This document shows, one piece after another, positions 1 through 64,000 of a stretch of DNA of 64,000 bases (position 1 is its first letter; each line of letters opens with the position of its first letter). The notes below the pieces were generated by a model that ran no database searches, was not told where the DNA came from, and saw only the letters and a list, made by a program, of their open reading frames with translations. Both the position numbers and the translations under genes were made by a program. Source of the stretch: Spirochaetae bacterium HGW-Spirochaetae-3 (GTDB lineage Bacteria > Spirochaetota > Spirochaetia > Treponematales > UBA12059); assembly GCA_002839315.1 (NCBI GenBank), contig PGXV01000002.1, positions 62,001-126,000 on the forward strand. Reading direction: 5' to 3'.

Positions 1-811
1 CGGCGACGATGGCTTCCGTCGTCGCGTCATCGGGCTTATTCGGGCCGAGTAGCGGTTCGATACGCCCGGGACAGGCCCGGACGGCGAGTATCAGGGGAAG
101 CGTGCACAGGCCTTCGCGCACGTCCTTTGCGACGGGCTTTCGCATCGCGCCTTGGCTCGATTCATAATCGAGGACGTCGTCCATTATTTGGAAGGCCATG
201 CCGGCGGCGTATCCCGCGCGGGTCAGGGCGGCGATATTCGATAGCGAGGCCTTGGTCTCTACGGCGCCCGCGCGGAGGGAGAGCGAGAACAGGGCGGCGG
301 TCTTGCCGGCTATCTTCCGCAGGTAATTCCGCTCGCTCCTCGGCCAGGCGCAACGCTCGAGATCCTGGTGGATCTCCTCGGAGCACAGCGCCCCGATGAG
401 CGCGGCTAGCAGCCTGGCGTTCTCCGGGCTCGAGCTGTCGGACGCGAGGCGGAAGCAGCGGGAAAACAGCCAGTCGCCCGCGAGCACGGCGTGCTTGGAT
501 CCGTATTCGGAGTGGACCGTCGACACGCCCCTCCTGGTATCGGATTCGTCTATCACGTCGTCGTGTATGAGCGTCGCGATATGGAGGAGCTCCACCGCCG
601 CGGCCAGGTCGGTCAGGTCCTTGGGACGCCTCCCGAAGCGACCCGCCATCAACAGGAACGCGGGCCTGAGCATCTTGCCTTTAGCGTCTATGAGGCGTTG
701 GATAGCGTCCGCGAGGGGGAAGCCGTCCGATCCGACGACCGTCTTCATCCGGTCGCGGACCGCGTCGAGCCTCTCGGACATTTCGGGTATACCGTTCCAG
801 AAATCTGTCAT
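1..811 (-). CDS. Polyprenyl diphosphate synthase (3' end beyond window)
   Basis: Trans-type isoprenyl diphosphate synthase that condenses isopentenyl diphosphate onto an allylic primer, probably making the long-chain side chain of a quinone or a related lipid. 270 codons are visible; the gene runs off the left edge, so the C-terminus is missing. The IPP-binding K-G-K-M-L-R-P segment lies at residues 44-50, the first aspartate-rich motif DDVID at 84-88 and the second DDVLD at 211-215, so both Mg-diphosphate sites are intact. It starts at ATG 811 with only a weak ribosome site, 100 bases after the NDH-2 gene on the same strand, and is probably co-transcribed with it. A quinone-reducing dehydrogenase next to a prenyl-chain synthase fits quinone supply, but chain length cannot be read from the sequence. 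Confidence 0.9.
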   Translation of the reverse strand, partial: MTDFWNGIPEMSERLDAVRDRMKTVVGSDGFPLADAIQRLIDAKGKMLRPAFLLMAGRFGRRPKDLTDLAAAVELLHIATLIHDDVIDESDTRRGVSTVHSEYGSKHAVLAGDWLFSRCFRLASDSSSPENARLLAALIGALCSEEIHQDLERCAWPRSERNYLRKIAGKTAALFSLSLRAGAVETKASLSNIAALTRAGYAAGMAFQIMDDVLDYESSQGAMRKPVAKDVREGLCTLPLILAVRACPGRIEPLLGPNKPDDATTEAIVA

Positions 812-911
812 CGTCGCTTGAGCTCGTCTTCCTGGTCTATTAGGGTCGGTCGGAAAATACCGCCGCGAGGCGCGTCATGCCCCCGCGGCGAAGCCAACTC
901 GTATCTAGTCT

Positions 912-2918
912 CTATTTCGTCGGATCGTCGGCGTAGAAATGCCACTTGCGGGCGAACTTCGTGCCGTTCCACCACTTCTTGAAGCAGGGGACGCTCCAGT
1001 AGTCCATGCCGAACGAGCGGCCGGCGCCGCCGAGCATCAGGATACCGGCGAACACGAACCATAGCTGGTCCCACGCGAACATTCCGGACAGCGTGAACAC
1101 GAGGCACATGCCGATGCTCGCCACCGCGGCCCACCAGGTAAAGAAGCCGCCGAACAACGCGAGACCGATAGCGATCTCCATCACGACTATCATCGTCTGG
1201 AACCCCTGGTACGGCAGGTAGGCGAAGATCCCGTCCATGAAGGTGGTCCGGAACCAGGTGCTCACCGCTCCGTTGAAGTTGAAGATCGGCAGGGTCAGGT
1301 CCCAGACCTTGCCGAACGCCCGCGCGGTCGTTTCGGCGACGGCCGCTGCGGTATCCGCGACGGCGCCGGAAGCTGCGGAGACGGCCTCGACGGCCGTTTC
1401 GGCGACGGCGCCGGACGCGGCGGTCACGACCTCGGCTACGGGTTCCGCGGAGGACCAATCGCCGGTCGCGCTGGCCGCGCTGACGGCCTCGGCTACCTGT
1501 ACGCCCTTCTGCACGACGCCCGAGCTGAACATCCAGCCGCTCTTGGAACCGGCGCTCCACGCGAGCCATCCCTCGCCGATCTTGTTAACGCCTTCCATGA
1601 CCCACATGAGGCCGAGCCACATACGAAGCAGGAGGGGCCAATATCCGCGGACCTTCCAGGTCGCGAAGCCGCCGATGAACGAGCGCCTGTTCTGGATATC
1701 GAGGAATTCGTGCTTGACGTACTCCCAGACCTGGTTCAGGCCGGCGATGTTGAGGAGGTACCACATGTTTATCATGTGCTTCATCGCCATCGCTATGAAG
1801 CCGTGGCTCTTCATGCCGCCGGCGTTGGCTACGCCGAAGCGCCCGCCGAGCGATACCATGAAGCCGTGGAAGTTGGACTTGAACTGGTGCCGCTCCGTCG
1901 CGCCCTCGATATCGGCGATGATGTTCTTGGCGGCGACCTCGGCGGTCTGGTGGGCGCCCTCGACGATCTGCGGGACCGGCTTGCCGTTCTCCAGGAAGAA
2001 GGCGTTATCGCCGACCACGTACGCGTACGGATAGTCGACGCTCCTCATCTCGGCGTCGACCTGCAGGCGACCGCGGCCGCGCTCTCCCTTGGTCAGCTCG
2101 AGGCCCGCGGCGAAGGAGCTGCCCTTGACGCCGCAGGTCCATACGAAGGTATCGGTCTCGATGACCGAACCGTCCTTGCAGAGCACCTTGCCCGGTTCCG
2201 CGCCGATGATAGACGCGTTGAGAATCACCTCGCAACCCATCTTGGCCAGGTATTTCTCGGCGCGGACGCGGAGCGGCTCCTCGAGGATCGGGAGGATCGA
2301 CGGTAGCGCCTCGATATTGACGACGCGTGTCTCGGCGCGGTCGATATAGTGCTTCCGGCACATCGCGTCGCGATACTCGAGCAGCTCGCCGATGAGTTCC
2401 ATGCCGGTAAAGCCGGCGCCGGCGACGACGAACGTGAGTATGCGCCTGCGGACGGCGGGATCGGTTTCCTCCGCCGCCCGGGTAAAGGCATCCTCTACAT
2501 GGTGCCGAACCTTCATGGCGTCTTCGAACGACCAGAGGCTGAACGAATTTTCCTTGACGCCGGGTATGTTGAAATACTCGGGCTCGGCTCCGGCGCCTAC
2601 GACGATATAATCGAATTCGTAGGAGCCAGCCTTTCCGACGGCCTTCTTACCCTTGAAATCGACGGATTGGATCTCGTCGAGAACCACGTCGATATTCTTG
2701 GCTCCGAATATTTTACGGAAATTCACCTGGACGGACTCTGGCTCCGTCCTCCATCCGGCGACTTCATGCAACTCGGTCATGAGCGTATGAAACGGCTTCT
2801 TATCGACCAAGGTTATCTGAACGCTATCATCCTTGCGGAAACGCTTCTCAAGGATCTTCCCCGCCCAGACGCCGCCGTAACCGCCTCCGAGAATGAGAAT
2901 CTTCTTTGTGTCGGCCAT
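912..2918 (-). CDS. NDH-2 type NADH dehydrogenase fused to a DoxX-like membrane domain
   Basis: Single-subunit FAD NADH:quinone oxidoreductase on the inner face of the membrane. The FAD-binding GGGYGG is at residues 11-16 and the second Rossmann motif (VVAGAGFTG) at about 164-172. After the NDH-2 core (to about residue 410) comes a C-terminal extension of 250 residues: a hydrophobic segment near 426-446, an Ala/Val-rich repetitive linker at 474-533 with repeats of the form V-x-A-A-S-G-A-V-A-x-T-A, then three more membrane segments (about 573-632) that resemble the DoxX four-helix family. At 668 residues it is much longer than a plain NDH-2 (about 400-450). The start is ATG 2918, which has AAGGAG six bases upstream; a GTG two codons earlier overlaps that spacing and is less likely. 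Fusion to DoxX is read from sequence pattern only; the function of that half is unknown. Confidence 0.88.
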   Translation of the reverse strand: MADTKKILILGGGYGGVWAGKILEKRFRKDDSVQITLVDKKPFHTLMTELHEVAGWRTEPESVQVNFRKIFGAKNIDVVLDEIQSVDFKGKKAVGKAGSYEFDYIVVGAGAEPEYFNIPGVKENSFSLWSFEDAMKVRHHVEDAFTRAAEETDPAVRRRILTFVVAGAGFTGMELIGELLEYRDAMCRKHYIDRAETRVVNIEALPSILPILEEPLRVRAEKYLAKMGCEVILNASIIGAEPGKVLCKDGSVIETDTFVWTCGVKGSSFAAGLELTKGERGRGRLQVDAEMRSVDYPYAYVVGDNAFFLENGKPVPQIVEGAHQTAEVAAKNIIADIEGATERHQFKSNFHGFMVSLGGRFGVANAGGMKSHGFIAMAMKHMINMWYLLNIAGLNQVWEYVKHEFLDIQNRRSFIGGFATWKVRGYWPLLLRMWLGLMWVMEGVNKIGEGWLAWSAGSKSGWMFSSGVVQKGVQVAEAVSAASATGDWSSAEPVAEVVTAASGAVAETAVEAVSAASGAVADTAAAVAETTARAFGKVWDLTLPIFNFNGAVSTWFRTTFMDGIFAYLPYQGFQTMIVVMEIAIGLALFGGFFTWWAAVASIGMCLVFTLSGMFAWDQLWFVFAGILMLGGAGRSFGMDYWSVPCFKKWWNGTKFARKWHFYADDPTK

Positions 2919-2981
2919 GTGCACTCCTTGCGCCGTATGTCATTCGATATCGAGAACGAAAGTGAGAATTTTGGATATTCG

Positions 2982-3010
2982 ATTCTCCTATTTGGCAAGG
3001 AGAGAGTCAA
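2982..3010 (-). promoter_or_regulatory. Candidate sigma-70 promoter for the NDH-2/DoxX gene
   Basis: On the minus strand TTGACT (3010-3005) and GAGAAT (2987-2982) are separated by 17 bases, in an AT-rich stretch between two divergent genes. The transcript would carry a leader of roughly 55 bases with AAGGAG before ATG 2918. Confidence 0.4.
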
Positions 3011-3087
3011 GAGGACACTTACTATATATATACAAAACTATCATATAATCCAGCGGAAAAGTCGCTTTTTCCTGGAAGCCCTCTGGC

Positions 3088-3116
3088 TTGACCCGAGACT
3101 GAAGGACTATTACATT
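3088..3116 (+). promoter_or_regulatory. Candidate sigma-70 promoter for the NifU-like gene
   Basis: TTGACC at 3088-3093 and TACATT at 3111-3116 with a 17-base spacer. The predicted start site falls about 11 bases before ATG 3134, so the leader would hold little more than the GAGGAG ribosome site at 3123-3128. Confidence 0.45.
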
Positions 3117-3133
3117 ATCGGCGAGGAGCATCA

Positions 3134-3361
3134 ATGGCAGACCTAGAGAGCATCAAGAAGGCGATAGAGGACGTACGGCCGTCGTTACAGGCCGACGGAG
3201 GGGATATCGAGCTTATCTCGGTTTCGGAAGAAGGCAAGGTCACCGTCAGGCTCAAGGGAGCATGCGGATCGTGCCCGATGGCCGTCATGACGCTCAAGCA
3301 GGGCGTAGAGGCGTATCTCAAAAAAGTAGTACCCGAGGTCACCGAAGTGGTCCAGGGTTGA
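3134..3361 (+). CDS. NifU-like C-terminal domain protein (Fe-S scaffold)
   Basis: A 75-residue stand-alone NifU C-terminal domain, a scaffold that holds a labile Fe-S cluster for transfer to apo-proteins. The conserved C-G-S-C is at residues 44-47 and the family's L-Q-x-D-G-G-D stretch at about 18-24. GAGGAG seven bases before the ATG supports the start. It is monocistronic and divergent from the NDH-2 gene. The window encodes many Fe-S proteins (the hydrogenase subunits), which are plausible but unproven clients. Confidence 0.92.
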   Translation: MADLESIKKAIEDVRPSLQADGGDIELISVSEEGKVTVRLKGACGSCPMAVMTLKQGVEAYLKKVVPEVTEVVQG

Positions 3362-3368
3362 CGCTATG

Positions 3369-3401
3369 GCGGAGGAAGCCATGGAACGAGGCTCCCTCCG
3401 C
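3369..3401. terminator. Inverted repeat between convergent genes
   Basis: A 12-base stem (3369-3380 against 3390-3401, one imperfect pair) with a 9-base loop lies between the stop of the NifU-like gene and the stop of the small minus-strand ORF. Neither side has a clear T-run, so it is only a possible bidirectional terminator. Confidence 0.4.
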
Positions 3402-3410
3402 TAAATAGGC

Positions 3411-3566
3411 TCAGCGCACCCCGTCATCGCACGCTTCGTCTTCCTTGTCGTTACGCATCGCCTCCGCGGTATGCGGCTTATCGCAAGGATTCAAGTCTTC
3501 CTTACCGTCAGCCGTCGCTTCAATCCGCCCGCCCGCCGTGTTCCTCTCGTCCGCTTTCATAGCCAT
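3411..3566 (-). CDS. Small acidic hypothetical protein (51 residues)
   Basis: An ORF of 51 codons, rich in Asp, Glu, Lys and Asn with two cysteines and no hydrophobic segment, so a soluble or disordered protein. The start at ATG 3566 is chosen because AAGGAGG lies five bases upstream; longer in-frame versions lack a ribosome site. It lies 64 bases downstream of cheB on the same strand, after an AT-rich gap, and could be read through from cheRB or have its own promoter there. I recognise no family. Confidence 0.5.
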   Translation of the reverse strand: MAMKADERNTAGGRIEATADGKEDLNPCDKPHTAEAMRNDKEDEACDDGVR

Positions 3567-3630
3567 ATCGGCCTCCTTATATATTACAAATAATATAATG
3601 GTTTGAAGGCCGGACGACAAATAGCCGCGG

Positions 3631-4758
3631 CTACCTCCGCTCCATGGCCAACTCAGATATACGCTCGGCCATGCGACCGAGCGGCACCTGCTCCATGACA
3701 TTACCCATCTCATGCGCCACTTTGGGCATGCCGTAGACGACGCTCGTGGCCTCGTCCTGGCCGAGCGTGATGCCGCCCTCGCGGTACACAGAGCCTATCT
3801 CCTTGGCTCCGTCCTTGCCCATGCCCGTCATGATCACGGCGAGCGCCTTATTACCGTATTCCCTGGCTACGCTACGGAAAAGCACGTCGGCGCTCGGCCG
3901 GTGCCCGTTCTCGGCAGGGTCCTGATTGACGTGAACGATGCCGGCGAGCGAACGTCGCTCCACTACGACGTGCCAGTCGCCGGGGGCGATCAACACGCGG
4001 CCCGGCTTCAGGATATCGCCTTCGGCCGCCTCCTTCACCTCCAGCGGGCAGATCCTGTCGAGGCTCGCCGCGAATTCTTCGGTAAAGCCGGCGGGCATGT
4101 GCTGGACGACGACGACGGGCCGCCCGAGGTCGGGAGCTATCCGGGCGAACACCTCGCGAAGCGCATTGGGCCCGCCGGTCGAAATGCCGATGGCGATGAC
4201 CTCGGTAGTGCCGGGAGCCCTAAGCGGCTTGGGCGGGGCCGGCCTGGGTTCAGGCGCCCTCAGGAGGCGGGCCTCGCCGGGAACCGAGTCGAACATACGC
4301 TCCGGCGCATCGAAATCGTAGCGCGGCGGCTCCTTGCCCTTCACGCGCTGGTACTGGGCTCCGTACGCGACGAGCATGCGCGACAGCTCTCCGGCCACCG
4401 TATGGATATCGGACGAGACCGAACCGGAAGGCTTGGTAATGAAGTCGGAAGCGCCGAGGGAGAGCGCCTCCATCGTCACCTGGGCGCCGCTCTTGGCTAC
4501 GCTCGACAGGATAACGACCGGGATTTCTATGCCGAGGCGCTTGCGCTCCTTCAAGAACTCGATGCCGTTCATCTCGGGCATCTCTATGTCGAGCACGATG
4601 ACGTCGGGATGGCACTTGGGAATCTTCTGCAGCGCGAAGACTCCGTTCATGGCCTTGTCCGCGGTGCGCAACCCGGGAGTGGAATCGATGATCCTGGAAA
4701 TGAGATTCCTCATCAGGGCCGAATCGTCGACCACAAGGACTGAAATAGGCTCGGGCAC
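3631..4758 (-). CDS. cheB: Chemotaxis protein-glutamate methylesterase CheB
   Basis: Response regulator that removes methyl groups from (and deamidates) receptor glutamates during chemotactic adaptation. The N-terminal receiver domain has D11, D12 and phospho-acceptor D57, with K109 of the usual K-P pair. A Pro-rich linker (about 160-183) leads to the esterase domain with the catalytic triad S193 (G-I-S-T-G-G), H220 (V-Q-H-M-P) and D316 (G-M-G-K-D-G). At 375 residues it is full length. It begins at GTG 4758 with GGAGGAA upstream, 18 bases after cheR, so the two opposing adaptation enzymes are made from one transcript. Confidence 0.97.
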   Translation of the reverse strand: MPEPISVLVVDDSALMRNLISRIIDSTPGLRTADKAMNGVFALQKIPKCHPDVIVLDIEMPEMNGIEFLKERKRLGIEIPVVILSSVAKSGAQVTMEALSLGASDFITKPSGSVSSDIHTVAGELSRMLVAYGAQYQRVKGKEPPRYDFDAPERMFDSVPGEARLLRAPEPRPAPPKPLRAPGTTEVIAIGISTGGPNALREVFARIAPDLGRPVVVVQHMPAGFTEEFAASLDRICPLEVKEAAEGDILKPGRVLIAPGDWHVVVERRSLAGIVHVNQDPAENGHRPSADVLFRSVAREYGNKALAVIMTGMGKDGAKEIGSVYREGGITLGQDEATSVVYGMPKVAHEMGNVMEQVPLGRMAERISELAMERR

Positions 4759-4776
4759 GTCGTTCCTCCGCGTCCT

Positions 4777-5586
4777 TTATATTGATTTCTTGTAAAAACA
4801 AGCCCAGTCGGTCTTTACGAATTCGAATTTCGTATTCATTCCGAATAACGACTCCGAATGACCGATGAACAAGTAAGACTTCGGGGCCATCGCGTCCCAG
4901 AACCGCTCGATCGCCGCTTTCTGGGCGGCTTCGTCGAAATAGATCAGCACGTTGCGGCAGAATACCACATCCAGGTTTCTCTGTCCCGAATCGTTCTTGA
5001 GATTATGGTAATCGAAGCGGATGGTCTTCTTGATATCGTCCTTGATCTGATACCCGTTGGGACGCTTCTCGAAGTACTTGGCCAGATACCCCTCCGGAAT
5101 GCCCTGGATGCGCATATCCGGATAAAAGCCCTCCTTGCCTACCATCAAGGACTTGAGGCTAATGTCGCTCGCCGTGATCTCCGCGTTCCATCCGGGCGAG
5201 AGCAATTCCCTGAGGAGCATCGCTATCGTGTACGGCTCCTCGCCGGTGGAGCAACCGGCGCTCCATACGCGCACCTTACGCTCGGCTTGGCGGAGCTTGG
5301 AGAGCTCCGGCAGGACGAAGTGCTGCAAAGCGTCGAAATGCGCCTGATTGCGGAAGAATCTGGTCAGGTTAGTCGTCACCGAATCCAGCAGGACCTTGAG
5401 CTCTTCCTTGTCCTTGATAAGGATGGCGTAGTATTCCTGCGGAGTCTGAAGCTTCTGATCCCTGAGCCGCTCCCGGAGTCGGCTCTCGAGGATCGATCGG
5501 TTCGTCGCGGAGAAATGTATGCCGCTCTCATCGTATATAAGCTTGCGGTAGAGTTCAAAATCGGAATCCGCCAGAAAATCAGCCAT
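4777..5586 (-). CDS. cheR: Chemotaxis receptor methyltransferase CheR
   Basis: SAM-dependent enzyme that methylates glutamates on methyl-accepting chemotaxis receptors. At 269 residues it has the all-alpha N-terminal domain, the family's T-N-L-T-R-F-F-R segment, and the SAM-binding W-S-A-G-C-S-T-G-E-E-P-Y loop at about 108-119. The C-terminal C-R-N-V-L-I-Y-F motif is also present. It is the first gene of the cheR-cheB unit, with a G-rich ribosome site (GGAGAGGCGG) upstream. No receptor, cheA or cheW gene lies in the window, so these enzymes serve a chemotaxis system encoded elsewhere. Confidence 0.97.
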   Translation of the reverse strand: MADFLADSDFELYRKLIYDESGIHFSATNRSILESRLRERLRDQKLQTPQEYYAILIKDKEELKVLLDSVTTNLTRFFRNQAHFDALQHFVLPELSKLRQAERKVRVWSAGCSTGEEPYTIAMLLRELLSPGWNAEITASDISLKSLMVGKEGFYPDMRIQGIPEGYLAKYFEKRPNGYQIKDDIKKTIRFDYHNLKNDSGQRNLDVVFCRNVLIYFDEAAQKAAIERFWDAMAPKSYLFIGHSESLFGMNTKFEFVKTDWACFYKKSI

Positions 5587-5642
5587 CGAGCCGCCTCTCC
5601 ACGAGAAATTCAGGGCGCTAGCGCGCTACTTCAGCCTGTCGA

Positions 5643-5672
5643 AGTCTAGTGCCCCGAATTCTGGACTGTCAA
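5643..5672 (-). promoter_or_regulatory. Candidate sigma-70 promoter for cheR-cheB
   Basis: On the minus strand a perfect TTGACA (5672-5667) is followed after 18 bases by TAGACT (5648-5643). The start site would be about 50 bases ahead of the cheR ATG. Confidence 0.55.
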
Positions 5673-5683
5673 TAGAAGCGGCG

Positions 5684-5707
5684 CGTCGCGCCAGGCGCGG
5701 CGCGACG
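5684..5707. promoter_or_regulatory. GC-rich inverted repeat in the cheR/ctpA divergent region
   Basis: CGTCGCGCC and its exact complement GGCGCGACG flank a 6-base loop. It sits between the divergent cheR and protease promoters, five bases before the protease -35 box. It could be an operator or a transcript hairpin; nothing in the sequence decides which. Confidence 0.35.
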
Positions 5708-5711
5708 ATAG

Positions 5712-5740
5712 TTGACTGCGAGGCCGCCAATGAGGATAGT
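5712..5740 (+). promoter_or_regulatory. Candidate promoter for the processing protease, abutting its ATG
   Basis: TTGACT (5712-5717), a 17-base spacer and GATAGT (5735-5740). The -10 ends six bases before ATG 5747, which would put the transcript start at the start codon. A weak GAGGAT ribosome-site-like sequence overlaps the -10, so a more distant promoter with a normal leader is the alternative. Confidence 0.35.
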
Positions 5741-5746
5741 AAAGAT

Positions 5747-7252
5747 ATGAAGAATTCCAATGATCGCGGGCGCGACCGCGCCGCATGGAGCGTCATAGCC
5801 GTTGTAGCCATATTCTGCTCGGCGCTGTCGTTCAGCGCCCCTCTGGCGTACGGACAGGACGCCAAGGCAGAAAGCCAGCGCTACTTCTCGATATTCCAGA
5901 GCGCCTTTAACTTCATCCTCGATAATTACGTCGACGAGGTCGATCCCGGCGTCCTGTACGAAGGCGCGATGCAAGGCATGTTCGATTCGCTCGGGGACCC
6001 GTATTCCACGTTCCTCACCGAGGCGATGATGAGCGACCTGAGCGATACGACCACCGGCAGGTTCGGCGGCATAGGACTCTATATATCCAAGCCGCTCCCC
6101 GATCCGAAACGCCCCGAGCAGCGGCTCTACGTCGAGATCGTGTCGCCTATCGAGGACACCCCCGGCTGGCGAGCCGGGATCATGCCCGGCGACCAGATCA
6201 CCCATATAGACGGCGAACCGACCGAGCCTCTCTCCATGGACGAGGTTCTCAAGCGCCTGCGCGGAGAGCCGAATTCCAACGTGACGATAACCATTCTACG
6301 CGGCGCGGGGCTGGTCTTCGACGAGACGGTCAAACGCGCCCTGATAGAAGTACCGACGGTAAAGCGCGCGATGCTTCCCGACAAGGTAGGGTACCTCCGG
6401 ATAATCGAATTTACCCCGCAGACTCTGCCCCGCGTCCGGGAGGCCCTCGACTGGTTCGGGGCGCAGGATTACCGTTCGCTCGTAGTCGACCTTCGGAACA
6501 ACCCCGGCGGGCTCCTTCAGTCGGTCATCCAGATAGCCGATCTCTTCCTGGAAAAAGGAATCATCGTATCGACGAAATCCCGCAATCGCTACGAGAACGC
6601 GGTATACCAGGCCAAGCCCGACCTGGTAGTGCCGACCGACATGCGCGTAGTCGTGCTGATAAACAAGGGATCCGCGAGCGCGTCGGAGATACTGGCGGGG
6701 GCGCTGAAGGACCAGAAGCGAGCGTACCTCGTCGGCGAGAACACGTACGGCAAGGGATCGGTCCAGCAGGTATTGCCGCTCGGAGACACCGGTTTCAAGC
6801 TGACCATGTCAAGGTACTATACGCCCAGCGACGCGAATATCGACAAGATAGGCATAGCGCCCGATTTCGAGGTCAAGGAACCGATGCTCACGCCGGAGCA
6901 GGAGGCGTCTCTGTCGAGCCTCATCGAGCGCGACGTCTTCGCCGCCTTCGCCGCAGCCAATCCCAACGCGTCGCCCCAGCAGATCGAGCGGTACGTCGAG
7001 GGACTGAGGGAGGCCGGATCGACCGTATCGGAGCGGGTGCTGAAGAAGCTCATCAGGAACCAGCTGGAGCGCACGTCGATAAGCCCGATCTACGATCTCG
7101 ACTACGACCTGCAGCTGAATGCGGCCCTCAAGACGATCGCCGACAAGAGCTTCCCGACGCTCGTCTCGGAGGCGCCCTCCGTAAAGGACCTGCAGACCGG
7201 GGCCGCCGCCTCGGCCATGACCGCTACCGCCTCGGCCGGCTCCGGTAACTAG
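5747..7252 (+). CDS. C-terminal processing protease (S41 family, CtpA/Prc type)
   Basis: Envelope serine protease that trims exposed C-termini of other proteins. It has a signal peptide or membrane anchor (hydrophobic at about 13-36), a PDZ domain (about 105-190), and the S41 catalytic core with nucleophile S311 in the G-S-A-S-A-S-E run and general base K336 in Y-G-K-G, 25 residues apart as in characterised CtpB enzymes. The C-terminus from about 460 is Ala/Ser-rich. The length of 501 residues is normal. The rsmE start codon follows eight bases after its stop, so it heads a ctp-rsmE-glycosyltransferase transcript. Confidence 0.95.
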   Translation: MKNSNDRGRDRAAWSVIAVVAIFCSALSFSAPLAYGQDAKAESQRYFSIFQSAFNFILDNYVDEVDPGVLYEGAMQGMFDSLGDPYSTFLTEAMMSDLSDTTTGRFGGIGLYISKPLPDPKRPEQRLYVEIVSPIEDTPGWRAGIMPGDQITHIDGEPTEPLSMDEVLKRLRGEPNSNVTITILRGAGLVFDETVKRALIEVPTVKRAMLPDKVGYLRIIEFTPQTLPRVREALDWFGAQDYRSLVVDLRNNPGGLLQSVIQIADLFLEKGIIVSTKSRNRYENAVYQAKPDLVVPTDMRVVVLINKGSASASEILAGALKDQKRAYLVGENTYGKGSVQQVLPLGDTGFKLTMSRYYTPSDANIDKIGIAPDFEVKEPMLTPEQEASLSSLIERDVFAAFAAANPNASPQQIERYVEGLREAGSTVSERVLKKLIRNQLERTSISPIYDLDYDLQLNAALKTIADKSFPTLVSEAPSVKDLQTGAAASAMTATASAGSGN

Positions 7253-7260
7253 TCGCCGCA

Positions 7261-8112
7261 GTGAGGCAATTCGTCCTGCCCGCCACGTGGGAAGGCGGTC
7301 CGACCTGCGAGATACGCGGCCGCGAGGCGCGGCGCCTCGGCGTCGTCCTCCGGCTCGTACCCGGGGATTCGTTCCCCGCTATCGGGCCGGACGGGTCGCT
7401 ATACGATTGTTCGATCAAGACGATGAGCCGGGACAGCATAGACTTATCGGTAACGAAGGCGGACGCCGTAAACGGATCGGATTACAAGCCGGACGTGCGG
7501 GCCGGACACGCAACGCGGGGAATTCCCGCGGGGGAAGCATCTACCGGCACGACGTTGCCGCGCACGACGTTGCCGCGCACGACTCTCGCCATAGGGCTCC
7601 TCAAGGGCTCCAAGATGGACGACGTGGCGCGCGCGGCTACCGAAGCGGGCGTCTCCTCCATACTGCCGCTGATCACCTCCAGATCCGTACCGATGGAACA
7701 CGCGGCCGGCAGGATAGAGCGCCTGCGAAGGGTCGTCTCCGAGGCGCTCGGCCAATCGGGGTCGTCGACGCCGACCAGGCTCGCCGAGCCTATGACTATC
7801 CGCGACTTGTGCGCAGGGCTACCTCCAGAACCGGGACGGCGGCTCGGACTATTCTTCCATGAAGCTCCCCTTGCGCAGTCGTCTATCCATCGCTATTGTA
7901 CCATCGTACCGGACGAGATCGTCGCGTGCGTCGGTCCCGAGGGGGGATTCGACGATGACGAGGTCCGAGCCCTCACCGAGGGCGGATTCATGCCCGGATG
8001 GTTGGGCCCGACGGTTCTGCGCGCCGAAACGGCCGCCGTTTTCGCCATCGCGTCCATCCGTATCGTCTGTCTGGAGCGTTCCTCATGGTCAATGACCGCG
8101 TACGAAGAATAA
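7261..8112 (+). CDS. rsmE: 16S rRNA (uracil1498-N3)-methyltransferase RsmE
   Basis: SPOUT-fold enzyme that methylates U1498 of 16S rRNA with SAM. The N-terminal PUA-like domain (1-70) and the C-terminal knot are both present, the latter with the G-P-E-G-G-F SAM-binding loop at 225-230 and an L-R-A-E-T-A motif near 260. Between the domains a linker of about 30 residues contains a short tandem repeat, T-T-L-P-R twice plus T-T-L, encoded by an exact 15-base repeat; such a linker is not usual in RsmE. It starts at GTG 7261 without an obvious ribosome site and is probably translated by coupling from the protease gene. Confidence 0.94.
   Translation: MRQFVLPATWEGGPTCEIRGREARRLGVVLRLVPGDSFPAIGPDGSLYDCSIKTMSRDSIDLSVTKADAVNGSDYKPDVRAGHATRGIPAGEASTGTTLPRTTLPRTTLAIGLLKGSKMDDVARAATEAGVSSILPLITSRSVPMEHAAGRIERLRRVVSEALGQSGSSTPTRLAEPMTIRDLCAGLPPEPGRRLGLFFHEAPLAQSSIHRYCTIVPDEIVACVGPEGGFDDDEVRALTEGGFMPGWLGPTVLRAETAAVFAIASIRIVCLERSSWSMTAYEE
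7549..7583 (+). repeat. 15-base tandem repeat inside rsmE
   Basis: The unit ACGACGTTGCCGCGC occurs twice without a mismatch (7549-7563 and 7564-7578) and continues for five bases. It keeps the frame and encodes T-T-L-P-R repeats in the interdomain linker. An inverted repeat, CGCGGG-GAATT-CCCGCG, lies just upstream near 7514-7530. Confidence 0.85.
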
Positions 8113-8831
8113 GCGTCCTCAAGGTTCCGGTCGATATCGTCGCCCCGGAAGACCTGGAAGAGGTCGTCAAGGCCATGTATTCCGATGGCAAGAACCATCA
8201 GATAATCCTCCTGTCGACCGCCGACCTGATGCGCGCGCGCAGATCCGGCGAGTTCCGGACCATGGTCGCGGGCGCCAGCCTCGTTATACCGATATCCATG
8301 CCGATCATAAAGACGGCGAAATTCCTGAAACGGCCGGTACCCGTCCGCTACGAGCCGTTCGAGTTCATCGTCAGGCTACTGTCCATACTGGAACGCTGGG
8401 GCAAGTCGGCCTATATGTTCGGAGGCAGCCCCAAGGGCCTTGTACAGGCCTCCAAGAACATCAAGGCGACGTTCCCGGGCCTGAGGGTCGTAGGCGGGCA
8501 TTCGGCTCGATTCCCCAAGACGCTTCACCCGAAGATCGTCGAGGCTATACGCAAGTCGGCTCCTACCCTGCTCCTGGTAGGCAAGGGCGTCCCCGGCAGC
8601 GAGCGCTGGATCCCCCGGAACATGAAGAACTTCAACTCGGGAATACAACTCTGGTGCTCGGACGTCTTCGAGGTATTCGCCGAACGGCGGAGCAGGCCGT
8701 CCGCCGCCTTGTTCTCCAAGGGCGCCGAATGGCTTCATTATCTGCCCAGACGCCCATGGATCGCCCTAAGGCTATTCATGTCGCTAAGGCTGCAGACCAT
8801 AAGCCTATGGTACAGGCTTCGCAGGAAATAG
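8085..8831 (+). CDS. WecG/TagA/CpsF-family glycosyltransferase
   Basis: Transfers a sugar, typically N-acetylmannosamine or its acid, onto a lipid-linked acceptor in surface glycan synthesis. The family signature is visible as the G-G-S-P-K-G segment after Y-M-F, followed by a proline-containing G-G-H stretch and the G-x-G-V-P-G-S-E-x-W block. A basic, aromatic C-terminus may bind the membrane surface. The start is placed at ATG 8085 (GGAG eight bases upstream), which overlaps rsmE by 28 bases; an earlier in-frame start would lie deeper inside rsmE. 248 residues is the normal size. The acceptor cannot be read from the window, where no other glycan cluster genes occur. Confidence 0.88.
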   Translation: MVNDRVRRISVLKVPVDIVAPEDLEEVVKAMYSDGKNHQIILLSTADLMRARRSGEFRTMVAGASLVIPISMPIIKTAKFLKRPVPVRYEPFEFIVRLLSILERWGKSAYMFGGSPKGLVQASKNIKATFPGLRVVGGHSARFPKTLHPKIVEAIRKSAPTLLLVGKGVPGSERWIPRNMKNFNSGIQLWCSDVFEVFAERRSRPSAALFSKGAEWLHYLPRRPWIALRLFMSLRLQTISLWYRLRRK

Positions 8832-8928
8832 TGATTCCGGTATCGGCGACGGCAGGCGCGAGCCTTGACTTAGCCAGTTCATATGTAAGCCAACGTGCTC
8901 CATCACCTATCCCTGTCAGGAGGTACGT

Positions 8929-9768
8929 ATGAAACGACTTTGGCTGGCGACCGCCGCTATTCTGGTGGCGTCTTGCGTCTCGCAACCGGTTCCGTCCCCA
9001 GAGCCCGAGAAGCCTGTACAACGAACAGAAGAGTACAAGGTGCCGATAGTCATCAAGGAAACAGTCTCGTTCGCTGACGGCGTCGTCGAGAGAGTCGTCG
9101 AGCATTCCTACGACGACGGCTATGCGCGACTACTGTCGACCGTCGCACGGAAGCCTTCGTCGCCCGATCCCGTCGAGCGCGTCGACTACGAGTACTCGGG
9201 CGGCGAGCTCGCGGCCAAGTCGACGTTCGGCGCCGACGGCGCTCTGTCGTCGCGGAGCGAATACGCCTACGGAAGCGGCGGCGCGCTCGCCCGGGAGACC
9301 ATCAAGGACGGAGTCGGCGGCGTCCAGTCCGTCTCGGAGTGGCGATGGAGCGATGGACGCAAGGCGTCATGGCGCGTCCTGTCGGCGGCAGGTCTCGTCC
9401 TGGCCAGGACGGACTACTCCTATAAAGGCGACGTCCCGGCCGCGGCCAGTATGTATGACGGAGCCGGGGCGCTGCAGGGCCGCCTGGAATACGGTTACGA
9501 GAACGGAATAGTACTTTCCAGGATCGAGTACTTCGATGCGACGGGCGTTCGAGACGGCTGGATCGATTACGTCCACGCGAACGGGCGCCTTACCCAGGAA
9601 AGCGCCTACAGGGCCGACGGCCGATTGGAGCGCCGCCTGTCCTACGAGTACTCGCCCGACGGCGCGCTCATAAAGAGAATCCTGGCCGATGCAACGGGCA
9701 AGACGCGAGAAATCGTCGGGTATGATTACGCGTACCGCACGGAAACCCGTATCGTCACCTCCGAATGA
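8929..9768 (+). CDS. Lipoprotein with tyrosine-rich RHS/YD-like repeats
   Basis: A 279-residue outer-surface or periplasmic lipoprotein. The signal peptide ends in L-V-A-S-C, with the lipidated cysteine at about residue 16. The mature part carries six or seven imperfect repeats of about 22-25 residues with the pattern Y-x-Y-x-x-G-x-L ... G-A-L-x-x-R, the look of YD/RHS-type beta repeats but much shorter than a toxin cage. GGAGG lies six bases before the ATG. The next gene's ORF overlaps its stop, so the two are co-transcribed. Function unknown. Confidence 0.8.
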   Translation: MKRLWLATAAILVASCVSQPVPSPEPEKPVQRTEEYKVPIVIKETVSFADGVVERVVEHSYDDGYARLLSTVARKPSSPDPVERVDYEYSGGELAAKSTFGADGALSSRSEYAYGSGGALARETIKDGVGGVQSVSEWRWSDGRKASWRVLSAAGLVLARTDYSYKGDVPAAASMYDGAGALQGRLEYGYENGIVLSRIEYFDATGVRDGWIDYVHANGRLTQESAYRADGRLERRLSYEYSPDGALIKRILADATGKTREIVGYDYAYRTETRIVTSE

Positions 9769-9797
9769 CGCGGAATCCGATCGATAGAAGGATGAAT

Positions 9798-10970
9798 ATG
9801 CGCACCCTGAAGATAATTTCCATGGTCGCGGCCATAGCCGCCGCGACCGTCCCCGCGTTCGCCGACGAGACCGCCAGGGTCTATGGCAGGATACTCGCCG
9901 ACGCCGAGACGATTCAGCAGAAGTACACGGCCGCTACCTCGGCCGTATCGATAGACGACCCCGAGCTGGCTCCGTATATCTCCGACGCGCTCGATTGGGC
10001 GCTCGCGGCCCGGAGCTCGGTAAAGCCGGGCCCGGAGCGCGAGACCTACGAGCGCCTGACGCGCGTGCTGCTCAAGAAGCTCGGGGACGCGCGTTACGTG
10101 AACGCCGCGGCTTCGGTGATGCGCGCCGTCGACGACTCTCCGGACCCGTTGACCAAGGCAGAGGCGCTGATCGCGCTCGGGTCGATGCGCGCGGTCGAAT
10201 ACGCGCAGCGCGTATCCCTGCTACTACGCGACCTCAACAACCAGCCTACCGCCGACCGGGATTACGGCGAGAAGGTAGCCTACGGGTGCGTGCTTTCCCT
10301 GGAGAGGATGCGATCGCCCCTCGGATTCGCCCCGCTATTCTTCGCCAGCGAAGGATGGTACTCCAAGCGGGTGCGCGACCAGGCCGAGCGGAGCCTCGCC
10401 TTCATCCTCGAGGATCCGAGCGACGCCGTCGGCGCGATCATAGCGACGGAGACGCCGCCCCGGATGATACGGGCCCTGGACCTCGAGTTCCGCTCGACCG
10501 CGCCCGCGTCGGGCAAGGCGAGGGTAGCCGCGCTCGCCCTCGCCCGCGGGATCGACCTGAATCCCAGGAACAGGACCGAGCAGAACCAGCTGTCCGAGCT
10601 ACGCGTGAAGGCGATGAATTTCCTGGCCGCAGTCGGCCCCGGCGACGGGTCCGTCTCGCCGAGCCTCGCGGAAGCGTACAGGGTAGGCTCGCCGGACGAG
10701 CGCCTCGTCGCGCTCAAGGCGCTCGGAGCGGAAAGATCGCCCGCCTCGGCCATAGCCCTACGGGATATCATCGTCGATATGAACTCCGCGCAGAGCGCCG
10801 GACTCGTCGACGAGACCAGGACCGTGCTGATGCGCGCCGCGCTACAGGCCGCCGCCGTCAACGCCGGCAAGGAGCTGGCGCCGGCCATACAGGTCGTGCT
10901 CATCAACGCGGGCTGGTCGAGCGGCGTCGTTTCGCTCGCGTCCGCCGCCCAGAAGGCTCTGCAGAAGTAG
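9798..10970 (+). CDS. Periplasmic HEAT-repeat-like protein
   Basis: A 390-residue protein with a signal peptide (hydrophobic at about 6-20, A-F-A cleavage) and a long run of amphipathic helices resembling HEAT repeats, a scaffold for protein-protein contact. The start is placed at ATG 9798, six bases after AGAAGG; ATG 9792 abuts that site and is less likely. It lies 29 bases after the repeat lipoprotein and 23 bases before the M24 peptidase in one transcript. I see no catalytic motif. The grouping suggests an envelope-associated role but shows no specific partner. Confidence 0.75.
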   Translation: MRTLKIISMVAAIAAATVPAFADETARVYGRILADAETIQQKYTAATSAVSIDDPELAPYISDALDWALAARSSVKPGPERETYERLTRVLLKKLGDARYVNAAASVMRAVDDSPDPLTKAEALIALGSMRAVEYAQRVSLLLRDLNNQPTADRDYGEKVAYGCVLSLERMRSPLGFAPLFFASEGWYSKRVRDQAERSLAFILEDPSDAVGAIIATETPPRMIRALDLEFRSTAPASGKARVAALALARGIDLNPRNRTEQNQLSELRVKAMNFLAAVGPGDGSVSPSLAEAYRVGSPDERLVALKALGAERSPASAIALRDIIVDMNSAQSAGLVDETRTVLMRAALQAAAVNAGKELAPAIQVVLINAGWSSGVVSLASAAQKALQK

Positions 10971-10993
10971 TAAATAGTTTAAAGGAGGCTGCT

Positions 10994-12115
10994 TTGGAAA
11001 CATACCGGAAACGACGGGGCGCGCTCGCGTCGAGGCTCGCCGACGAAGGCGTGGCCTTGGCCATGTTCGAGGATACCGAGGGTAGGCGAGACCCTTCCAT
11101 ACGCTACTTCTCGGGGCATCCCGGAGACGCGCTACTCTTCATAGCGGCCGACGGCCGCTCCCTCCTCGTCCCCTGGGACGTGAACATGGCGGCCGCGATG
11201 GCGCGGATCGAGGACGTCGTCCCCTATACCGATTTCAAGCGCAGCCCCTTCGCCGCGATGGCGGGCGCCGTCGCGAGGCTGGGAATAGCGCCGGGCTCCG
11301 TCGTAGACCTGCCGTCGGTCACGCCCTACCCCATGTACGTAGACTACGTCGAGGCCTGTCCCGACCACGACTTCCGTTGCTCGGAAGAAGGCTCGACCAA
11401 GGCCGCCGCCGCGCTTCGCGCCGTCAAGGACGCCGACGAGATAACGATATACCGCGCCGTCTCGGCTATTACCGACGCGGCGATGGACGAGATAGAGGCC
11501 GGCGTCCGGTCGGGCCGCCTGGCCAGCGAGGCCGACGTCGCGCTGTTCATCGAGCGCTACCTCAGGGAGCGCGGTTGCGAGGCGACGGGTTTCGAAACCC
11601 TCGCCGCGGGGCCGTCGAGGAGCTTCGGTATCCACGCCTTCCCGTCGTATACCGCGGCCGCCTTCGCCACGGAGGGCATGTCGATACTCGACTTCGGCCT
11701 GTCGTACCGCGGCTATACCTCGGACGTGACGATGACCTTCGTCCGCGGCCGGACCGACGGCAAGCGCGCCGAGATGATAGGCCTCGTCAAGAAGGCCCAC
11801 GCAGACGCGGTAGCGGCCTGCCGTCCCGGCGTCAGGACCCGGGACGTCGCGCTGATAGCCGACGCGGTCTTCGCCGAGAAGGGCTACGTGATGCCTCACG
11901 CGCTCGGCCACGGCGTCGGGCTCGAGGCCCACGAGGCGCCGGCCGTGCGCAGCCGCGAGGACAACGAGTGGGTCCTGGCTCCGGGCCACGTCATAACGAT
12001 AGAGCCCGGACTGTACGACCCCGAGGCGGGCGGCGTCAGGCTCGAGGACGACGTCCTGATAACAGAGACGGGCTACGAGGTCCTGACGCACGCGAGAATA
12101 GTGGACCTGGGATAA
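10994..12115 (+). CDS. M24 family metallopeptidase (Xaa-Pro dipeptidase-like)
   Basis: Cytosolic aminopeptidase P/prolidase family enzyme that removes N-terminal residues next to proline, using two metal ions. A creatinase-like N-terminal domain (1-130) precedes the pita-bread domain. The five ligands are visible as two aspartates in L-D-F-G and T-S-D-V-T, a histidine in G-H-G-V-G-L-E-x-H-E, and glutamates in T-I-E-P-G and R-L-E-D-D. The start is TTG 10994, preceded by AAAGGAGG; an open frame reaches back to 9995 but that part overlaps the HEAT-like gene and is not coding. 373 residues is the usual length. Confidence 0.93.
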   Translation: METYRKRRGALASRLADEGVALAMFEDTEGRRDPSIRYFSGHPGDALLFIAADGRSLLVPWDVNMAAAMARIEDVVPYTDFKRSPFAAMAGAVARLGIAPGSVVDLPSVTPYPMYVDYVEACPDHDFRCSEEGSTKAAAALRAVKDADEITIYRAVSAITDAAMDEIEAGVRSGRLASEADVALFIERYLRERGCEATGFETLAAGPSRSFGIHAFPSYTAAAFATEGMSILDFGLSYRGYTSDVTMTFVRGRTDGKRAEMIGLVKKAHADAVAACRPGVRTRDVALIADAVFAEKGYVMPHALGHGVGLEAHEAPAVRSREDNEWVLAPGHVITIEPGLYDPEAGGVRLEDDVLITETGYEVLTHARIVDLG

Positions 12116-12119
12116 CGTC

Positions 12120-13130
12120 CTAGGCGCGCGACGCGGCCCAGGACAGGGTCCTGCCGGCCGCGAGCGACGCGACGCCGTCGATGATCGCGGGTACTACCCA
12201 CGGTTCGCGGCGGAGAGCCAGGCGGCCTCCGTTCGTCTCAAGGCCGTAGAACCGCGCGCCCGCCCCCGAAACGAATCCCTCGAGCCTGTCCAAGGCTCCG
12301 GCTTCCTCGAAGGCGGCCGCGAGCAGGCTCATCGCGACAGGCGCCGAGTACGAACCCGCGGCGCCCGCCGCCTTCGCCGCCGGCGGATGCGGCGCGCTGT
12401 CGCTACCGAAGAAGAAGCGAGGCGAGCCAGAGACCGCCGCCGCGACGAGAGCCTCCCTATCGCGGGCCGTCTTCAGGAGCGGCTTGCAGAAGAACCCCGA
12501 ATCGAGTCCGCCGCCGGCCAGGTCGTCTATCGTGAATGAGAGATGGTGGGCCGTGACGGTCGCGGCGACCCGGTCCGGCCAATCAAGGACGGCGTCAACC
12601 GCCGCTACGGTAGAAAGGTGCTCCAACACGATCCGCAGCCTCGGGTACCCGCCGACGATGCCGTCCACGACGGGCAGGAAGGCGGCCTCGCGTTCGAGGA
12701 TCGGCGAGTCGGGGTCCTCGCCGTGTATCGACAGGACGAGCCCGGCGTCCTCCATCGCCCGCAGCTCCTCGGCGACCGCGCCGGGCTCCGGGACGCCGTC
12801 GGAGGAGTTGGTCGTAGCCCCGGCGGGATAGTACTTTCCGGCGACGGCGCCCGCGGCGGCGCATCCCAGCACGGCGTCCCGGCCCATGCCCGGAACCAGC
12901 TTGAAGCTGGCCAGGGGCACGGCGCCGTGGCCCGACGCGGCTATCGCCCGGCGAACGGAATCCCGGTAATCCGATACGCCCGCTCCCGAGACCGGCGGCG
13001 GCACGACGTTGGGCATGACGAGGAACCTGCCGAAATGAGCGGCGCTACGGGCCGCGTACGCGGCCATGGCGGGTCCTTGCCGCAGATGGACATGGAAATC
13101 GTCCGGCAGGCGGATGATCAGGTCAGGCAT
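12120..13130 (-). CDS. pyrC: Dihydroorotase, PyrC (class II) type
   Basis: Zinc enzyme that cyclises carbamoyl-aspartate to dihydroorotate in pyrimidine synthesis. The metal-binding H-V-H-L-R is at residues 13-17, the carbamylated lysine is K99 in K-Y-Y-P-A-G-A-T-T-N-S, and the later histidines and aspartate occur in S-I-H-G-E, L-E-H-L and G-S-D-S-A-P-H. The length of 336 residues and the N-S-S-D-G motif match the E. coli-type homodimeric class. Its ATG overlaps the last codons of the DHp-REC-PP2C gene, so it is translated from the same transcript. No other pyrimidine gene is nearby. Confidence 0.95.
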   Translation of the reverse strand: MPDLIIRLPDDFHVHLRQGPAMAAYAARSAAHFGRFLVMPNVVPPPVSGAGVSDYRDSVRRAIAASGHGAVPLASFKLVPGMGRDAVLGCAAAGAVAGKYYPAGATTNSSDGVPEPGAVAEELRAMEDAGLVLSIHGEDPDSPILEREAAFLPVVDGIVGGYPRLRIVLEHLSTVAAVDAVLDWPDRVAATVTAHHLSFTIDDLAGGGLDSGFFCKPLLKTARDREALVAAAVSGSPRFFFGSDSAPHPPAAKAAGAAGSYSAPVAMSLLAAAFEEAGALDRLEGFVSGAGARFYGLETNGGRLALRREPWVVPAIIDGVASLAAGRTLSWAASRA

Positions 13131-14745
13131 CGAAGGCGAACTCCACGATAGAGACGTCGTCGTCGAACAAGGGCTTGAGCGACAGGCCACGGATCGCGTC
13201 GACGATGCGGTTTATCGGCGACAGGCAGGCAGGCGACACGACGCATTCGCGATGATGCGCCTCCAGTAGCTTCACGAACTCGCTCCATTCCAGGATGGTT
13301 CCGCCTTTCGTCCTGATCTCGAAAAGACCGTCGCTGAACAGGTACAGGTTCGAGCTAGGGTCGATAGCCTCGACGAATTCGCCGAAGGACGCGGATTCGT
13401 CCACTCCTATCACCGGTCCGTCGCCGACCAGCTCGGAGACGACGCCGTCGGGGCCGACCAGGATGGCCGGCGGGCTTCCGGCGCTCGCATAGCGTAACAG
13501 CCTTGCGGAGGCGTCGTACACGCCGTACCAGATCGTAAAGAACATGTTGTTCTGGTCCTCTATGCGAAACGACCGGTTGAGCCTCGATAGCACCGACGAT
13601 GGCGACGCGTAGTCAACCCCGCCGAGAGAAAGCCCCCGGAGCATATTCATGATGGTGGCGGACAGCAACGCGGCCTGGATACCATGGCCGCTGACGTCAA
13701 GGAGATAGAGCGCCAAGCGGTTCTCGTCTATCTTATGATAATAGAAGCAGTCGCCGCCGAGGCTCAGGGAAGGTATGAACTGCCAATCGGCGGAGACGCC
13801 CTTCCATCGCAGCTTCTTGGGCAGGAGGCTGCGTACGTATACCGCGGCCTCGTGAAGCTCCGCGGCGAGCCGTTCCTGCGTCGCTATGAGCCGCCGCAGG
13901 GCCTCGTCATTCTCCCGCTTGTATTCCTTCTTCTCGAGCAGGCTATCGATGCGGGCTTTCAGTATGATCGGATCGAAGTCGCGGGGCAGATAATCCTCGG
14001 CTCCCAGCTCCAGGCAACGCGCCATCGACGCAGAATCGTCGAGGGCCGAGACGACGATCATGGAGATGTCGCGGAAGCGTTCGTCCTCGCGGACGGCTTC
14101 GAGGAACTGGAATCCGTTCATGCCAGGCATCATGATGTCGAGAACGACGATATCGAAGGGCGCCTCGGACAGGATCGAGAACGCCTCGCGCCCGTTGGGG
14201 GCCTGGCAGACGACGTGGCCCTGGCGCTCCAGGTGCCTCGCCAGGATTTCACGATTAAAGGCGTCATCGTCGACGACGAGGATGCGGCCTGAAGACCGCG
14301 GCCGGTCGCCCCGGCCCATCGCCCGGCTGAGAGGAGCGTCCTCGACGAGCGGGACGACGGCGGGGAGCGACGCGGCGAAAAGGTCCGCGAGCGCGTTCGC
14401 GGCCTCATGGACCTTGCGTATGTCATGGAGGGATCGGTCGCCCTTGGGCACGGTTCGCCTGGCCGTCTGCACGAGGGAGATGAGATCGTAGATGCGATCG
14501 TACACCTGACGCCTGAGCGCCTCGGACGGCTCGGCCCCCTCTATCACGTACGTGACGTACTCGAGCACGGGCTGCCTGAGCGCCACCGCGGCCTTGCCGA
14601 TGTCGCCGAAGGTCGCGCGGAGCGCGACGCCGACCGAAGCCCCGGCGTCCCCGGAAAGCAGCTCCCCGAAGCCGACGACGTGATTGAGGATGGTCCGGAC
14701 CTCGTGCCGGAATCGAGATCGCGTATCGTCGATACACTCGCTCAT
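13123..14745 (-). CDS. DHp-like / receiver / PP2C (RsbU-SpoIIE) regulator
   Basis: A 540-residue signalling protein. Residues 12-30 look like a histidine-kinase dimerisation helix (F-R-H-E-V-R-T-I-L-N-H-V-V-G-F), with H14 where the phospho-accepting histidine would be, but no kinase ATPase domain follows. A receiver domain (about 154-270) has acidic residues at 159-161 and phospho-acceptor D203. A coiled segment leads to a PP2C-type phosphatase domain (about 330-540) with G-G-D, D-V-S-G-H-G and S-D-G-L motifs for two metal ions. RsbU-type phosphatases usually dephosphorylate an anti-anti-sigma factor; none is encoded nearby. The start at ATG 14745 has GGGAG upstream; the open frame reaches further but overlaps the small ORF before it. 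Confidence 0.85.
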   Translation of the reverse strand: MSECIDDTRSRFRHEVRTILNHVVGFGELLSGDAGASVGVALRATFGDIGKAAVALRQPVLEYVTYVIEGAEPSEALRRQVYDRIYDLISLVQTARRTVPKGDRSLHDIRKVHEAANALADLFAASLPAVVPLVEDAPLSRAMGRGDRPRSSGRILVVDDDAFNREILARHLERQGHVVCQAPNGREAFSILSEAPFDIVVLDIMMPGMNGFQFLEAVREDERFRDISMIVVSALDDSASMARCLELGAEDYLPRDFDPIILKARIDSLLEKKEYKRENDEALRRLIATQERLAAELHEAAVYVRSLLPKKLRWKGVSADWQFIPSLSLGGDCFYYHKIDENRLALYLLDVSGHGIQAALLSATIMNMLRGLSLGGVDYASPSSVLSRLNRSFRIEDQNNMFFTIWYGVYDASARLLRYASAGSPPAILVGPDGVVSELVGDGPVIGVDESASFGEFVEAIDPSSNLYLFSDGLFEIRTKGGTILEWSEFVKLLEAHHRECVVSPACLSPINRIVDAIRGLSLKPLFDDDVSIVEFAFDA

Positions 14746-14758
14746 ATGGCTCCCTGCG

Positions 14759-14893
14759 CTATCCCTTCTCGGCTCGCTCTTCGGCGTACTTCCTGAATTC
14801 ATCCTCGGACATGCTATCGGCGTATACGGGGTAGAGCGCCTCAACGAGCTCATCGAGAGTCGCGAATTTAGCTCCGTCTAATTTGTACCACAT
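14759..14893 (-). CDS. Small acidic protein ahead of the DHp-REC-PP2C regulator (44 residues)
   Basis: A complete 45-codon ORF on the minus strand: it begins M-W-Y-K-L-D-G and ends R-A-E-K-G before a TAG. GAGGAG lies eight bases upstream of ATG 14893, and the stop is 13 bases before the start of the regulator gene. It is strongly charged (17 Asp, Glu, Lys or Arg residues) and looks helical. Too small for automatic calling, but the ribosome site, promoter and tight spacing argue that it is real. No known family recognised. Confidence 0.6.
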   Translation of the reverse strand: MWYKLDGAKFATLDELVEALYPVYADSMSEDEFRKYAEERAEKG

Positions 14894-14918
14894 TCCAGGT
14901 TCTCCTCGACCAGCGAGC

Positions 14919-14947
14919 ATCCTAGACTAAGGTAGCGCATTTAGCAA
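14919..14947 (-). promoter_or_regulatory. Candidate promoter of the 44-residue ORF / regulator / pyrC unit
   Basis: Minus-strand TTGCTA (14947-14942) and TAGGAT (14924-14919) with a 17-base spacer, giving a leader of about 18-20 bases that contains the GAGGAG of the small ORF. Confidence 0.45.
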
Positions 14948-14973
14948 GAAACAGTAGCCCTTTTCACCCTTCG

Positions 14974-15002
14974 TTGATACAGCGTTCGTTGCGCCGTATA
15001 CT
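14974..15002 (+). promoter_or_regulatory. Strong candidate promoter ending six bases before the CDF gene
   Basis: TTGATA (14974-14979), exactly 17 bases, then TATACT (14997-15002): five of six consensus bases in both boxes. The expected start site, seven bases after the -10, is the A of ATG 15009, and no ribosome site is present. This suggests a leaderless message. Confidence 0.6.
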
Positions 15003-15008
15003 CTGCGG

Positions 15009-15929
15009 ATGAATCGCAACGATATTGTCAGGCGGGCCGCGGGCATCAGCCTCGCAGGCAACGCTATCCTGGCCGCGGCCAAAATACTGGCCGGATTCGC
15101 CGCGGGATCGCTCGCGGTGGTAGGCGACGGCGTAGACTCGTCCACCGACGTGGTGATATCCATAGTAGCGCTGGCCGCTTCCGCCATCAGCGCGAAGCCG
15201 TCGGACAGGGAGCACCCCTACGGACACGCCAGGGCGGAGACGACGGCCACGACGATCCTCGCCTTCTTCATATTCTTCGCGGGGGCCCAGCTGTTCTTCT
15301 CCACGATAGGCTCTCTACGCTCCGGCGAGCTACGCCTAGTACCCGGAGCGCTGGCGCTATGGGTAACGCTCGCGTCGATAGCGGGCAAGCTCGCGCTCGC
15401 CTGGAACCAGGCCGCCGCCGGCAGGAAATCGGGCTCGACGATGCTCCTTGCCAACGCCAAGAACATGCGGAACGACGTCGTCATCTCCGCGAGCGTCCTC
15501 GTCGGCCTGGCGCTATCGATCCTGTTGAGGGCGCCTATCGCGGATTCCATCGTAGCGCTCTTCGTCGGGCTATGGGTGATGCGCTCGGCCTGGGGAATAT
15601 TCAGCGACGCGAACGACGAGATAATGGACGGCAAGGCCGACCCAGCGCTGTACAGGGCGGTATTCAACGCTGTCGGGACGGTACCCGAAGCAGGCAATCC
15701 CCATCGCGCCAGGGTGCGCAGGCTCGCCTCGCTATACGATATAGACCTGGATATCGAGATAGACGGACGGAAATCCCTTAACGAGGCCCACGAGATAGCG
15801 CAAGCCGTCGAGAAGGCCATCAAGGAGAGGATCGACGGCGTCTACGACATCGTCGTGCACATGGAACCCGCGGGTAGCGGCGAGCACGAAGAGCAATACG
15901 GCCTCAACGAGAAAAGGCTCTCCGAATAG
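15009..15929 (+). CDS. Cation diffusion facilitator (CDF) metal exporter
   Basis: Proton-coupled exporter of divalent metals (Zn, Fe, Mn or Cd) in the inner membrane. Six hydrophobic segments occupy the first 210 residues. D-G-V-D-S-S-T-D in the second helix and N-M-R-N-D-V in the fifth supply the intramembrane metal-site aspartates. A cytosolic C-terminal domain (about 220-300) ends the protein. The H-x-x-x-D form of the fifth-helix motif is replaced by N-x-x-x-D, which may shift metal preference. 306 residues is typical. The histidine kinase gene starts 61 bases downstream on the same strand. Confidence 0.92.
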   Translation: MNRNDIVRRAAGISLAGNAILAAAKILAGFAAGSLAVVGDGVDSSTDVVISIVALAASAISAKPSDREHPYGHARAETTATTILAFFIFFAGAQLFFSTIGSLRSGELRLVPGALALWVTLASIAGKLALAWNQAAAGRKSGSTMLLANAKNMRNDVVISASVLVGLALSILLRAPIADSIVALFVGLWVMRSAWGIFSDANDEIMDGKADPALYRAVFNAVGTVPEAGNPHRARVRRLASLYDIDLDIEIDGRKSLNEAHEIAQAVEKAIKERIDGVYDIVVHMEPAGSGEHEEQYGLNEKRLSE

Positions 15930-15990
15930 GGGCAAACGACCGTGACCTCCGAGGCTTTCCTCGATAGACTACGGGATAGGTGGACTTCGA

Positions 15991-17409
15991 ATGCATTTTC
16001 CTTTACCGGTACAGCTCCATTACCCCACGCTGTCAGTCGCGCTATCCGGCGTATATCTCGGCAGCTTCCTATTCGCGGCGCTGCTCTACGCGTTCAGGCG
16101 GTCTTTCCCCGGAGCAGGCTTATGGATACTCGGGCAGGCGTTGCTGGCGCTCGGCGCCGCGTTCATCGCGATACAGTCTCTGGGCCAGCCGTACGCCATC
16201 CTGGCCGTCTCGAATACGACGATGCTGGCCGCGGCTATTGTGCTGGGGCATTCCGTGTGGCGCTTCGGGATCGAGGGCGAATTCCCCGTATGGCTATACT
16301 CGGTAGTCCCCGCGAGCATCGTCGCGTGGTTCACGCTCGACGCGTTCAGCGCCGATGCCAGGATCGTGGTCTATTCCGGGACTCTATGCGCCTTGTCCGG
16401 ATTCATGGCCGTCAAGATACTGTCGAAGCGGAACGACGAGTACGGTAGCCTCTTCAAGGTCACGGCGTTCTTTTTTTTGTGCACGTCATTCGTCGGGCTC
16501 ATCAGGACCATTGGCGTCTTCGTCGGATCGAGCCCCATTACCGTCCAGGCTACCGGTTCGATGGGCGGTCTGGAATACCTGTTCTCGTTACTGGTCGCGT
16601 TCTTCAACCTGTTCGGTTACTTCCTGCTATCCTCCGCCAAGGCAGAGCGCGACCTGCGCCTCCGCGAGCAGGAAGGCTGGCGGCGCAACGAGGAGCTCGT
16701 GGAGACCATAGAGACGAAGGACGCGTTGATAGCCGTCATCGGTCATGACCTCAGGGCGCCCGTCTGGAGCGCCACCCGATACGCCCGGGCCCACCTCGTC
16801 GAATTCGACGGAGACCTCAACACCAAGCGCGAGAGCATCGAGACGCTCGCGGACGGGCTCGACAGAATTTCCGGTCTTCTCGATTCCCTTCTCGAATGGG
16901 CGTTATGCGCCTCGGGGAAGATCAAGCTGCAATCGGAGCGCCTGCTCGTAGAGGAAGTGCTGGCCGAGGCGGCCGCGGACCTGGCGTCGACGATAGAGGC
17001 GAAGGGCGTTTCTATTGAAGGCCCTACGGGCACGGGCGCCATAATCGCCGATCGCCGCGCCCTTGCGACGGTCTTCAGGAACATACTGTCCAATGCGGTA
17101 AAGTACTCAGGAAGAGGCTCGGCGGTGCGAATAAGCCTCTTGGAGACACACGGCGGTACCGATTCGACGAGCCTGACCATATTCATCGAGGACTCGGGCG
17201 TAGGCATGAGACCGGATCAGATCGCCAAGCTTTTCGTGCCGGGACGAACCCGACTGACTCTCGGCACGGAAGGCGAGCAGGGCAAGGGATTCGGCCTAGC
17301 CATAAGCAAGCGCTTCGTCGAGGCGATGCGGGGGAATCTTCGCGTGGAGAGCGAACTGAACGTCGGCACCCGATTCGTGATTGAATTTCCCATAGCTCCG
17401 AGATCATAG
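15991..17409 (+). CDS. Membrane sensor histidine kinase
   Basis: A 472-residue kinase with about seven hydrophobic segments in residues 10-215 that form an undefined membrane sensor, a short coiled linker (216-243), a HisKA domain with H252 in I-G-H-D-L-R-A-P-V, and a HATPase domain with the N box (N-I-L-S-N-A-V-K-Y-S), G1 (D-S-G-V-G-M) and G2 (G-K-G-F-G-L-A-I). AGGTGG precedes the ATG. No response regulator gene is adjacent, so it is an orphan. The next gene downstream carries a candidate sigma-54 promoter, but a link to this kinase is only positional. Confidence 0.93.
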   Translation: MHFPLPVQLHYPTLSVALSGVYLGSFLFAALLYAFRRSFPGAGLWILGQALLALGAAFIAIQSLGQPYAILAVSNTTMLAAAIVLGHSVWRFGIEGEFPVWLYSVVPASIVAWFTLDAFSADARIVVYSGTLCALSGFMAVKILSKRNDEYGSLFKVTAFFFLCTSFVGLIRTIGVFVGSSPITVQATGSMGGLEYLFSLLVAFFNLFGYFLLSSAKAERDLRLREQEGWRRNEELVETIETKDALIAVIGHDLRAPVWSATRYARAHLVEFDGDLNTKRESIETLADGLDRISGLLDSLLEWALCASGKIKLQSERLLVEEVLAEAAADLASTIEAKGVSIEGPTGTGAIIADRRALATVFRNILSNAVKYSGRGSAVRISLLETHGGTDSTSLTIFIEDSGVGMRPDQIAKLFVPGRTRLTLGTEGEQGKGFGLAISKRFVEAMRGNLRVESELNVGTRFVIEFPIAPRS

Positions 17410-17410
17410 C

Positions 17411-17425
17411 GGGAAATTATTTCCC
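17411..17425. promoter_or_regulatory. Perfect 15-base palindrome after the kinase stop codon
   Basis: GGGAAAT-T-ATTTCCC directly follows the kinase TAG. With a one-base centre it makes a poor hairpin and looks more like a binding site for a dimeric protein. Confidence 0.3.
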
Positions 17426-17542
17426 TATCCAACCGCGCATAGAAAAAACACTTGCTTTCTCCGGAGCGGTCTTCTGTCTTTAATTCAATTCCTGGATTAT
17501 AATTAAAAACTATTTTTACTAATTTCAAGAAGTACTCCATTT

Positions 17543-17558
17543 TTGGCACGATTCTAGC
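17543..17558 (+). promoter_or_regulatory. Candidate sigma-54 (-24/-12) promoter
   Basis: TTGGCACG-ATTC-TAGC has the full -24 consensus, the invariant GG and GC separated by exactly ten bases, and three of four -12 bases. It lies in a 222-base intergenic region 74 bases before the Gly-rich protein gene; no sigma-70 boxes are comparable. The AT-rich sequence upstream (17475-17520) could hold activator sites. Confidence 0.55.
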
Positions 17559-17585
17559 TACATAGTTAATGCCGTTATGAACGGC

Positions 17586-17605
17586 CGCGATCCACACGGA
17601 TCGCG
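17586..17605 (+). promoter_or_regulatory. Perfect hairpin in the leader of the Gly-rich protein gene
   Basis: CGCGATCC-ACAC-GGATCGCG: an 8-base GC-rich stem with a 4-base loop, between the candidate sigma-54 promoter and the ribosome site. It may protect the message 5' end or bind a regulator. Confidence 0.5.
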
Positions 17606-17631
17606 AAACCTTGAACGAACAGGAGTTCGAT

Positions 17632-18081
17632 ATGAAGAGAATCGTAACCGTATGCATCGTAGCATTAACCGCTATCGGCGCGGCTTCCGCGCAGGGATTC
17701 GGAGGAGGCCAGGGCATGGCTCGCCAACCGGCTCAGGCTCAGGTCCAGATCCAGCAGGTCGAATCGACGATCGAGGGCAAGCTCGCGCTCGTACAGGGCC
17801 ATCCTTCCATCGTCGTCAAGGACAAGACGTATTTCGTGCAGATCCCGCAGTTCCTCTACGGCTTCGTGGACGGACTCAAGGAAGGCGCGAACGTCAAGCT
17901 CGTCGGCTTCGAAGCGGCAATCCCTTATGCTCCCAATAGCTTCTTCTTCAACGTGTCAACGCTGACGATCGGCTCCAAGAGCTATGATCTCGCCCAGTAT
18001 GGCGGCATGGGCGGCGGGCGCGGCGCGATGGGCGGACGCGGCGGGCGCGGCGGCAATTTCAACGGATGCGGCTACTGGTAA
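17632..18081 (+). CDS. Secreted protein with Gly/Arg-rich C-terminal tail
   Basis: A 149-residue exported protein: signal peptide at 1-20 ending A-S-A, a Gln-rich stretch, a compact beta-rich domain (about 45-120), and a C-terminal tail of G-G-R-G and G-G-M-G repeats ending in an aromatic residue. The start at ATG 17632 has AGGAG six bases upstream; an in-frame ATG at 17611 lies before that site. It is monocistronic, with a candidate sigma-54 promoter and a strong terminator. No family recognised; the central domain resembles small OB-like periplasmic domains only in pattern. Confidence 0.75.
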   Translation: MKRIVTVCIVALTAIGAASAQGFGGGQGMARQPAQAQVQIQQVESTIEGKLALVQGHPSIVVKDKTYFVQIPQFLYGFVDGLKEGANVKLVGFEAAIPYAPNSFFFNVSTLTIGSKSYDLAQYGGMGGGRGAMGGRGGRGGNFNGCGYW

Positions 18082-18106
18082 GACCGGCGACATAGAGCCG
18101 GGAACA

Positions 18107-18146
18107 GGGCGCCCCCGATACCTTCGCGGTACGGGGGCGCCCTTTC
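18107..18146 (+). terminator. Rho-independent terminator after the Gly-rich protein gene
   Basis: A GC-rich stem of GGGCGCCCCCG plus TACC, paired with the matching GGTA and CGGGGGCGCCC, then TTTC. It ends the monocistronic message. Confidence 0.75.
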
Positions 18147-18184
18147 TATCATAATAGGACGGAACCGCTCGGAGCGGCCTCGCC

Positions 18185-18213
18185 TTGACCAAAAGCCAGG
18201 CCAAGGGTATTCT
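18185..18213 (+). promoter_or_regulatory. Candidate sigma-70 promoter for prs
   Basis: TTGACC (18185-18190), 17 bases, TATTCT (18208-18213), giving a leader of about 24 bases before ATG 18244. Confidence 0.5.
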
Positions 18214-18243
18214 GCCTCTACTCCTCCAATCAAAGGCGCGCGC

Positions 18244-19515
18244 ATGAATTATTCAGACCCGACGAAACTAGGTCTCTTGGCCTGTCCTGGCGGCGAGCGT
18301 TTCGCAGAGCAGGTCGTACGTCGCCTATCGACAATCTATAGGCATCGCTTCGAACGCAAGGTTCAGGTGATGGCCGACCGCTACCATATTTCCAAGGAAC
18401 TCGTCACCCGCAAGATCAACTTCTCCAACGACGTCTATTCCTCGATGCTGTGCATCCCGGGCAACGTCAACGAGTACCGGGCGCCGCGGTTCAAGGTCAA
18501 CGCGCGCTACACCTGGTTCGCGAACGGAGAGGTAAAGACCGAGATACTCGACTCGATACGCGGCAAGGACCTGTATATATTCCAGGACGTCGAGAACAGG
18601 CAACCGTGCAAGTTCAACGACGGGCGCGACGAGCGTAGCCTCTCCGTCAACGACCACCTCATGAACGTGCTCGTCACGGTGGACGCGGCCATCCAGGCCG
18701 GCGCCGAGCGCATAACCCTCGTGATGCCGGCCTATCCATACTCGCGCCAGCACAAGAAGAAGGGCCGCGAGGGCCTGACCGCCGCGAGGCTCGGGCAGAT
18801 ATTCGAGAATTACGGCATCGAGCGCATCATAACGCTGGACATCCACTCGCGCGAGATAGAGAACTGCTTCAACAAGCTACGGCTGGAGAACCTTCACGCG
18901 TCCTACCAGGTCATCGAGAAGCTGGCCGGGATCGTCGACGTCAGCGACGAGAACCTCGTCGTGCTGTCGCCGGACACCGGAGCGGTCGACCGCAACAAAT
19001 TCTACGCCAGCACGCTACAGAAGCCGCTCGCGCTGCTCTACAAGGAACGCGACTACTCCAAGGTCACCAAGGACGCTAACGACTCCAATATCACCGAGAT
19101 GAAGCTCCTCGGCGACATCCACGGCAAGATCGTGTTCATGGCCGACGACATGCTCGGCACCGGAGGCACGCTACTCAAGGCGATGCGCTACCTGAAGGAC
19201 CAAGGGGCTACCAAGGTCATCTGCGCCGTGTCGTTGCCCCTCTTCTCGGCGACCGCCGTCGACGACTTCGACAAGGCGTTCCGCGAGGGCCTGTTCTACC
19301 GTATCATCGGGACGAACGCCGTTCACCACAACGCGCTACTCAAGAAGGAATGGTACATCGAAGCGGACGTGACGACGCTGTTCGCCCAGATCATATCGCT
19401 ATTGCACCATAACCGGAGCCTGTCGCCGATGCTCGACAACCGCGAGATCATCGCCAAGAAGATAAAGAAGGCGCAGGCAGCGCAGGCGGCGCACCAGCCG
19501 AACCTGCCGCTCTGA
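18244..19515 (+). CDS. prs: Ribose-phosphate pyrophosphokinase, long variant
   Basis: Makes PRPP from ribose 5-phosphate and ATP for nucleotide, NAD, His and Trp synthesis. The PRPP-binding D-D-M-L-G-T-G-G-T loop lies near residues 301-309, and the N-terminal half has the Y-P-Y-S-R-Q-H-K-K-K flexible loop and the D-I-H-S metal site. At 423 residues it is about 100 longer than standard bacterial enzymes, with extra sequence between the N-terminus and the F-A-N-G-E-V motif and a Lys/Ala/Gln-rich C-terminus. It is followed after two bases by a HAD phosphatase, and is the first gene after its own promoter. Confidence 0.92.
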   Translation: MNYSDPTKLGLLACPGGERFAEQVVRRLSTIYRHRFERKVQVMADRYHISKELVTRKINFSNDVYSSMLCIPGNVNEYRAPRFKVNARYTWFANGEVKTEILDSIRGKDLYIFQDVENRQPCKFNDGRDERSLSVNDHLMNVLVTVDAAIQAGAERITLVMPAYPYSRQHKKKGREGLTAARLGQIFENYGIERIITLDIHSREIENCFNKLRLENLHASYQVIEKLAGIVDVSDENLVVLSPDTGAVDRNKFYASTLQKPLALLYKERDYSKVTKDANDSNITEMKLLGDIHGKIVFMADDMLGTGGTLLKAMRYLKDQGATKVICAVSLPLFSATAVDDFDKAFREGLFYRIIGTNAVHHNALLKKEWYIEADVTTLFAQIISLLHHNRSLSPMLDNREIIAKKIKKAQAAQAAHQPNLPL

Positions 19516-19517
19516 GC

Positions 19518-20186
19518 GTGACCGTCTATAGGATCCCGGAGCGCGTCGGCGCCTTCCTCTTCGATATAGACGGCACGCTATACACGGACGCCGCGTACGT
19601 ACGATTCCAGTCGGAAGCCCTGATAGCGGAACTGGCCCGCGTCCGCGGCGAACCCTACGAATCCGCGGCCGCAGACGTGGCGCGGGTCAGGGCGGACTAC
19701 GCCGCTGCTAACGGCGGCGCGTCGACGAGCCTCGGCAACGCGATGGCGGCGCTCGGGATAGATATAGCGACGAGCGTCGAATGGCGGCGCCGGCTGATCG
19801 ACCCGTTCCTGTTCCTCGGCCCCGACCCGGACTTGCGCGCGGCGCTGTCCGCCCTCGCCTCCGGGACGACCGAAGCCGGCGTTCCGGCCCTCCTGGTCGC
19901 GGTCACCAACAACCCACGTTCGGTCGGCGAGGCCGCGCTGGAGGCGCTCGGCGTACGCGACCTGTTCCTGCGCGTCGTCGGGCTCGACGATACCATGCGG
20001 TCCAAGCCGGCGCCGGAGCCGTACCTGCTCGCCGCCTCGGCCGCCGGGCTCGATCCGTCCGCCTGCGTCTCGGTAGGCGACCGTTACGACGTAGACCTGG
20101 CCATAGCGCTCGAGCTCGGCATGGGAGCGATACTCGTGGACGGCGCGGAGGACGTGTACGCCCTCCCCTCAGCGATACTCGCCTAA
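19518..20186 (+). CDS. HAD-superfamily phosphatase
   Basis: Cytosolic phosphatase of the haloacid dehalogenase fold, probably acting on a small phosphorylated metabolite. Motif I F-D-I-D-G-T carries nucleophile D16 and acid D18, motif II is the T-N-N after V-A-V, motif III is the K-P-A-P lysine, and motif IV is G-D-R-Y-D-V-D. A helical cap follows motif I. It starts at GTG 19518, two bases after the prs stop, so the two are coupled. The substrate cannot be read from sequence; a role in sugar-phosphate or nucleotide clean-up would suit the neighbour. Confidence 0.88.
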   Translation: MTVYRIPERVGAFLFDIDGTLYTDAAYVRFQSEALIAELARVRGEPYESAAADVARVRADYAAANGGASTSLGNAMAALGIDIATSVEWRRRLIDPFLFLGPDPDLRAALSALASGTTEAGVPALLVAVTNNPRSVGEAALEALGVRDLFLRVVGLDDTMRSKPAPEPYLLAASAAGLDPSACVSVGDRYDVDLAIALELGMGAILVDGAEDVYALPSAILA

Positions 20187-20190
20187 GGAC

Positions 20191-21843
20191 CTACCGCAGC
20201 TCCCGTAACGCGTGCGCTACGCCGTACGCGTGGTCGCCGACCTTCTCGATATGGCGTACGATATCCATGTACAACAACTCCGCCTTTACGTTCGCGCCGG
20301 TCTGCAGCCGTTTCCGGGCCTTCTTCTTGAGGGCGCTCCGGAAATCGTCGATGCTGTTTTCCAATTCGCTCGCGACGGCCAGCTGCTCGTCGCTTATCTT
20401 CCGATTGATGTTGTCCTTGACGAAGCGCAACGAATTCTCGACGAGCTGAGCGTAGGGGCCGAGGCTCTCTATCTCGTCCGCGTCGAGGTCGAGGCCTCGG
20501 TTCTCCGCCTTCTCTAGCAAGAGAATGAGGCTGAAGCAGCCGTCGGTGATATCCTCGAGATCGACGACCATGCGCAGGAGGATGCCGACATCGCGCTGGC
20601 TATCGGCGCCCATCTCCCTGCCCGCGCACTCGAGGAGGAACCGGGAAAGCTCGTCCCGCATCTGGTCGGCGTACTCTTCCATGGACTTGAACCGCTCGAC
20701 CTCGACAGAGAGGTCGTCGGGCTTCGTCCTAAGGACGTCCCGCCATCGCGCGAACATCGTCCCGCAGAGCCCGGCCATATCTGAGATCTCTTTCTGGGCG
20801 CGCATCAGGTTAAGTTCCGGGCTGTCCATCAACGGGCCGGCCACGTACTCGAGCCTCTGCGGGATATCGTCCTCGCCCGGCTTGTCCTTGACTATGCGCG
20901 ACACGAGGGCCGATAGCTGGCGGGCGAACGGAGCGAACAGCAGCGCGTTAACGACGTTGAAGACCGTATGCATCATCGCTATATGCTGGGCTATCGTCGA
21001 ACCTCCCGCGAGCACGTTTACTATCGCCAGGAACGGCTTGAACAGCGCGATGGCCCATAAGGATCCCAGGACGTTGAACATGATATGGATCCAGGCCGCC
21101 CTGCGCGCGTTGGTCTTCGCGCCGATCGAGGCGAGGAACGCGTCCACCGTCGTGCCTATATTGCAGCCGAGCACGAGGCCGGCCGCCATCTCGAACCCGA
21201 TGACGCCTTCCACGGCGAGCGTTATGACGATAGCCGTGGAGGCGCTGGAAGAGTGCACGAGGACGGTGAGCACAGTACCGGTAGCCGCCGCGAGGAGGAT
21301 GGACAGCACGCCCATGTGCGATATGTCCGCGAGGAACTCGACCACGTCGGCGGACGGGGTCGGTATGGCGTGCGCGAGGAAGTCCAGGCCGAGGAACAGG
21401 AGGCCGAAACCGAGCGCCGCCTCGCCGTAGTCGCGGACGCGGGATTTCCTCTTGGCGGTCATCATCATCAGGAACCCGGCGCCGACCATCGGCAAGGCGA
21501 GCGCCGCTATCTTGAACTTGAACCCGACGAGGGAGACTATCCACGCGGTGACCGTCGTGCCGATATTAGCGCCGAATATGACGCCGGCCGCCTGAACGAC
21601 GGTAAGGAGCCCCGCGTTGACGAACGATACGACCATCACCGTCGTAGCCGACGACGATTGTATGAGGCCGGTGACGGCGATGCCGGTCAGCAGGGCCTTG
21701 AAGGTAGTGCCGGTCATCAGGTTAAGCGTACGCTTGAGCCCGTCGCCGGCCGCTCTCTGAATACCCTCGGACAGGATCTTCATTCCGTACAGGAACAGTC
21801 CAAGCGAACCTACCAGCTCAACGAGAATCATGACGATATTCAT
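20191..21843 (-). CDS. Na/Pi cotransporter with PhoU-like C-terminal domain
   Basis: Sodium-dependent phosphate transporter of the NptA/PNaS family. The first 310 residues hold the two inverted Q-S-S-S-A-T-T / H-S-S-S-A-S-T motifs of the family, each after a run of membrane helices. Residues of about 340-550 form a helical PhoU-like domain with E/D-rich metal-type patches. The 550-residue length is typical of the fused bacterial form. It converges on the HAD gene with a four-base gap. A -10-like TATAAA lies about 75 bases upstream on the minus strand. Confidence 0.92.
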   Translation of the reverse strand: MNIVMILVELVGSLGLFLYGMKILSEGIQRAAGDGLKRTLNLMTGTTFKALLTGIAVTGLIQSSSATTVMVVSFVNAGLLTVVQAAGVIFGANIGTTVTAWIVSLVGFKFKIAALALPMVGAGFLMMMTAKRKSRVRDYGEAALGFGLLFLGLDFLAHAIPTPSADVVEFLADISHMGVLSILLAAATGTVLTVLVHSSSASTAIVITLAVEGVIGFEMAAGLVLGCNIGTTVDAFLASIGAKTNARRAAWIHIMFNVLGSLWAIALFKPFLAIVNVLAGGSTIAQHIAMMHTVFNVVNALLFAPFARQLSALVSRIVKDKPGEDDIPQRLEYVAGPLMDSPELNLMRAQKEISDMAGLCGTMFARWRDVLRTKPDDLSVEVERFKSMEEYADQMRDELSRFLLECAGREMGADSQRDVGILLRMVVDLEDITDGCFSLILLLEKAENRGLDLDADEIESLGPYAQLVENSLRFVKDNINRKISDEQLAVASELENSIDDFRSALKKKARKRLQTGANVKAELLYMDIVRHIEKVGDHAYGVAHALRELR

Positions 21844-21983
21844 CTACGGACCTTTCGCGGCCACGGGACGGCCGAACGCTCGAAACGAAGGGTTGGGTGA
21901 GTTCAACGGCTTTTTTATAGCGCAGATACGGGAAAAATAAAAGCTCGCGCGGCTCCCCCCGTGCCTTACGTCGCGCTTCGCGC

Positions 21984-21989
21984 TATAAT
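21984..21989 (+). promoter_or_regulatory. Perfect -10 box six bases before the 21996 gene
   Basis: TATAAT followed by six bases and then ATG 21996. No good -35 box and no ribosome site are present. The position matches the candidate leaderless promoters of the CDF and protease genes. Confidence 0.4.
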
Positions 21990-21995
21990 CGGGCA

Positions 21996-22817
21996 ATGCT
22001 CGCATCATCGTACCTACGACCGTCATCGCGACTCGTCGCCATCCTCTGTATCGCCGCGCGCTCCGCTGCCGCCGCCTCCGCCGCTCCCGCATCGGACTAC
22101 GTGGATCCGTCCGCCGCCGCGAGGCTCGTCGCCGGGCAGGATCTTCGCGCGTCCTCCTCGGGCAAGGACGCAACCCTGTCGATCGCGCCGATCCATCCGG
22201 CCGTCGCGGAGATGCGCTCGGCGCTGGTCGAAGAAGGCCCCGGCATCGTGGTGGAGGCGCTATTCCTGTGGCCCAGGCCCCGGAAAACCGATTCGGCCGC
22301 CGAGATCCTCGCGGCCTACAACGTACTGAGGGCGATAGGAAGCCTTCAGGGCATAGAATACTATTCGGCCAGCAAAGGGAAGATGCGGACACTCTACGAG
22401 ATATCGAGCCTGATCGCGGGACCCGACGACCCGACGCCCGCGCTCGACGAGCGCCTCGTCGGCCTGCCGGCTATCGAAGAGACGCTATACGCCAGGCAGA
22501 AGGATACGAGCTTCGGCGACAACCGATACCGCATCACGCTATCGAGCGGGCCGGGATTCGTACGGCAATCGTCTACTAATATAACGCGGATGAGCATAGG
22601 CATCGTGCCCGTAGCCGCCCAGGAAGCCGTAAACGTAAGGCTCCTCGTCGTATCCGTCGACGAAGGGCTCCTGTTCTACGTCGCGTCGAGCGCGAAGGTG
22701 TCGATACTGCCGGGGCTACGCGACCGGCTCGAGGCCTCGTTCGTCAACCGGGCCGCGGCCGCGTTCGCGTGGTTTACGCGCGGCATGGAAGCCGCCCGGC
22801 CCGAGCCCAGCCGCTAA
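21996..22817 (+). CDS. Secreted spirochaete-type hypothetical protein
   Basis: A 273-residue protein with an Ala-rich signal sequence (about 1-30) and no lipobox. The mature part has a conserved-looking G-S-L-Q-G-I-E-Y-Y-S-A-S block followed by M-R-T-L-Y-E-I-S-S, the pattern I associate with secreted spirochaetal proteins of the DUF6675 group; this assignment is from memory of the motif and is tentative. It ends with an F-A-W-F helix. The 3' end overlaps by four bases the end of the convergent minus-strand gene. Confidence 0.65.
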   Translation: MLASSYLRPSSRLVAILCIAARSAAAASAAPASDYVDPSAAARLVAGQDLRASSSGKDATLSIAPIHPAVAEMRSALVEEGPGIVVEALFLWPRPRKTDSAAEILAAYNVLRAIGSLQGIEYYSASKGKMRTLYEISSLIAGPDDPTPALDERLVGLPAIEETLYARQKDTSFGDNRYRITLSSGPGFVRQSSTNITRMSIGIVPVAAQEAVNVRLLVVSVDEGLLFYVASSAKVSILPGLRDRLEASFVNRAAAAFAWFTRGMEAARPEPSR

Positions 22818-24487
22818 AGCAGGGACTCGACGTCGGTAGGTTCCTCGGCGAGATTCCCGATCGAACCTGGAGCGATCGCGGAGGTCGCGCCGAGCGCTCC
22901 CGGCGGAGGCGCCGCCGTGATGGCGTCGCGCGACTTCACGAACGCGAAGTTGCGCATGATACGCACGAAGATCTCGGTCTTCCGCTTGCCGTCGGTCAGC
23001 GTCGCGAGCAGTTCCTTGTTTCGCACGCCGCCGAGGCTCCTGATGTTCGTTACGAGGTCGGGACTCGATTTCTTATAGTCGGATAGAAGCTCTCCCAGGA
23101 TCTCGGCGAGCATCTGGAACAACCCGGTCTCGTCCTCGCATATTTCCCTGGCCTTGTAATTGATCTCGTCGACTATCTTGGTCAGGTACGGCATGATGTC
23201 CTTGCCGTGGCGCATCTCCTCGACGTAGCGCTTGACCGCCGAAACGCTCACTCGGTTATTGCTCTTCAGGCCCTCTTCGAACGACTCTATGCGCGGTCCC
23301 GTACGGTCGCACTGGTAGAGGATATTTGCCAGGCTGTTCTGGAAATTCTTGTTGTCGAAGTAGCCCTCGACGAGGACTTTCTTGACGGATTCCTTGATCT
23401 GGGAATCGAACACGCCCCGTACGAAGGTCTTGAGGATGCCCATCGGCTTTACGTGGGTAAAACCGTTCGGGCTCTCGCGGCGCAGGAAGGAATCGGTCTC
23501 GTCGTTGTACCCGTCGAGCGCCAGGACCTCGGTCCCGCCGAACAGGTCGCGGATATCCAGGGAAACCGCGTTCTCGTGACGCTCGCGTAGCAGGCGCTCC
23601 CTGTCGCGCTCGTACTGCGTTATCAGGCGCTTCCGGTACTGGTCTATATAATCGGTGCGCTCTCGCCTGATATCTGGCTCGTGGATGGGGTCGCGCTTCG
23701 CGAGGCGGATGAGGGCGAGGATATTATCGCTCGACAGCCGGTACGACAGTATCTTGTTGAGCGTCGAGAAAAGCTTCGATATCTTGCCCGACTGGCTCGC
23801 GGCCGTCGCGGGGGCGTGCCGTTCGAAGACGCGCATGATCTTGGCGTGCAAGGGCTCGGAGAACGAGAACCCGACGAGCAGGTAATACGCGTCTATCAGC
23901 TCGGGAAGCACCTGCTCGCCGGCGCAGGGCTGGAAATCCGGACGATAGCGCGCATCGTCGAGGCTCGCGCCCGGGTCGAAGAAACCGAGCATCCGTTCCC
24001 AGTCGTGCCTGCATATCTCGATAAAGCGTTCTACCTCGTACAGATCGAGGTTGAGGCGGCCGTCGGCGAGCGCGTCGACGCTCTTGAGGAAGCGCTGGAA
24101 ATCCTTGCCTATGGATTCCTGTTCCTCGTCGTCCTTGACCGCGTTCTCTATCCTGGCCTTCATGCCGTCGTAGACGAAGCTGTCTTTCTTGGCCAGTTCC
24201 TCGGCCGGCAGCTCCAGGTCGACCAGATAGTCGAAATACTTGCGGGAAACGCGCAGGTCGGGATGGGCGAGCGTCCTGTCCGCCAGGTCCATCAGGGGCT
24301 TGAGCGCCTGGCAGAACAGGAAGAGGTCCTGGGAGAAACCGGTCATCACGAGGTTGTTCTTGAACCGGTAGTACGAAGGCTTGATATGGGCGATCGTGGA
24401 ATAGATACGCTTGAGTTCACCCTTCGCACCCCCGTCGAGGCCCAAGAGTCCGCGGATTAAATCGAGAATAGCATGAAGGATACCCAT
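22814..24487 (-). CDS. Large helical spirochaete-type cytosolic protein (DUF5312-like)
   Basis: A 557-residue, highly charged and mostly helical protein without signal peptide or membrane span. The N-terminus (L-L-G-L-D-G-G-A-K-G-E-L-K-R-I) and the long Leu/Lys-rich helices resemble the spirochaete-restricted DUF5312 family; I place it there by overall look only. The C-terminal 30 residues are Pro/Ala-rich and probably flexible. Its ATG has no ribosome site; a TAGAAT -10 box ends eight bases before it. Function unknown. Confidence 0.7.
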   Translation of the reverse strand: MGILHAILDLIRGLLGLDGGAKGELKRIYSTIAHIKPSYYRFKNNLVMTGFSQDLFLFCQALKPLMDLADRTLAHPDLRVSRKYFDYLVDLELPAEELAKKDSFVYDGMKARIENAVKDDEEQESIGKDFQRFLKSVDALADGRLNLDLYEVERFIEICRHDWERMLGFFDPGASLDDARYRPDFQPCAGEQVLPELIDAYYLLVGFSFSEPLHAKIMRVFERHAPATAASQSGKISKLFSTLNKILSYRLSSDNILALIRLAKRDPIHEPDIRRERTDYIDQYRKRLITQYERDRERLLRERHENAVSLDIRDLFGGTEVLALDGYNDETDSFLRRESPNGFTHVKPMGILKTFVRGVFDSQIKESVKKVLVEGYFDNKNFQNSLANILYQCDRTGPRIESFEEGLKSNNRVSVSAVKRYVEEMRHGKDIMPYLTKIVDEINYKAREICEDETGLFQMLAEILGELLSDYKKSSPDLVTNIRSLGGVRNKELLATLTDGKRKTEIFVRIMRNFAFVKSRDAITAAPPPGALGATSAIAPGSIGNLAEEPTDVESLL

Positions 24488-24495
24488 GGTCGTCT

Positions 24496-24524
24496 ATTCT
24501 ACGGTAGTAACGCCGGCGCGGCAA
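24496..24524 (-). promoter_or_regulatory. Candidate promoter abutting the DUF5312-like gene
   Basis: Minus-strand TTGCCG (24524-24519), 17 bases, TAGAAT (24501-24496), then eight bases to ATG 24487 with no ribosome site. The -35 overlaps the hairpin that follows the upstream gene. Confidence 0.4.
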
Positions 24525-24547
24525 GCTCGGTTCGTCGCCGCGCCGGC
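24512..24547 (-). terminator. Strong GC hairpin after the bifunctional-nuclease gene
   Basis: An exact 11-base stem (GCCGGCGCGGC against GCCGCGCCGGC) with a 14-base loop begins at the stop codon of the upstream minus-strand gene. There is no T-run, so termination would rely on the stem alone. Confidence 0.5.
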
Positions 24548-24987
24548 TAGGCCCGCTGCGGTTCGGCGAAGCATAATTCGCCGTGGCCCGGAAGGAGCGA
24601 CGGATGCGCGAATACCGGCGCGCCGGTGGCGACGGCGAGCGCGAGCGCGTCCGAGGGGCGCAGGTCGCGTATCCAGGTCCGTAGTCCGCGGCCGTATTCC
24701 ATCCGCGCGAGGTACCCGTCCTCTTGCGCCCCGTAGATGCCGTACAGTTCGACGCGGCGTATCGAGATGCCTTGTTCCTTGAACACCTGCGCGAACAGTT
24801 CGTGCGTCAACGGCCGCGGCGTGGAGACGCCTTCCAGCTCCATCAGGATGGCGCCGGCCTCAGACGCGCCGACGACGACGGCTATCTCGCCGATACCGTC
24901 GATCCGCTCGAGAATGACTACTGGGCAGGCGTCTTCCGAAGGCATCGCGACGCACTTGACCCGAACCCGTAACATTTCTTCATGCAT
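24547..24987 (-). CDS. Bifunctional nuclease (BFN/DUF151) domain protein
   Basis: A 146-residue protein of the DUF151 family, members of which cut DNA and RNA in vitro. The core E-I-A-V-V-V-G-x-x-E-A motif, followed by P-R-P-L-T-H-E-L, and the R-P-S-D-A-L-A-L-A block near the C-terminus are the family signatures. The start is placed at ATG 24987, whose next codon is His; an upstream in-frame start would add 12 residues. No ribosome site is visible; a TATACT box ends eight bases before the ATG. The biological role of this family in spirochaetes is not known to me. Confidence 0.85.
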   Translation of the reverse strand: MHEEMLRVRVKCVAMPSEDACPVVILERIDGIGEIAVVVGASEAGAILMELEGVSTPRPLTHELFAQVFKEQGISIRRVELYGIYGAQEDGYLARMEYGRGLRTWIRDLRPSDALALAVATGAPVFAHPSLLPGHGELCFAEPQRA

Positions 24988-25028
24988 GATTACCAAGTAT
25001 AAATCGTTCTGGCCGATTTTCACGTTCC

Positions 25029-25058
25029 TTGACTACCCGGCGAGGCCGCGAGTACACT
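25029..25058 (+). promoter_or_regulatory. Candidate promoter for the membrane protein / MinD / FapA unit
   Basis: TTGACT (25029-25034), 18 bases, TACACT (25053-25058), then 11 bases to ATG 25070. No ribosome site is visible in the very short leader. Confidence 0.45.
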
Positions 25059-25069
25059 TCTTGTATATT

Positions 25070-25516
25070 ATGAGGCGTACATCACAATACTTCGCATGCG
25101 CGAGCCTAGAGTTCGCCCGATACTTCGTACTCGTCTACGCCGTCGGATCGTTCGCCGCGGCCTCTCCTTCGGCGTCGCAACTGTTGCGCGTAGCTACGGC
25201 TCCGAACGCCCTGTTCGCCGTAGCGTTCCTGTTCCTCGGGCTTAATCCGGACAAGTACGCCGTATATCGGCCGTTGCTCCTCCTCGGCAAGGCGACGGCG
25301 CTGTTCTCGGGCATCATAGCATTGCCGAGGCTGCTCGGCCTGGGCTCCGGCGCAGTAACGCCTACGAACGCCGCCTACGCGATGGTCGGCGTCGTCGCGT
25401 GGGACGCCGTATCGTCGGCCGTGCTGGCGTTCGCCCGCGGATCGCCCCGAAGCGGCCCGGCCTCGGGCGATAGCGAACCGGAACCCGCGGAACCGGAATC
25501 GGTGGAGATAGACTGA
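25070..25516 (+). CDS. Small membrane protein of unknown function
   Basis: A 148-residue protein with three or four hydrophobic segments (about 13-32, 42-58, 68-88 and 98-117) and a hydrophilic, Pro/Glu-rich C-terminus. The start is ATG 25070; the open frame upstream is antisense to the nuclease-domain gene. One base separates its stop from the GTG of the MinD-like gene, so it belongs to the same transcript and may be a membrane partner of that ATPase. No family recognised. Confidence 0.65.
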   Translation: MRRTSQYFACASLEFARYFVLVYAVGSFAAASPSASQLLRVATAPNALFAVAFLFLGLNPDKYAVYRPLLLLGKATALFSGIIALPRLLGLGSGAVTPTNAAYAMVGVVAWDAVSSAVLAFARGSPRSGPASGDSEPEPAEPESVEID

Positions 25517-25517
25517 C

Positions 25518-26663
25518 GTGCGGATCATACCGGTCGCGAGCGGCAAGGGCGGCGTAGGAAAGTCCCTGATCTCGGCCAACCTGTCCATAGCCTTGGCGCA
25601 GGCCGGCAAGCGGGTCGTACTCGCCGACCTCGACCTGGGCGCGTCAAACCTGCACCTGATACTCGGCTTCAGGGCGTACAAGAACGGCCTCGGCACGTAC
25701 CTATCGGGCGCCAAGGTGCGCTTCGAGGACATCATCTACGAGACGGACTATCCCAACCTGCGCTTCATTCCCGGCGACGCCGAGATACCCGGCCTCGCCA
25801 ACATAGCGTACCGGCAGAAGACCCAGCTCGCCAAGCGGCTCCTGGCCATCGAGGACGCCGACTACCTGATCCTCGATCTCGGGGCGGGGACGGGCTCCAA
25901 CATCCTCGATTTCTTCCTCCTTTCCGGCCGCGGCATCGTCGTCACGACGCCTACCCTTACGGCCACCCTCAACGCGTACCTGTTCCTGAAGAACGCGGTG
26001 TTCAGGCTCATGTGGGACAGCTTCAGGCCCCGGACCAAGGCCCGCGAGCTGCTGGAATCGCTGAAGAAGGACGGCGCCTCCCTGCAGCGCGCCTACATAC
26101 CGGAGATACTCGGGCGCATCGCCCAGGTGGATCCGGCGAGCCGAGCCGCCTTCGACATGCGCATGTCGAAGCTGTCGCCGAGGCTGATCCTCAACATGCT
26201 CGAGGATCCCAAGGACTCCGAGAAGGCCCAGAAGATACGTCGGTCGTGCAGGGAATACCTGGGCATGGATCTGGAGCATCTCGGCATCGTCTACAGGGAC
26301 GACCTGCAGGACGTGGCGCTCGGCAGCCGCATCCCGATCATCCGCTACAAGCCCCAGTCGGTGCTGTCCCAGGCCGTCTACCGTATAGCCGACAAGCTGA
26401 TATCGTCCGAGGGCGACGATGACGCCTTCCTCGATCCCGAGTACCTCGACGACAGCTACGGCGCGGCTAATACCGAAGCGGAGACGGATTTCGAATCCAA
26501 GATGGATTACGTCGAGGAACTGCTATCGAGCGGAGCGCTGACCCAGGGAGACCTGATAGAGACGGTACGCATGCAGCAATACGAGATAGGTCAGATTCGC
26601 AAGGAGAACCAGTTCCTCAAGTCGAAGATGGCCAAGGCCCTGTCACAGGGCTTCAAGGTATAG
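25518..26663 (+). CDS. MinD/ParA-family ATPase (FlhG-like)
   Basis: Deviant Walker A ATPase with G-K-G-G-V-G-K-S at residues 9-16, switch I near D-L-D-L-G-A-S-N, and Walker B L-I-L-D-L-G-A-G-T. Proteins of this type place division sites, flagella or cargo by ATP-driven membrane or nucleoid cycling. After the ATPase domain (about 1-290) come an acidic linker and a C-terminal coiled coil (about 325-375) in place of a short amphipathic anchor. It starts at GTG 25518, and fapA follows 10 bases after its stop. The FapA neighbour makes a polar or flagellar positioning role plausible. Confidence 0.9.
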   Translation: MRIIPVASGKGGVGKSLISANLSIALAQAGKRVVLADLDLGASNLHLILGFRAYKNGLGTYLSGAKVRFEDIIYETDYPNLRFIPGDAEIPGLANIAYRQKTQLAKRLLAIEDADYLILDLGAGTGSNILDFFLLSGRGIVVTTPTLTATLNAYLFLKNAVFRLMWDSFRPRTKARELLESLKKDGASLQRAYIPEILGRIAQVDPASRAAFDMRMSKLSPRLILNMLEDPKDSEKAQKIRRSCREYLGMDLEHLGIVYRDDLQDVALGSRIPIIRYKPQSVLSQAVYRIADKLISSEGDDDAFLDPEYLDDSYGAANTEAETDFESKMDYVEELLSSGALTQGDLIETVRMQQYEIGQIRKENQFLKSKMAKALSQGFKV

Positions 26664-26673
26664 GGGACGAACG

Positions 26674-29616
26674 ATGGCCGGCGCCATGGTACGCGGCGAT
26701 ATGAAGCTACTCGTGGACGAATTCGGCCTGGAAGCCGCGTTCAGGTTCACCCCGTCGAACGACGGCCCGGAATGGAACGCGGACGGGCTCGCCAGGCTAC
26801 TGGCTGAAGCCCGCGTCGCCGGCGTCCAAGGCAGGCGCCTCGAAGAGGCGCTGCAGAACTTCGCGAAGGCCAGGGAACCGGCGATAGAAGTCGTAGCCAG
26901 GGGACAATCCCCGGAGCTCGGTACGCCCGAGGACGCCGAGTGGTCGGACCTCCGGACCCCTCCGGAATTCCTCGCCTTCGAGGACAAGACGATAGCCGAG
27001 GCCGCGCCTCCCGAGTTATTCCGCGTTCGCTCCGAGCGAATCGCCAGGGAACGCATCGTAAAGAAGCCGGGAGCCCTGCCCTTCCTGCCGGCCAGGGAAG
27101 AGAAGATCGTAGAATACGAGAAGACCGAGTCCCGGGAACCGGTCGCCGTGGATACTCGCGTGATACGGCTCTTCTGGACTCCCAAGGGAGCCGTAGTAGC
27201 GCGCCTCTCCCCTTCCAGGCCCGGCAAGTCGGGTAAAAACGTATACGGCAAGCCCGTCCCTCCCCCGCAGGCCGACGACGCCGCGTTCCATCTGGGGAAA
27301 GGACTAACCAGGGTCAAGGGCGAGGTCGTATCGGACGAGGCGGGCTTCGTGCGCGTCGGCGCCCGTTGGGCCGATCTGGTACCGTTCCGCGCCGGCGAGT
27401 ACTCGATCAGGATGTCCGACGACCACGCGACCGTTCTCCTCGACTACAGCCCCGGCGACAAGCGCCTCCCTCCGCCCGAGGCGGCGCCAATCCTGGCCGA
27501 AGCGGTGGCGCTCGGCCAAGCGGCTGAGAACCTGATCCCGGAGGAAGAGGCCGCTTCGGCCCTGCTCAAATCCACGAGGAGCGGGCAACCCCTTACGGGA
27601 TACAGCCTTTCCTGCGACCGCGACGGTTACGCCAGGGTCGATATATCGCCCGACAGGCTCAAGGCCACGCTGAACGTCGTCAAGGGCAGGGGCAGGGGCA
27701 AACCGCTGACGTTGCCGATGGTCAGCGAGTCGCTGGCCGGCCATAAGATCAAGGGCGTCAAGGTCGACAAGCTCAAGGTCGATGTCGTCACGTTCTACAA
27801 GGGCAAGGAAACTGAATTATCCGACTATCCGCTCGCCGAGGGCAAGGAACCGGTAAAGGGCAAGGATCGGTCGCTGGTCTACAGCGTCGCGTTTATGCCC
27901 GAGCTTCAGGCCAAGGACTATATCGCAGCCGCCGAAAAGGCTCCGGCTCTGTCCCGGGTAGCCGGCAGGTTCGACGAGTTCCCGCTAAAATCGGCTAGCC
28001 GCATAGCCCTCGTCAAGAAGGGCCAGGAGATAGCCAGGTTCAGCGCGCCGTCGTCGGGCCAGGCCGGAACGGACGTCTTCGGCGCCACGATACCGGCGGG
28101 ACAGGGAAACGATCCGGTCGTCAAGCTCTTCGAGAACCTGCGTATATCCCAGGAGTCGATCCAGAGCCAGGACGACGGGCTCCTGCTCATAGACGAGCGG
28201 GAAGACGGTACGATGGCCAGGGTGCTACCGTTCCGCGACGCGCGCGTTTCGGTCGACGTGGCCGAGGACGCGATGTCGGCCCGCGTCGATATAGAGCGCG
28301 GATACGGGCTCGGCAGGGAATTGACGCTGGAGCTGGCCCAGGAATCGCTCGCGCAGGCGGGCGTTACATACGGCGTAGACCTCAAGGAAATATCGGCCGC
28401 GCTCACCAGGGCCCGCGAGGGCGAACCGGTATCGGGCTGCCTCGTCGCCAAGGGCGCCGAACCCGTTCCCGCCGGCGGGTACAGGCTCAACTGGATCGTC
28501 CGCATAGCCAGCGGGGCGGCGGTAACCGTCAGGTCCGACGGCTCGGCCGACTATAAGAACCAGGACAGGGCGACCATCGTCGTGGAAGGGCAACCGCTCC
28601 TCGAGATGCTCGCCATCGGCGTCGAGGGGCAGAACGGCCAGGACGTGCTCGGGAGCGTCATACCGGCGCCCAAGGATCCCCGGGTAGCCGATCCTCCCGG
28701 CTTCGACGAAACCATCGTCGAGGAGCGGAAGGAAAACGGCGACAGGCTCTTGAAGGCCGGCAAGAACGGAGAGCTCAAATTCGAGAAGAACGCCCTGTCC
28801 ATTGACGCGGCGCAACGGATAAAGGGCGATGTGGGGCCGGCGACCGGCAACGTTAAATTCCCCGGCCCGGTAGCGATAGCCGGAACCATCCTCACGGGAT
28901 ACGCCGTCGTAGCCGGCGGCGACGTGCTCGTAACCGGAGCCGTCGAGGCGGCGCTCGTATCCGCCGACGGCGCGATCAAGATCACCGAGGGCATCAAGGG
29001 AGCCAAGCGAGGTACCATTCGCGCCAGGAAGACCATAGAAGCCTCGTTCGCCGAGCAGGCGATGCTCCTCGCTGTCGACGACATCGTGCTGAAGAACTCG
29101 GCCCTGCTGTGCAATATCAAGACGAACGGGCGGCTTCGTCTGCTCGGCGAGAAGGGCCACCTGATAGGAGGCTTGTGCCGCACCAGGAAAGGCGTCGAGG
29201 TACAGAACCTCGGGTCGGCCAACGGAGCCAAGACGCAGGTCTCGTTCGGGCAGGATTACCTCGTCAAGGACTCCATAGAGGCCGAGGAGCGGGAGATAGA
29301 GCGCGTCAAGGCTATGATCCTGCAGGCTGACAAGACGATGCGGGAACAGGAAGCGGCCGGCGTCAACCTGGAAAAGATACGAGGCGACAAGCTCAGGCTC
29401 GTCAAGCTGCTGGAACAACGATCGCTCAGGGTATTCGAGCTAAGAGAAAAATTCGAGGAACACTTCCCCAGCGAGCTCGTAATCAGGGGCTCCGTTTTCG
29501 CCGGCGTCGTCATAGAGAGTCACAACCGATTCCACGAAGTCCGTCAGACGAAGCAAAAAGTAGCGTTCTCATTCGACCAGCAGCTAGGCCGCGTCGTCGA
29601 ACGCCCCCTTAAGTAG
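26674..29616 (+). CDS. fapA: FapA (DUF342) family protein with triplicated N-terminal modules
   Basis: A 980-residue cytosolic protein of the FapA family, known in other bacteria from flagellar and polar assembly. Three copies of a module with the pattern G-x-x-G-x-(D/N)-V-x-G-x-x-(V/I)-P occur at about residues 184-197, 461-474 and 650-663, each preceded by a G-x-G-x-x-L-T-L-x-x-x-x-E-S-L-A or similar stretch; ordinary members have one. A Gly/Ala-rich parallel beta-helix region (about 715-840) and a coiled coil (about 860-930) follow. GGGGA precedes ATG 26674. It sits directly behind the MinD-like ATPase. Confidence 0.9.
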   Translation: MAGAMVRGDMKLLVDEFGLEAAFRFTPSNDGPEWNADGLARLLAEARVAGVQGRRLEEALQNFAKAREPAIEVVARGQSPELGTPEDAEWSDLRTPPEFLAFEDKTIAEAAPPELFRVRSERIARERIVKKPGALPFLPAREEKIVEYEKTESREPVAVDTRVIRLFWTPKGAVVARLSPSRPGKSGKNVYGKPVPPPQADDAAFHLGKGLTRVKGEVVSDEAGFVRVGARWADLVPFRAGEYSIRMSDDHATVLLDYSPGDKRLPPPEAAPILAEAVALGQAAENLIPEEEAASALLKSTRSGQPLTGYSLSCDRDGYARVDISPDRLKATLNVVKGRGRGKPLTLPMVSESLAGHKIKGVKVDKLKVDVVTFYKGKETELSDYPLAEGKEPVKGKDRSLVYSVAFMPELQAKDYIAAAEKAPALSRVAGRFDEFPLKSASRIALVKKGQEIARFSAPSSGQAGTDVFGATIPAGQGNDPVVKLFENLRISQESIQSQDDGLLLIDEREDGTMARVLPFRDARVSVDVAEDAMSARVDIERGYGLGRELTLELAQESLAQAGVTYGVDLKEISAALTRAREGEPVSGCLVAKGAEPVPAGGYRLNWIVRIASGAAVTVRSDGSADYKNQDRATIVVEGQPLLEMLAIGVEGQNGQDVLGSVIPAPKDPRVADPPGFDETIVEERKENGDRLLKAGKNGELKFEKNALSIDAAQRIKGDVGPATGNVKFPGPVAIAGTILTGYAVVAGGDVLVTGAVEAALVSADGAIKITEGIKGAKRGTIRARKTIEASFAEQAMLLAVDDIVLKNSALLCNIKTNGRLRLLGEKGHLIGGLCRTRKGVEVQNLGSANGAKTQVSFGQDYLVKDSIEAEEREIERVKAMILQADKTMREQEAAGVNLEKIRGDKLRLVKLLEQRSLRVFELREKFEEHFPSELVIRGSVFAGVVIESHNRFHEVRQTKQKVAFSFDQQLGRVVERPLK

Positions 29617-29652
29617 GAACCGAAGCGACGGGAGCCGTTGCCGCGCCTCTCC

Positions 29653-29687
29653 CTGGTTGATATAGTTCTACGACGCATTTCAACCAG
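29653..29687 (+). promoter_or_regulatory. Inverted repeat in the lgt leader
   Basis: CTGGTTGA and its exact complement TCAACCAG flank a 19-base loop, ending 17 bases before ATG 29705. It could be a weak transcript structure or an operator half-site pair. Confidence 0.3.
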
Positions 29688-29704
29688 AAGGCCCGGAGGT
29701 CGCC

Positions 29705-30727
29705 ATGCTCGCCGCCGTTCAATACCCGTCGTGGATACACCCCGAGATTCTACCGTTCCTGCCGCAGTTCCCCCTGCGATGGTACGGGCTCATGTATCTC
29801 GTCGCCTTCGGCATCACCTATCTCCTATTCAAGTACCAGGTGAGGAAACGGGGCCTCGGATACTCCGACGATGATATATCGGGCTTCTTCCTTTCCGGCA
29901 TCGTCGGCCTCATCATCGGAGCCCGGTTATTCGGAACGCTCCTCTATGATACGAGCGGAATCTACTGGAGCAAGCCCTGGCTGATTTTCTGGCCCTTCGG
30001 CGAAGGCGGTAAGTTCACCGGCTTCATGGGCATGTCGTTCCACGGAGGGTTCGTCGGGCTCGTCGTCGGACTATTGGTATATTGCAGGAAGGTCCGCCTC
30101 GATTTCCTGGAATGGGCCGACATGATCGCCGTCTCGGTACCGCTCGGCTACACGTTCGGCCGCCTCGGCAACTTCATCAACGCGGAGCTGTGGGGCAAGG
30201 TGAGCGCCGCGCCGTGGGCTATGGTGTTCCCCGGCGCGAAACGATTCCCCGCGAGCCTGCCATGGGTCCAGGAGATCGCCGGGAAGGCCGGCATCGCCCT
30301 CGACGGCGCCTTGGTCAACCTGCCCAGGCATCCGTCCCAGCTCTACGAAGCCCTGTTCGAGGGCGTGGTGCTATGGCTGGTCCTGTGGTTCATCGTTCGT
30401 CCACGAAAGCCGTTCAAGGGCTTCTCCGTCGGCGCCTACATCGTCGGGTACGGCCTCGTCCGTTTCGTCATCGAGTACTTCCGCGAGCCCGACTCCGACT
30501 TGGGCTATATCATCAAGCTCGGCGACCCGAGCGCGTCGATACACCTGTTCACGACGCCGCTCAACTTCTCCATGGGCCAGCTCCTCTGCTTCCTGATGAT
30601 AGTCGGCGGACTCGCGTTCATCGCCGTCAGGTCTAGGTTATCGAAACGCGAGGCGTCGCTACTCCACGCCGCCGAGGCCGAACGCGCCAGGATGCAGAGC
30701 GCCAAGAAGAAATTGAAGAAGAGATAA
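29705..30727 (+). CDS. lgt: Prolipoprotein diacylglyceryl transferase Lgt
   Basis: Inner-membrane enzyme that transfers diacylglyceryl from phosphatidylglycerol to the lipobox cysteine of prolipoproteins, the first step of lipoprotein maturation. About seven membrane helices, the R-W-Y-G-L-M-Y segment, the H-G-G motif in F-H-G-G-F-V-G and the family signature G-R-L-G-N-F-I-N-A-E are present. 340 residues, with a basic C-terminal tail. GGAGG precedes the ATG. Its clients would include the six or more lipoproteins encoded in this window. Confidence 0.96.
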   Translation: MLAAVQYPSWIHPEILPFLPQFPLRWYGLMYLVAFGITYLLFKYQVRKRGLGYSDDDISGFFLSGIVGLIIGARLFGTLLYDTSGIYWSKPWLIFWPFGEGGKFTGFMGMSFHGGFVGLVVGLLVYCRKVRLDFLEWADMIAVSVPLGYTFGRLGNFINAELWGKVSAAPWAMVFPGAKRFPASLPWVQEIAGKAGIALDGALVNLPRHPSQLYEALFEGVVLWLVLWFIVRPRKPFKGFSVGAYIVGYGLVRFVIEYFREPDSDLGYIIKLGDPSASIHLFTTPLNFSMGQLLCFLMIVGGLAFIAVRSRLSKREASLLHAAEAERARMQSAKKKLKKR

Positions 30728-30758
30728 GGTCGCTTCGCGCGCGTTAGCGCGACGATCG

Positions 30759-31868
30759 TTACAGGCTCTCGTCGCCGAAACAGGTTCCTACGAGGCGCGC
30801 GGTATCGAGCATGTGGTGGTTGAACGGTATGGTCTTCGTCCGGTCCGCGACCTCCGACAGGGGCACAGAGGACACGCTGGCATCCTTCATGGCGACCATT
30901 CGGCCGAAGCGCCCGCGGGCGAGCAGCTCGGCGGCGGCGGTGCCGAAGGACGTAGCGAGCACGCGATCGTATGGGCTGGGCGTACCCCCTCGCTGTAGGT
31001 AGCCTAAGACGGTAACGCGCGTCTCCATGCCGGTCGCGGACTGTATCTCCGCGGCCACCCGATAACCGATGCTCGGATACGGCATCCGCTCGCGCAGGCG
31101 CTTTCGCTCCTTCTTCGGCATGGCCGCCTCGTCCTTGGACATCGCGCCCTCGGCGACGACGACGATCGAGAATTGCTTGCCCTCGGATCGGCGCCGCTCT
31201 ATGTCGCGGGCAACCGCGGCGGCGTCGTAGGGGATCTCGGGTATCAGTATGACGTCGCCGCCTCCCGCGACGCCGGCGTACAGCGCAAGCCAGCCGGCCT
31301 TGTGGCCCATCAGCTCTATGACCATCACGCGGTTATGGGAGTGCGCGGTCGAATGGAGGCGATCTATCGACTCCGTAGCGATATCGACGGCGGAATGGAA
31401 ACCGAACGTGACGTCGGTACCCCATATATCGTTGTCGATCGTCTTGGGCAGGCCTATGACGTTAAGGCCTTCCTTGGCCAGCAGGTACGCGGTCGTATTC
31501 GTACCGTTGCCGCCGAGAACGACGAGCGCGTCGAGCCCGAGTCTCGAGACGTTCTCCTTTATCAGCTCGGGTTTATCCTGGCCGGCCTCGGAGTCCTTCT
31601 TGACGTCGCTATCCGGTTCCTTGAACGGCTTCTCGCGCGACGAGCCGAGTATTGTACCGCCTCGGGTCAGGATACCGGAGAAATCGTCGGGGGACAGTTC
31701 GCGCGCGTCGCCGTCTATCAGGCCGCGATATCCGTTGGAGATGCCGACGATTTCCATGCCGAACACGCCGGAAGCGGCCTTCGCGACGCCGCGTATAGCG
31801 GCGTTGAGCCCGGGGCAATCGCCCCCGCTCGTCAGTATGCCGAAACGCTTAACGGCGCTTTTAAGCAT
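30759..31868 (-). CDS. pfkA: 6-phosphofructokinase (PfkA family, mixed phosphoryl-donor signature)
   Basis: Phosphorylates fructose 6-phosphate in glycolysis. G-G-D-C-P-G-L-N is at residues 15-22 and the catalytic T-I-D-N-D at 143-147. Two donor-site positions are informative: G122 (as in ATP enzymes, where PPi enzymes have Asp) but K142 before T-I-D-N-D (as in PPi and mixed-type enzymes, where E. coli has Gly). The usual Mg-binding Asp of G-G-D-G is N121 here. The donor, ATP or PPi, therefore cannot be settled from sequence. The ribosome site AAAGGAGG is strong. A small unknown gene lies 55 bases upstream on the same strand. Confidence 0.93.
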   Translation of the reverse strand: MLKSAVKRFGILTSGGDCPGLNAAIRGVAKAASGVFGMEIVGISNGYRGLIDGDARELSPDDFSGILTRGGTILGSSREKPFKEPDSDVKKDSEAGQDKPELIKENVSRLGLDALVVLGGNGTNTTAYLLAKEGLNVIGLPKTIDNDIWGTDVTFGFHSAVDIATESIDRLHSTAHSHNRVMVIELMGHKAGWLALYAGVAGGGDVILIPEIPYDAAAVARDIERRRSEGKQFSIVVVAEGAMSKDEAAMPKKERKRLRERMPYPSIGYRVAAEIQSATGMETRVTVLGYLQRGGTPSPYDRVLATSFGTAAAELLARGRFGRMVAMKDASVSSVPLSEVADRTKTIPFNHHMLDTARLVGTCFGDESL

Positions 31869-31923
31869 GGTCGCCTCCTTTCGATAATACGATAGGGGCG
31901 ACGCCGGGCGCCGTCCCGGTACG

Positions 31924-32571
31924 TCAGCGTCCGAAGAAGCCCGAACGGCCCCCGAAACGCAGTATCCTGCCCTGATCGCGGGCCGGTTCGCCCAGCGTCT
32001 TGACGATCTGCCTGGCCAGGAGATCCGGTTGGTCCGATTCGTCGCGGATCGCCGCGAAGCGAACCGAGCCCGTCCCGACCGCCATCATCCCCTCGGCCAA
32101 GCCCAGGAGCGCGCCGGCCGCCATGGCGCCCAGCGGTCCGCGCTCGGAGGTCACGACGACGAGCACGAGGGCGCCGCCGCCTTTCTCGTCGAAACGCCTG
32201 CACGCCTCCCGAACAAGCTCGGCGTAACCGGCGGCCCATTCGAGGGCGGCGCGTTCGATGGCCTTCGGCGTCGATTCCGCGATCCCGACGGCGTCGCGGG
32301 GCGGGTCGGCGAACACGACCAGTTCGTCTATGGAACCGTCTAGCGCCGTCTCTGCTTCGATTACGGCGGCGCGGGCCGAAGCGAACGACAGGGGATTCCA
32401 CGGCACCGACGCGAGCTCGGCCTCGTCGCCGTCCCCGTTTTCGGCTACCTTGACCTCTCCGGCCTCGACGATGCGTAATTCCGCGGTCACCCGCCCGGAC
32501 ACCCGAGCCTCGGCCACGAAGGCCTCGACGCGCGCGGATCCGGCGGGAACCGTCAACGTTGTCTTTTTCAC
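31924..32571 (-). CDS. Hypothetical protein, distantly SDR-like
   Basis: A 215-residue soluble protein. Its central part (about 55-165: D-E-L-V-V-F-A-D-P, then G-G-G-A-L-V-L-V-V-V-T-S-E-R-G-P and a helix with A-G-A-L-L-G-L-A-E-G-M) is laid out like the second half of a short-chain dehydrogenase, but the nucleotide-binding glycines and the Y-x-x-x-K pair are missing. It may be an inactive or repurposed relative; I would not assign a reaction. It starts at GTG 32571 with no ribosome site; a TACACT -10 box ends six bases upstream. It precedes pfkA on the same strand. Confidence 0.6.
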   Translation of the reverse strand: MKKTTLTVPAGSARVEAFVAEARVSGRVTAELRIVEAGEVKVAENGDGDEAELASVPWNPLSFASARAAVIEAETALDGSIDELVVFADPPRDAVGIAESTPKAIERAALEWAAGYAELVREACRRFDEKGGGALVLVVVTSERGPLGAMAAGALLGLAEGMMAVGTGSVRFAAIRDESDQPDLLARQIVKTLGEPARDQGRILRFGGRSGFFGR

Positions 32572-32587
32572 GACCGCAGTGTACTAT
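32559..32587 (+). promoter_or_regulatory. Candidate promoter for nadE
   Basis: TTGTCT (32559-32564), 17 bases, TACTAT (32582-32587), giving a leader of about 52 bases. It overlaps the promoter and first codons of the divergent gene, so the two transcripts would compete. Confidence 0.35.
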
Positions 32588-32606
32588 GGCCACCGATCGG
32601 GCGCAA
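32578..32606 (-). promoter_or_regulatory. Candidate promoter abutting the 32571 start codon
   Basis: Minus-strand TTGCGC (32606-32601), 17 bases, TACACT (32583-32578), then six bases to GTG 32571. No ribosome site is present. Confidence 0.4.
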
Positions 32607-32645
32607 GGCGGCTCTGACGCCGAGGCCCGCCTGAACGGAGATCCC

Positions 32646-34298
32646 ATGAAGCTCGCGCTATGCCAGATCGACGCCGTCATCGGCGATTTCGACGGGAACG
32701 TAGACAGGATACTCGCCGCGGTAGAACGAACAACGGACGGCGGTTCGTGCCCGGAACTCGTCGTATTCCCGGAAATGTGCCTCAGCGGCTACCCGCCGAT
32801 GGATCTGCTCGACCAGCCTAGCTTCGCCGAGCGCGACGAAGCCGCCTTCAGGCGACTGCAGAAGTCCCTACCGCGCGGCATCGCGGTCGCCGTCGGCCAT
32901 ATCGGCAGGAACGAGAGCGGCCTCGGCAGGCCGCTGACCAATTCCCTGTCGGTGATACTCGACGGAGCGGTCGTCTTCGAGCAGGCCAAGACGCTATTGC
33001 CTACCTACGACGTATTCGACGAGGCGCGCTACTTCGAGCCTGCCCGCGAGCGCCGCGTCTGGGAATACCGCGGCCTGCGCATAGGCTTCGCCATATGCGA
33101 GGACCTATGGCGCGAGACGGCGCCCGTACCGGGCATGCGCTATCCGCTCGACCCTCCGCGAGAGCTCCTCGACGCCGGCGCCGACCTGATAGTCGTCCCC
33201 TCGTCGTCTCCGTACCAGATGGACAAGATCGGGCTCCGGGTCGGCCTCTGTTCCGACCTGGCGCGTTCCGGCTCGGTACCGGTCGCCTACTGCAACATGG
33301 CCGGGGCCGACGATTCGCTGGTATTCGACGGCCGCTCATTCCTCGTGGACGGCTCGGGCGACCTCGTCGCCCTCGGCGAATTCGGCGTAGGCATACTCAC
33401 GGTAGATACCGACGCCGCCGCCGCCGCGTCGCCTACCTTCCCGGACCGATGGGACGAGGTCGAGAGGGCGCTCGTCGAGGGTATACGCGGCTACATGCGC
33501 AAGTGCGGCTTCACGAAGGCCCACCTCGGGCTTTCGGGCGGCATCGACTCTGCGATCGTCGCCGTGCTCGCGGCCAAGGCGATAGGCGCCGAGAACCTGA
33601 CCTGCATCGCGATGCCCTCTCGCTTCTCGTCGGCCGGCTCGATCGACGACAGCGTGAGGCTCGCCGAGAACCTCGGTTGCCGCCTCGAGACGGTACCGAT
33701 AGAAGGACCGTTCTCCAGCTTCCTGTCGACGATGGAGCCCCACTTCGCCGGCCTGCCCTTCGGACTGACAGAGGAGAACCTGCAGGCGCGCATTCGGGGC
33801 GATATCCTGATGGCCTGGTCGAACAAATTCGACTCGATGCTGCTTACGACGGGGAACAAGAGCGAGCTCGCGGTAGGCTACTGCACCCTGTACGGCGACA
33901 TGTGCGGCGCGATAGCCCCCATCGGGGATCTCCTCAAGACCGAGGTATTCGCGCTATGCGAACGCGTATACGCCCGCGAGGGCATACTGCCCAGAGCCGT
34001 AATCGACAAGCCGCCGTCCGCCGAGCTACGGCCCGGCCAGGTCGACCAGGATTCCCTGCCGCCGTACGACCTCCTGGACTCGGTGCTCCGTATGTATATC
34101 GAAGAAGACCTTTCCGCTGACGAGATCATCTCCCGCGGCGTCGACGAGGCTCTCGTCAGGCGCGTCGTATCGATGACGGCGCGCGCCGAATACAAGCGCA
34201 GGCAGGCGGCGCCGGTGATTAAGGTGTCGCCGCGGGCCTTCGGCATGGGGCGCCGCATGCCCATAGCGCGCGTGGTGCACGAGGCCGCTCCGAGATGA
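32646..34298 (+). CDS. nadE: Glutamine-dependent NAD+ synthetase
   Basis: Final enzyme of NAD synthesis, amidating nicotinate adenine dinucleotide with glutamine nitrogen. The N-terminal nitrilase-type glutaminase has E43, K115 and C151 as its catalytic triad. The C-terminal synthetase has the P-loop S-G-G-I-D-S-A near residue 298. The start at ATG 32646 has GGAG upstream; an in-frame start at 32559 would lie on the promoter. 550 residues is the usual two-domain bacterial length. The next gene starts in an ATGA overlap with its stop. Confidence 0.96.
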   Translation: MKLALCQIDAVIGDFDGNVDRILAAVERTTDGGSCPELVVFPEMCLSGYPPMDLLDQPSFAERDEAAFRRLQKSLPRGIAVAVGHIGRNESGLGRPLTNSLSVILDGAVVFEQAKTLLPTYDVFDEARYFEPARERRVWEYRGLRIGFAICEDLWRETAPVPGMRYPLDPPRELLDAGADLIVVPSSSPYQMDKIGLRVGLCSDLARSGSVPVAYCNMAGADDSLVFDGRSFLVDGSGDLVALGEFGVGILTVDTDAAAAASPTFPDRWDEVERALVEGIRGYMRKCGFTKAHLGLSGGIDSAIVAVLAAKAIGAENLTCIAMPSRFSSAGSIDDSVRLAENLGCRLETVPIEGPFSSFLSTMEPHFAGLPFGLTEENLQARIRGDILMAWSNKFDSMLLTTGNKSELAVGYCTLYGDMCGAIAPIGDLLKTEVFALCERVYAREGILPRAVIDKPPSAELRPGQVDQDSLPPYDLLDSVLRMYIEEDLSADEIISRGVDEALVRRVVSMTARAEYKRRQAAPVIKVSPRAFGMGRRMPIARVVHEAAPR

Positions 34299-35515
34299 CA
34301 CGGACGGGAGCCCGCGGCCTCGCCGCGTTGGCCATGGCGGCCTTCGCGATCGCCTCCGGATCGTGCGGCTTCGTCGGCGACGCTACCGCGGCCGAGGCGC
34401 CTACGACCGCCCCGCTCCCCGACCCGGCTACCGCGGACACGCCCGCGCCTCCGCCCGTCGACAGGACGTTTACCGTGCTCGCCTGCGGCGACATACTGCT
34501 CTCCCGGACTCCCGGGAAGCGTGCCGCGGAATTCGGGTATCGCTACCTCTTCGAAGGCATACGAGACCTCGTATCGGCCGCGGACATCTCGTTCGCCAAC
34601 CTCGAGACTCCGGCGGCGTACCTGGGCAAGCCCTATCCGGGCAAGCCGGAGAACGTGACCTTCCGGGCCGACCCGGCGACGTTGTTCGGAGCTGTCTGGG
34701 CGGGCTTCGACGTACTGTCGCTCGCGAACAACCACATGAACGACTACGGACCGCGCGCCGTCGAGGAAACGAACGAATTCCTCGACCTCCTCGGCGTCGC
34801 GAGTTGCGGCGCCGGCGGCGATATCGACGAGGCGAGGAGCCCCGCCGTGCTGGACCTAGACGGCGTCCGCTTCGCGTTCCTGGCGTACGCGGAACCGATA
34901 TGGAGCGTGATCGGGGCCAGGAGCGCTGAAAGGGCCGCGACCAGAGCGGAAGAGCGCCTGCACGGCCCCATTCAGGCAACGGAGTCTCCCGCCGATCCCG
35001 ACTCCCGCCGATCGTCGACGGCCGGCGTCGCGCTGGCCATCCCCGGAGACGTACTCGCCGATATAGCGAGCGTCAAGCGTCGCATCGACCCGGATTACCT
35101 CTTCGTTTCCATACACTGGGGGGACGAGCACCAGCATATTCCGAACGAATTCCAGAAGACGCTCGGCAGGGCCGCGATAGACGCGGGCGCGACGGCCGTG
35201 CTCGGCCATCACCCCCACGTGCTCCAATCCGTCGAACGCTACAAGGGCGGCCTGATAGCGTACTCCCTCGGGAACCTGCTGTTCGACATGGCCGCCGACG
35301 GCACCTATGAGACGGCGGCATTGCGCTTCGTCGTATCCAAGGGGCGACTGAACCGCGTCGACATAATCCCGCTGCGCATCGCCAGGGGGACGTACGCGCC
35401 CGCGGCGGCGACGCTGGATGACGCCGAACGACGCATCGGGGATATACGCCGATGGTCCGCCCGGTTCGGTACCGAGATCGTACCCGACGGTTCTACCGGT
35501 CACGTATTTTTTTGA
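34295..35515 (+). CDS. CapA-family (PGA_cap) lipoprotein
   Basis: A 406-residue exported protein with a signal peptide ending A-S-G-S-C (possible lipobox, Cys at about 24), a Pro/Ala/Thr-rich spacer, and the metallophosphatase-like CapA domain: C-G-D-I-L-L, N-L-E-T-P, N-N-H-M-N-D-Y-G, H-W-G-D-E and G-H-H-P-H. The family is named for poly-gamma-glutamate capsule synthesis, but most members sit outside such operons and their substrate is unknown; no capBC genes occur here. It overlaps nadE by four bases (ATGA) and is therefore co-translated with it. Confidence 0.88.
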   Translation: MTRTGARGLAALAMAAFAIASGSCGFVGDATAAEAPTTAPLPDPATADTPAPPPVDRTFTVLACGDILLSRTPGKRAAEFGYRYLFEGIRDLVSAADISFANLETPAAYLGKPYPGKPENVTFRADPATLFGAVWAGFDVLSLANNHMNDYGPRAVEETNEFLDLLGVASCGAGGDIDEARSPAVLDLDGVRFAFLAYAEPIWSVIGARSAERAATRAEERLHGPIQATESPADPDSRRSSTAGVALAIPGDVLADIASVKRRIDPDYLFVSIHWGDEHQHIPNEFQKTLGRAAIDAGATAVLGHHPHVLQSVERYKGGLIAYSLGNLLFDMAADGTYETAALRFVVSKGRLNRVDIIPLRIARGTYAPAAATLDDAERRIGDIRRWSARFGTEIVPDGSTGHVFF

Positions 35516-35521
35516 TATTTC

Positions 35522-35550
35522 TTGTTCCCACCTATCTTTGGTGCTATAGT
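35522..35550 (+). promoter_or_regulatory. Candidate promoter for the 635-residue lipoprotein
   Basis: TTGTTC (35522-35527), 17 bases, and an extended -10 TGC-TATAGT (35542-35550), 17 bases before ATG 35568. Confidence 0.5.
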
Positions 35551-35567
35551 TAGTATCGGATATCCTT

Positions 35568-37475
35568 ATGCGGAACTACAAGGCTCGCCCCTGGAAAGCT
35601 ATACTGCTCCTCATTCCGCTACTCGCGGTCGCGTGCGACATCGGCAACGCGCTGTTCACCGACGAAGAACTCGACTCCATGTACGAAATATCATTGACTC
35701 AGAACGGATCGACGCTATGGCCAGGCTCGCTGGTATCGCCGTCCAAGGGGCTGGCCGTATCGGTTACCGGGATAGACGGCGCGCCCGAGGCGGCATCAGT
35801 CGAGCTTTCGTTGATCGCCCCGGACGGAACCGAAGCCGCCAGACTGGTTTTCTCGACCGACGAGGCCTCCATACCGAACGCTCGCGCCGTCAAGGATTTT
35901 TCCAGCGGTATCCCGTCGTTCACGATGCCCCCCGGCCTGACAGACGGTTACTATACCTTCCGCATTTACATCAGGAACGGCCCCGGGGAGACCCTGTCCA
36001 CCTATACGACGGCGCTATTGGTAATGGAAAAGCCCATAACGGAGCGGCTATCGCTCTCCGTATATCCGGGTAGCGTCTCGGCCGGGGAAATATCGCTTTT
36101 GCGTCTCGTTACGGACGGTTATCCCGAAGGCGTCGATCCATGGATACGCTGGGTCGTAGACGGCTCCGTGCAGGCGGTCGGGTTCGCATCGGAACATGCC
36201 GACCGTCTCGCCTGGCGCGCTCCCGAAATAAGCGGAGTATACGTAGCCAAGGCGGAGATATACCCGTTCAGGCCGCCCGTCGGCCTCGATATTCCGCCTA
36301 TGGCGCAGGCCAAGATAAGCATGCCTCTTCGAACCGACGAGCCGTCCGTCGACCTTCTCGCGGATAATGGCGAATGGTCGCGCCTGTCGTTCGACGGCGA
36401 CTTCGTGGACAAGGGACCGCGCCCCCGCGAGCACGAGCCCACCGCGATCGGTTCTCCGTACCTTGAGACCTACGCCTCCGGATTCGGCTACCTGCTCGGC
36501 GACGGCGACGGCGTCGCCTCCGCGTCCGCCCTGGTACCGGTTCGCAATCCTGACGGGCGCCTCGCGCCGTTCTCCGCGCTGTTCGTGCTCGCGCAACCGA
36601 CCGGGGGCGCCGCGAACGGCTCCGGCTCGCTGCTTTCCGTCTCCGGCAAGAGCGAATCCGTGGGCTTCGAGATCGGCATCGATAAAGGCGTCCCCTATAT
36701 AGAGTCTGAAGCGTCGCGGGTCACGGCGAGCATAGCCCTGCCGAGGTCGGGAGCGACGAGGCTAGCGCTGTACGTATCGCCCTCCGGAACCGGCGCCGCC
36801 GTCTCTTTCTACATCGACGACGAACCGGCCGGCGGCGGAATCCTCGAGAGCGGCTTGTTCGAGACGATACCCGGCGCCTGCAGGGTGGCCGGCGACGCCG
36901 GATACGTCGCCGTCTACGATGAATTGCGCATCTTCGATCGCCCCTACCCGGCGTTCCGGATCGCCGAGGAGTCGGACGAGAACGGCTACGTGATAAGCGC
37001 GAGCGGCTTCGAGGGCGGGATACTGGGTCCGGGCTTCGCGACCGAGGGCGACGTAGCGATATCGAACGGCCGACTACGGCTCGGATGGGACGCGAGGCTC
37101 TACGTCGGCCCCCCTGGATTACCGCCGCAAGCGTCCTCGCTAGCGTTCACGCTCGTCTCCGGCGACGCCGCGGCGTCCTTGGCGCTCGAGAACGGCGCTA
37201 CGCTTACCATCGACTCGGATGGACGCATCAGCATCGACGCCGAGGATTCCGGCCTCAGAATAGACGCGAGGCATGGCTCCCGCGTCGCCTTCGCGCTGGA
37301 ACCCGCCGGCAACGGGCTTAGAATCTACGGCCAAGACGGCGCATGGGTCCCGATACCGTCGCGGCCGGCACCGGAGGCCAGATGGACGCTCGGCGCGACC
37401 GCTACGGGGCCGGCGACCGTCACGGAGGTTTCGGCCAGGGCCTTCGACGCCTCGTCCGCGATCCTCGGCGGATAA
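35568..37475 (+). CDS. Large surface or periplasmic lipoprotein
   Basis: A 635-residue protein with a lipoprotein signal (L-L-A-V-A-C, Cys at about 23) and an all-beta mature part. Residues of about 50-160 look like an Ig-like domain ending in a Y-Y-T-F-R-I-Y strand, followed by a second such domain (165-260); two later regions (about 300-470 and 485-625) have the Gly-rich strand spacing of LamG/concanavalin-like sandwiches. That suggests ligand or glycan binding at the cell surface but is only a fold-level guess. It has its own promoter and no close partner. Confidence 0.75.
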   Translation: MRNYKARPWKAILLLIPLLAVACDIGNALFTDEELDSMYEISLTQNGSTLWPGSLVSPSKGLAVSVTGIDGAPEAASVELSLIAPDGTEAARLVFSTDEASIPNARAVKDFSSGIPSFTMPPGLTDGYYTFRIYIRNGPGETLSTYTTALLVMEKPITERLSLSVYPGSVSAGEISLLRLVTDGYPEGVDPWIRWVVDGSVQAVGFASEHADRLAWRAPEISGVYVAKAEIYPFRPPVGLDIPPMAQAKISMPLRTDEPSVDLLADNGEWSRLSFDGDFVDKGPRPREHEPTAIGSPYLETYASGFGYLLGDGDGVASASALVPVRNPDGRLAPFSALFVLAQPTGGAANGSGSLLSVSGKSESVGFEIGIDKGVPYIESEASRVTASIALPRSGATRLALYVSPSGTGAAVSFYIDDEPAGGGILESGLFETIPGACRVAGDAGYVAVYDELRIFDRPYPAFRIAEESDENGYVISASGFEGGILGPGFATEGDVAISNGRLRLGWDARLYVGPPGLPPQASSLAFTLVSGDAAASLALENGATLTIDSDGRISIDAEDSGLRIDARHGSRVAFALEPAGNGLRIYGQDGAWVPIPSRPAPEARWTLGATATGPATVTEVSARAFDASSAILGG

Positions 37476-37560
37476 TCGGTCTTTTCCTTCTCGCCCACTT
37501 GATTTGACGGCGACATCCGATAACATTGGTAATGCACTGTTTTTTAAGCGCCTTCCGCGC

Positions 37561-37566
37561 TATAAT
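37561..37566 (+). promoter_or_regulatory. Perfect -10 box upstream of the 37596 lipoprotein gene
   Basis: TATAAT in the context C-G-C-G-C-TATAAT, the same context as at 21984. No clear -35 box. The leader would be about 23 bases and includes GAAGGG. Confidence 0.4.
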
Positions 37567-37595
37567 TTTCCTGCGATCATTGTAGAAGGGAATTT

Positions 37596-38654
37596 ATGAG
37601 AAGCTTATCATTCATCCCGGTCGTCTGCCTCGCGCTCCTGGCATCCTGCGTCAGTTCGCCGACGCCCGCGCCTCAACAGCAAGAAGCCCCCGACACGACG
37701 GCCCCGGCCGACGACGGATCCAGCCAGGCTTACAAGGATCGGGCGAAAGCCTTGGTCCAAGGCGGGTCGGCTACCGGTTCCGCGACCTCGCAGGCGTCCT
37801 CGTCGGGTACGGAGTCCGCCGCCGCTACCGAGTCCGTAGACGCTCCGCCCCCAGCTCCCGGCGTCATGACGCCCGAAGAGGAAGCCTTCCTCAATAACTA
37901 TCTGGCGCGCCTCCAGTACATGGTCTATTTCGACGAATCCGCCGGCATAGACCCGAAAAACGCCAAGGTCGCCGTCAACCAGGCTAACAGGTACCTGATA
38001 GAGAAGCTCGGGCTTTCGGTCGTCGATTTCGACCAGATAGAGAAGAACAAGAAGGACCAGCAGGCGGCGTACCAATCAGAGACGGGCGGGTCGATCGACC
38101 TCATCCAGTACATCGCCCAGAAATATAACGCGGACGTCTACGTGGAGATATCGTTCTCGTCGACGTCGTCCGCCTCGGGCGGGAAATTCTACTCCGCCGC
38201 TCAGGGCTCGATGAAGATATTCGATACGTCGACGGCCCAGCTCCTTGGCTCGGTAGCCTTCCAGAGCCCGCAGGTGATGAGCCCCTCGTCCGCCGAATCC
38301 GCCATTTCCAACGCTGTGGCGGCCTCGGTATGGACGGCGATGCCCAAGATGACGGAGCAATCCAGGACGCTCGTCAAGAACTCGATGTCTCGGGGCATAC
38401 GATACGAGGTGCTGATACAGAACACCCCGGATTCGCGCCAGATAAGCACCCTGCGCCGGGCGCTGGCCAGGGTCGTGCGCGAGGTGGAACAGGTCTCCTA
38501 CTCGCCCTCGGAGACGAAACTCGCGCTGTACACCTTCAAGTCCAGGGACAAGCTAGAGGACGCGATGTACGACGCCGCGGATCGAGCCGGGCTCCTTGAC
38601 CTGTACCTCGTCTACAGCAGGGGAAAGGCCTTTACGTTCAACAGCGGCTTATAA
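37596..38654 (+). CDS. Lipoprotein with CsgG/TolB-like domain
   Basis: A 352-residue lipoprotein (L-L-A-S-C, Cys at about 19), with a low-complexity Ser/Ala/Thr/Pro spacer (to about 90). The mature domain (about 110-240) has the A-D-V-Y-V-E-I strand and the G-S-M-K-I-F-D-T-S-T-A-Q-L-L-G strand pair typical of CsgG/LpoB/FlgT-type periplasmic folds, then a second mixed domain to the end. It is the first of three consecutive lipoprotein genes that share this style. The start has GAAGGG upstream. The family assignment is a pattern-based guess. Confidence 0.72.
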   Translation: MRSLSFIPVVCLALLASCVSSPTPAPQQQEAPDTTAPADDGSSQAYKDRAKALVQGGSATGSATSQASSSGTESAAATESVDAPPPAPGVMTPEEEAFLNNYLARLQYMVYFDESAGIDPKNAKVAVNQANRYLIEKLGLSVVDFDQIEKNKKDQQAAYQSETGGSIDLIQYIAQKYNADVYVEISFSSTSSASGGKFYSAAQGSMKIFDTSTAQLLGSVAFQSPQVMSPSSAESAISNAVAASVWTAMPKMTEQSRTLVKNSMSRGIRYEVLIQNTPDSRQISTLRRALARVVREVEQVSYSPSETKLALYTFKSRDKLEDAMYDAADRAGLLDLYLVYSRGKAFTFNSGL

Positions 38655-38663
38655 TGGTCACAC

Positions 38664-38676
38664 GGGAACTGTTCCC
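38664..38676. promoter_or_regulatory. 13-base perfect palindrome upstream of the abundant lipoprotein gene
   Basis: GGGAAC-T-GTTCCC, followed directly by TTGACA (38677-38682). The usable -10 (TATAAT, 38724-38729) is 41 bases further, so the palindrome lies at about -70 and may be an operator. Confidence 0.35.
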
Positions 38677-38723
38677 TTGACATAGTGCTTAATTGGAGCG
38701 GGACCGACAAGAGAACCGCTCCG

Positions 38724-38729
38724 TATAAT
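38724..38729 (+). promoter_or_regulatory. -10 box of the 38754 lipoprotein gene
   Basis: TATAAT with a predicted start near 38736, just ahead of a strong AAGGAGG ribosome site (38742-38748). No good -35 at 17 bases. Confidence 0.45.
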
Positions 38730-38753
38730 CGAAAGACCTTTAAGGAGGTTATC

Positions 38754-39431
38754 GTGAAGAAGATCCTTAGCGCTCTCCTGGTTCTGTTGGCGGTGTTCGC
38801 CATCGCGTCGTGCGTCAGCGAGCCGGCTCCCGCCGCCGACGGCCCCAAGCCGATGGAAACGGTCCTGACCCCGGACATTCTCGAGCACAAGGGCACCGCG
38901 CTCGGCGCGAACGTCCCCGCCTGGACCATGTCCTATATCGAGGGCGGCTCCCAGGCCGTAGAGAAGCTCCCCGAATACAAGGGCAAGTTCGTGGTCGTCC
39001 TCGACTCCGAGGGCCAGAACAAGCAGGGGACCCTGACCGCGATGGACAACATGGACGCCCCGGTACAGATCTCCCGCTACCTCTCTACCCGCGTGCAGCA
39101 GAAGTTCGCCGGAGCCCAGGTCGGAGACCGCGACCAGCTCGAGGAGTACTTCGAGAACGTGGTCAAGACCGTCTCCGAGGCCAAGTTCTCCGGCTTCATG
39201 GCCGGTCCCGACTGGTGGGTCTACCTCCAGTACTATAAACCCGGCGCCAAGACCAAGTCCGAGGTCGATCGCCGCGTCTACCGCGTCATCAAGATCTACA
39301 CCATCGACCAGACCATCCTCGAGACCCAGCTCAACAAGTACCTGAACGACGCCGAGGCCGCCGTAGCCAAGACGCCCGAGAAGCAGAGGGCGATCGACGC
39401 CGTACAGAGCGCCTTCTACGAAGGGTTCTGA
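38754..39431 (+). CDS. LPP20-like lipoprotein, probably highly expressed
   Basis: A 225-residue lipoprotein (F-A-I-A-S-C, Cys at about 19). The mature part, P-A-W then about 90 residues of helix and strand ending in D-W-W-V-Y-L-Q-Y-Y, resembles LPP20-type lipoproteins. It starts at GTG 38754, six bases after AAGGAGG. Lysine is nearly always AAG and two-fold codons almost always end in C, more strictly than in neighbouring genes, and a strong terminator follows: signs of an abundant envelope protein. Function unknown. Confidence 0.75.
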   Translation: MKKILSALLVLLAVFAIASCVSEPAPAADGPKPMETVLTPDILEHKGTALGANVPAWTMSYIEGGSQAVEKLPEYKGKFVVVLDSEGQNKQGTLTAMDNMDAPVQISRYLSTRVQQKFAGAQVGDRDQLEEYFENVVKTVSEAKFSGFMAGPDWWVYLQYYKPGAKTKSEVDRRVYRVIKIYTIDQTILETQLNKYLNDAEAAVAKTPEKQRAIDAVQSAFYEGF

Positions 39432-39451
39432 TAGCTAACGCCCTATGACGA

Positions 39452-39485
39452 GGCATCCTCGGCCGCGCGCCGAGGATGCCTTTTC
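39452..39485 (+). terminator. Rho-independent terminator
   Basis: An exact 11-base stem, GGCATCCTCGG paired with CCGAGGATGCC, a 7-base loop and TTTTC, 21 bases after the 38754 gene. Confidence 0.85.
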
Positions 39486-39607
39486 TTGCTGGCGCGGGCC
39501 AGGCGCCGGCCGTGGCCGAGGACCTTGCGGAAGGCGACAGGCATTGTCTCCTTCCGGAACGTCCCTTGATCATCTATACTATGCTAAAAGTTAACGAGGA
39601 GGATCCT

Positions 39608-41080
39608 ATGAGGAAAACCATACCGCTCGCCGCCGCCGCGGCGTTGCTGATAGCTTCGTGCGTATCCGCGCCGGAATCCGCGAAGGCTCCGGACTGGACG
39701 CTCACGACCCCGTCGCCAGATTCGTCCTATACGTATTTCGTGGCTTCGTCGTCTGACGCCAAGGGAGACGACGCCCTCGCTACCGAGGACGCCGCGCTGG
39801 GCCTTATTTCCCAGATCACCAGGTATATGGGCGTGGACATCAGCGTCGCCACGACGGGCGAGGCAAAGGGCACGCTCGACAGCTATTCCGCCAGCGTTAC
39901 GAGCGTCGTCAAGCAGAAGGGCTCCAGCAAGGTAGCGGGATTGTCCATAAAGGACCGGTACGTCGTTCGTAACGGATCCATGGTCACCGTGTATATTTTG
40001 GCACAGTACATCACGACGGACCTCAACAAGGAGAAGGCCCGCATCGCCGCGGTCTTCCAGGAGAAGCAGGACGCCGTAGCCAAGCCGGAGGCGGCGGGCG
40101 ACAGGGCCGTCTCCTCGGGCAGGTACTTCGAAGCGGTCAAGAGCTACATCGAAGCCGTCGTCGCTGCGTCCGGATCGGACATAGACAACGCCGACATAAA
40201 GCTGGAGCGCAACGTCAACAAGGCGCGTGCGACGCTCGCTAAAATCCGTTTCATCCGCGTCGACGCGCCGACGACCGCGGGACTCGGCAAGGACTACGCC
40301 AAGCCCTTCCAGGCCAGGCTCGCGTACGGCGAGGGCGATGACGCGCCGGGGATACCAGGCGCGGAGGTCTACGTCTCATACCAGCGCAGGCAGTCGTCGG
40401 GCCGCGTCGTCACCAAGACCGAGCGCGCGATGAGCGACGCGGGCGGCGTAGTATCGTTCGCCCCGCCGCCGCCCGATTTCGTCGGCAAGGCCAAGCTCGT
40501 CTTCTCGCTCAACCTCGATTCGACGCGGGAGATGCTCGACAAGATACCGACGGCCTACGACGCCTACGTCCAGGCTATCGGCGACGACCTGGCCCTGCGC
40601 TCGATATCGTTCGACTATACCGTGGCTTCGGCCGCCAGGACCGTCCCGACCGGAGTCGTCGTCATCGACCTGAACGACGACGGCAAGCCGGCCACCACGT
40701 CGATCGCGCAGGGAGGGCTCTTCGAGAGCCTGGCCAAGGAGAAATTCAAGGCGGGCCTCGCTCCGCTCAACGCGGAGATGGTCGCGTCGCTCGACGACGC
40801 CGCGGTGCTCAAGGCGGCCAAGTCCGCGTACGGGAGCGGCCTGTCGCGGCTCATCTACGGCGTCGCGAAAGTAGAGAACGCCGTCAAGGACGGGTCCATG
40901 TGGCAGGCTACCGCGCGCATGACGGTTCGCTGCGTCGATTTCGCCACCGGCATGATCCTTTACAGCGTCGAGAAGACCGCGATCGTCGTCGCTTCCGACG
41001 AGGCCTCCGCCAGGCGCTCCGCGCTACTACAGGTAGCCAGGGACTCCGTCGCCAAGGATCTGATGGCGAACCTGCCGTAA
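39608..41080 (+). CDS. LPP20-domain lipoprotein, long form
   Basis: A 490-residue lipoprotein (L-I-A-S-C, Cys at about 18). Residues 25-150 (P-D-W-T-L, then a helix with E-D-A-A-L-G-L-I-S-Q-I-T-R-Y-M and a V-T-V-Y-I-L-A-Q-Y strand) fit the LPP20 pattern. A middle Ig-like region (about 215-310) and a C-terminal domain with I-L-Y-S-V-E-K-T-A and S-A-L-L-Q-V-A-R complete it, a layout close to the flagellar-type protein FlgT in spirit. The start at ATG 39608 follows GAGGAGG; an earlier in-frame start lies on the terminator. It has its own terminator. Confidence 0.78.
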   Translation: MRKTIPLAAAAALLIASCVSAPESAKAPDWTLTTPSPDSSYTYFVASSSDAKGDDALATEDAALGLISQITRYMGVDISVATTGEAKGTLDSYSASVTSVVKQKGSSKVAGLSIKDRYVVRNGSMVTVYILAQYITTDLNKEKARIAAVFQEKQDAVAKPEAAGDRAVSSGRYFEAVKSYIEAVVAASGSDIDNADIKLERNVNKARATLAKIRFIRVDAPTTAGLGKDYAKPFQARLAYGEGDDAPGIPGAEVYVSYQRRQSSGRVVTKTERAMSDAGGVVSFAPPPPDFVGKAKLVFSLNLDSTREMLDKIPTAYDAYVQAIGDDLALRSISFDYTVASAARTVPTGVVVIDLNDDGKPATTSIAQGGLFESLAKEKFKAGLAPLNAEMVASLDDAAVLKAAKSAYGSGLSRLIYGVAKVENAVKDGSMWQATARMTVRCVDFATGMILYSVEKTAIVVASDEASARRSALLQVARDSVAKDLMANLP

Positions 41081-41105
41081 GCAGGAGCGTTCGCCCAATG
41101 CGAAA

Positions 41106-41137
41106 GGCCGCCGGCTTAGCCCGGCGGCCTTTTTTTT
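41106..41137 (+). terminator. Rho-independent terminator
   Basis: GGCCGCCGG paired exactly with CCGGCGGCC around a 6-base loop, then eight T residues. It isolates the arabinose island from the lipoprotein genes. Confidence 0.9.
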
Positions 41138-41138
41138 C

Positions 41139-41167
41139 TTGACGCCTTCCAGAATCTGGATTATACC
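41139..41167 (+). promoter_or_regulatory. Candidate promoter of the arabinose regulator/araBAD operon
   Basis: TTGACG (41139-41144), 17 bases, TATACC (41162-41167). It starts two bases after the terminator T-run, and its start site would fall in the palindrome that follows. Confidence 0.6.
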
Positions 41168-41170
41168 ACT

Positions 41171-41186
41171 CCGTGTACGTACACGG
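41171..41186. promoter_or_regulatory. Palindromic operator for the LacI-family arabinose regulator
   Basis: CCGTGTAC-GTACACGG, a perfect 16-base palindrome with the central CpG usual for LacI-family sites. It covers the predicted transcription start, so a bound repressor would block initiation. Its core TGTACGTACA equals the core of the known B. subtilis AraR box, although that regulator uses a different DNA-binding domain. This is the only copy I found in the window. Confidence 0.6.
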
Positions 41187-41218
41187 CATTAATCAAGCGA
41201 TATTCCGAAAGGAACGGC

Positions 41219-42361
41219 ATGGCCCAAAAGTCTACTATAAAGGAAATCGCCCGCTTAGCCGGCGTATCGATAGGAACGGTAGACCGCGCTATCCATGACA
41301 GGCCGGAGGTGTCGCCCGATACGAAACGCCGCATCGACGCGATTATTCAGTCGCTGGACTACGCGCCCAACATCATGGCACGGCAATTAGCGCTCAATAA
41401 GCCGCTCGCGTTCAGGGCCGTGATGCCCCATCATGGGCAGGATTCCGGATATTGGGCGCTTTGCCGCGACGGGATACAGAGGGCGGCCCGCGACTTGGCC
41501 GTCTACGGCGTGTCGATACGGATAGACGAATTCGACCGGCATGACGCGGAATCATACCAGAAGCTGCTCGCGGACCTGGCCGCAGACCCCGGAGACGGAT
41601 TCGCCATCGCGCCTGTAGCGCCGTCGATCCTGGTGCCGGCGCTCAAGCGACTGTCGAGGAAAGTCCCGTACGTCTTCTTCGACGGATCGATCGAGGGCGC
41701 CGAGCCGCTCTGCTCCGTCGGCCAGGACGCGTTCTCCGGCGGATTCCTCGCCGCTCGCATCCTCGACATGGCGTCCCCGGACGCCGGGCCGCTCATCGCC
41801 GTAGTCACGCATCGCGAGGATAGGCACATACGGCTCAGGATGGAAGGGTTCGCCGCGTATTGCCGAGGAGACGCAAGCCCCGCGGCCCGGCGAGCGAGCC
41901 TCGATAGATCGCCCGCCGGTACGCCTCGGCGTACCGCGATCGTGCGCGAATGCTACGACCTTGAGGATCCCTCCATCCGCGGCGCGTTCTTCGAGAGGCT
42001 ATTCGAAGAGCATCCGCACGCGTCCGGGATATTGGTAACGAACGCGTCGGGGCACCACGCGGGAAAGTGGCTGGCCGAGCGCTGCCTCAAGGAAAAGCAC
42101 GCCGTCGTCTGCTGGGATCTAGTGCCGAGCAACGTCGAGGCCCTGATAGCCGGCGAAGTCGACTGCATCCTGTCGCAGAAGCCGGCCGACCAGGCGCGGT
42201 ACGCGATGGATCGGCTCTTCAAGGCGATAGTACGTAACGATCGCTCCGGAGCCGAGGAACTCGTCATGCCCTTGGAGATATATTTCAGGGAAAACCTGCC
42301 GGCGGCGAGGCCGAGCGATAATCCACGATCGGAGGAATATGATGAGCGCGAATTCGCCTGA
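41219..42361 (+). CDS. LacI-family transcriptional regulator (arabinose-responsive, inferred)
   Basis: A 380-residue repressor. The N-terminal helix-turn-helix and hinge (I-K-E-I-A-R-L-A-G-V-S-I-G-T-V-D-R-A-I, about 5-25) is followed by a periplasmic-binding-protein-like effector domain (about 60-350). AAAGGAA precedes the ATG. The araB start codon lies inside its last codons, so regulator and catabolic genes are one transcript with autoregulation through the palindrome at 41171. L-arabinose as the effector is inferred from the operon, not from residues. Confidence 0.9.
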   Translation: MAQKSTIKEIARLAGVSIGTVDRAIHDRPEVSPDTKRRIDAIIQSLDYAPNIMARQLALNKPLAFRAVMPHHGQDSGYWALCRDGIQRAARDLAVYGVSIRIDEFDRHDAESYQKLLADLAADPGDGFAIAPVAPSILVPALKRLSRKVPYVFFDGSIEGAEPLCSVGQDAFSGGFLAARILDMASPDAGPLIAVVTHREDRHIRLRMEGFAAYCRGDASPAARRASLDRSPAGTPRRTAIVRECYDLEDPSIRGAFFERLFEEHPHASGILVTNASGHHAGKWLAERCLKEKHAVVCWDLVPSNVEALIAGEVDCILSQKPADQARYAMDRLFKAIVRNDRSGAEELVMPLEIYFRENLPAARPSDNPRSEEYDEREFA

Positions 42362-44009
42362 TTCGTTCGTATTGGGAATCGATTTCGGTAGCGACTCGGT
42401 ACGGGCGCTCGCGGTGAGCGCGAAGGACGGCCGCACGGTCGGATCCGGCGTAAGCGAGTATAGGCGCTGGGGCGAAGGGCGCTATTGCGATCCGCAGTCC
42501 AACCGATTCCGCCAGCACCCGCTCGACTACCTGGAAAGCATGGAGGCGGCCGTCGTCGAGGCGCTTTCCGAGGCGGGGCCCGCCGCGCGCGGCGCCGTTC
42601 GCGCCCTCAGCGTCGACACCACGGGATCGACGCCGTGCCTCGCCGACGCGCGAGGCGTCCCGCTAGCCCTTACGCCGGGCTTCGAGGACGATCCGGACGC
42701 CATGTTCATACTCTGGAAGGACCATACGGCTATCGACCAGGCCAGGCGCATCAACGAGGTCGCCGCAGGCTGGGGAGGACAGGACTTCACCGTATTCGAA
42801 GGCGGCATATATTCCGCCGAGTGGTACTGGGCCAAGGCGATCGGGGCGATCGAATCCAATACGCGCGTAGCCGCGGCGGCGGCTACGATAATAGAGCATT
42901 GCGACTGGATGCCGGCCGTGCTGACAGGCGCCGCTTCCGCCAGGGATATCAAGCGTAGCCGCTGCGCCGCTGGCCATAAGGCTATGTGGCACGCCTCGTG
43001 GAACGGCTATCCCGCGCCGGCGTTCCTGGAGCGCCTGCATCCCGGACTATCGCGCCTGCTCGGCGAGCTCGGGCCGGAAACGCATACGGCCGACGAGGTC
43101 GCCGGCGCCATAAGCCCGGAATGGGCGGCGCGCCTGGGCGTACCGGCCTCCGCCGTCGTCTCGGTAGGCGCGTTCGACGCGCACATGGGCGCGGTCGGCG
43201 GCGGCGTCGCGCCGGGTACACTCGTCAAGATCATGGGAACGAGCACCTGCGATATCACCATCGGGCGCAAGCGCCCCGGGGAGGAGCGATTGATCCCCGG
43301 CATATGCGGGCAGGTCGACGGATCGGTCGCTAGAGGCTACCTGGGATACGAGGCGGGGCAGTCGGCGTTCGGCGACGTCTTCGCGTGGTACCGAGACATC
43401 CTCTCGTGGCCGCTCAGGGCGATAGCCGGATACGGCGGAGTCGCGGCGGGCGCCGGGAGGCCGGAGGCGTCTATCCTGCCGGCCCTCGAGGCGGCGGCTT
43501 CGGCGGCGGCCCCGGGAGCGTCGGGGATACTCGCGCTGGACTGGCTCAACGGGCGCAGGACGCCCGACGCCGACCAGTCGCTTAAAGGCGCTATAACGGG
43601 CCTGAGCCTAGGATCGGACGCCCCGGGCGTATACCGCGCCCTCGTCGAGGCTACGGCCTTCGGCTCCAAGGCCATCGTCGACCGGTTTCGGGAGGGCGGC
43701 GTAGCGATCGACCGCGTATCGGCGATCGGCGGCGTCGCGTCCAAGAGCCCTCTCACCATGCAGATCCTGGCCGACGTGCTGGATATGGAAATCATCCTAC
43801 CGGAGGCAGACCAATGCGTCGCCCTCGGGGCGTCGATGTTCGCCGCTACCGCGGCGGGCATATACCCGGACGTATTCGCGGCCCAGGAGGCGATGAGCCC
43901 GAAGACCGCCAGGACGTACAAGCCCGATCGCGGATCGGCCGCGGTCTACTCGAGGCTATACGAGGATTACGCTGCCCTCGGCGGCTTCATAGAAAGGAAA
44001 CGGACATGA
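42342..44009 (+). CDS. araB: L-ribulokinase
   Basis: FGGY-family kinase that phosphorylates L-ribulose in arabinose breakdown. The N-terminal G-I-D-F-G-S-D-S-V-R phosphate loop, the D-T-T-G-S-T-P segment, the W-K-D-H-T sugar-binding stretch and the G-x-F-D-A-H-M-G-A-V-G-G block are those of AraB. Two ATGs are adjacent; 42342 has the better distance from GGAGG (six bases) than 42339. 555 residues is normal. It overlaps the regulator gene by 20 bases and araA by four (ATGA). Confidence 0.95.
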   Translation: MSANSPDSFVLGIDFGSDSVRALAVSAKDGRTVGSGVSEYRRWGEGRYCDPQSNRFRQHPLDYLESMEAAVVEALSEAGPAARGAVRALSVDTTGSTPCLADARGVPLALTPGFEDDPDAMFILWKDHTAIDQARRINEVAAGWGGQDFTVFEGGIYSAEWYWAKAIGAIESNTRVAAAAATIIEHCDWMPAVLTGAASARDIKRSRCAAGHKAMWHASWNGYPAPAFLERLHPGLSRLLGELGPETHTADEVAGAISPEWAARLGVPASAVVSVGAFDAHMGAVGGGVAPGTLVKIMGTSTCDITIGRKRPGEERLIPGICGQVDGSVARGYLGYEAGQSAFGDVFAWYRDILSWPLRAIAGYGGVAAGAGRPEASILPALEAAASAAAPGASGILALDWLNGRRTPDADQSLKGAITGLSLGSDAPGVYRALVEATAFGSKAIVDRFREGGVAIDRVSAIGGVASKSPLTMQILADVLDMEIILPEADQCVALGASMFAATAAGIYPDVFAAQEAMSPKTARTYKPDRGSAAVYSRLYEDYAALGGFIERKRT

Positions 44010-45496
44010 TGGGAACGACCCGCTACGAATTCTGGTTCGCCACCGGGAGCCAGGGGCTCTACGGCCCCGAAACGCTCGCGAAGGTGGAGGAGGACGCGCG
44101 CGCCCTCGTCTCCGGCCTCGGGGCCTCATCGCCATACAAGCTCGTGCATAAGCCTACGCTGACCGATGCCGCGGGGATACTGGCCTTCGCGCGGGCGGCT
44201 AACGCGGACCCCGCGTGCGCCGGCGTCATAACGTGGATGCACACGTTCAGCCCGTCAAAGATGTGGATCGCGGGGCTATCGGAACTCGCCAGGCCGCTGT
44301 GCCATCTCCATACGCAGTTCAACCGCGACATTCCGTGGGACGGCATCGACATGGACTTCATGAACCTCAACCAGTCGGCGCACGGCGATCGCGAGCACGG
44401 CTATATCGGCGCCAGGATGCGCCTCCCCCGGAAGGTCGTCGTAGGGCATTGGCGCGACCCGGCGGTACGAGAGCGCCTGGGCGGTTGGATGCGCGCGGCC
44501 GCGGCGTTCTCCGAGGGCAAGCGGCTCAAGGTGCTGCGCTTCGGCGACAACATGCGCGACGTCGCCGTAACCGAGGGCGACAAGGTCGAGGCGCAGATAC
44601 GATTCGGATGGTCGGTCGACGGATGGGGCCTCGGGGACCTGGCCGAATCCTGCTCCGCCGTACCCGATCCGGACGTGCTCGCGCTGGCGGACCGATACCG
44701 CGACCTCTATCGGATGGGACCGGGCTCGACCGAGGGCGAAGGCGCGGCGCGCGTCCGAGAGCAGGCGCGCATAGAGCTCGGGCTGCGCTCCATCCTCGAG
44801 CGCGAGGGCGCGAGCGCCTTCACGACCACGTTCCAGGACCTGAAGGGCCTGCCGCAGCTGCCGGGACTGGCGGTGCAGCGGCTGATGGCCGACGGCTACG
44901 GTTTCGGCGCCGAGGGGGACTGGAAGACGGCCGCCTTCCTGAGGGCGGTAAAGGTGATGACCGAGGGCCTATCGGGCGGCACTTCGTTCATGGAGGATTA
45001 TACCTACCACCTCGAACCGGGATCGGAATCCGTCCTCGGCGCCCACATGCTCGAGGTATGCCCGAGCATAGCCGCGGACAAGCCGCGCCTCGAGGTCCAT
45101 CCGCTATCGATAGGCGGCGCCGCCGATCCGGCCCGCCTCGTGTTCTCCGGCGGCGCCGGGCCGGCCCTCAACGCGACCATCGTCGATATGGGCGAGCGCT
45201 TCCGGATGATAATCAACGAGGTCGACGCCGTCGAGGCGCCCGCCGACATGCCGCGCCTACCGGTGGCCAGGGTACTATGGCGCCCCAGGCCGGACCTGTA
45301 TAAGGCGGCCGAATCCTGGATAATCGCCGGCGGCGCCCATCACACGGTGTATTCGGCGGCGGCGAAGACGGAGTGGCTCGAGGATTGGGCGCGGATGTCC
45401 GGCACGGAATGCATCGTCATCGACGGCGAGTCCCGGCCCGACGCGATACGCAAGGAGCTATTCTGGAACGACGCCGCGTACAGGCTAGCGCGGTGA
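44006..45496 (+). CDS. araA: L-arabinose isomerase
   Basis: Interconverts L-arabinose and L-ribulose, using Mn. The E-F-W-F-A-T-G-S-Q-x-L-Y-G start, the W-M-H-T-F-S-P-S-K-M-W block, L-H-T-Q-F-N-R and the E-D-Y-T-Y-H metal region are AraA signatures. The start at ATG 44006 overlaps the araB stop; the open frame upstream is a shadow of araB. At 496 residues it is full length. Operon order is regulator, B, A, D. Confidence 0.96.
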   Translation: MMGTTRYEFWFATGSQGLYGPETLAKVEEDARALVSGLGASSPYKLVHKPTLTDAAGILAFARAANADPACAGVITWMHTFSPSKMWIAGLSELARPLCHLHTQFNRDIPWDGIDMDFMNLNQSAHGDREHGYIGARMRLPRKVVVGHWRDPAVRERLGGWMRAAAAFSEGKRLKVLRFGDNMRDVAVTEGDKVEAQIRFGWSVDGWGLGDLAESCSAVPDPDVLALADRYRDLYRMGPGSTEGEGAARVREQARIELGLRSILEREGASAFTTTFQDLKGLPQLPGLAVQRLMADGYGFGAEGDWKTAAFLRAVKVMTEGLSGGTSFMEDYTYHLEPGSESVLGAHMLEVCPSIAADKPRLEVHPLSIGGAADPARLVFSGGAGPALNATIVDMGERFRMIINEVDAVEAPADMPRLPVARVLWRPRPDLYKAAESWIIAGGAHHTVYSAAAKTEWLEDWARMSGTECIVIDGESRPDAIRKELFWNDAAYRLAR

Positions 45497-46200
45497 GCTC
45501 CCGTTTCGACGCTCTGAGGGAGGAGGCGTTCGAGGCCAACATGGCCATCCCCAGATTCGGGCTGGCTATACTGACCTGGGGCAACGCCTCAGCCTTCGAC
45601 CCCGCGGCGGGCGTCATGGCCATCAAGCCGTCCGGCCTCGAGTACGACCGGCTGAGTCCTTCTGATATGGTTATCGTCGACATGGACGCGACCGTGGCGG
45701 AGGGCTCGCTCAGGCCGTCGTCGGATACGAAGACGCACCTGGAACTGTACCGGAGCTTCGCCGGCATCCGGGGCGTCTGCCATACGCACTCGACCTACGC
45801 GACCGCGTGGGCCCAGGCGCGCAGGTCCATCCCCTGCCTCGGGACGACCCACGCGGACCAGAGCGCCATAGCGATACCGTGCACGGCCATGATCGGCCCG
45901 GAGGCCGTAGAGCTGGACTACGAGAAGGGGACGGGAGAGCTCATCGTCGCGGCCTTCGCCTCTATAGACCCGCTACAGACGCCGATGGCGCTGGTCGCGG
46001 GCCACGGGCCGTTCACCTGGGGCGGCGGCGCCATGGCCGCCGTCCGCAACGCGGCGGCGCTCGAGGAACTGGCCCGCATGGCCTACCTATGCCTCGAACT
46101 GGAACCCGCGGCCGCCCCACTGCCCGACCACGTCGTCAGGAAGCACTGGGAACGGAAGCACGGGCCGGACGCCTATTACGGACAGGCCCGAACCCGCTGA
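45493..46200 (+). CDS. araD: L-ribulose-5-phosphate 4-epimerase
   Basis: Class II aldolase-fold zinc enzyme that turns L-ribulose 5-phosphate into D-xylulose 5-phosphate for the pentose phosphate pathway. It has the G-N-A-S phosphate-binding motif, K-P-S-G-L-E-Y, the H-T-H-S zinc pair, and the G-H-G-P-F-T-W-G loop. It starts at GTG 45493 overlapping the araA TGA. 235 residues is typical. It is the last gene of the operon and is followed by a strong hairpin shared with the convergent GH127 gene. Confidence 0.95.
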   Translation: MSSRFDALREEAFEANMAIPRFGLAILTWGNASAFDPAAGVMAIKPSGLEYDRLSPSDMVIVDMDATVAEGSLRPSSDTKTHLELYRSFAGIRGVCHTHSTYATAWAQARRSIPCLGTTHADQSAIAIPCTAMIGPEAVELDYEKGTGELIVAAFASIDPLQTPMALVAGHGPFTWGGGAMAAVRNAAALEELARMAYLCLELEPAAAPLPDHVVRKHWERKHGPDAYYGQARTR

Positions 46201-46205
46201 TCGTC

Positions 46206-46235
46206 GCGGCGGCGCGGAAGATGCCGCGCCGCCGC
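46206..46235. terminator. Bidirectional hairpin between araD and the GH127 gene
   Basis: A perfect 12-base GC stem (46206-46217 against 46224-46235) with a 6-base loop, in the 40 bases between two convergent stop codons. No T-run. Confidence 0.6.
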
Positions 46236-46240
46236 CTCCT

Positions 46241-48181
46241 TCATGTCCGGCGCATCCACACGAGCATCGAATTCAGCCCCCGGTTATCCCACGAATAGTA
46301 CGGGACGGCCTTGACCCGGACGGGCTCGCTGCCGGGGCGCAACTCGCGGTACAGCGCCCCGTCGCCCCAGCCCCCCGCCCCCCGCTCGGCGTCGAAGTAT
46401 AGCGCGACGACGCCGCCTAGCAGCTCGGGCTCGTAGCGCTCCTCGAAAGCGACGCCCCCGTCAACGGCGATATCTGATAGCAGGGGGCCGTTGTCCACTT
46501 CCTCGAGGCAGTACACGACGGGTCCGCGCATGACGGCGACCTTTCCCGCGTCGGCTATGACCGAAGGATTGGCCTCTATCAGGCGAGGCCGCATAGGCAT
46601 CGTCAAGTCGACTACGTCGCCCGGATTCCAGTCGCGGTCGATGACCAGGTAGCCGTCGCGAATATCGGTTTCGGCTCGCCCGCCTATCGCTGCGGAGAAA
46701 TCGGCGCCGCACCAGCCCGGGACGCGCACGCGCACGGTAAACCTCGCCGCCCGCTCCGGCGAGACGCGGACGCGAACGTCGCCGCTACGCGGATAGTCGC
46801 CCTCGACCGCGACGCTTACGGAGACGCCTCCGACGCTCGCGACCGTCTCGCTGGCGATATACAGGTGGACCGCCACGCCGGAATCGTCGGACGAATAGAT
46901 GTAGTCGTCTATCGACGCGATGAGCCTGGCGAGGTTGGGCGGACAGCAGGCGCAGGGGAACCAGCCCTGCCTGGTTGCCGCGGCGTAATCGGTATCGCGC
47001 CTGGCCGATATCGCGCTCGGTACCGACTCGAGCAGGTTCACGTAGAAATATTTCTTACCGTCGAGGGATATGCCGGACAGCACCCCGTTGTACAGCGCCC
47101 GCTCGGCTACGTCGTAGTATATGCCCCTCGTCTCGAGCCTGGCCATCCTGCGGGCCCAGAACACGAGGCCTATGGACGCGCAGGTCTCGTTGTAGGTCGT
47201 GGCGTTAGGCAGGTCGTAGTCCTTGGAGAACCCCTCCCAGAAATCCTGCTGGCCGATGCCTCCGGTTATGAACATCTGGCGCTTCGTCACGTCGTCCCAT
47301 AGCGTGCGGCACGCCTCGGCCAATCCGGCGTCGCGGTTAATCGCCGCCAAGTCGGCCATCGCGCTGTACATGTACACGGCCCTGACCGCGTGACCCGTCG
47401 CCGTCTTCTGCTCGCGTACCGGGAGGTGCGACTGGTTGTACTCGAACATGCGCTCCTTGAACGGGCCGAGGTCGTCGGGCTGACCGCGCGCGGCCGCCTC
47501 CTCGACGAAGAAATGGGGCTTCTTGCCGCGCTCGTCGATGAAGTAGGAGGCGAGGCGCAGGTAGCGCTCGACGCCGGTCGCCTCGTAGAGCCGCACGAGG
47601 GCCAGCTCCAGCTCCTGGTGGCCGGGGTAGCCGTGGAGCTTCCCGTCCTCCGGGCCGTATACCGAATCGATATGGTCGGCGTTCTTCATCATGATCTCGA
47701 GCAGGCGGCGCTTGCCCGTCGCCCGGTGATACGCGACGGCGGCCTCTATCATGTGCCCAGAGACGTATGTCTCGTGGCTCTCCCGCTCGTTCCTCCAGCG
47801 GAGCTCCGGATGCGCGAGGGTATAATGCGTATTAAGATAGCCGTCGGGCAGCTGGGCCTCGCCGATCAGCTCTATCGTATCGTCGGCCAGCCTCTCGAGG
47901 CTCTCGTCGGGGCCGCTGGCCAGCGAGTAGGCCACGGCCTCGAGCCACTTGGCCACGTCGCTGTCCTGGAACCTGTATCCGTAGAATTCGCCCTCCTCGC
48001 GGCCGGCCGCGATCCTGAAGTTGGCTATCGCGTGGCTCTTGGCCACGTCTTCCACCCGGTCGTTCATAACCTCCCACTGATAGGGGACGATCACGTTCCT
48101 GACGAGGTCCCTGTACGATGTCCAGAAAGGGTCGCTGACCCTGGTCGAAGACGCCCCGCCCGTCGTAGTAGTAGATTTCAT
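46241..48181 (-). CDS. GH127 beta-L-arabinofuranosidase
   Basis: Zinc- and cysteine-dependent glycosidase that releases beta-linked L-arabinofuranose. Compared with the characterised enzyme HypBA1, the acid/base Glu lies in F-W-E-G-F-S, the zinc ligands in N-E-T-C-A-S (16 residues later, the same spacing) and the C-A-C-C-P-P-N run at 409-415, where C411 is the expected nucleophile. It has an (alpha/alpha)6 barrel and C-terminal beta domains, 646 residues, and no signal peptide, so it acts in the cytosol on imported oligosaccharides. AGGAGAA precedes the ATG. It is the last gene of the ABC importer operon. Confidence 0.95.
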   Translation of the reverse strand: MKSTTTTGGASSTRVSDPFWTSYRDLVRNVIVPYQWEVMNDRVEDVAKSHAIANFRIAAGREEGEFYGYRFQDSDVAKWLEAVAYSLASGPDESLERLADDTIELIGEAQLPDGYLNTHYTLAHPELRWRNERESHETYVSGHMIEAAVAYHRATGKRRLLEIMMKNADHIDSVYGPEDGKLHGYPGHQELELALVRLYEATGVERYLRLASYFIDERGKKPHFFVEEAAARGQPDDLGPFKERMFEYNQSHLPVREQKTATGHAVRAVYMYSAMADLAAINRDAGLAEACRTLWDDVTKRQMFITGGIGQQDFWEGFSKDYDLPNATTYNETCASIGLVFWARRMARLETRGIYYDVAERALYNGVLSGISLDGKKYFYVNLLESVPSAISARRDTDYAAATRQGWFPCACCPPNLARLIASIDDYIYSSDDSGVAVHLYIASETVASVGGVSVSVAVEGDYPRSGDVRVRVSPERAARFTVRVRVPGWCGADFSAAIGGRAETDIRDGYLVIDRDWNPGDVVDLTMPMRPRLIEANPSVIADAGKVAVMRGPVVYCLEEVDNGPLLSDIAVDGGVAFEERYEPELLGGVVALYFDAERGAGGWGDGALYRELRPGSEPVRVKAVPYYSWDNRGLNSMLVWMRRT

Positions 48182-48212
48182 GCGTTATTCTCCTGAGTAT
48201 GATGCTCGCCCA

Positions 48213-49046
48213 TTATTTCATGCCGGTCATGACTATCCCCTCCTGGAAATACTTCTGGAGGGATAGGTAGAGGACGACGATGGGCGCGAGGGTAAAGACC
48301 GATGCGGCCATCAAGAGGTCGTACCGGGTCGCGTACAGTCCCTTGAACGACGCGAGGCCCAGCTGAACGGTAAATTTGCTCGCCGAGTTAATATAGATGA
48401 GCGGATTCATGAAGTCGTTATAGGATTGCTGGAACACGAAGATGACCACGGTCGCGAGTATCGGCTTGGATAGCGGCATGATTATCTTCCACCAGATCCT
48501 GAGCCTGGAGTACCCGTCGACGAAGGCGGCCTCGTCGAGCTCCTTCGGGATGGTCATGTAGAATTGGCGAAGGAGGAACACGACGAACGCCTGGCCGAAC
48601 ATGCCCTTGGCGATCAGCGGGATGAAGGTGTCGATAAGCCTGAGCTTGCCGAACATCAGGAAGGTCGGGATCATGGTCACGGTAGACGGCACCATCATCG
48701 AAGCGATGAAGAGCATGAACAGCGCGTCCCTGCCGGGGAATCGCAGCCTCGCGAAGGCGTACGCGGCCAGCGACGACGAGAGGATGCAGAGCGTCGTATA
48801 CGGGATAGCCACGATCATCGAATTGACGAACATGCGGGAGAAATCGAGGCCGCCGGCCCGCCACGCGCTTGCGTAATTCTTGAACGACCAGACCTTGGGG
48901 AAGAATGACGGCGGGAAGCGGAATATCTCCGCCTGCGGCTTCACCGACGACAGCAGCATCCAGAGGAACGGCACCAGATCCACGACCGCCATCGTTATCA
49001 GTAGCGCGTACGCTAGCGCGTGCGCGCGTTTCTTCAGTTTAGGCAT
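48213..49046 (-). CDS. Sugar ABC transporter permease (MalG type)
   Basis: One of two inner-membrane subunits of the arabino-oligosaccharide importer. Six membrane helices in 277 residues; the ATPase-contacting EAA loop is visible as E-L-D-E-A-A-F-V-D-G near residue 180. It starts at ATG 49046, nine bases after the other permease gene. No ATP-binding subunit is encoded in the window, so a shared MsmX/UgpC-type ATPase elsewhere must energise it. Confidence 0.93.
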   Translation of the reverse strand: MPKLKKRAHALAYALLITMAVVDLVPFLWMLLSSVKPQAEIFRFPPSFFPKVWSFKNYASAWRAGGLDFSRMFVNSMIVAIPYTTLCILSSSLAAYAFARLRFPGRDALFMLFIASMMVPSTVTMIPTFLMFGKLRLIDTFIPLIAKGMFGQAFVVFLLRQFYMTIPKELDEAAFVDGYSRLRIWWKIIMPLSKPILATVVIFVFQQSYNDFMNPLIYINSASKFTVQLGLASFKGLYATRYDLLMAASVFTLAPIVVLYLSLQKYFQEGIVMTGMK

Positions 49047-49055
49047 CTCGTCCCC

Positions 49056-49952
49056 TTATAGGTCGTATTGGACCCTGTCGCCAAGGAATTTATTCTGGAT
49101 CAGCGACACCACGATGATTATCGCGAACAATACCATCGCCTGGGCGCAGGCATAGCCCATCTCTCCGTACTTGAAGGCGTTCGACCACAGGTAGTACGCG
49201 ATCGTATGCGTCGAGTATCCGGGCCCTCCGGACGTCATGATATATATCTCGGTGAAGACCTGGAACGCGTATATCACCGACGTCAGGATCACGTAGTAGA
49301 ACGCGGGCGTCAGCAGCGGCAGCTTGATATACAGGATCTTCTTGAACCCGGTAACCCCGTCGAGTTCCGCGGCCTCGTAGAGCTGGCGCGGTATTCCCTG
49401 GAGGGCGGCCAGGATGATGAGCATGTTGTAGCCGGCCTCCTTCCACATATACATGATCGCTATGCTGTAGATCGACACCTTCGGGTTGGTCAGCCAGCCG
49501 ACGGGCGGGACGCCTACCAGGGACAGCAGGTAATTCAGGAGGCCGAATTCGGAATTGTACAGCCAGACGAACAGCAGGGCCACGACCAGCACCGGCGATA
49601 CGACGGGCAGGTAGAAGATGGTCCTGAAGGCGCGTATGCCGCGGATAGGCAGGTCCATCGCCAGCGCCAGCACGAGCGACGCGAGGATCGATAGCGGTAC
49701 GTAGACGACCACCCACTTGAACGTATTGAAGAGGCTGATACGGAAGACCTCGTCGGTCGCCAGGCGCGCGTAGTTGCCGATCCCGGCGAACGTGATCCTG
49801 CCCGACAGGTTCCAGTTGAAGAAGCTTATCCCCAGGGAAGCGAGGATCGGATAGAGCATGAAGACGACGAAGCCGAAGAGGGCCGGGGCGATAAACAGGT
49901 ACCCCTCGATCATATCGCGCCTCTTCAGCCTGCCTGCGGTGCGATGGTACAT
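49056..49952 (-). CDS. Sugar ABC transporter permease (MalF type)
   Basis: Partner permease, 298 residues, six membrane helices, with the EAA loop Y-E-A-A-E-L-D-G near residue 195. The start at ATG 49952 follows GGAGGAA; the open frame continues upstream into the binding-protein gene but that part is not coding. It lies 80 bases after the binding-protein gene with a hairpin in between, and nine bases before the MalG-type gene. Confidence 0.93.
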   Translation of the reverse strand: MYHRTAGRLKRRDMIEGYLFIAPALFGFVVFMLYPILASLGISFFNWNLSGRITFAGIGNYARLATDEVFRISLFNTFKWVVVYVPLSILASLVLALAMDLPIRGIRAFRTIFYLPVVSPVLVVALLFVWLYNSEFGLLNYLLSLVGVPPVGWLTNPKVSIYSIAIMYMWKEAGYNMLIILAALQGIPRQLYEAAELDGVTGFKKILYIKLPLLTPAFYYVILTSVIYAFQVFTEIYIMTSGGPGYSTHTIAYYLWSNAFKYGEMGYACAQAMVLFAIIIVVSLIQNKFLGDRVQYDL

Positions 49953-49993
49953 GAGTCTTCCTCCTGCGGGGAATAGGCGCGAAGCGCGAGCGC

Positions 49994-50020
49994 GGCCGGG
50001 TCCGGCGTCGGGACCCAGCC
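49994..50020 (-). promoter_or_regulatory. Intercistronic hairpin between binding protein and permease genes
   Basis: A 10-base stem with one wobble pair and a 7-base loop, just after the binding-protein stop; a second smaller GC hairpin follows. Such stems commonly cause partial termination or protect the binding-protein message, raising its level over the permeases. Confidence 0.5.
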
Positions 50021-50032
50021 GCCTCGTCGTCG

Positions 50033-51319
50033 TTATTTGAATACGTCCTTGTTGGCCTTGGCGTCTATGGCGCGTACCGCCTCGGCGACGCCGAGGGATC
50101 CGTTGAACACGAGGTCGAGCTGGGCGGAGATGATATCCTGGAACTGCGCGTACTTGCCCGTCGCGACGCACTCGTACTGCACCTTGGGGTCGAGATAGGC
50201 CCCGGTCGCCACGAATGGATCCTTCGCGGGCGGCTCGCTGACGAATCCGGGCTCGTTAAGCAGCCGCTTATACGAAGGCATGCCTATGCCCAGGGCGGTT
50301 ACGAGCCCGAGGCTCTCGTCGCTGAGTATGTGCCTCAGCAGCGCGACACTCAGCTCGGGGTTCGCCGCCTTGGCGTTGCACGCGAGGCCGGCGGTGATGA
50401 TAGGATTGAGGCGGGTCGTGCCCATGGGCATCTCGACCGCCGACCACTTGAAGCCGGCGCAGGTCTCGCGGTAGGTCGGGACCGCCCAGCGGCCGGTCGG
50501 GAACATCGCTACCTTGCCGGTCTCGAAGAGCTGAGTCTGGGACATGCCCATGCTGGAGACGGCCGACGGCGACGGCGAGCTCTTGTCGTCCACGATGACG
50601 GCGCGCATCGCCTCCAGGCCCTTGATGACGGCGGGGGAGTCCCAGTTGGATTTCCCGTCCTTGAACCACTCTCCGCCGTAGTTGCCGATGAAGGCCATCC
50701 AGTCTGCCCGGTAATTCTCGAGCGCGGTCCCGTACTGGGAGACGCGTGCTCCGTCCGTCTTGGTAAGGCGCCTCGCTATATCCCTATAGTCGTCGACGGT
50801 CCACGCCGACGTCGGCAGGGGTATGCCCTCGGCCGCGAACAGGTCCTCGTTGATATACATGACTATGGGCTGCCAGTCCTTGGGTATGGCGAAGAGCCCG
50901 CCGTCGACCTGGCCGTATCGGAGCAGACCGTCGACGAAATCGTCGGTAAGCTCGGGATACTTCGCGGCGTAGGGAGCGAGGTCGAGGCATACGCCGTCGC
51001 GGGCGTACTGGGCGATTCGCCCCTCGGCCAGGTAGAATACGTCCGGCGTCGTACCGCCGGCGATCATGGTCTGCAGCTTGGTATAATAATCGTCCGGGGT
51101 AAAGATGAAATTCACCTTGACGCCTGGATTCGCGGCTTCGAAGGACTTGAGGACCTTGTCGTACATCAGGCGCTCGGCCTCGTCGCCCCAGCTCATGAAC
51201 GAGACCGTCCCCGAGAGTCCGCCGCCGGCCTTGGCGGGCGGCTCCTTCCCGCCGCACGATACGAGTACCGCGATCGCGGTCGCGATCGCCATTACCGCGA
51301 GCATAGTGCCTTTTCGCAT
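50033..51319 (-). CDS. Sugar ABC transporter substrate-binding lipoprotein
   Basis: Captures the sugar outside the inner membrane for import. The signal peptide ends in V-L-V-S-C (Cys at about 22); the mature protein has the family I fold with F-M-S-W-G-D-E at the start, D-V-F-Y-L near 95 and aromatic residues (W in K-D-W-Q-P-I-V) that could stack on sugar. ATG 51319 follows AAGGAGG. 428 residues. First gene of the four-gene importer/GH127 operon. Specificity for arabino-oligosaccharides is inferred from the operon. Confidence 0.93.
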   Translation of the reverse strand: MRKGTMLAVMAIATAIAVLVSCGGKEPPAKAGGGLSGTVSFMSWGDEAERLMYDKVLKSFEAANPGVKVNFIFTPDDYYTKLQTMIAGGTTPDVFYLAEGRIAQYARDGVCLDLAPYAAKYPELTDDFVDGLLRYGQVDGGLFAIPKDWQPIVMYINEDLFAAEGIPLPTSAWTVDDYRDIARRLTKTDGARVSQYGTALENYRADWMAFIGNYGGEWFKDGKSNWDSPAVIKGLEAMRAVIVDDKSSPSPSAVSSMGMSQTQLFETGKVAMFPTGRWAVPTYRETCAGFKWSAVEMPMGTTRLNPIITAGLACNAKAANPELSVALLRHILSDESLGLVTALGIGMPSYKRLLNEPGFVSEPPAKDPFVATGAYLDPKVQYECVATGKYAQFQDIISAQLDLVFNGSLGVAEAVRAIDAKANKDVFK

Positions 51320-51387
51320 GTCTTTCCTCCTTGGAAATTCCGTGGAAGCGGTCGATCCGCCCCTCACCGCGTCGAGCTACGGCTATA

Positions 51388-51416
51388 TTGACACATTTAG
51401 ACCGAACGGCAAGAAT
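51388..51416 (+). promoter_or_regulatory. Candidate promoter of the AraC-family gene
   Basis: Perfect TTGACA (51388-51393), 17 bases, AAGAAT (51411-51416). It lies in the 113-base divergent region with the importer operon, so a regulator bound here could act on both. Confidence 0.5.
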
Positions 51417-51432
51417 CCAATAGGTGTACAAA

Positions 51433-52278
51433 ATGAGTACGATTCCGACCTCCGCGCCATCATCGCTCGCATTCGGTTGCCCTTCGCCGTTGGACGTAGA
51501 GAACGGAGGCCTCTTCGTAAGCCGGGGGTCGGGACGCCACCCGGATCGCGTCCTCGCGTCGTACGAGATAATGCTGGTCGTACGCGGCGAGCTCCGGCTC
51601 CGGGAACCGGACGCCGGATACGAAGTAAGCCCGGGCGGGTACCTGATACTGGTCCCCGGGGTCAGGCACTGGGCCGAGGAGGACTTCCCGCCTGACCTGG
51701 AGTTCTTCTGGCTGCACTTCAGGCTCCTGCCGGGGAAGTCCAAGGCGGGACGAGGCGAGGGGCTCGCGATACCGAGAACGGGTCGGGCGAGCGACCCCGA
51801 TCGCCTGTCGGAATTGTTCCGCTGGTTCCTGGACGCGCAGGAAAAGGGAAAGCTCGACAAGAGGCTGGCCAACGTCCTCTGCGTCACGATGCTCGTACTG
51901 CTGGCCAGTGAGCCGGGGCGCGAGGACGACGAGCGCATACCGCTGATCGCCAGGCAGGCCAGGCGAATACTGCTCAAGTCGTTCCTGGAAGACATATCGA
52001 CGGGAGGACTAGCAGGGCGGCTCGGGTGCAATCAGGACTACCTCGGGCGCGTCTACAGGCAGAGCTTCGGAGCTTCCGTCATGAGCGACATGCACTCGAT
52101 GCGCGTCCGCCTGGCGAAGAGGCTACTCCTCGACGAGAGGCTCAACGTCAACCAGGTATCCGTACAATGCGGCTATTCCGACGCCACCTATTTCAGGCGG
52201 ATGTTCAAGCGCTTCGAGGGCGTATCGCCGCGAGCGTACCGGGAAATGTACTCGTATACGCACATCAATCGGGTATAG
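51433..52278 (+). CDS. AraC-family transcriptional regulator
   Basis: A 281-residue activator-type regulator with an N-terminal cupin sugar-binding domain (G-G-Y-L-I-L-V-P-G-V-R-H-W near 70-85) and a C-terminal double helix-turn-helix (about 180-280) ending in the F-K-R-F-E-G-V-S-P-R-A-Y-R signature. The start at ATG 51433 has AGGTG six bases before it; GTG 51424 is an alternative that would sit seven bases after the -10. It is divergent from the importer operon, its most likely target, and convergent with the GH42 gene (three-base gap). Confidence 0.9.
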   Translation: MSTIPTSAPSSLAFGCPSPLDVENGGLFVSRGSGRHPDRVLASYEIMLVVRGELRLREPDAGYEVSPGGYLILVPGVRHWAEEDFPPDLEFFWLHFRLLPGKSKAGRGEGLAIPRTGRASDPDRLSELFRWFLDAQEKGKLDKRLANVLCVTMLVLLASEPGREDDERIPLIARQARRILLKSFLEDISTGGLAGRLGCNQDYLGRVYRQSFGASVMSDMHSMRVRLAKRLLLDERLNVNQVSVQCGYSDATYFRRMFKRFEGVSPRAYREMYSYTHINRV

Positions 52279-52281
52279 GCG

Positions 52282-54288
52282 CTATTGAGCTGGTCCCGTC
52301 GGCACCTTCGCCCAGTCCCAGGGGCCGAGCGTGACGCCGTACGCTCGGCGGCGGCGGGGGGAATGGTTGAGCACGAGGCGCCACGACCGGCCTTCGGAAT
52401 CGCGGCGGACGACGGACTCGACGTCCGCGCCGACGAAGCGCGGCCTCAGGCCGGCCGCCCTGAGGATCCGCCTGTACAGCATGAGCATCGCGATCGGGTC
52501 GGGACTGGTGCCGATGTACCAGACGAGGCCCTCGCCGACGCGGTTGACGGTAGCCGCGGGATATCCGCGATAGAATTTGCCCCGGTCGGTCCATACGGCG
52601 ACGGCCTCGGCCGAACCGGGCTCTATGATGTCGGCCCATACGGAACCGCGGCCGGGTACGGCGCCTACGCGCAGCCGGGCCCTCGTAGCGTTGAGCGACT
52701 CGAAACGCGGGACCGTAACGCCCGCGAGCTCGGCGAACACTCCCGGTAGCGGGGCCTCGACGTTACGGTCCCTAAGGTCGCGCGCTCCGGCGCGGTACCC
52801 GAGTACCAGCGAGCCGCCCCGCTCCACCCAATCAGCGAGCCGCGCCGCGAGGGCGGGATCGGCCATCTGGTACAGCGGCAACGACACGACCCGGTACTTC
52901 TCCGTATCGAGCGAGCGGGTCGACGACACGTCGGCGCCGACGCCGAGCGTGGCGTATGGGGCGAACCATGACGCGAGCTCCTTGTCATAGCCCGCCTGTA
53001 CGGTCGGGGACGCCCGGAGGAGGAGGCCCGTGGACAGGTACTGCTCGCGGAGGACGCGCGCGTCGTCCTTAGAATACGCGACGCACACGGGGCTCTCCAC
53101 GCGTTCGCCGGCGATAGACGACAGCTCGGCCGCGGCCCGCTTCATCATCGCGGCTATGACGCGCAGCCGCTCCGTCTCCCGATCATCGCCGTCGACGAGA
53201 CCGTAGCACAGCTGTTCCTGCCCGAACGGAGCCGTACGCCAGCGGAAGAATACTATGCGCTCGGCGCCCCTCGCGACGGCCTGAACCGCCCACAGCGCGA
53301 CCCGGGATTCCGGCGGCAGGTGGCCGAGGCAGGCGTGGCCCTGGAAGCCCGACATCTCCTCCATCACCGTGAACGGGCCGCCGCCGCGTAGCCCTCGCGC
53401 GTACGATTGCGCTACCGCGTTGAACTGCCACGGCAACGGCTCGTCCTGGTCCCCCCATACGGGATAATTATCCCATGACGCGAAGTCCATGCCCTCGGTC
53501 AGGGCCTCCATGTCTATGGCGTTGGACAGAGGCGGAGGGAACAGGTTCGTCGTTATCCATTGCCGCGGCGACGCGGAGGCGCGGAGCGCGCCGGTCTGGG
53601 CCTGGGCGAAACGCTCCGCGGAATCAGAGCAGAAGCGATCGTAGTCGAGCGTCAGCGCGGGATTCTGCGCGCTGGAAGGCTGCAGGCCGGCGACCGGCAC
53701 CTGTTCGAAATTAGCGTAGGTGGTATTCCAGAAGACGGAACCCCACGCCTCGTTGAGGGCGCCTATATCTCCGTAACGCGCCGTCAGCCAGCGCGGCCAC
53801 GCGGCGCGGCAGTGAGCGCAGGCGCAGCGGTCCGAGCCTTCGTGCCCTATCTCGTTGTCCACCTGAAAACCCGCGACTCGGACGTCGCCGCCGTACCGCT
53901 CCGCGATCGCGCGGACCACGCGCAGGGTCGCCGACGCATACTCGGGCGCGTTGTAGCACAGGTTGCGCCTGGTACCGTACGCGTGCGGAACGCCGGAGGG
54001 AGAGACGCGGAACACCGGCCGATCCGAGAGCCATTGCGGGGGAGTAGCGGTAGGCGTGCCGACGACAACATGGAGCCCCGCGGCGGACAGCGTACCTATC
54101 GCCCTGTCGAACAAGGAGAAGTCGAAGCGGCCTGGTTCGGGCTCCACGACCGTCCAGGCGAACTCCATGAGCCGGACGCACCGAAAGCCGTACCCGGCGA
54201 TGCGCTCCGCGTCGATCCCCCACCGCGACTCGTCCCACTGTTCCGGGTACCAGTCGACCCCGAATTCCAGGCCGCCCATCGGGTTCAT
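52282..54288 (-). CDS. GH42 beta-galactosidase
   Basis: Cytosolic glycosidase that cleaves terminal beta-galactosides, typically from plant galactan or arabinogalactan oligosaccharides. It has an N-terminal TIM barrel with G-V-D-W-Y-P-E-Q-W, the acid/base Glu in Q-V-D-N-E-I-G and the nucleophile Glu in V-M-E-E-M-S-G-F, a C-x-C-x-x-C zinc-type cysteine group near 155, and trimerisation and beta domains behind. 668 residues, no signal peptide. The start ATG overlaps the adenylate cyclase stop (ATGA), so it is translationally coupled to that gene. It complements the GH127 enzyme for arabinogalactan-type material. Confidence 0.93.
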   Translation of the reverse strand: MNPMGGLEFGVDWYPEQWDESRWGIDAERIAGYGFRCVRLMEFAWTVVEPEPGRFDFSLFDRAIGTLSAAGLHVVVGTPTATPPQWLSDRPVFRVSPSGVPHAYGTRRNLCYNAPEYASATLRVVRAIAERYGGDVRVAGFQVDNEIGHEGSDRCACAHCRAAWPRWLTARYGDIGALNEAWGSVFWNTTYANFEQVPVAGLQPSSAQNPALTLDYDRFCSDSAERFAQAQTGALRASASPRQWITTNLFPPPLSNAIDMEALTEGMDFASWDNYPVWGDQDEPLPWQFNAVAQSYARGLRGGGPFTVMEEMSGFQGHACLGHLPPESRVALWAVQAVARGAERIVFFRWRTAPFGQEQLCYGLVDGDDRETERLRVIAAMMKRAAAELSSIAGERVESPVCVAYSKDDARVLREQYLSTGLLLRASPTVQAGYDKELASWFAPYATLGVGADVSSTRSLDTEKYRVVSLPLYQMADPALAARLADWVERGGSLVLGYRAGARDLRDRNVEAPLPGVFAELAGVTVPRFESLNATRARLRVGAVPGRGSVWADIIEPGSAEAVAVWTDRGKFYRGYPAATVNRVGEGLVWYIGTSPDPIAMLMLYRRILRAAGLRPRFVGADVESVVRRDSEGRSWRLVLNHSPRRRRAYGVTLGPWDWAKVPTGPAQ

Positions 54289-55940
54289 ATCTCGACGGGC
54301 TTGGGAGCGATGGCCTTGCGCAGGCATGTCTCCAGGTAGAAGCGGGACGCGCCGTCGTCAGGCACGTTCTCGAGGGCGCGCTTGAAGTAGAATACGCCCT
54401 GCGAATAGTCCTTCTGGTAGTACGCCATCATCCCCTGCTCGAAGAAGGTATTCGACTTCATCTTCCGCTCGAACAGCTCCTCGGGCAGGCCGTCGAATAT
54501 CTCGAATACGGATACCGGCGCGTCCTTGCCCTTCACGCGGACCTTGCCGATGAAGCGGTACTTGTACTTGCCCGGGTCCTCGAGGAGCATGAACGTACGC
54601 TCGCTTATGACCAACGGTATGTTGAACGCCTTGGCTATGCTCTGGAGCCTGGACGACAGGTTGACCGCGTCGGATATCACGGTACCCTCCATGCGGTCTG
54701 AGACGCCGACCACGCCGAGCATCAGGGGGCCGGTATGGATGCCGATGCCCATGGAGATGGGCCGGTAGTTCATGTTGGCCCGGTGGCCGTTGTACTCTAT
54801 CATCTTCATCTGCATCTCTACCGCGCTCTCGACGGCTTGGTCGGCCCCGCCGTTCTTCGCGAACAGCGCCATGATGCCGTCGCCCATATACTTGTCTATG
54901 AAGCCCTCGTGCGCGTTGATCACGGGCACGACGCGGGACAGGTACGAATTGATGAACGCGAAGCTCTCCTCGGGGGTTAGCCGCTCGGACAGCTCGGTAA
55001 ACGCTCGTATATCCGAGAAGAAGATGGTCATATCCTTCTTGACGTGGTCGCCCAGCCTCAGGTCGAAGAAATCCTGCTTCTGCAGGTGCTCGAGGAATTC
55101 CGTCGGTATGAAGCGTTTTATCGAGGCGCCTATCATCGCGGCGTAGTCGTCCAGGGCCGTATCCTCCGGAGCGGGCTTAGCCAGCTCCAGCATGGCCGCC
55201 AGGAGCGTCGCCAGCCCCATCAGCCCGTCGGCGGCCGTCATCGCGGGGCCCGCGTATCCATCCAGGGACGCGGCGAAGCCGAAGCCTAGAAGCCTGGCCA
55301 ACGACAGGAAGGCCGCCGCCGCCCAGACCGCGCCCCACGGGACCGATCCGCCGATGAGCCTGGAGGCGGCGGGAGCGCCCTTGGCCGCGGCGGCGAAGAA
55401 CGGCGTCGAGCTAAGCGCGTGCAGGGCCAACAGGATGATGGCGGCGGTCTCTATGAACGCGTAGCTTGAAGGCCCCAGGACGGCGCCGGCGATAGCGGCA
55501 AGCGCCACCGCGCCAGCGACCGCGTACGATGATACGCGCCAGGATTTCCTTATCGTCATATCGCACGTCAGGTCAGTCAGATAGGCGATCGCGGCGCGCG
55601 AGGCGGCGAAGAAAAGGAGCGCCACAGGAAGATGCGGCAATCCGGCCGCCTCGGCGACGAGCGGCGCCGTGTATACCGATAAGGAAGCGCCATAGTACAA
55701 CGCGGCCGCGCGATATACTCGGGCGCGCCTTCTATATGCCGCGAGCGCTATCGAAAACGAGAGCAAGGCAAGCCAGAAAGCGAGTATTCCGAATCTAACC
55801 ACGGGCATTATACCGAGGATCGATTCCAATGAACTTTTCAACATCATATATGCATAATAACCTTTATAAAACGACTTTGCCATCCTAAAATAGGGATCGA
55901 CGCCCGCATCGAACATCAGGAAGCTGTGGACAGATGCCAT
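54285..55940 (-). CDS. Membrane-bound class III adenylate cyclase
   Basis: Makes cAMP from ATP. About seven hydrophobic segments (to about residue 260) form an unknown membrane sensor, followed by the cyclase domain with metal aspartates in F-F-S-D-I-R and Y-M-G-D-G, a Lys just before Y-M-G-D and an Asp in I-S-D-A-V-N (the adenine-selecting pair), and the N-L-S-S-R transition-state residues. A TPR-like helix pair ends the protein. The start is uncertain: ATG 55940 is preferred because a TTGAAT-16-TAAAAC promoter ends seven bases before it; the open frame extends to 56006 by TTG, and ATGs at 55883 and 55847 are alternatives. None has a good ribosome site. Confidence 0.85.
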   Translation of the reverse strand: MASVHSFLMFDAGVDPYFRMAKSFYKGYYAYMMLKSSLESILGIMPVVRFGILAFWLALLSFSIALAAYRRRARVYRAAALYYGASLSVYTAPLVAEAAGLPHLPVALLFFAASRAAIAYLTDLTCDMTIRKSWRVSSYAVAGAVALAAIAGAVLGPSSYAFIETAAIILLALHALSSTPFFAAAAKGAPAASRLIGGSVPWGAVWAAAAFLSLARLLGFGFAASLDGYAGPAMTAADGLMGLATLLAAMLELAKPAPEDTALDDYAAMIGASIKRFIPTEFLEHLQKQDFFDLRLGDHVKKDMTIFFSDIRAFTELSERLTPEESFAFINSYLSRVVPVINAHEGFIDKYMGDGIMALFAKNGGADQAVESAVEMQMKMIEYNGHRANMNYRPISMGIGIHTGPLMLGVVGVSDRMEGTVISDAVNLSSRLQSIAKAFNIPLVISERTFMLLEDPGKYKYRFIGKVRVKGKDAPVSVFEIFDGLPEELFERKMKSNTFFEQGMMAYYQKDYSQGVFYFKRALENVPDDGASRFYLETCLRKAIAPKPVEI

Positions 55941-55947
55941 TTCCCGT

Positions 55948-55975
55948 GTTTTACTAATCAAACGGTAGCATTCAA
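55948..55975 (-). promoter_or_regulatory. Candidate promoter of the adenylate cyclase/GH42 unit
   Basis: Minus-strand TTGAAT (55975-55970), 16 bases, TAAAAC (55953-55948), seven bases before ATG 55940. The surrounding 56000 region is AT-rich. Confidence 0.35.
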
Positions 55976-56021
55976 TAGTTGAAATTAATATATTCCGAGG
56001 TCTCAAATCGATACGTAACGA

Positions 56022-56050
56022 TTGAAATTAAACTGATGCTCGGATAAACT
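56022..56050 (+). promoter_or_regulatory. Candidate promoter of the hydrogenase operon
   Basis: TTGAAA (56022-56027), 17 bases, TAAACT (56045-56050), giving a leader of about 47 bases with a G-run ribosome site. Two ATCGAT sequences flank an AT stretch in the leader (56068-56086). No Rex-type TTGTGAA-N-TTCACAA site is visible. Confidence 0.5.
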
Positions 56051-56103
56051 GTCGTCGAAATACTATCGATATGTTTTTATCGATGTTTATAGGGGGGAAC
56101 AAC

Positions 56104-56583
56104 ATGGCAGTGGCTCAGATCGAGTTTTCAAAAGAACTCCAGAGCTTCATACGCGAGTGGAAAGACAAGCCAGGTAGCTTGATCATGATACTCCATCGCG
56201 TACAAGAAGAGTTCAGCTTCATTCCGCGGGAAGCCGCGGAACGGCTATCCAGGGATTTAAATATGCCCTTGGCCAAGATCTACGGCGTAGTCACGTTCTA
56301 TCACTACTTCAAGACCACGAAGCCGGGCAAGCATCGCATCGCGATATGCCTCGGTACGGCCTGCTACCTGAAGGGCGGGCAGACGCTACTCGAGGAAGCC
56401 GAGAGCATCCTGGGTATCAAGGGTAACGAAGTCACCGAAGACGGGCTTTTCTCCATCGACGCTGTCCGTTGCGTCGGTTGCTGCGGCCTGGCTCCCGTAA
56501 TAATGGTCGGCGACGAAGTCTACGGTAAGCTCACCAAGGACCAGATGCCGGAAATAATCGCCAAGTACAAGAACCTCGGATAA
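56104..56583 (+). CDS. hndA: Hydrogenase subunit HndA/HydC (NuoE-like, [2Fe-2S])
   Basis: Small thioredoxin-fold electron-transfer subunit of a multimeric [FeFe] hydrogenase. The two cysteine pairs that hold the [2Fe-2S] cluster are C-L-G-T-A-C and C-V-G-C. An N-terminal helical bundle (1-75) precedes the fold. The start is ATG 56104 behind a GGGGGGAA ribosome site; the frame upstream is leader. 159 residues is the usual size. First gene of the five-gene operon. Confidence 0.94.
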   Translation: MAVAQIEFSKELQSFIREWKDKPGSLIMILHRVQEEFSFIPREAAERLSRDLNMPLAKIYGVVTFYHYFKTTKPGKHRIAICLGTACYLKGGQTLLEEAESILGIKGNEVTEDGLFSIDAVRCVGCCGLAPVIMVGDEVYGKLTKDQMPEIIAKYKNLG

Positions 56584-56587
56584 TCGG

Positions 56588-57127
56588 ATGCATTTCGCCG
56601 TCTGCGACTTCCTCCTCGACTTGGTTCAGAATTCGGTAGAGGCCGGCGCGATGACGGTTACCGTCAGCGTCGCCGAGGAGCGGAACGTGGTAGAGGCGAC
56701 CGTCGAGGACGACGGCGAGGGAATGGACGGAGAAGAGCTGGCGAAGGCCAAGGATCCGTTCTATACGGACGGACGGAAGCATTCCAGAAGGAAAGTAGGC
56801 CTCGGCATACCGTTCCTGCTGCAATCGCTTTCACTGGCCGGAGGGTCCCACGAGTTCTCTTCCCGCAAGGGAGAGGGAACGAGACTCTCGTTCAGCTTCC
56901 CGGCGGACGGCATCGATACGCCCCCCTTGGGCGACGTAACGGGCCTCTTCCTCTCGGCGATGTGCTTCGACGGCGATTACGAGCTTATAGTACGGCGACG
57001 GGCCCCGGCCCGCGGCGTCGATTACGAGATCAGGCGGTCCGAGATCATCGAGGCCGTCGGTCCCCTGACCGACGCGGGCGCGCTGGTATCGGTCCGCGAA
57101 TTCCTGGCTTCGCAAGAAGCCTCGTGA
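56588..57127 (+). CDS. HATPase-domain protein within the hydrogenase operon
   Basis: A 179-residue protein with a histidine-kinase-type ATP-binding fold: N box (L-V-Q-N-S-V-E-A-G-A), G1 (E-D-D-G-E-G-M), the K-D-P-F-Y-T-D-G lid region, G2 (G-L-G-I-P-F) and G3 (G-E-G-T). There is no phospho-accepting histidine domain or receiver. The last 70 residues are a separate domain I do not recognise. It starts four bases after hndA. Similar genes are known to me in hydrogenase operons of clostridia-like anaerobes, but their role is not established; it may sense nucleotide state or act as a serine kinase. Confidence 0.85.
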   Translation: MHFAVCDFLLDLVQNSVEAGAMTVTVSVAEERNVVEATVEDDGEGMDGEELAKAKDPFYTDGRKHSRRKVGLGIPFLLQSLSLAGGSHEFSSRKGEGTRLSFSFPADGIDTPPLGDVTGLFLSAMCFDGDYELIVRRRAPARGVDYEIRRSEIIEAVGPLTDAGALVSVREFLASQEAS

Positions 57128-57143
57128 CGAAAGGAACCATAAA

Positions 57144-57539
57144 ATGGCGAAAATGACCCTGGAACAGCTCAGGAAACTCCGCGAGGAGAAGAAGGGCGAT
57201 ATGGTCAGGCGCGACGTCGAAGGAAAGAACATCCAGATCATCGTGGGCATGGGCACCTGCGGAATAGCCGCGGGAGCCAAGCAGACATTCGATGAGATAG
57301 TCAAGGTCGTGGACGAGAACAAGATGACGGCCGACGTGATCATCAGGCAGACGGGCTGCATGGGCCTCTGCCACGTCGAACCGACCGTCGAGATCGTCAT
57401 GCCCGGCATGCCGGCGACCATCTACGGCAAGGTCGACGTACCGACCGCGCGAGAGATAGTAATAAAGCACGTCGTCGGCAAGACGCTCGTCGAGAACCAT
57501 ATCTACGATCGGCCCGCGGTCGATATCGTCAAGAAATAG
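57144..57539 (+). CDS. hndB: HndB-like small hydrogenase subunit
   Basis: A 131-residue thioredoxin-like protein resembling HndB of the NADP-reducing hydrogenase of Desulfovibrio. It has a charged helical N-terminus (1-30), the G-M-G-T-C-G-I-A-A-G-A loop and C-M-G-L-C further on. The first cysteine expected in a [2Fe-2S] protein of this fold is a glycine, leaving three, so its cluster would need a fourth, non-Cys ligand or be absent. It lies 16 bases before hndC. Confidence 0.9.
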   Translation: MAKMTLEQLRKLREEKKGDMVRRDVEGKNIQIIVGMGTCGIAAGAKQTFDEIVKVVDENKMTADVIIRQTGCMGLCHVEPTVEIVMPGMPATIYGKVDVPTAREIVIKHVVGKTLVENHIYDRPAVDIVKK

Positions 57540-57555
57540 GGCGGAGGCCGAAATC

Positions 57556-59343
57556 ATGGCGTACAAGCACTTTATATTGGTCTGCGGCGGTACCGGATGC
57601 GAATCCAGCCACTCGGACGAAATTTACAAGGAACTCATCGCGAACGCCGAGGCGATGGGCGTCAAGGACGACGTCCAGGTCGTCAAGACCGGTTGCTTCG
57701 GCTTCTGCGAGAAGGGCCCGATCGTCAAGGTCCTGCCGGACGAGTCTTTCTACGTCGAGGTGAAGCCGGGCGACGCGAAGGAGATCATCGCGGAGCAGAT
57801 CGTCAAAGGCCGCGAGGTAAAGCGGCTCCTGTACAAAGACGAGAGGCAGAAGGACCGCATTAAGGTAGAGGACATCGACTTCTACCAGAAGCAGTACCGC
57901 ATCGTCCTCCGCAACTGCGGCATCATCAATCCGGAGAACATAGACGAGTACATAGCCCGTGACGGGTACGCCGGCCTCGAGAAGGTGCTTACTTCGATGA
58001 AGCCGGACGACGTGATCGAGGAACTCAAGGCTTCGGGCCTCCGCGGCCGCGGCGGCGCCGGATTCCCGACCTGGCGTAAGTGGATGTTCTCCAAGGGCGT
58101 CCCCGCCGACCAGAAGTACGTCGTCTGCAACGCCGACGAGGGCGACCCGGGCGCGTACATGGACCGCTCGACGATAGAGGGCGACCCCCACTCGGTCATC
58201 GAGGCGATGACCATCTGCGGCTACACCGTCGGATCGAGCAAGGGCTTCGTCTATATCCGCGCCGAGTATCCTCTCGCCATCGAGCGCCTCAAGATAGGGC
58301 TCAGGCAGGCCCGCGAGTACGGCCTCCTCGGCGACAACATACTGGGCACGGGCTTCTCGTTCGACATCGAGATTCGGCTCGGCGCCGGCGCCTTCGTCTG
58401 CGGCGAGGAGACCGCCCTGCTGCAGTCCATCGAGGGCAACCGCGGCATGCCTATCCCTCGTCCGCCCTTCCCCGCGGTCAAGGGACTCTGGGGCAAGCCG
58501 ACGATCATCAACAACGTCGAGACCTGGGCCAACATCCCGGTCATCATCACCAAGGGCGCTTCCTGGTTCGCCAAGATAGGCACCGAGACGAGCAAGGGCA
58601 CCAAGGTGTTCGCGCTGACCGGCAAGATCAACAACTCCGGCCTCGTTGAGGTGCCGATGGGCACGACGCTGAGGGAGATAATCTTCGATATCGGCGGCGG
58701 CATCAGGGGCGGCAAGAAGTTCAAGGGCGCCCAGACCGGCGGACCGTCCGGCGGCATCATCACCGAGGAATTCCTCGACCTGCCTATCGACTACGAGGCG
58801 CTTACGTCGCTCGGCTCGATGATGGGCTCAGGCGGGCTCATCGTCATGGACGAGGACGACTGCGTCGTCGACGTTTCCAGGTTCTACATGGAATTCTGCG
58901 TAGACGAATCGTGCGGCAAGTGCTCTCCCTGCCGTATCGGCACGAACCAGATGCACGCCATCCTCGTCAAGATCACCAAGGGTCAGGGCACGATGGAGGA
59001 CCTCGAGAAGCTCGAGAAGATCGGCCTCGCGATGAAGAAGGCGGCGCTCTGCGGCCTCGGGCAGACCGCCCCGAACCCGACCCTTTCCACCATCAGGCGC
59101 TTCCGCGACGAGTACGTCAAGCACATCGTCGACAGGCAGTGCAGCGCCGGCAAGTGCAAGGACCTGGTCGTCTATAGCATAGACAAGACGAAGTGCATAG
59201 GCTGCGGCCTCTGCGCGCGCAAGTGCCCGGTCAACTGCATCTCGGGAGACAAGACTCAAAAGTACACTATCGACGCTTCGAAGTGCATCAAGTGCGGCGA
59301 GTGCTTCAAGGCCTGCAAGTTCAGCGCCGTCGTGAAGAAATAA
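57556..59343 (+). CDS. hndC: Hydrogenase subunit HndC/HydB (NuoF-like, FMN, NAD(P)H-binding)
   Basis: Diaphorase subunit where NAD(P)H is oxidised or formed. 595 residues in order: a thioredoxin-like [2Fe-2S] domain (C-G-G-T-G-C and C-F-G-F-C); the NuoF core with the G-R-G-G-A-G-F-P nucleotide loop, the N-A-D-E-G-D-P-G-A FMN loop, and the E-S-C-G-K-C-x-P-C [4Fe-4S] site; and two C-terminal ferredoxin motifs, C-I-G-C-G-L-C-x-x-x-C-P and C-I-K-C-G-E-C. This layout is the one found in Hyd/Hnd enzymes, some of which bifurcate electrons between NADH and ferredoxin; bifurcation cannot be decided from sequence. Confidence 0.96.
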   Translation: MAYKHFILVCGGTGCESSHSDEIYKELIANAEAMGVKDDVQVVKTGCFGFCEKGPIVKVLPDESFYVEVKPGDAKEIIAEQIVKGREVKRLLYKDERQKDRIKVEDIDFYQKQYRIVLRNCGIINPENIDEYIARDGYAGLEKVLTSMKPDDVIEELKASGLRGRGGAGFPTWRKWMFSKGVPADQKYVVCNADEGDPGAYMDRSTIEGDPHSVIEAMTICGYTVGSSKGFVYIRAEYPLAIERLKIGLRQAREYGLLGDNILGTGFSFDIEIRLGAGAFVCGEETALLQSIEGNRGMPIPRPPFPAVKGLWGKPTIINNVETWANIPVIITKGASWFAKIGTETSKGTKVFALTGKINNSGLVEVPMGTTLREIIFDIGGGIRGGKKFKGAQTGGPSGGIITEEFLDLPIDYEALTSLGSMMGSGGLIVMDEDDCVVDVSRFYMEFCVDESCGKCSPCRIGTNQMHAILVKITKGQGTMEDLEKLEKIGLAMKKAALCGLGQTAPNPTLSTIRRFRDEYVKHIVDRQCSAGKCKDLVVYSIDKTKCIGCGLCARKCPVNCISGDKTQKYTIDASKCIKCGECFKACKFSAVVKK

Positions 59344-59355
59344 GGAGTAGGCCCA

Positions 59356-61122
59356 ATGGTCAACGCCAAGATAAACGGAATCCCCGTTCAGGTCGCCGAA
59401 GGCACTTCGATCCTCGACGCGGCCAAGAAAGTCAACGTACGCATCCCTACGCTCTGCTATAACGACGACCTCCCCCCGTGGGCGGCCTGCGGCATCTGCA
59501 TCGTGAAGGCGGAGAAGAATCCCAAGATGCTCCGCGCCTGCTGTACCCCGCTCGAGGAAGGCATGAGCGTCATCACCCACGATCCGGAGATAGTCCAGGT
59601 ACGCAAGACGGTGATCGAGCTGATCCTGTCCACCCACCCGGACGACTGCCTGCAGTGCCCACGCAACGGCTCCTGCGAGCTGCAGACCCTGGCAGCCGAA
59701 TTCGGCGTCCGCGAGCAGCCGTTCGAGAAGCGCCTCCGCGACCTGCCGATAGACACGTCCACCGGGTCGCTGATACTTAATCCTGACAAGTGCATCCGTT
59801 GCGGACGGTGCGTACTCGTATGCCAGCAGATGCAGAACGTCTGGGCCATCGAGTTCCTCGGCCGCGGAGAGAGCACGCGCATCGCGCCCGCCGCGGACGT
59901 CAAGCTCGCCGAGGGCCCTTGCATCAAGTGCGGCCAGTGCGCCGCGCACTGCCCCGTGGGCGCCATCTACGAGAACGACCAGACGAAGGAAGTCTGGGAC
60001 GCGCTCATGAAGGGCGGCGACGACGCCAAGACGTGCGTCGTGCAGATCGCCCCGGCCGTTCGCGTCGCGCTCGGCGAGGAATTCGGCCTCGAGCCGGGTT
60101 CGCTCGTCACCGGCAAGATATATACGGCCCTCAGACGACTCGGATTCGACATGGTATTCGATACCAACTTCTCCGCGGACCTGACGATCATGGAGGAAGG
60201 CACCGAGCTCGTGAAGAGACTAACCGACTTCCTTGGAGGCAAGAACAAGGAGCTGATGCCGCTGATCACCTCCTGTTGCCCGGCCTGGGTCGATTATATG
60301 GAGAAGTACTACTCGGATATGATACCGAACTTCTCCACGGCCAAGAGCCCCCAACAGATGATGGGAGCGATGATCAAGACCTTCTGGGCCGAGAAGACCA
60401 AGATCGACCCCAAGACGATCTATTCCGTGTCGATAATGCCGTGCACGGCCAAGAAATGGGAGTGCGGCCGCAACGACGACATGCGCAGCTCGGGCTCGCA
60501 GGACGTCGACGTCGTGCTGACGACCCGCGAGCTGGCCCGCATGATAAAGCAGGCCGGTATCGACCTGGTCAACCTGCCCGAGGAAGAAGCCGACAGCCCG
60601 CTGGGCCCCTACACCGGCGCCGGCACCATCTTCGGTACCACCGGCGGCGTTATGGAAGCCGCGCTCCGCTCCGCGTACTACCTTATCACCAAGGAAGACC
60701 TGAAGGACGTCAACTTTACCGGCGTCCGCGGCATCTCCGGAATAAAGGAAGCCCGTATCCATATCAAGGACCTCGAGGTCCGCGTCGCGGTGGCCCACCA
60801 GATGGGCAACATAGCGGCCGTGCTCGAGGAGGTCCGCAAGGCCAAGGCCGAGGGCAAGGACATCCCGTGGCACTTCATCGAGGTGATGGCGTGCAGGGGC
60901 GGATGCATCGGCGGCGGCGGCCAGCCCTATGGGGCCACCGACGAGGTTCGCCAGAAGCGCATGAGGGGACTCTACTCCGACGACGAGAAGAGCACGCTAC
61001 GCTGCTCGCACCATAACCCGGCCATCCAGTACGTGTACAAGGAGTTCCTCGGCGAGCCCAACGGGCACAAGGCGCACGAGCTCCTGCATACGAAGTACAA
61101 GAAGCTGGAACTGTACAAATAG
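59356..61122 (+). CDS. hndD: [FeFe] hydrogenase catalytic subunit HndD/HydA
   Basis: Makes or oxidises H2 at the H-cluster. 588 residues: an N-terminal [2Fe-2S] ferredoxin domain (four Cys in about 34-62), the His-Cys3 [4Fe-4S] motif H-P-D-D-C-L-Q-C, two [4Fe-4S] motifs (C-I-R-C-G-R-C and C-I-K-C-G-Q-C), then the H-cluster signatures L1 T-S-C-C-P-A-W, L2 M-P-C-T-A-K-K-W-E and L3 M-A-C-R-G-G-C-I-G-G-G-G-Q-P. All cluster ligands are in place. Maturases HydE, HydF and HydG are not in the window. Last gene of the operon, 12 bases after hndC. Confidence 0.97.
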   Translation: MVNAKINGIPVQVAEGTSILDAAKKVNVRIPTLCYNDDLPPWAACGICIVKAEKNPKMLRACCTPLEEGMSVITHDPEIVQVRKTVIELILSTHPDDCLQCPRNGSCELQTLAAEFGVREQPFEKRLRDLPIDTSTGSLILNPDKCIRCGRCVLVCQQMQNVWAIEFLGRGESTRIAPAADVKLAEGPCIKCGQCAAHCPVGAIYENDQTKEVWDALMKGGDDAKTCVVQIAPAVRVALGEEFGLEPGSLVTGKIYTALRRLGFDMVFDTNFSADLTIMEEGTELVKRLTDFLGGKNKELMPLITSCCPAWVDYMEKYYSDMIPNFSTAKSPQQMMGAMIKTFWAEKTKIDPKTIYSVSIMPCTAKKWECGRNDDMRSSGSQDVDVVLTTRELARMIKQAGIDLVNLPEEEADSPLGPYTGAGTIFGTTGGVMEAALRSAYYLITKEDLKDVNFTGVRGISGIKEARIHIKDLEVRVAVAHQMGNIAAVLEEVRKAKAEGKDIPWHFIEVMACRGGCIGGGGQPYGATDEVRQKRMRGLYSDDEKSTLRCSHHNPAIQYVYKEFLGEPNGHKAHELLHTKYKKLELYK

Positions 61123-61126
61123 GGCT

Positions 61127-61174
61127 CAGACGTTCGAGCCGACGAGCGCGGTAGCGCTTGCGGCTCAACGTCTG
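61127..61174 (+). repeat. Nested stem-loop after hndD
   Basis: An outer stem (61127-61141 against 61161-61174, one bulge) encloses AGCGC-GGTA-GCGCT. It starts four bases after the hydrogenase stop and may protect the 3' end of the message. Its inner part is repeated at 61244. Confidence 0.6.
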
Positions 61175-61186
61175 ATGGCATTCTGA

Positions 61187-61222
61187 ACGGAGGCGTCCGA
61201 AGTATCGAACGTCTCCGTTTTT
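61187..61222 (+). terminator. Rho-independent terminator of the hydrogenase operon
   Basis: ACGGAGGCG paired with CGTCTCCGT (one G-U pair) around a 14-base loop, followed by TTTTTATT. Confidence 0.75.
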
Positions 61223-61243
61223 ATTGGTTGGCTTCTTTAAAGA

Positions 61244-61269
61244 GAGCCGACAAGCGCGGTAGCGCTTTC
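61244..61269 (+). repeat. Second copy of a 26-base direct repeat
   Basis: Matches 61136-61161 at 24 of 26 positions; both contain the AGCGC-GGTA-GCGCT stem. The copies are 108 bases apart, on either side of the terminator. Confidence 0.6.
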
Positions 61270-61277
61270 ACGAATAA

Positions 61278-61307
61278 TTGGCAATTACATCGTAATTTTA
61301 CTATCTT
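61278..61307 (+). promoter_or_regulatory. Candidate promoter with embedded palindrome
   Basis: TTGGCA (61278-61283), 18 bases, TATCTT (61302-61307). The inverted repeat AATTAC-ATC-GTAATT (61283-61297) fills the spacer, where a bound regulator would exclude polymerase. Confidence 0.4.
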
Positions 61308-61330
61308 ATTCGTATACCAAGGAGGCGACT

Positions 61331-61540
61331 ATGCCTAAGAATATGGGTTTGATAGACAGGATTATTCGCATAGCGGCGGCTATCGTCGTAGTAGTGCTCT
61401 TCATCACGGGCCAGATAAACGGGACTGCGGCCATCATCCTGGGCATACTGGCGGCCGTCTTCATCGTGACGAGCCTGATCGGGACCTGCCCGCTGTACCT
61501 GCCGTTCAAGTTCGATACGCGCGGCAAGAAAAAAGATTAA
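61331..61540 (+). CDS. Small DUF2892-type membrane protein
   Basis: A 69-residue inner-membrane protein with two hydrophobic segments (about 11-27 and 30-48), an N-terminal M-G-x-x-D-R-x-I-R motif and a C-x-L-Y-x-P stretch, the layout of the DUF2892 (YgaP C-terminal-like) family. AAGGAGG lies seven bases before the ATG. Monocistronic, with its own promoter. Members are often linked to sulfurtransferases; none is adjacent here. Confidence 0.85.
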   Translation: MPKNMGLIDRIIRIAAAIVVVVLFITGQINGTAAIILGILAAVFIVTSLIGTCPLYLPFKFDTRGKKKD

Positions 61541-61590
61541 CCGAAGCGACGGCGCCCCCCGCTAAACGGGAGCGCCGCCGGATTCCGTGC

Positions 61591-62256
61591 TTATCTTTTC
61601 GCCGGTCCTATCCGTATAACGATCTCGCCGTCGATATCGGTCTTCTTCAGCGGCTTTACGAGGCCGACGACGACGTTCTCTATCGTCTCCTTTATAAAGC
61701 CGTTGATCGGTACTTCTACGCCGCCGGTCGTCACGGTCACCTGTCTTGCTTCCATGGTTCCTCCCAGTATATATGTTTCCACGAATGAGTCCGCCTCGTC
61801 GGGGGTGAAAACCGCCAGTCCAGCGGATACGGCGCGTTCAGCGAGCTCGGGATGCTCCGTAACGACGACGTCGAAATCCTGAAGCGGCGCTTTAAGCCCG
61901 GACTCTTCCACAGCGGAACCGCCTACGAGGACTCGCACGGCCCCGTACACGAGGCGTCCCTCTACCAATATGGCCTTTGCCTCGGGGAAGAGCGACTCTG
62001 CGTAGGTTCGATCCCACGCCGGCGGAGTCCTCGTAACGCGTAGCGTCTCGTCGTCGGATACGAGGGCCGCATCCGAGCCCGCTTCGAAGAAGCGCGTCGT
62101 ATCCTTGCCCGGCACGTTGAAGCTACCCCCGTGACGCACGCACTTGATGGTCCCGGACCTGACGCCACGAGCGGCGAGCGAGGCGGCGCAGGCTTCCATG
62201 AAACCGGTTTTCCCGGTATTCGACCAGCCGATGAACCCGGCTATCCGTATTCTCAT
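61591..62256 (-). CDS. MobB-like P-loop GTPase
   Basis: A 221-residue protein with the MobB-type P-loop G-W-S-N-T-G-K-T (10-17), a K-C-V-R-H-G switch region and an E-G-R-L-V-Y-G segment. MobB proteins bind GTP in the attachment of nucleotides to molybdenum cofactor. A C-terminal domain of about 70 residues (from about 150) is extra to the E. coli protein. No molybdenum cofactor or molybdoenzyme gene is in the window, so the role is open. It starts four bases after the Rsm22-like gene stop. Confidence 0.85.
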   Translation of the reverse strand: MRIRIAGFIGWSNTGKTGFMEACAASLAARGVRSGTIKCVRHGGSFNVPGKDTTRFFEAGSDAALVSDDETLRVTRTPPAWDRTYAESLFPEAKAILVEGRLVYGAVRVLVGGSAVEESGLKAPLQDFDVVVTEHPELAERAVSAGLAVFTPDEADSFVETYILGGTMEARQVTVTTGGVEVPINGFIKETIENVVVGLVKPLKKTDIDGEIVIRIGPAKR

Positions 62257-62260
62257 TGGC

Positions 62261-63364
62261 TTATACTATAACCGCGCCGCCGGCGGAGGCAAGGGCGCCG
62301 AGCCGCCGGATCGAAGTCCCGGGTCCGAAGCCCCAGCCGCCTTCCCGTATTTCAGGATTCTCGATGCGAAGCAGGTCGTATCGACCCAGCGAGAAGAACC
62401 CGGCCCGACGGGCGGCTTCGTCGTCCTTCCTCGCGGAGAACGGGAATCGGCCTCCCGGGCCGCACAGCAGGTATCGTACCCGCCCGCCCTTGTTGAGCAT
62501 CGGCATCGAAACGACGCGGTATTCCTCATAACCCGAGCTGTCGTCCGGCGGAAGAACAGGCGACGAGGGGATACCGGGAGGCGGAGCTACGATGAACCAG
62601 GTCATCTTTATCAGGTCGCGATCCAGCCCCGCCGACTCGGCCTGGCGTCGTACTTCCGGGGGTACGTCCCAGGCGGATTCATCGTGGCAGGTATGCGACG
62701 GCCCGGCCGTCAACGCCGGGCACGGCCCCGGCGCGGTGCACGGAGATAGCGCGCGCCAGCCCTCGGCGACCAGCGCGTCGCGCAGGGCGAGGGCGTCGCG
62801 GCTCGAAGCCAGCGTCGCCGGCTCCAGTATAAGCGCGGCGCCGCCAGGCGCGATGGCCGAGGCCGCCCGCCTGACTACGGCCAGGCGCCTGGCGACCCCG
62901 TCGGCGCCGGCACCAATCTCGTTGAGGCAATGCCCGAAGGCGACGAGGTCGAACGCCCGCGCGGGATACGCCCCGGGCGCCTCCAGGTCCGACGCGGTCA
63001 GCGTCACCGAAACGGCCGTCCCGAGGCGGTCAGCCATATTCTTCAGGGAGGATCCCGCCAGCTCGAGCACCGCCCGCGATGAATCGACCAGATGGAATTC
63101 CCGGGCGCCGCTGCCCAGGGCTTCGAGCGATACGGACCCCGGGCCGGCTCCCATATCGAGGATAGACCGCGGGGATATACCGGAAACGGCGAAGATTCGC
63201 GCTACCTGCGCCATGGAGACGGCTCGATAATAATCGGCGTACGCGGCTCGGTACGCCGGGTCGTCCATATATCCGGATCCCGCCAGCTCACGATTGCCGG
63301 TCAGGCCGCGCTGCAGCGATAGCAGCGCCGAAGGAGTTGCCTGACTAGAACGGTCGCGTTTCAT
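62261..63364 (-). CDS. Rsm22-like SAM-dependent methyltransferase
   Basis: A 367-residue methyltransferase related to Rsm22/Mettl17, proteins associated with small ribosomal subunit assembly. The SAM loop D-M-G-A-G-P-G-S is at about 69-76, an acidic D-S-S-R follows strand 2, and C-x-x-P-G-P-C-P and S-H-T-C-H-D form the cysteine/histidine cluster characteristic of the family (possible Fe-S or zinc site). The C-terminal third is an added beta domain. The gene lies directly upstream of the MobB-like gene (four-base gap) and downstream of the hydrolase gene. The rRNA target is not shown by sequence. Confidence 0.88.
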   Translation of the reverse strand: MKRDRSSQATPSALLSLQRGLTGNRELAGSGYMDDPAYRAAYADYYRAVSMAQVARIFAVSGISPRSILDMGAGPGSVSLEALGSGAREFHLVDSSRAVLELAGSSLKNMADRLGTAVSVTLTASDLEAPGAYPARAFDLVAFGHCLNEIGAGADGVARRLAVVRRAASAIAPGGAALILEPATLASSRDALALRDALVAEGWRALSPCTAPGPCPALTAGPSHTCHDESAWDVPPEVRRQAESAGLDRDLIKMTWFIVAPPPGIPSSPVLPPDDSSGYEEYRVVSMPMLNKGGRVRYLLCGPGGRFPFSARKDDEAARRAGFFSLGRYDLLRIENPEIREGGWGFGPGTSIRRLGALASAGGAVIV

Positions 63365-63382
63365 CTCGCGGCTCCCATGACG

Positions 63383-64000
63383 CTATCGTGCTACGCCCAG
63401 GCCCGCGGCCACCCCGTCCATCCACGAGACCGAGGCGTCGAAACCGGCCATCCTGGCGTACTTGTGGCTCACCTTCGGGTAGACGAAAAACCTGACCGCG
63501 CTCCCCTTCTCCCTGAGCGCGACGACGAACCTGGTCTGCGTGGCCGTCGTCACGATGAAGTCGGCGCCGCCCTGTATCACGAGCGCCGGAATACCGTGGC
63601 CCGAGAGCCCGGTATGGTTGTCGGCCATCAGCCGATGCAGCTCGGGGTACTCGGAGGCCAGCTTCCCGCCGTACAGCGCCGTAGCGAACGCGGGATCGTA
63701 CAGCTTCCTGTAGTCGTAGCCGTAGTGCTTCTGGAATTCGTCTACGGGCATCGTCGAAGCGTCGGAGTCGAACGTAGGCATCCAGCTCTCGCGGAGATAC
63801 TCGGCCGGCCGGATCGCGTCGCCGCCGTACATGCTCCTGTACGAGTAGAATATGAGGGGAGCGTACGCCACGCCCTCGCGCACGAGCGCTTCCACGTCGT
63901 TCGTGGAACCGTAGGTGACGACTCCCGCCAAAGGGAGGTCGGGCGCGTACGCCGCGCGCATGTCGGCCGCGGCCATCGCGGCGTGGCCTCCTTGCGAATA
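63383..64000 (-). CDS. Alpha/beta hydrolase, secretory-lipase-like (5' end beyond window)
   Basis: 206 C-terminal residues are visible; the gene enters from the right edge. The first visible residues Y-S-Q-G-G-H are the nucleophile elbow (catalytic Ser at the second visible residue). The acid is probably Asp in I-Q-G-G-A-D and the base His in V-S-H-K-Y-A. The shape and spacing fit the secretory lipase (LIP) or related esterase group. Whether it has a signal peptide cannot be seen. It probably heads the hydrolase, Rsm22-like and MobB-like transcript, with an 18-base gap to the next gene. Confidence 0.8.
   Translation of the reverse strand, partial: YSQGGHAAMAAADMRAAYAPDLPLAGVVTYGSTNDVEALVREGVAYAPLIFYSYRSMYGGDAIRPAEYLRESWMPTFDSDASTMPVDEFQKHYGYDYRKLYDPAFATALYGGKLASEYPELHRLMADNHTGLSGHGIPALVIQGGADFIVTTATQTRFVVALREKGSAVRFFVYPKVSHKYARMAGFDASVSWMDGVAAGLGVAR

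Follow-up and report, generated by a model that had tools for sequence, protein, structure and literature searches.

A class III adenylate cyclase gene overlapping a GH42 beta-galactosidase gene opposite an [FeFe] hydrogenase operon in a spirochaete

The locus and its two proteins

On the minus strand of a contig from Spirochaetae bacterium HGW-Spirochaetae-3, a gene for a membrane-bound class III adenylate cyclase ends where a gene for a GH42 beta-galactosidase may begin. The window, meaning the whole 64,000-nucleotide stretch that was analysed, contains the following features at and around this junction:

41219 to 52278, no strand assigned: arabinose-use island encoding a LacI-type regulator, FGGY kinase, AraA, class II aldolase, GH127, ABC transporter and AraC-type regulator (Pfam)
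52282 to 54288, minus strand: cytosolic GH42 beta-galactosidase, 668 amino acids from ATG 54288 (Pfam, alignment to 1kwg)
54285 to 54288, minus strand: ATGA, joining the cyclase stop TGA and a possible GH42 start ATG (direct reading)
54285 to 56006, minus strand: class III adenylate cyclase with seven transmembrane helices and a TPR-like tail, 573 amino acids from TTG 56006 (Pfam, alignment, model)
55884 to 56103, no strand assigned: intergenic and leader sequence between the divergently arranged cyclase gene and hydrogenase operon, containing ATCGAT-N8-ATCGAT
56071 to 61122, plus strand: divergent operon for an NADH-dependent [FeFe] hydrogenase, with HndA-like, ATPase-like, 2Fe-2S, NuoF-like and group A6 hydrogenase genes (NCBIfam)

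The true start of the cyclase likely lies further in than TTG 56006, at or below ATG 55883. Its Guanylate_cyc domain scores far above the curated Pfam cut-off (87.5 bits against 21.9, E=1.1e-24), NCBIfam models gave no match, and the closest solved sequence is CyaB of Pseudomonas (3r5g). Alignment with CyaB finds D332, K372, D376, T442, N449 and R453 all in place; we take these to be the two metal aspartates (D332, D376), the base-selecting pair (K372, T442) and the transition-state residues (N449, R453). A Lys/Thr pair is typical of adenylate rather than guanylate cyclases. The enzyme is intact by sequence and is predicted to make cAMP from ATP. It shares these metal, base-selecting and transition-state positions with CyaB but differs in its divergent seven-helix membrane part and TPR-like tail. 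In the predicted structure seven N-terminal helices precede the output domain (pLDDT mostly 80-94) and, together with the Pfam match, bear out the original prediction of a seven-helix class III cyclase. The catalytic domain was poorly modelled in both predictions, which had shallow alignments, and no conclusion is based on it. The same genome contains 13 class III cyclase matches and 17 cyclic-nucleotide-binding matches over the cut-off. In one relative, G007, the cyclase occupies two reading frames (L034 2132-3683), its membrane and catalytic parts overlapping by a few bases; either the gene is split or the sequence contains an error.

The membrane region of the window cyclase has no match to Pfam 7TMR-DISM_7TM, and relatives at loci L046, L052 and L053 reach only sub-threshold scores (22-28 bits against a cut-off of 29). 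Profile comparison of the two 7TM regions gave a probability of 79% (P=1.6e-5), and that of the window protein looks distantly related. Like the 7TMR-DISM receptors NicD of Pseudomonas and RgsP of Sinorhizobium, the cyclase places a seven-helix region ahead of a signalling output domain. Unlike them it begins at the membrane helices and has no periplasmic DISMED1 or DISMED2 domain, which is usual but not universal in such receptors. More distant orthologues, in families f4 and f2 and genera g8 and g9, do carry a periplasmic domain ahead of the membrane region. As modelled, this domain looks like the jelly-roll domains of both beta-galactosidases and beta-glucuronidases of GH2 (Foldseek probability 0.96-1.0, with E only 0.008-0.06), a further likeness to the receptors. 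The relatives' seven-helix model resembles GPCR-like bundles with Z about 15, where unmatched helical models can reach 13-14. That the membrane domain acts as a sensor, as was proposed originally, is plausible, but the window cyclase does not have the periplasmic domain of its distant paired counterparts.

The downstream protein matches Glyco_hydro_42 (E=4.8e-100, 336 bits) and the GH42M trimerisation domain (E=7.8e-37, 127 bits); none of the NCBIfam models gave it a name. Its closest solved structure is the Thermus A4 enzyme (1kwg, E=2.2e-82), with which it shares both domains, E146 and E310, and C111, C155, C157 and C160. These are presumably the acid/base residue, the nucleophile and the four zinc cysteines, respectively. 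The protein is intact by sequence and is predicted to hydrolyse beta-galactosides. Inspection by eye of its N-terminus, MNPMGGLEFGVDWYPEQW, found no signal peptide, and it is therefore taken to be cytosolic, in agreement with the earlier description. In contrast to other GH42 beta-galactosidases, its gene lies downstream of a signalling enzyme and not in a recognised galactoside operon.

The 11-kb arabinose island sits between a trio of lipoprotein genes and the GH42 gene, and is context rather than part of the pair. At L032 and L033 the GH42 gene and lipoprotein gene LP1 are convergent and about 170 bp apart, with no island, and they are likewise convergent and close at L110, where the island is also absent. 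The island is therefore a recent insertion in this lineage, and it cannot explain the old pairing of cyclase and GH42. A suggested role in galactan or arabinogalactan use leaned on this island and loses its footing, since the island is missing at this place in the relatives examined. At 52278-52284 the GH42 and AraC-type genes converge so closely, their stops only 3 nt apart, that a terminator would not fit between them.

On the other side, the group A6 hydrogenase is assigned by NCBIfam FeFe_hydrog_A6 (809.9 bits against a cut-off of 765). Its operon is the most constant neighbour of the cyclase, lying divergently beside or near it in most relatives. The ATCGAT-N8-ATCGAT element, at 56065-56084 in the hydrogenase leader, occurs once in this genome and occupies the same place in 7/7 members of the genus that hold the locus; it is a candidate operator. 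A search from 51 to 57 kb for a CRP-like site (TGTGA-N6-TCACA, at most two mismatches) found none.

The overlap and translation of the GH42 gene

Direct reading of the minus strand confirms that ATGA (54288..54285) is common to the two genes. TGA at 54287-54285 ends the cyclase reading frame 56006..54285, and ATG at 54288-54286 opens an in-frame GH42 reading frame that ends at 52282. Such a layout is common, not unusual. A -4 in-frame start occurs in 5 of the 35 same-strand neighbouring pairs of the 64-kb window, as called from simple codon usage, and between genes in 1,695 prokaryote species distances of -4 and -1 far exceed all others in frequency (PMC10666635).

The GH42 start itself is ambiguous. 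Three in-frame ATGs are available, at 54327 (43-nt overlap), 54288 (4-nt overlap) and 54279 (5 nt past the stop), and the start in relatives mostly falls near the equivalent of the last. In G007 the ATGA overlap is also present and no other upstream GH42 start exists, which supports the overlap reading in that genome. For G003 and G006 the ATGA is a possible start, but a better one lies 11 nt past the stop, with strong Shine-Dalgarno pairing (-9.5 and -9.3 kcal/mol). In the window, 54288 and 54279 both have weak Shine-Dalgarno pairing (-3.0 kcal/mol); the GH42 gene has -3.1 at L034 and -5.8 at L035, and elsewhere -7.3 to -10.5 kcal/mol.

The overlap is confined to genus g1, and in relatives outside it the gaps, where measured, span 15 to 161 nt: 15 (L053), 16 (L052), 31 (L044), 64 (L045), 65 (L039), 150 (L050) and 161 nt (L051). 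In experiments, coupling is nearly abolished at gaps of about 20 nt or more, while a 5-nt gap is still compatible with reinitiation (PMC10666635). The mostly long gaps and mostly strong Shine-Dalgarno sites of other relatives thus make translational coupling plausible in this lineage only. The original prediction of coupling accordingly holds up in part, on the ATGA and weak Shine-Dalgarno pairing of the window, but does not extend to most relatives. In ATGA, -4 nt distance and weak Shine-Dalgarno site the pair resembles the coupled overlapping genes of Huber et al. (2019, PMC6728339; 2023, PMC10666635). It differs in that cyclase and GH42 are not known subunits of one complex and in that the overlap is not retained outside the genus. 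Synthesis of the two enzymes at a fixed ratio, also proposed, was rejected: reinitiation sets no ratio (PMC10666635; PMC6728339), and the downstream product of overlapping pairs can exceed the upstream one several-fold (PMC6728339).

A scan of the cyclase/GH42 junction found no terminator-like site. At the corresponding place in G056 (L045 300-377), a GC-rich hairpin-like stretch followed by CTTTTTC was noticed by eye, and the two genes may be transcribed apart in that genome.

The pair among relatives

Relatives of both proteins were sought in 59 relatives and then in 394 genomes of the order. A cyclase gene followed directly by an orthologous GH42 gene on the same strand was found in 16 genomes including this one, so the pairing is neither private to this organism nor limited to one family. 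Twelve belong to family f1 (G000, G003, G006, G007, G010, G011, G014, G015, G017, G019, G020, G022) and four to family f4 (G028, G056, G065, G080); some of the paired GH42 genes run past contig ends. G071 has the two separated by opposite-strand genes spanning about 3.4 kb, and in G012, G013, G031, G117, G131 and G135 a GH42 gene is present without an adjoining cyclase. In a quick tree of GH42, the cyclase-paired copies group apart from those of f5 and G013 with SH-aLRT 100, the unpaired copy of G012 falling inside the group. On this grouping, one linked gene has probably been inherited. A quick tree was also made for the cyclase, in which the position of G025 is an artefact of a wrongly phased sequence and is disregarded. 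A search of the available literature for a cyclase/beta-galactosidase operon in spirochaetes found nothing relevant.

The constant element of the locus is the cyclase, not GH42, which is often lost. Seven f1 genomes have an orthologous cyclase and no GH42 match (G002, G004, G005, G008, G009, G016, G018); their completeness is 94-99% in five, 87% in G002 and 67% in G008. Consequently, the cyclase cannot exist mainly for galactoside use. At L031, L036, L059 and L003 the lipoprotein gene LP1 follows the cyclase in the place expected for GH42. At L041, in f4, a TPR gene and a nucleotidase-like gene follow it, with GH42 missing and the row otherwise unchanged. No convincing GH42 remnants were found downstream of the cyclase in the loci that have no GH42.

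In f4, g8 and g9 the cyclase and GH42 genes are followed by one for a TPR protein and then by one for a lipoprotein. This lipoprotein has Metallophos and 5_nucleotid_C domains, and among NCBIfam models it comes closest to 2',3'-cyclic-nucleotide phosphodiesterases, at scores below cut-off. The row is seen at L052 7076-13683 and L099 6393-13054, and without GH42 at L041 6001-9455. It is old and is the presumed ancestral layout. The pair has persisted in genus g1 and nearby genera despite changed genes downstream of GH42, and the gap shrank to an overlap, which could reflect selection for coupling.

Conservation of the pair was set against two tight pairs from the same window in the same genomes, a small control. 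The pair 18244/19518 (gap of 2 nt) is adjacent in 19/19 f1 genomes with both genes, and the pair 32646/34295 (overlap of 4 nt) in 17/20, as well as in the f5 genomes G031, G039 and G051. Of the 13 f1 genomes with both cyclase and GH42, 12 have them side by side, and their adjacency is thus no better conserved than that of the two controls. The idea that cAMP production and galactoside use answer to one cue is not supported, given this comparison and the seven cyclase-bearing genomes without a GH42 match.

A probable ordinary operon and its possible regulatory meanings

The locus is probably best explained as an old, ordinary two-gene operon of cyclase and GH42 opposite a group A6 [FeFe] hydrogenase. 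The two genes are probably co-transcribed, and in this lineage ribosomes are likely to reinitiate where they overlap. The shared strand, the overlap and the lack of a terminator-like site at the junction make a single message likely; it would most likely start in the region shared with the divergent hydrogenase operon. Given the weak Shine-Dalgarno pairing at the GH42 start in this genome and in G007, ribosomes that reach the end of the cyclase gene probably reinitiate at the ATGA. Most other relatives have a strong Shine-Dalgarno site for GH42 itself, and there its translation is probably independent. The cAMP made by the cyclase would act through at least one of the cell's many cyclic-nucleotide-binding proteins, and beta-galactosides, once imported, would be cleaved by GH42. 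Regulation may link cAMP to galactosides; with a pair no more conserved than other tight neighbours and a GH42 gene that is often lost, the evidence does not require such a link.

The readings that depart from this explanation differ in what they make of the overlap, of the membrane domain and of the hydrogenase. Translation of GH42 might begin at ATG 54279 without any dependence on the cyclase, the ATGA being incidental, as would fit relatives that begin at or near this position, mostly with Shine-Dalgarno sites of their own. This is a serious but doubtful alternative, as pairing in the window is no stronger for that start than for 54288 and a 5-nt gap still permits reinitiation (PMC10666635). 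An unlikely reading makes the seven-helix cyclase a sensor of a galactoside or of what it is broken down to; the cyclase would raise cAMP in response and be produced along with the enzyme for using that sugar. Inheritance of the pair in two families is consistent with such a role, as are the GH2-like periplasmic domain of paired cyclases in f4, g8 and g9 (at the marginal Foldseek E-values given above), the sub-threshold 7TMR-DISM_7TM matches of some of them, and the link of the DISMED2 domain of the diguanylate cyclase NicD to carbohydrate binding (PMC8544897). However, the cyclase is kept in seven family members with no GH42 match, in the window it has no periplasmic domain, the scan of 51-57 kb for a CRP-like site with up to two mismatches found nothing, and the control pairs are equally conserved.

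The cyclase could instead work with the divergent hydrogenase in redox or hydrogen signalling, with GH42 as a passenger. The hydrogenase operon lies by the cyclase even where GH42 does not adjoin it (L031, L036, L037, L060, L061, L055, L041), and the conserved ATCGAT-N8-ATCGAT lies between them in genus g1. This too is improbable: in genus g9 (L052, L053) two GntR-like-pair genes replace the hydrogenase while cyclase and GH42 stay together, in g8 several genes intervene, and the element, being in the hydrogenase leader, may control that operon only. Quite a long shot, finally, is an ancient module of a sugar-sensing 7TMR-DISM-like cyclase, GH42, the TPR protein and the nucleotidase- or cyclic-nucleotide-phosphodiesterase-like lipoprotein opposite the [FeFe] hydrogenase. 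In it cAMP would report external galactosides, and the window lineage would have reduced the module to the coupled pair.

For now, the main lesson of the locus is that a tempting ATGA overlap needs checks of overlap conservation and of control pairs before regulatory meaning is drawn from it. Were the link between the two enzymes functional, it would tie a bacterial receptor cyclase to one sugar hydrolase and offer a rare handle on what the cAMP systems of spirochaetes sense.
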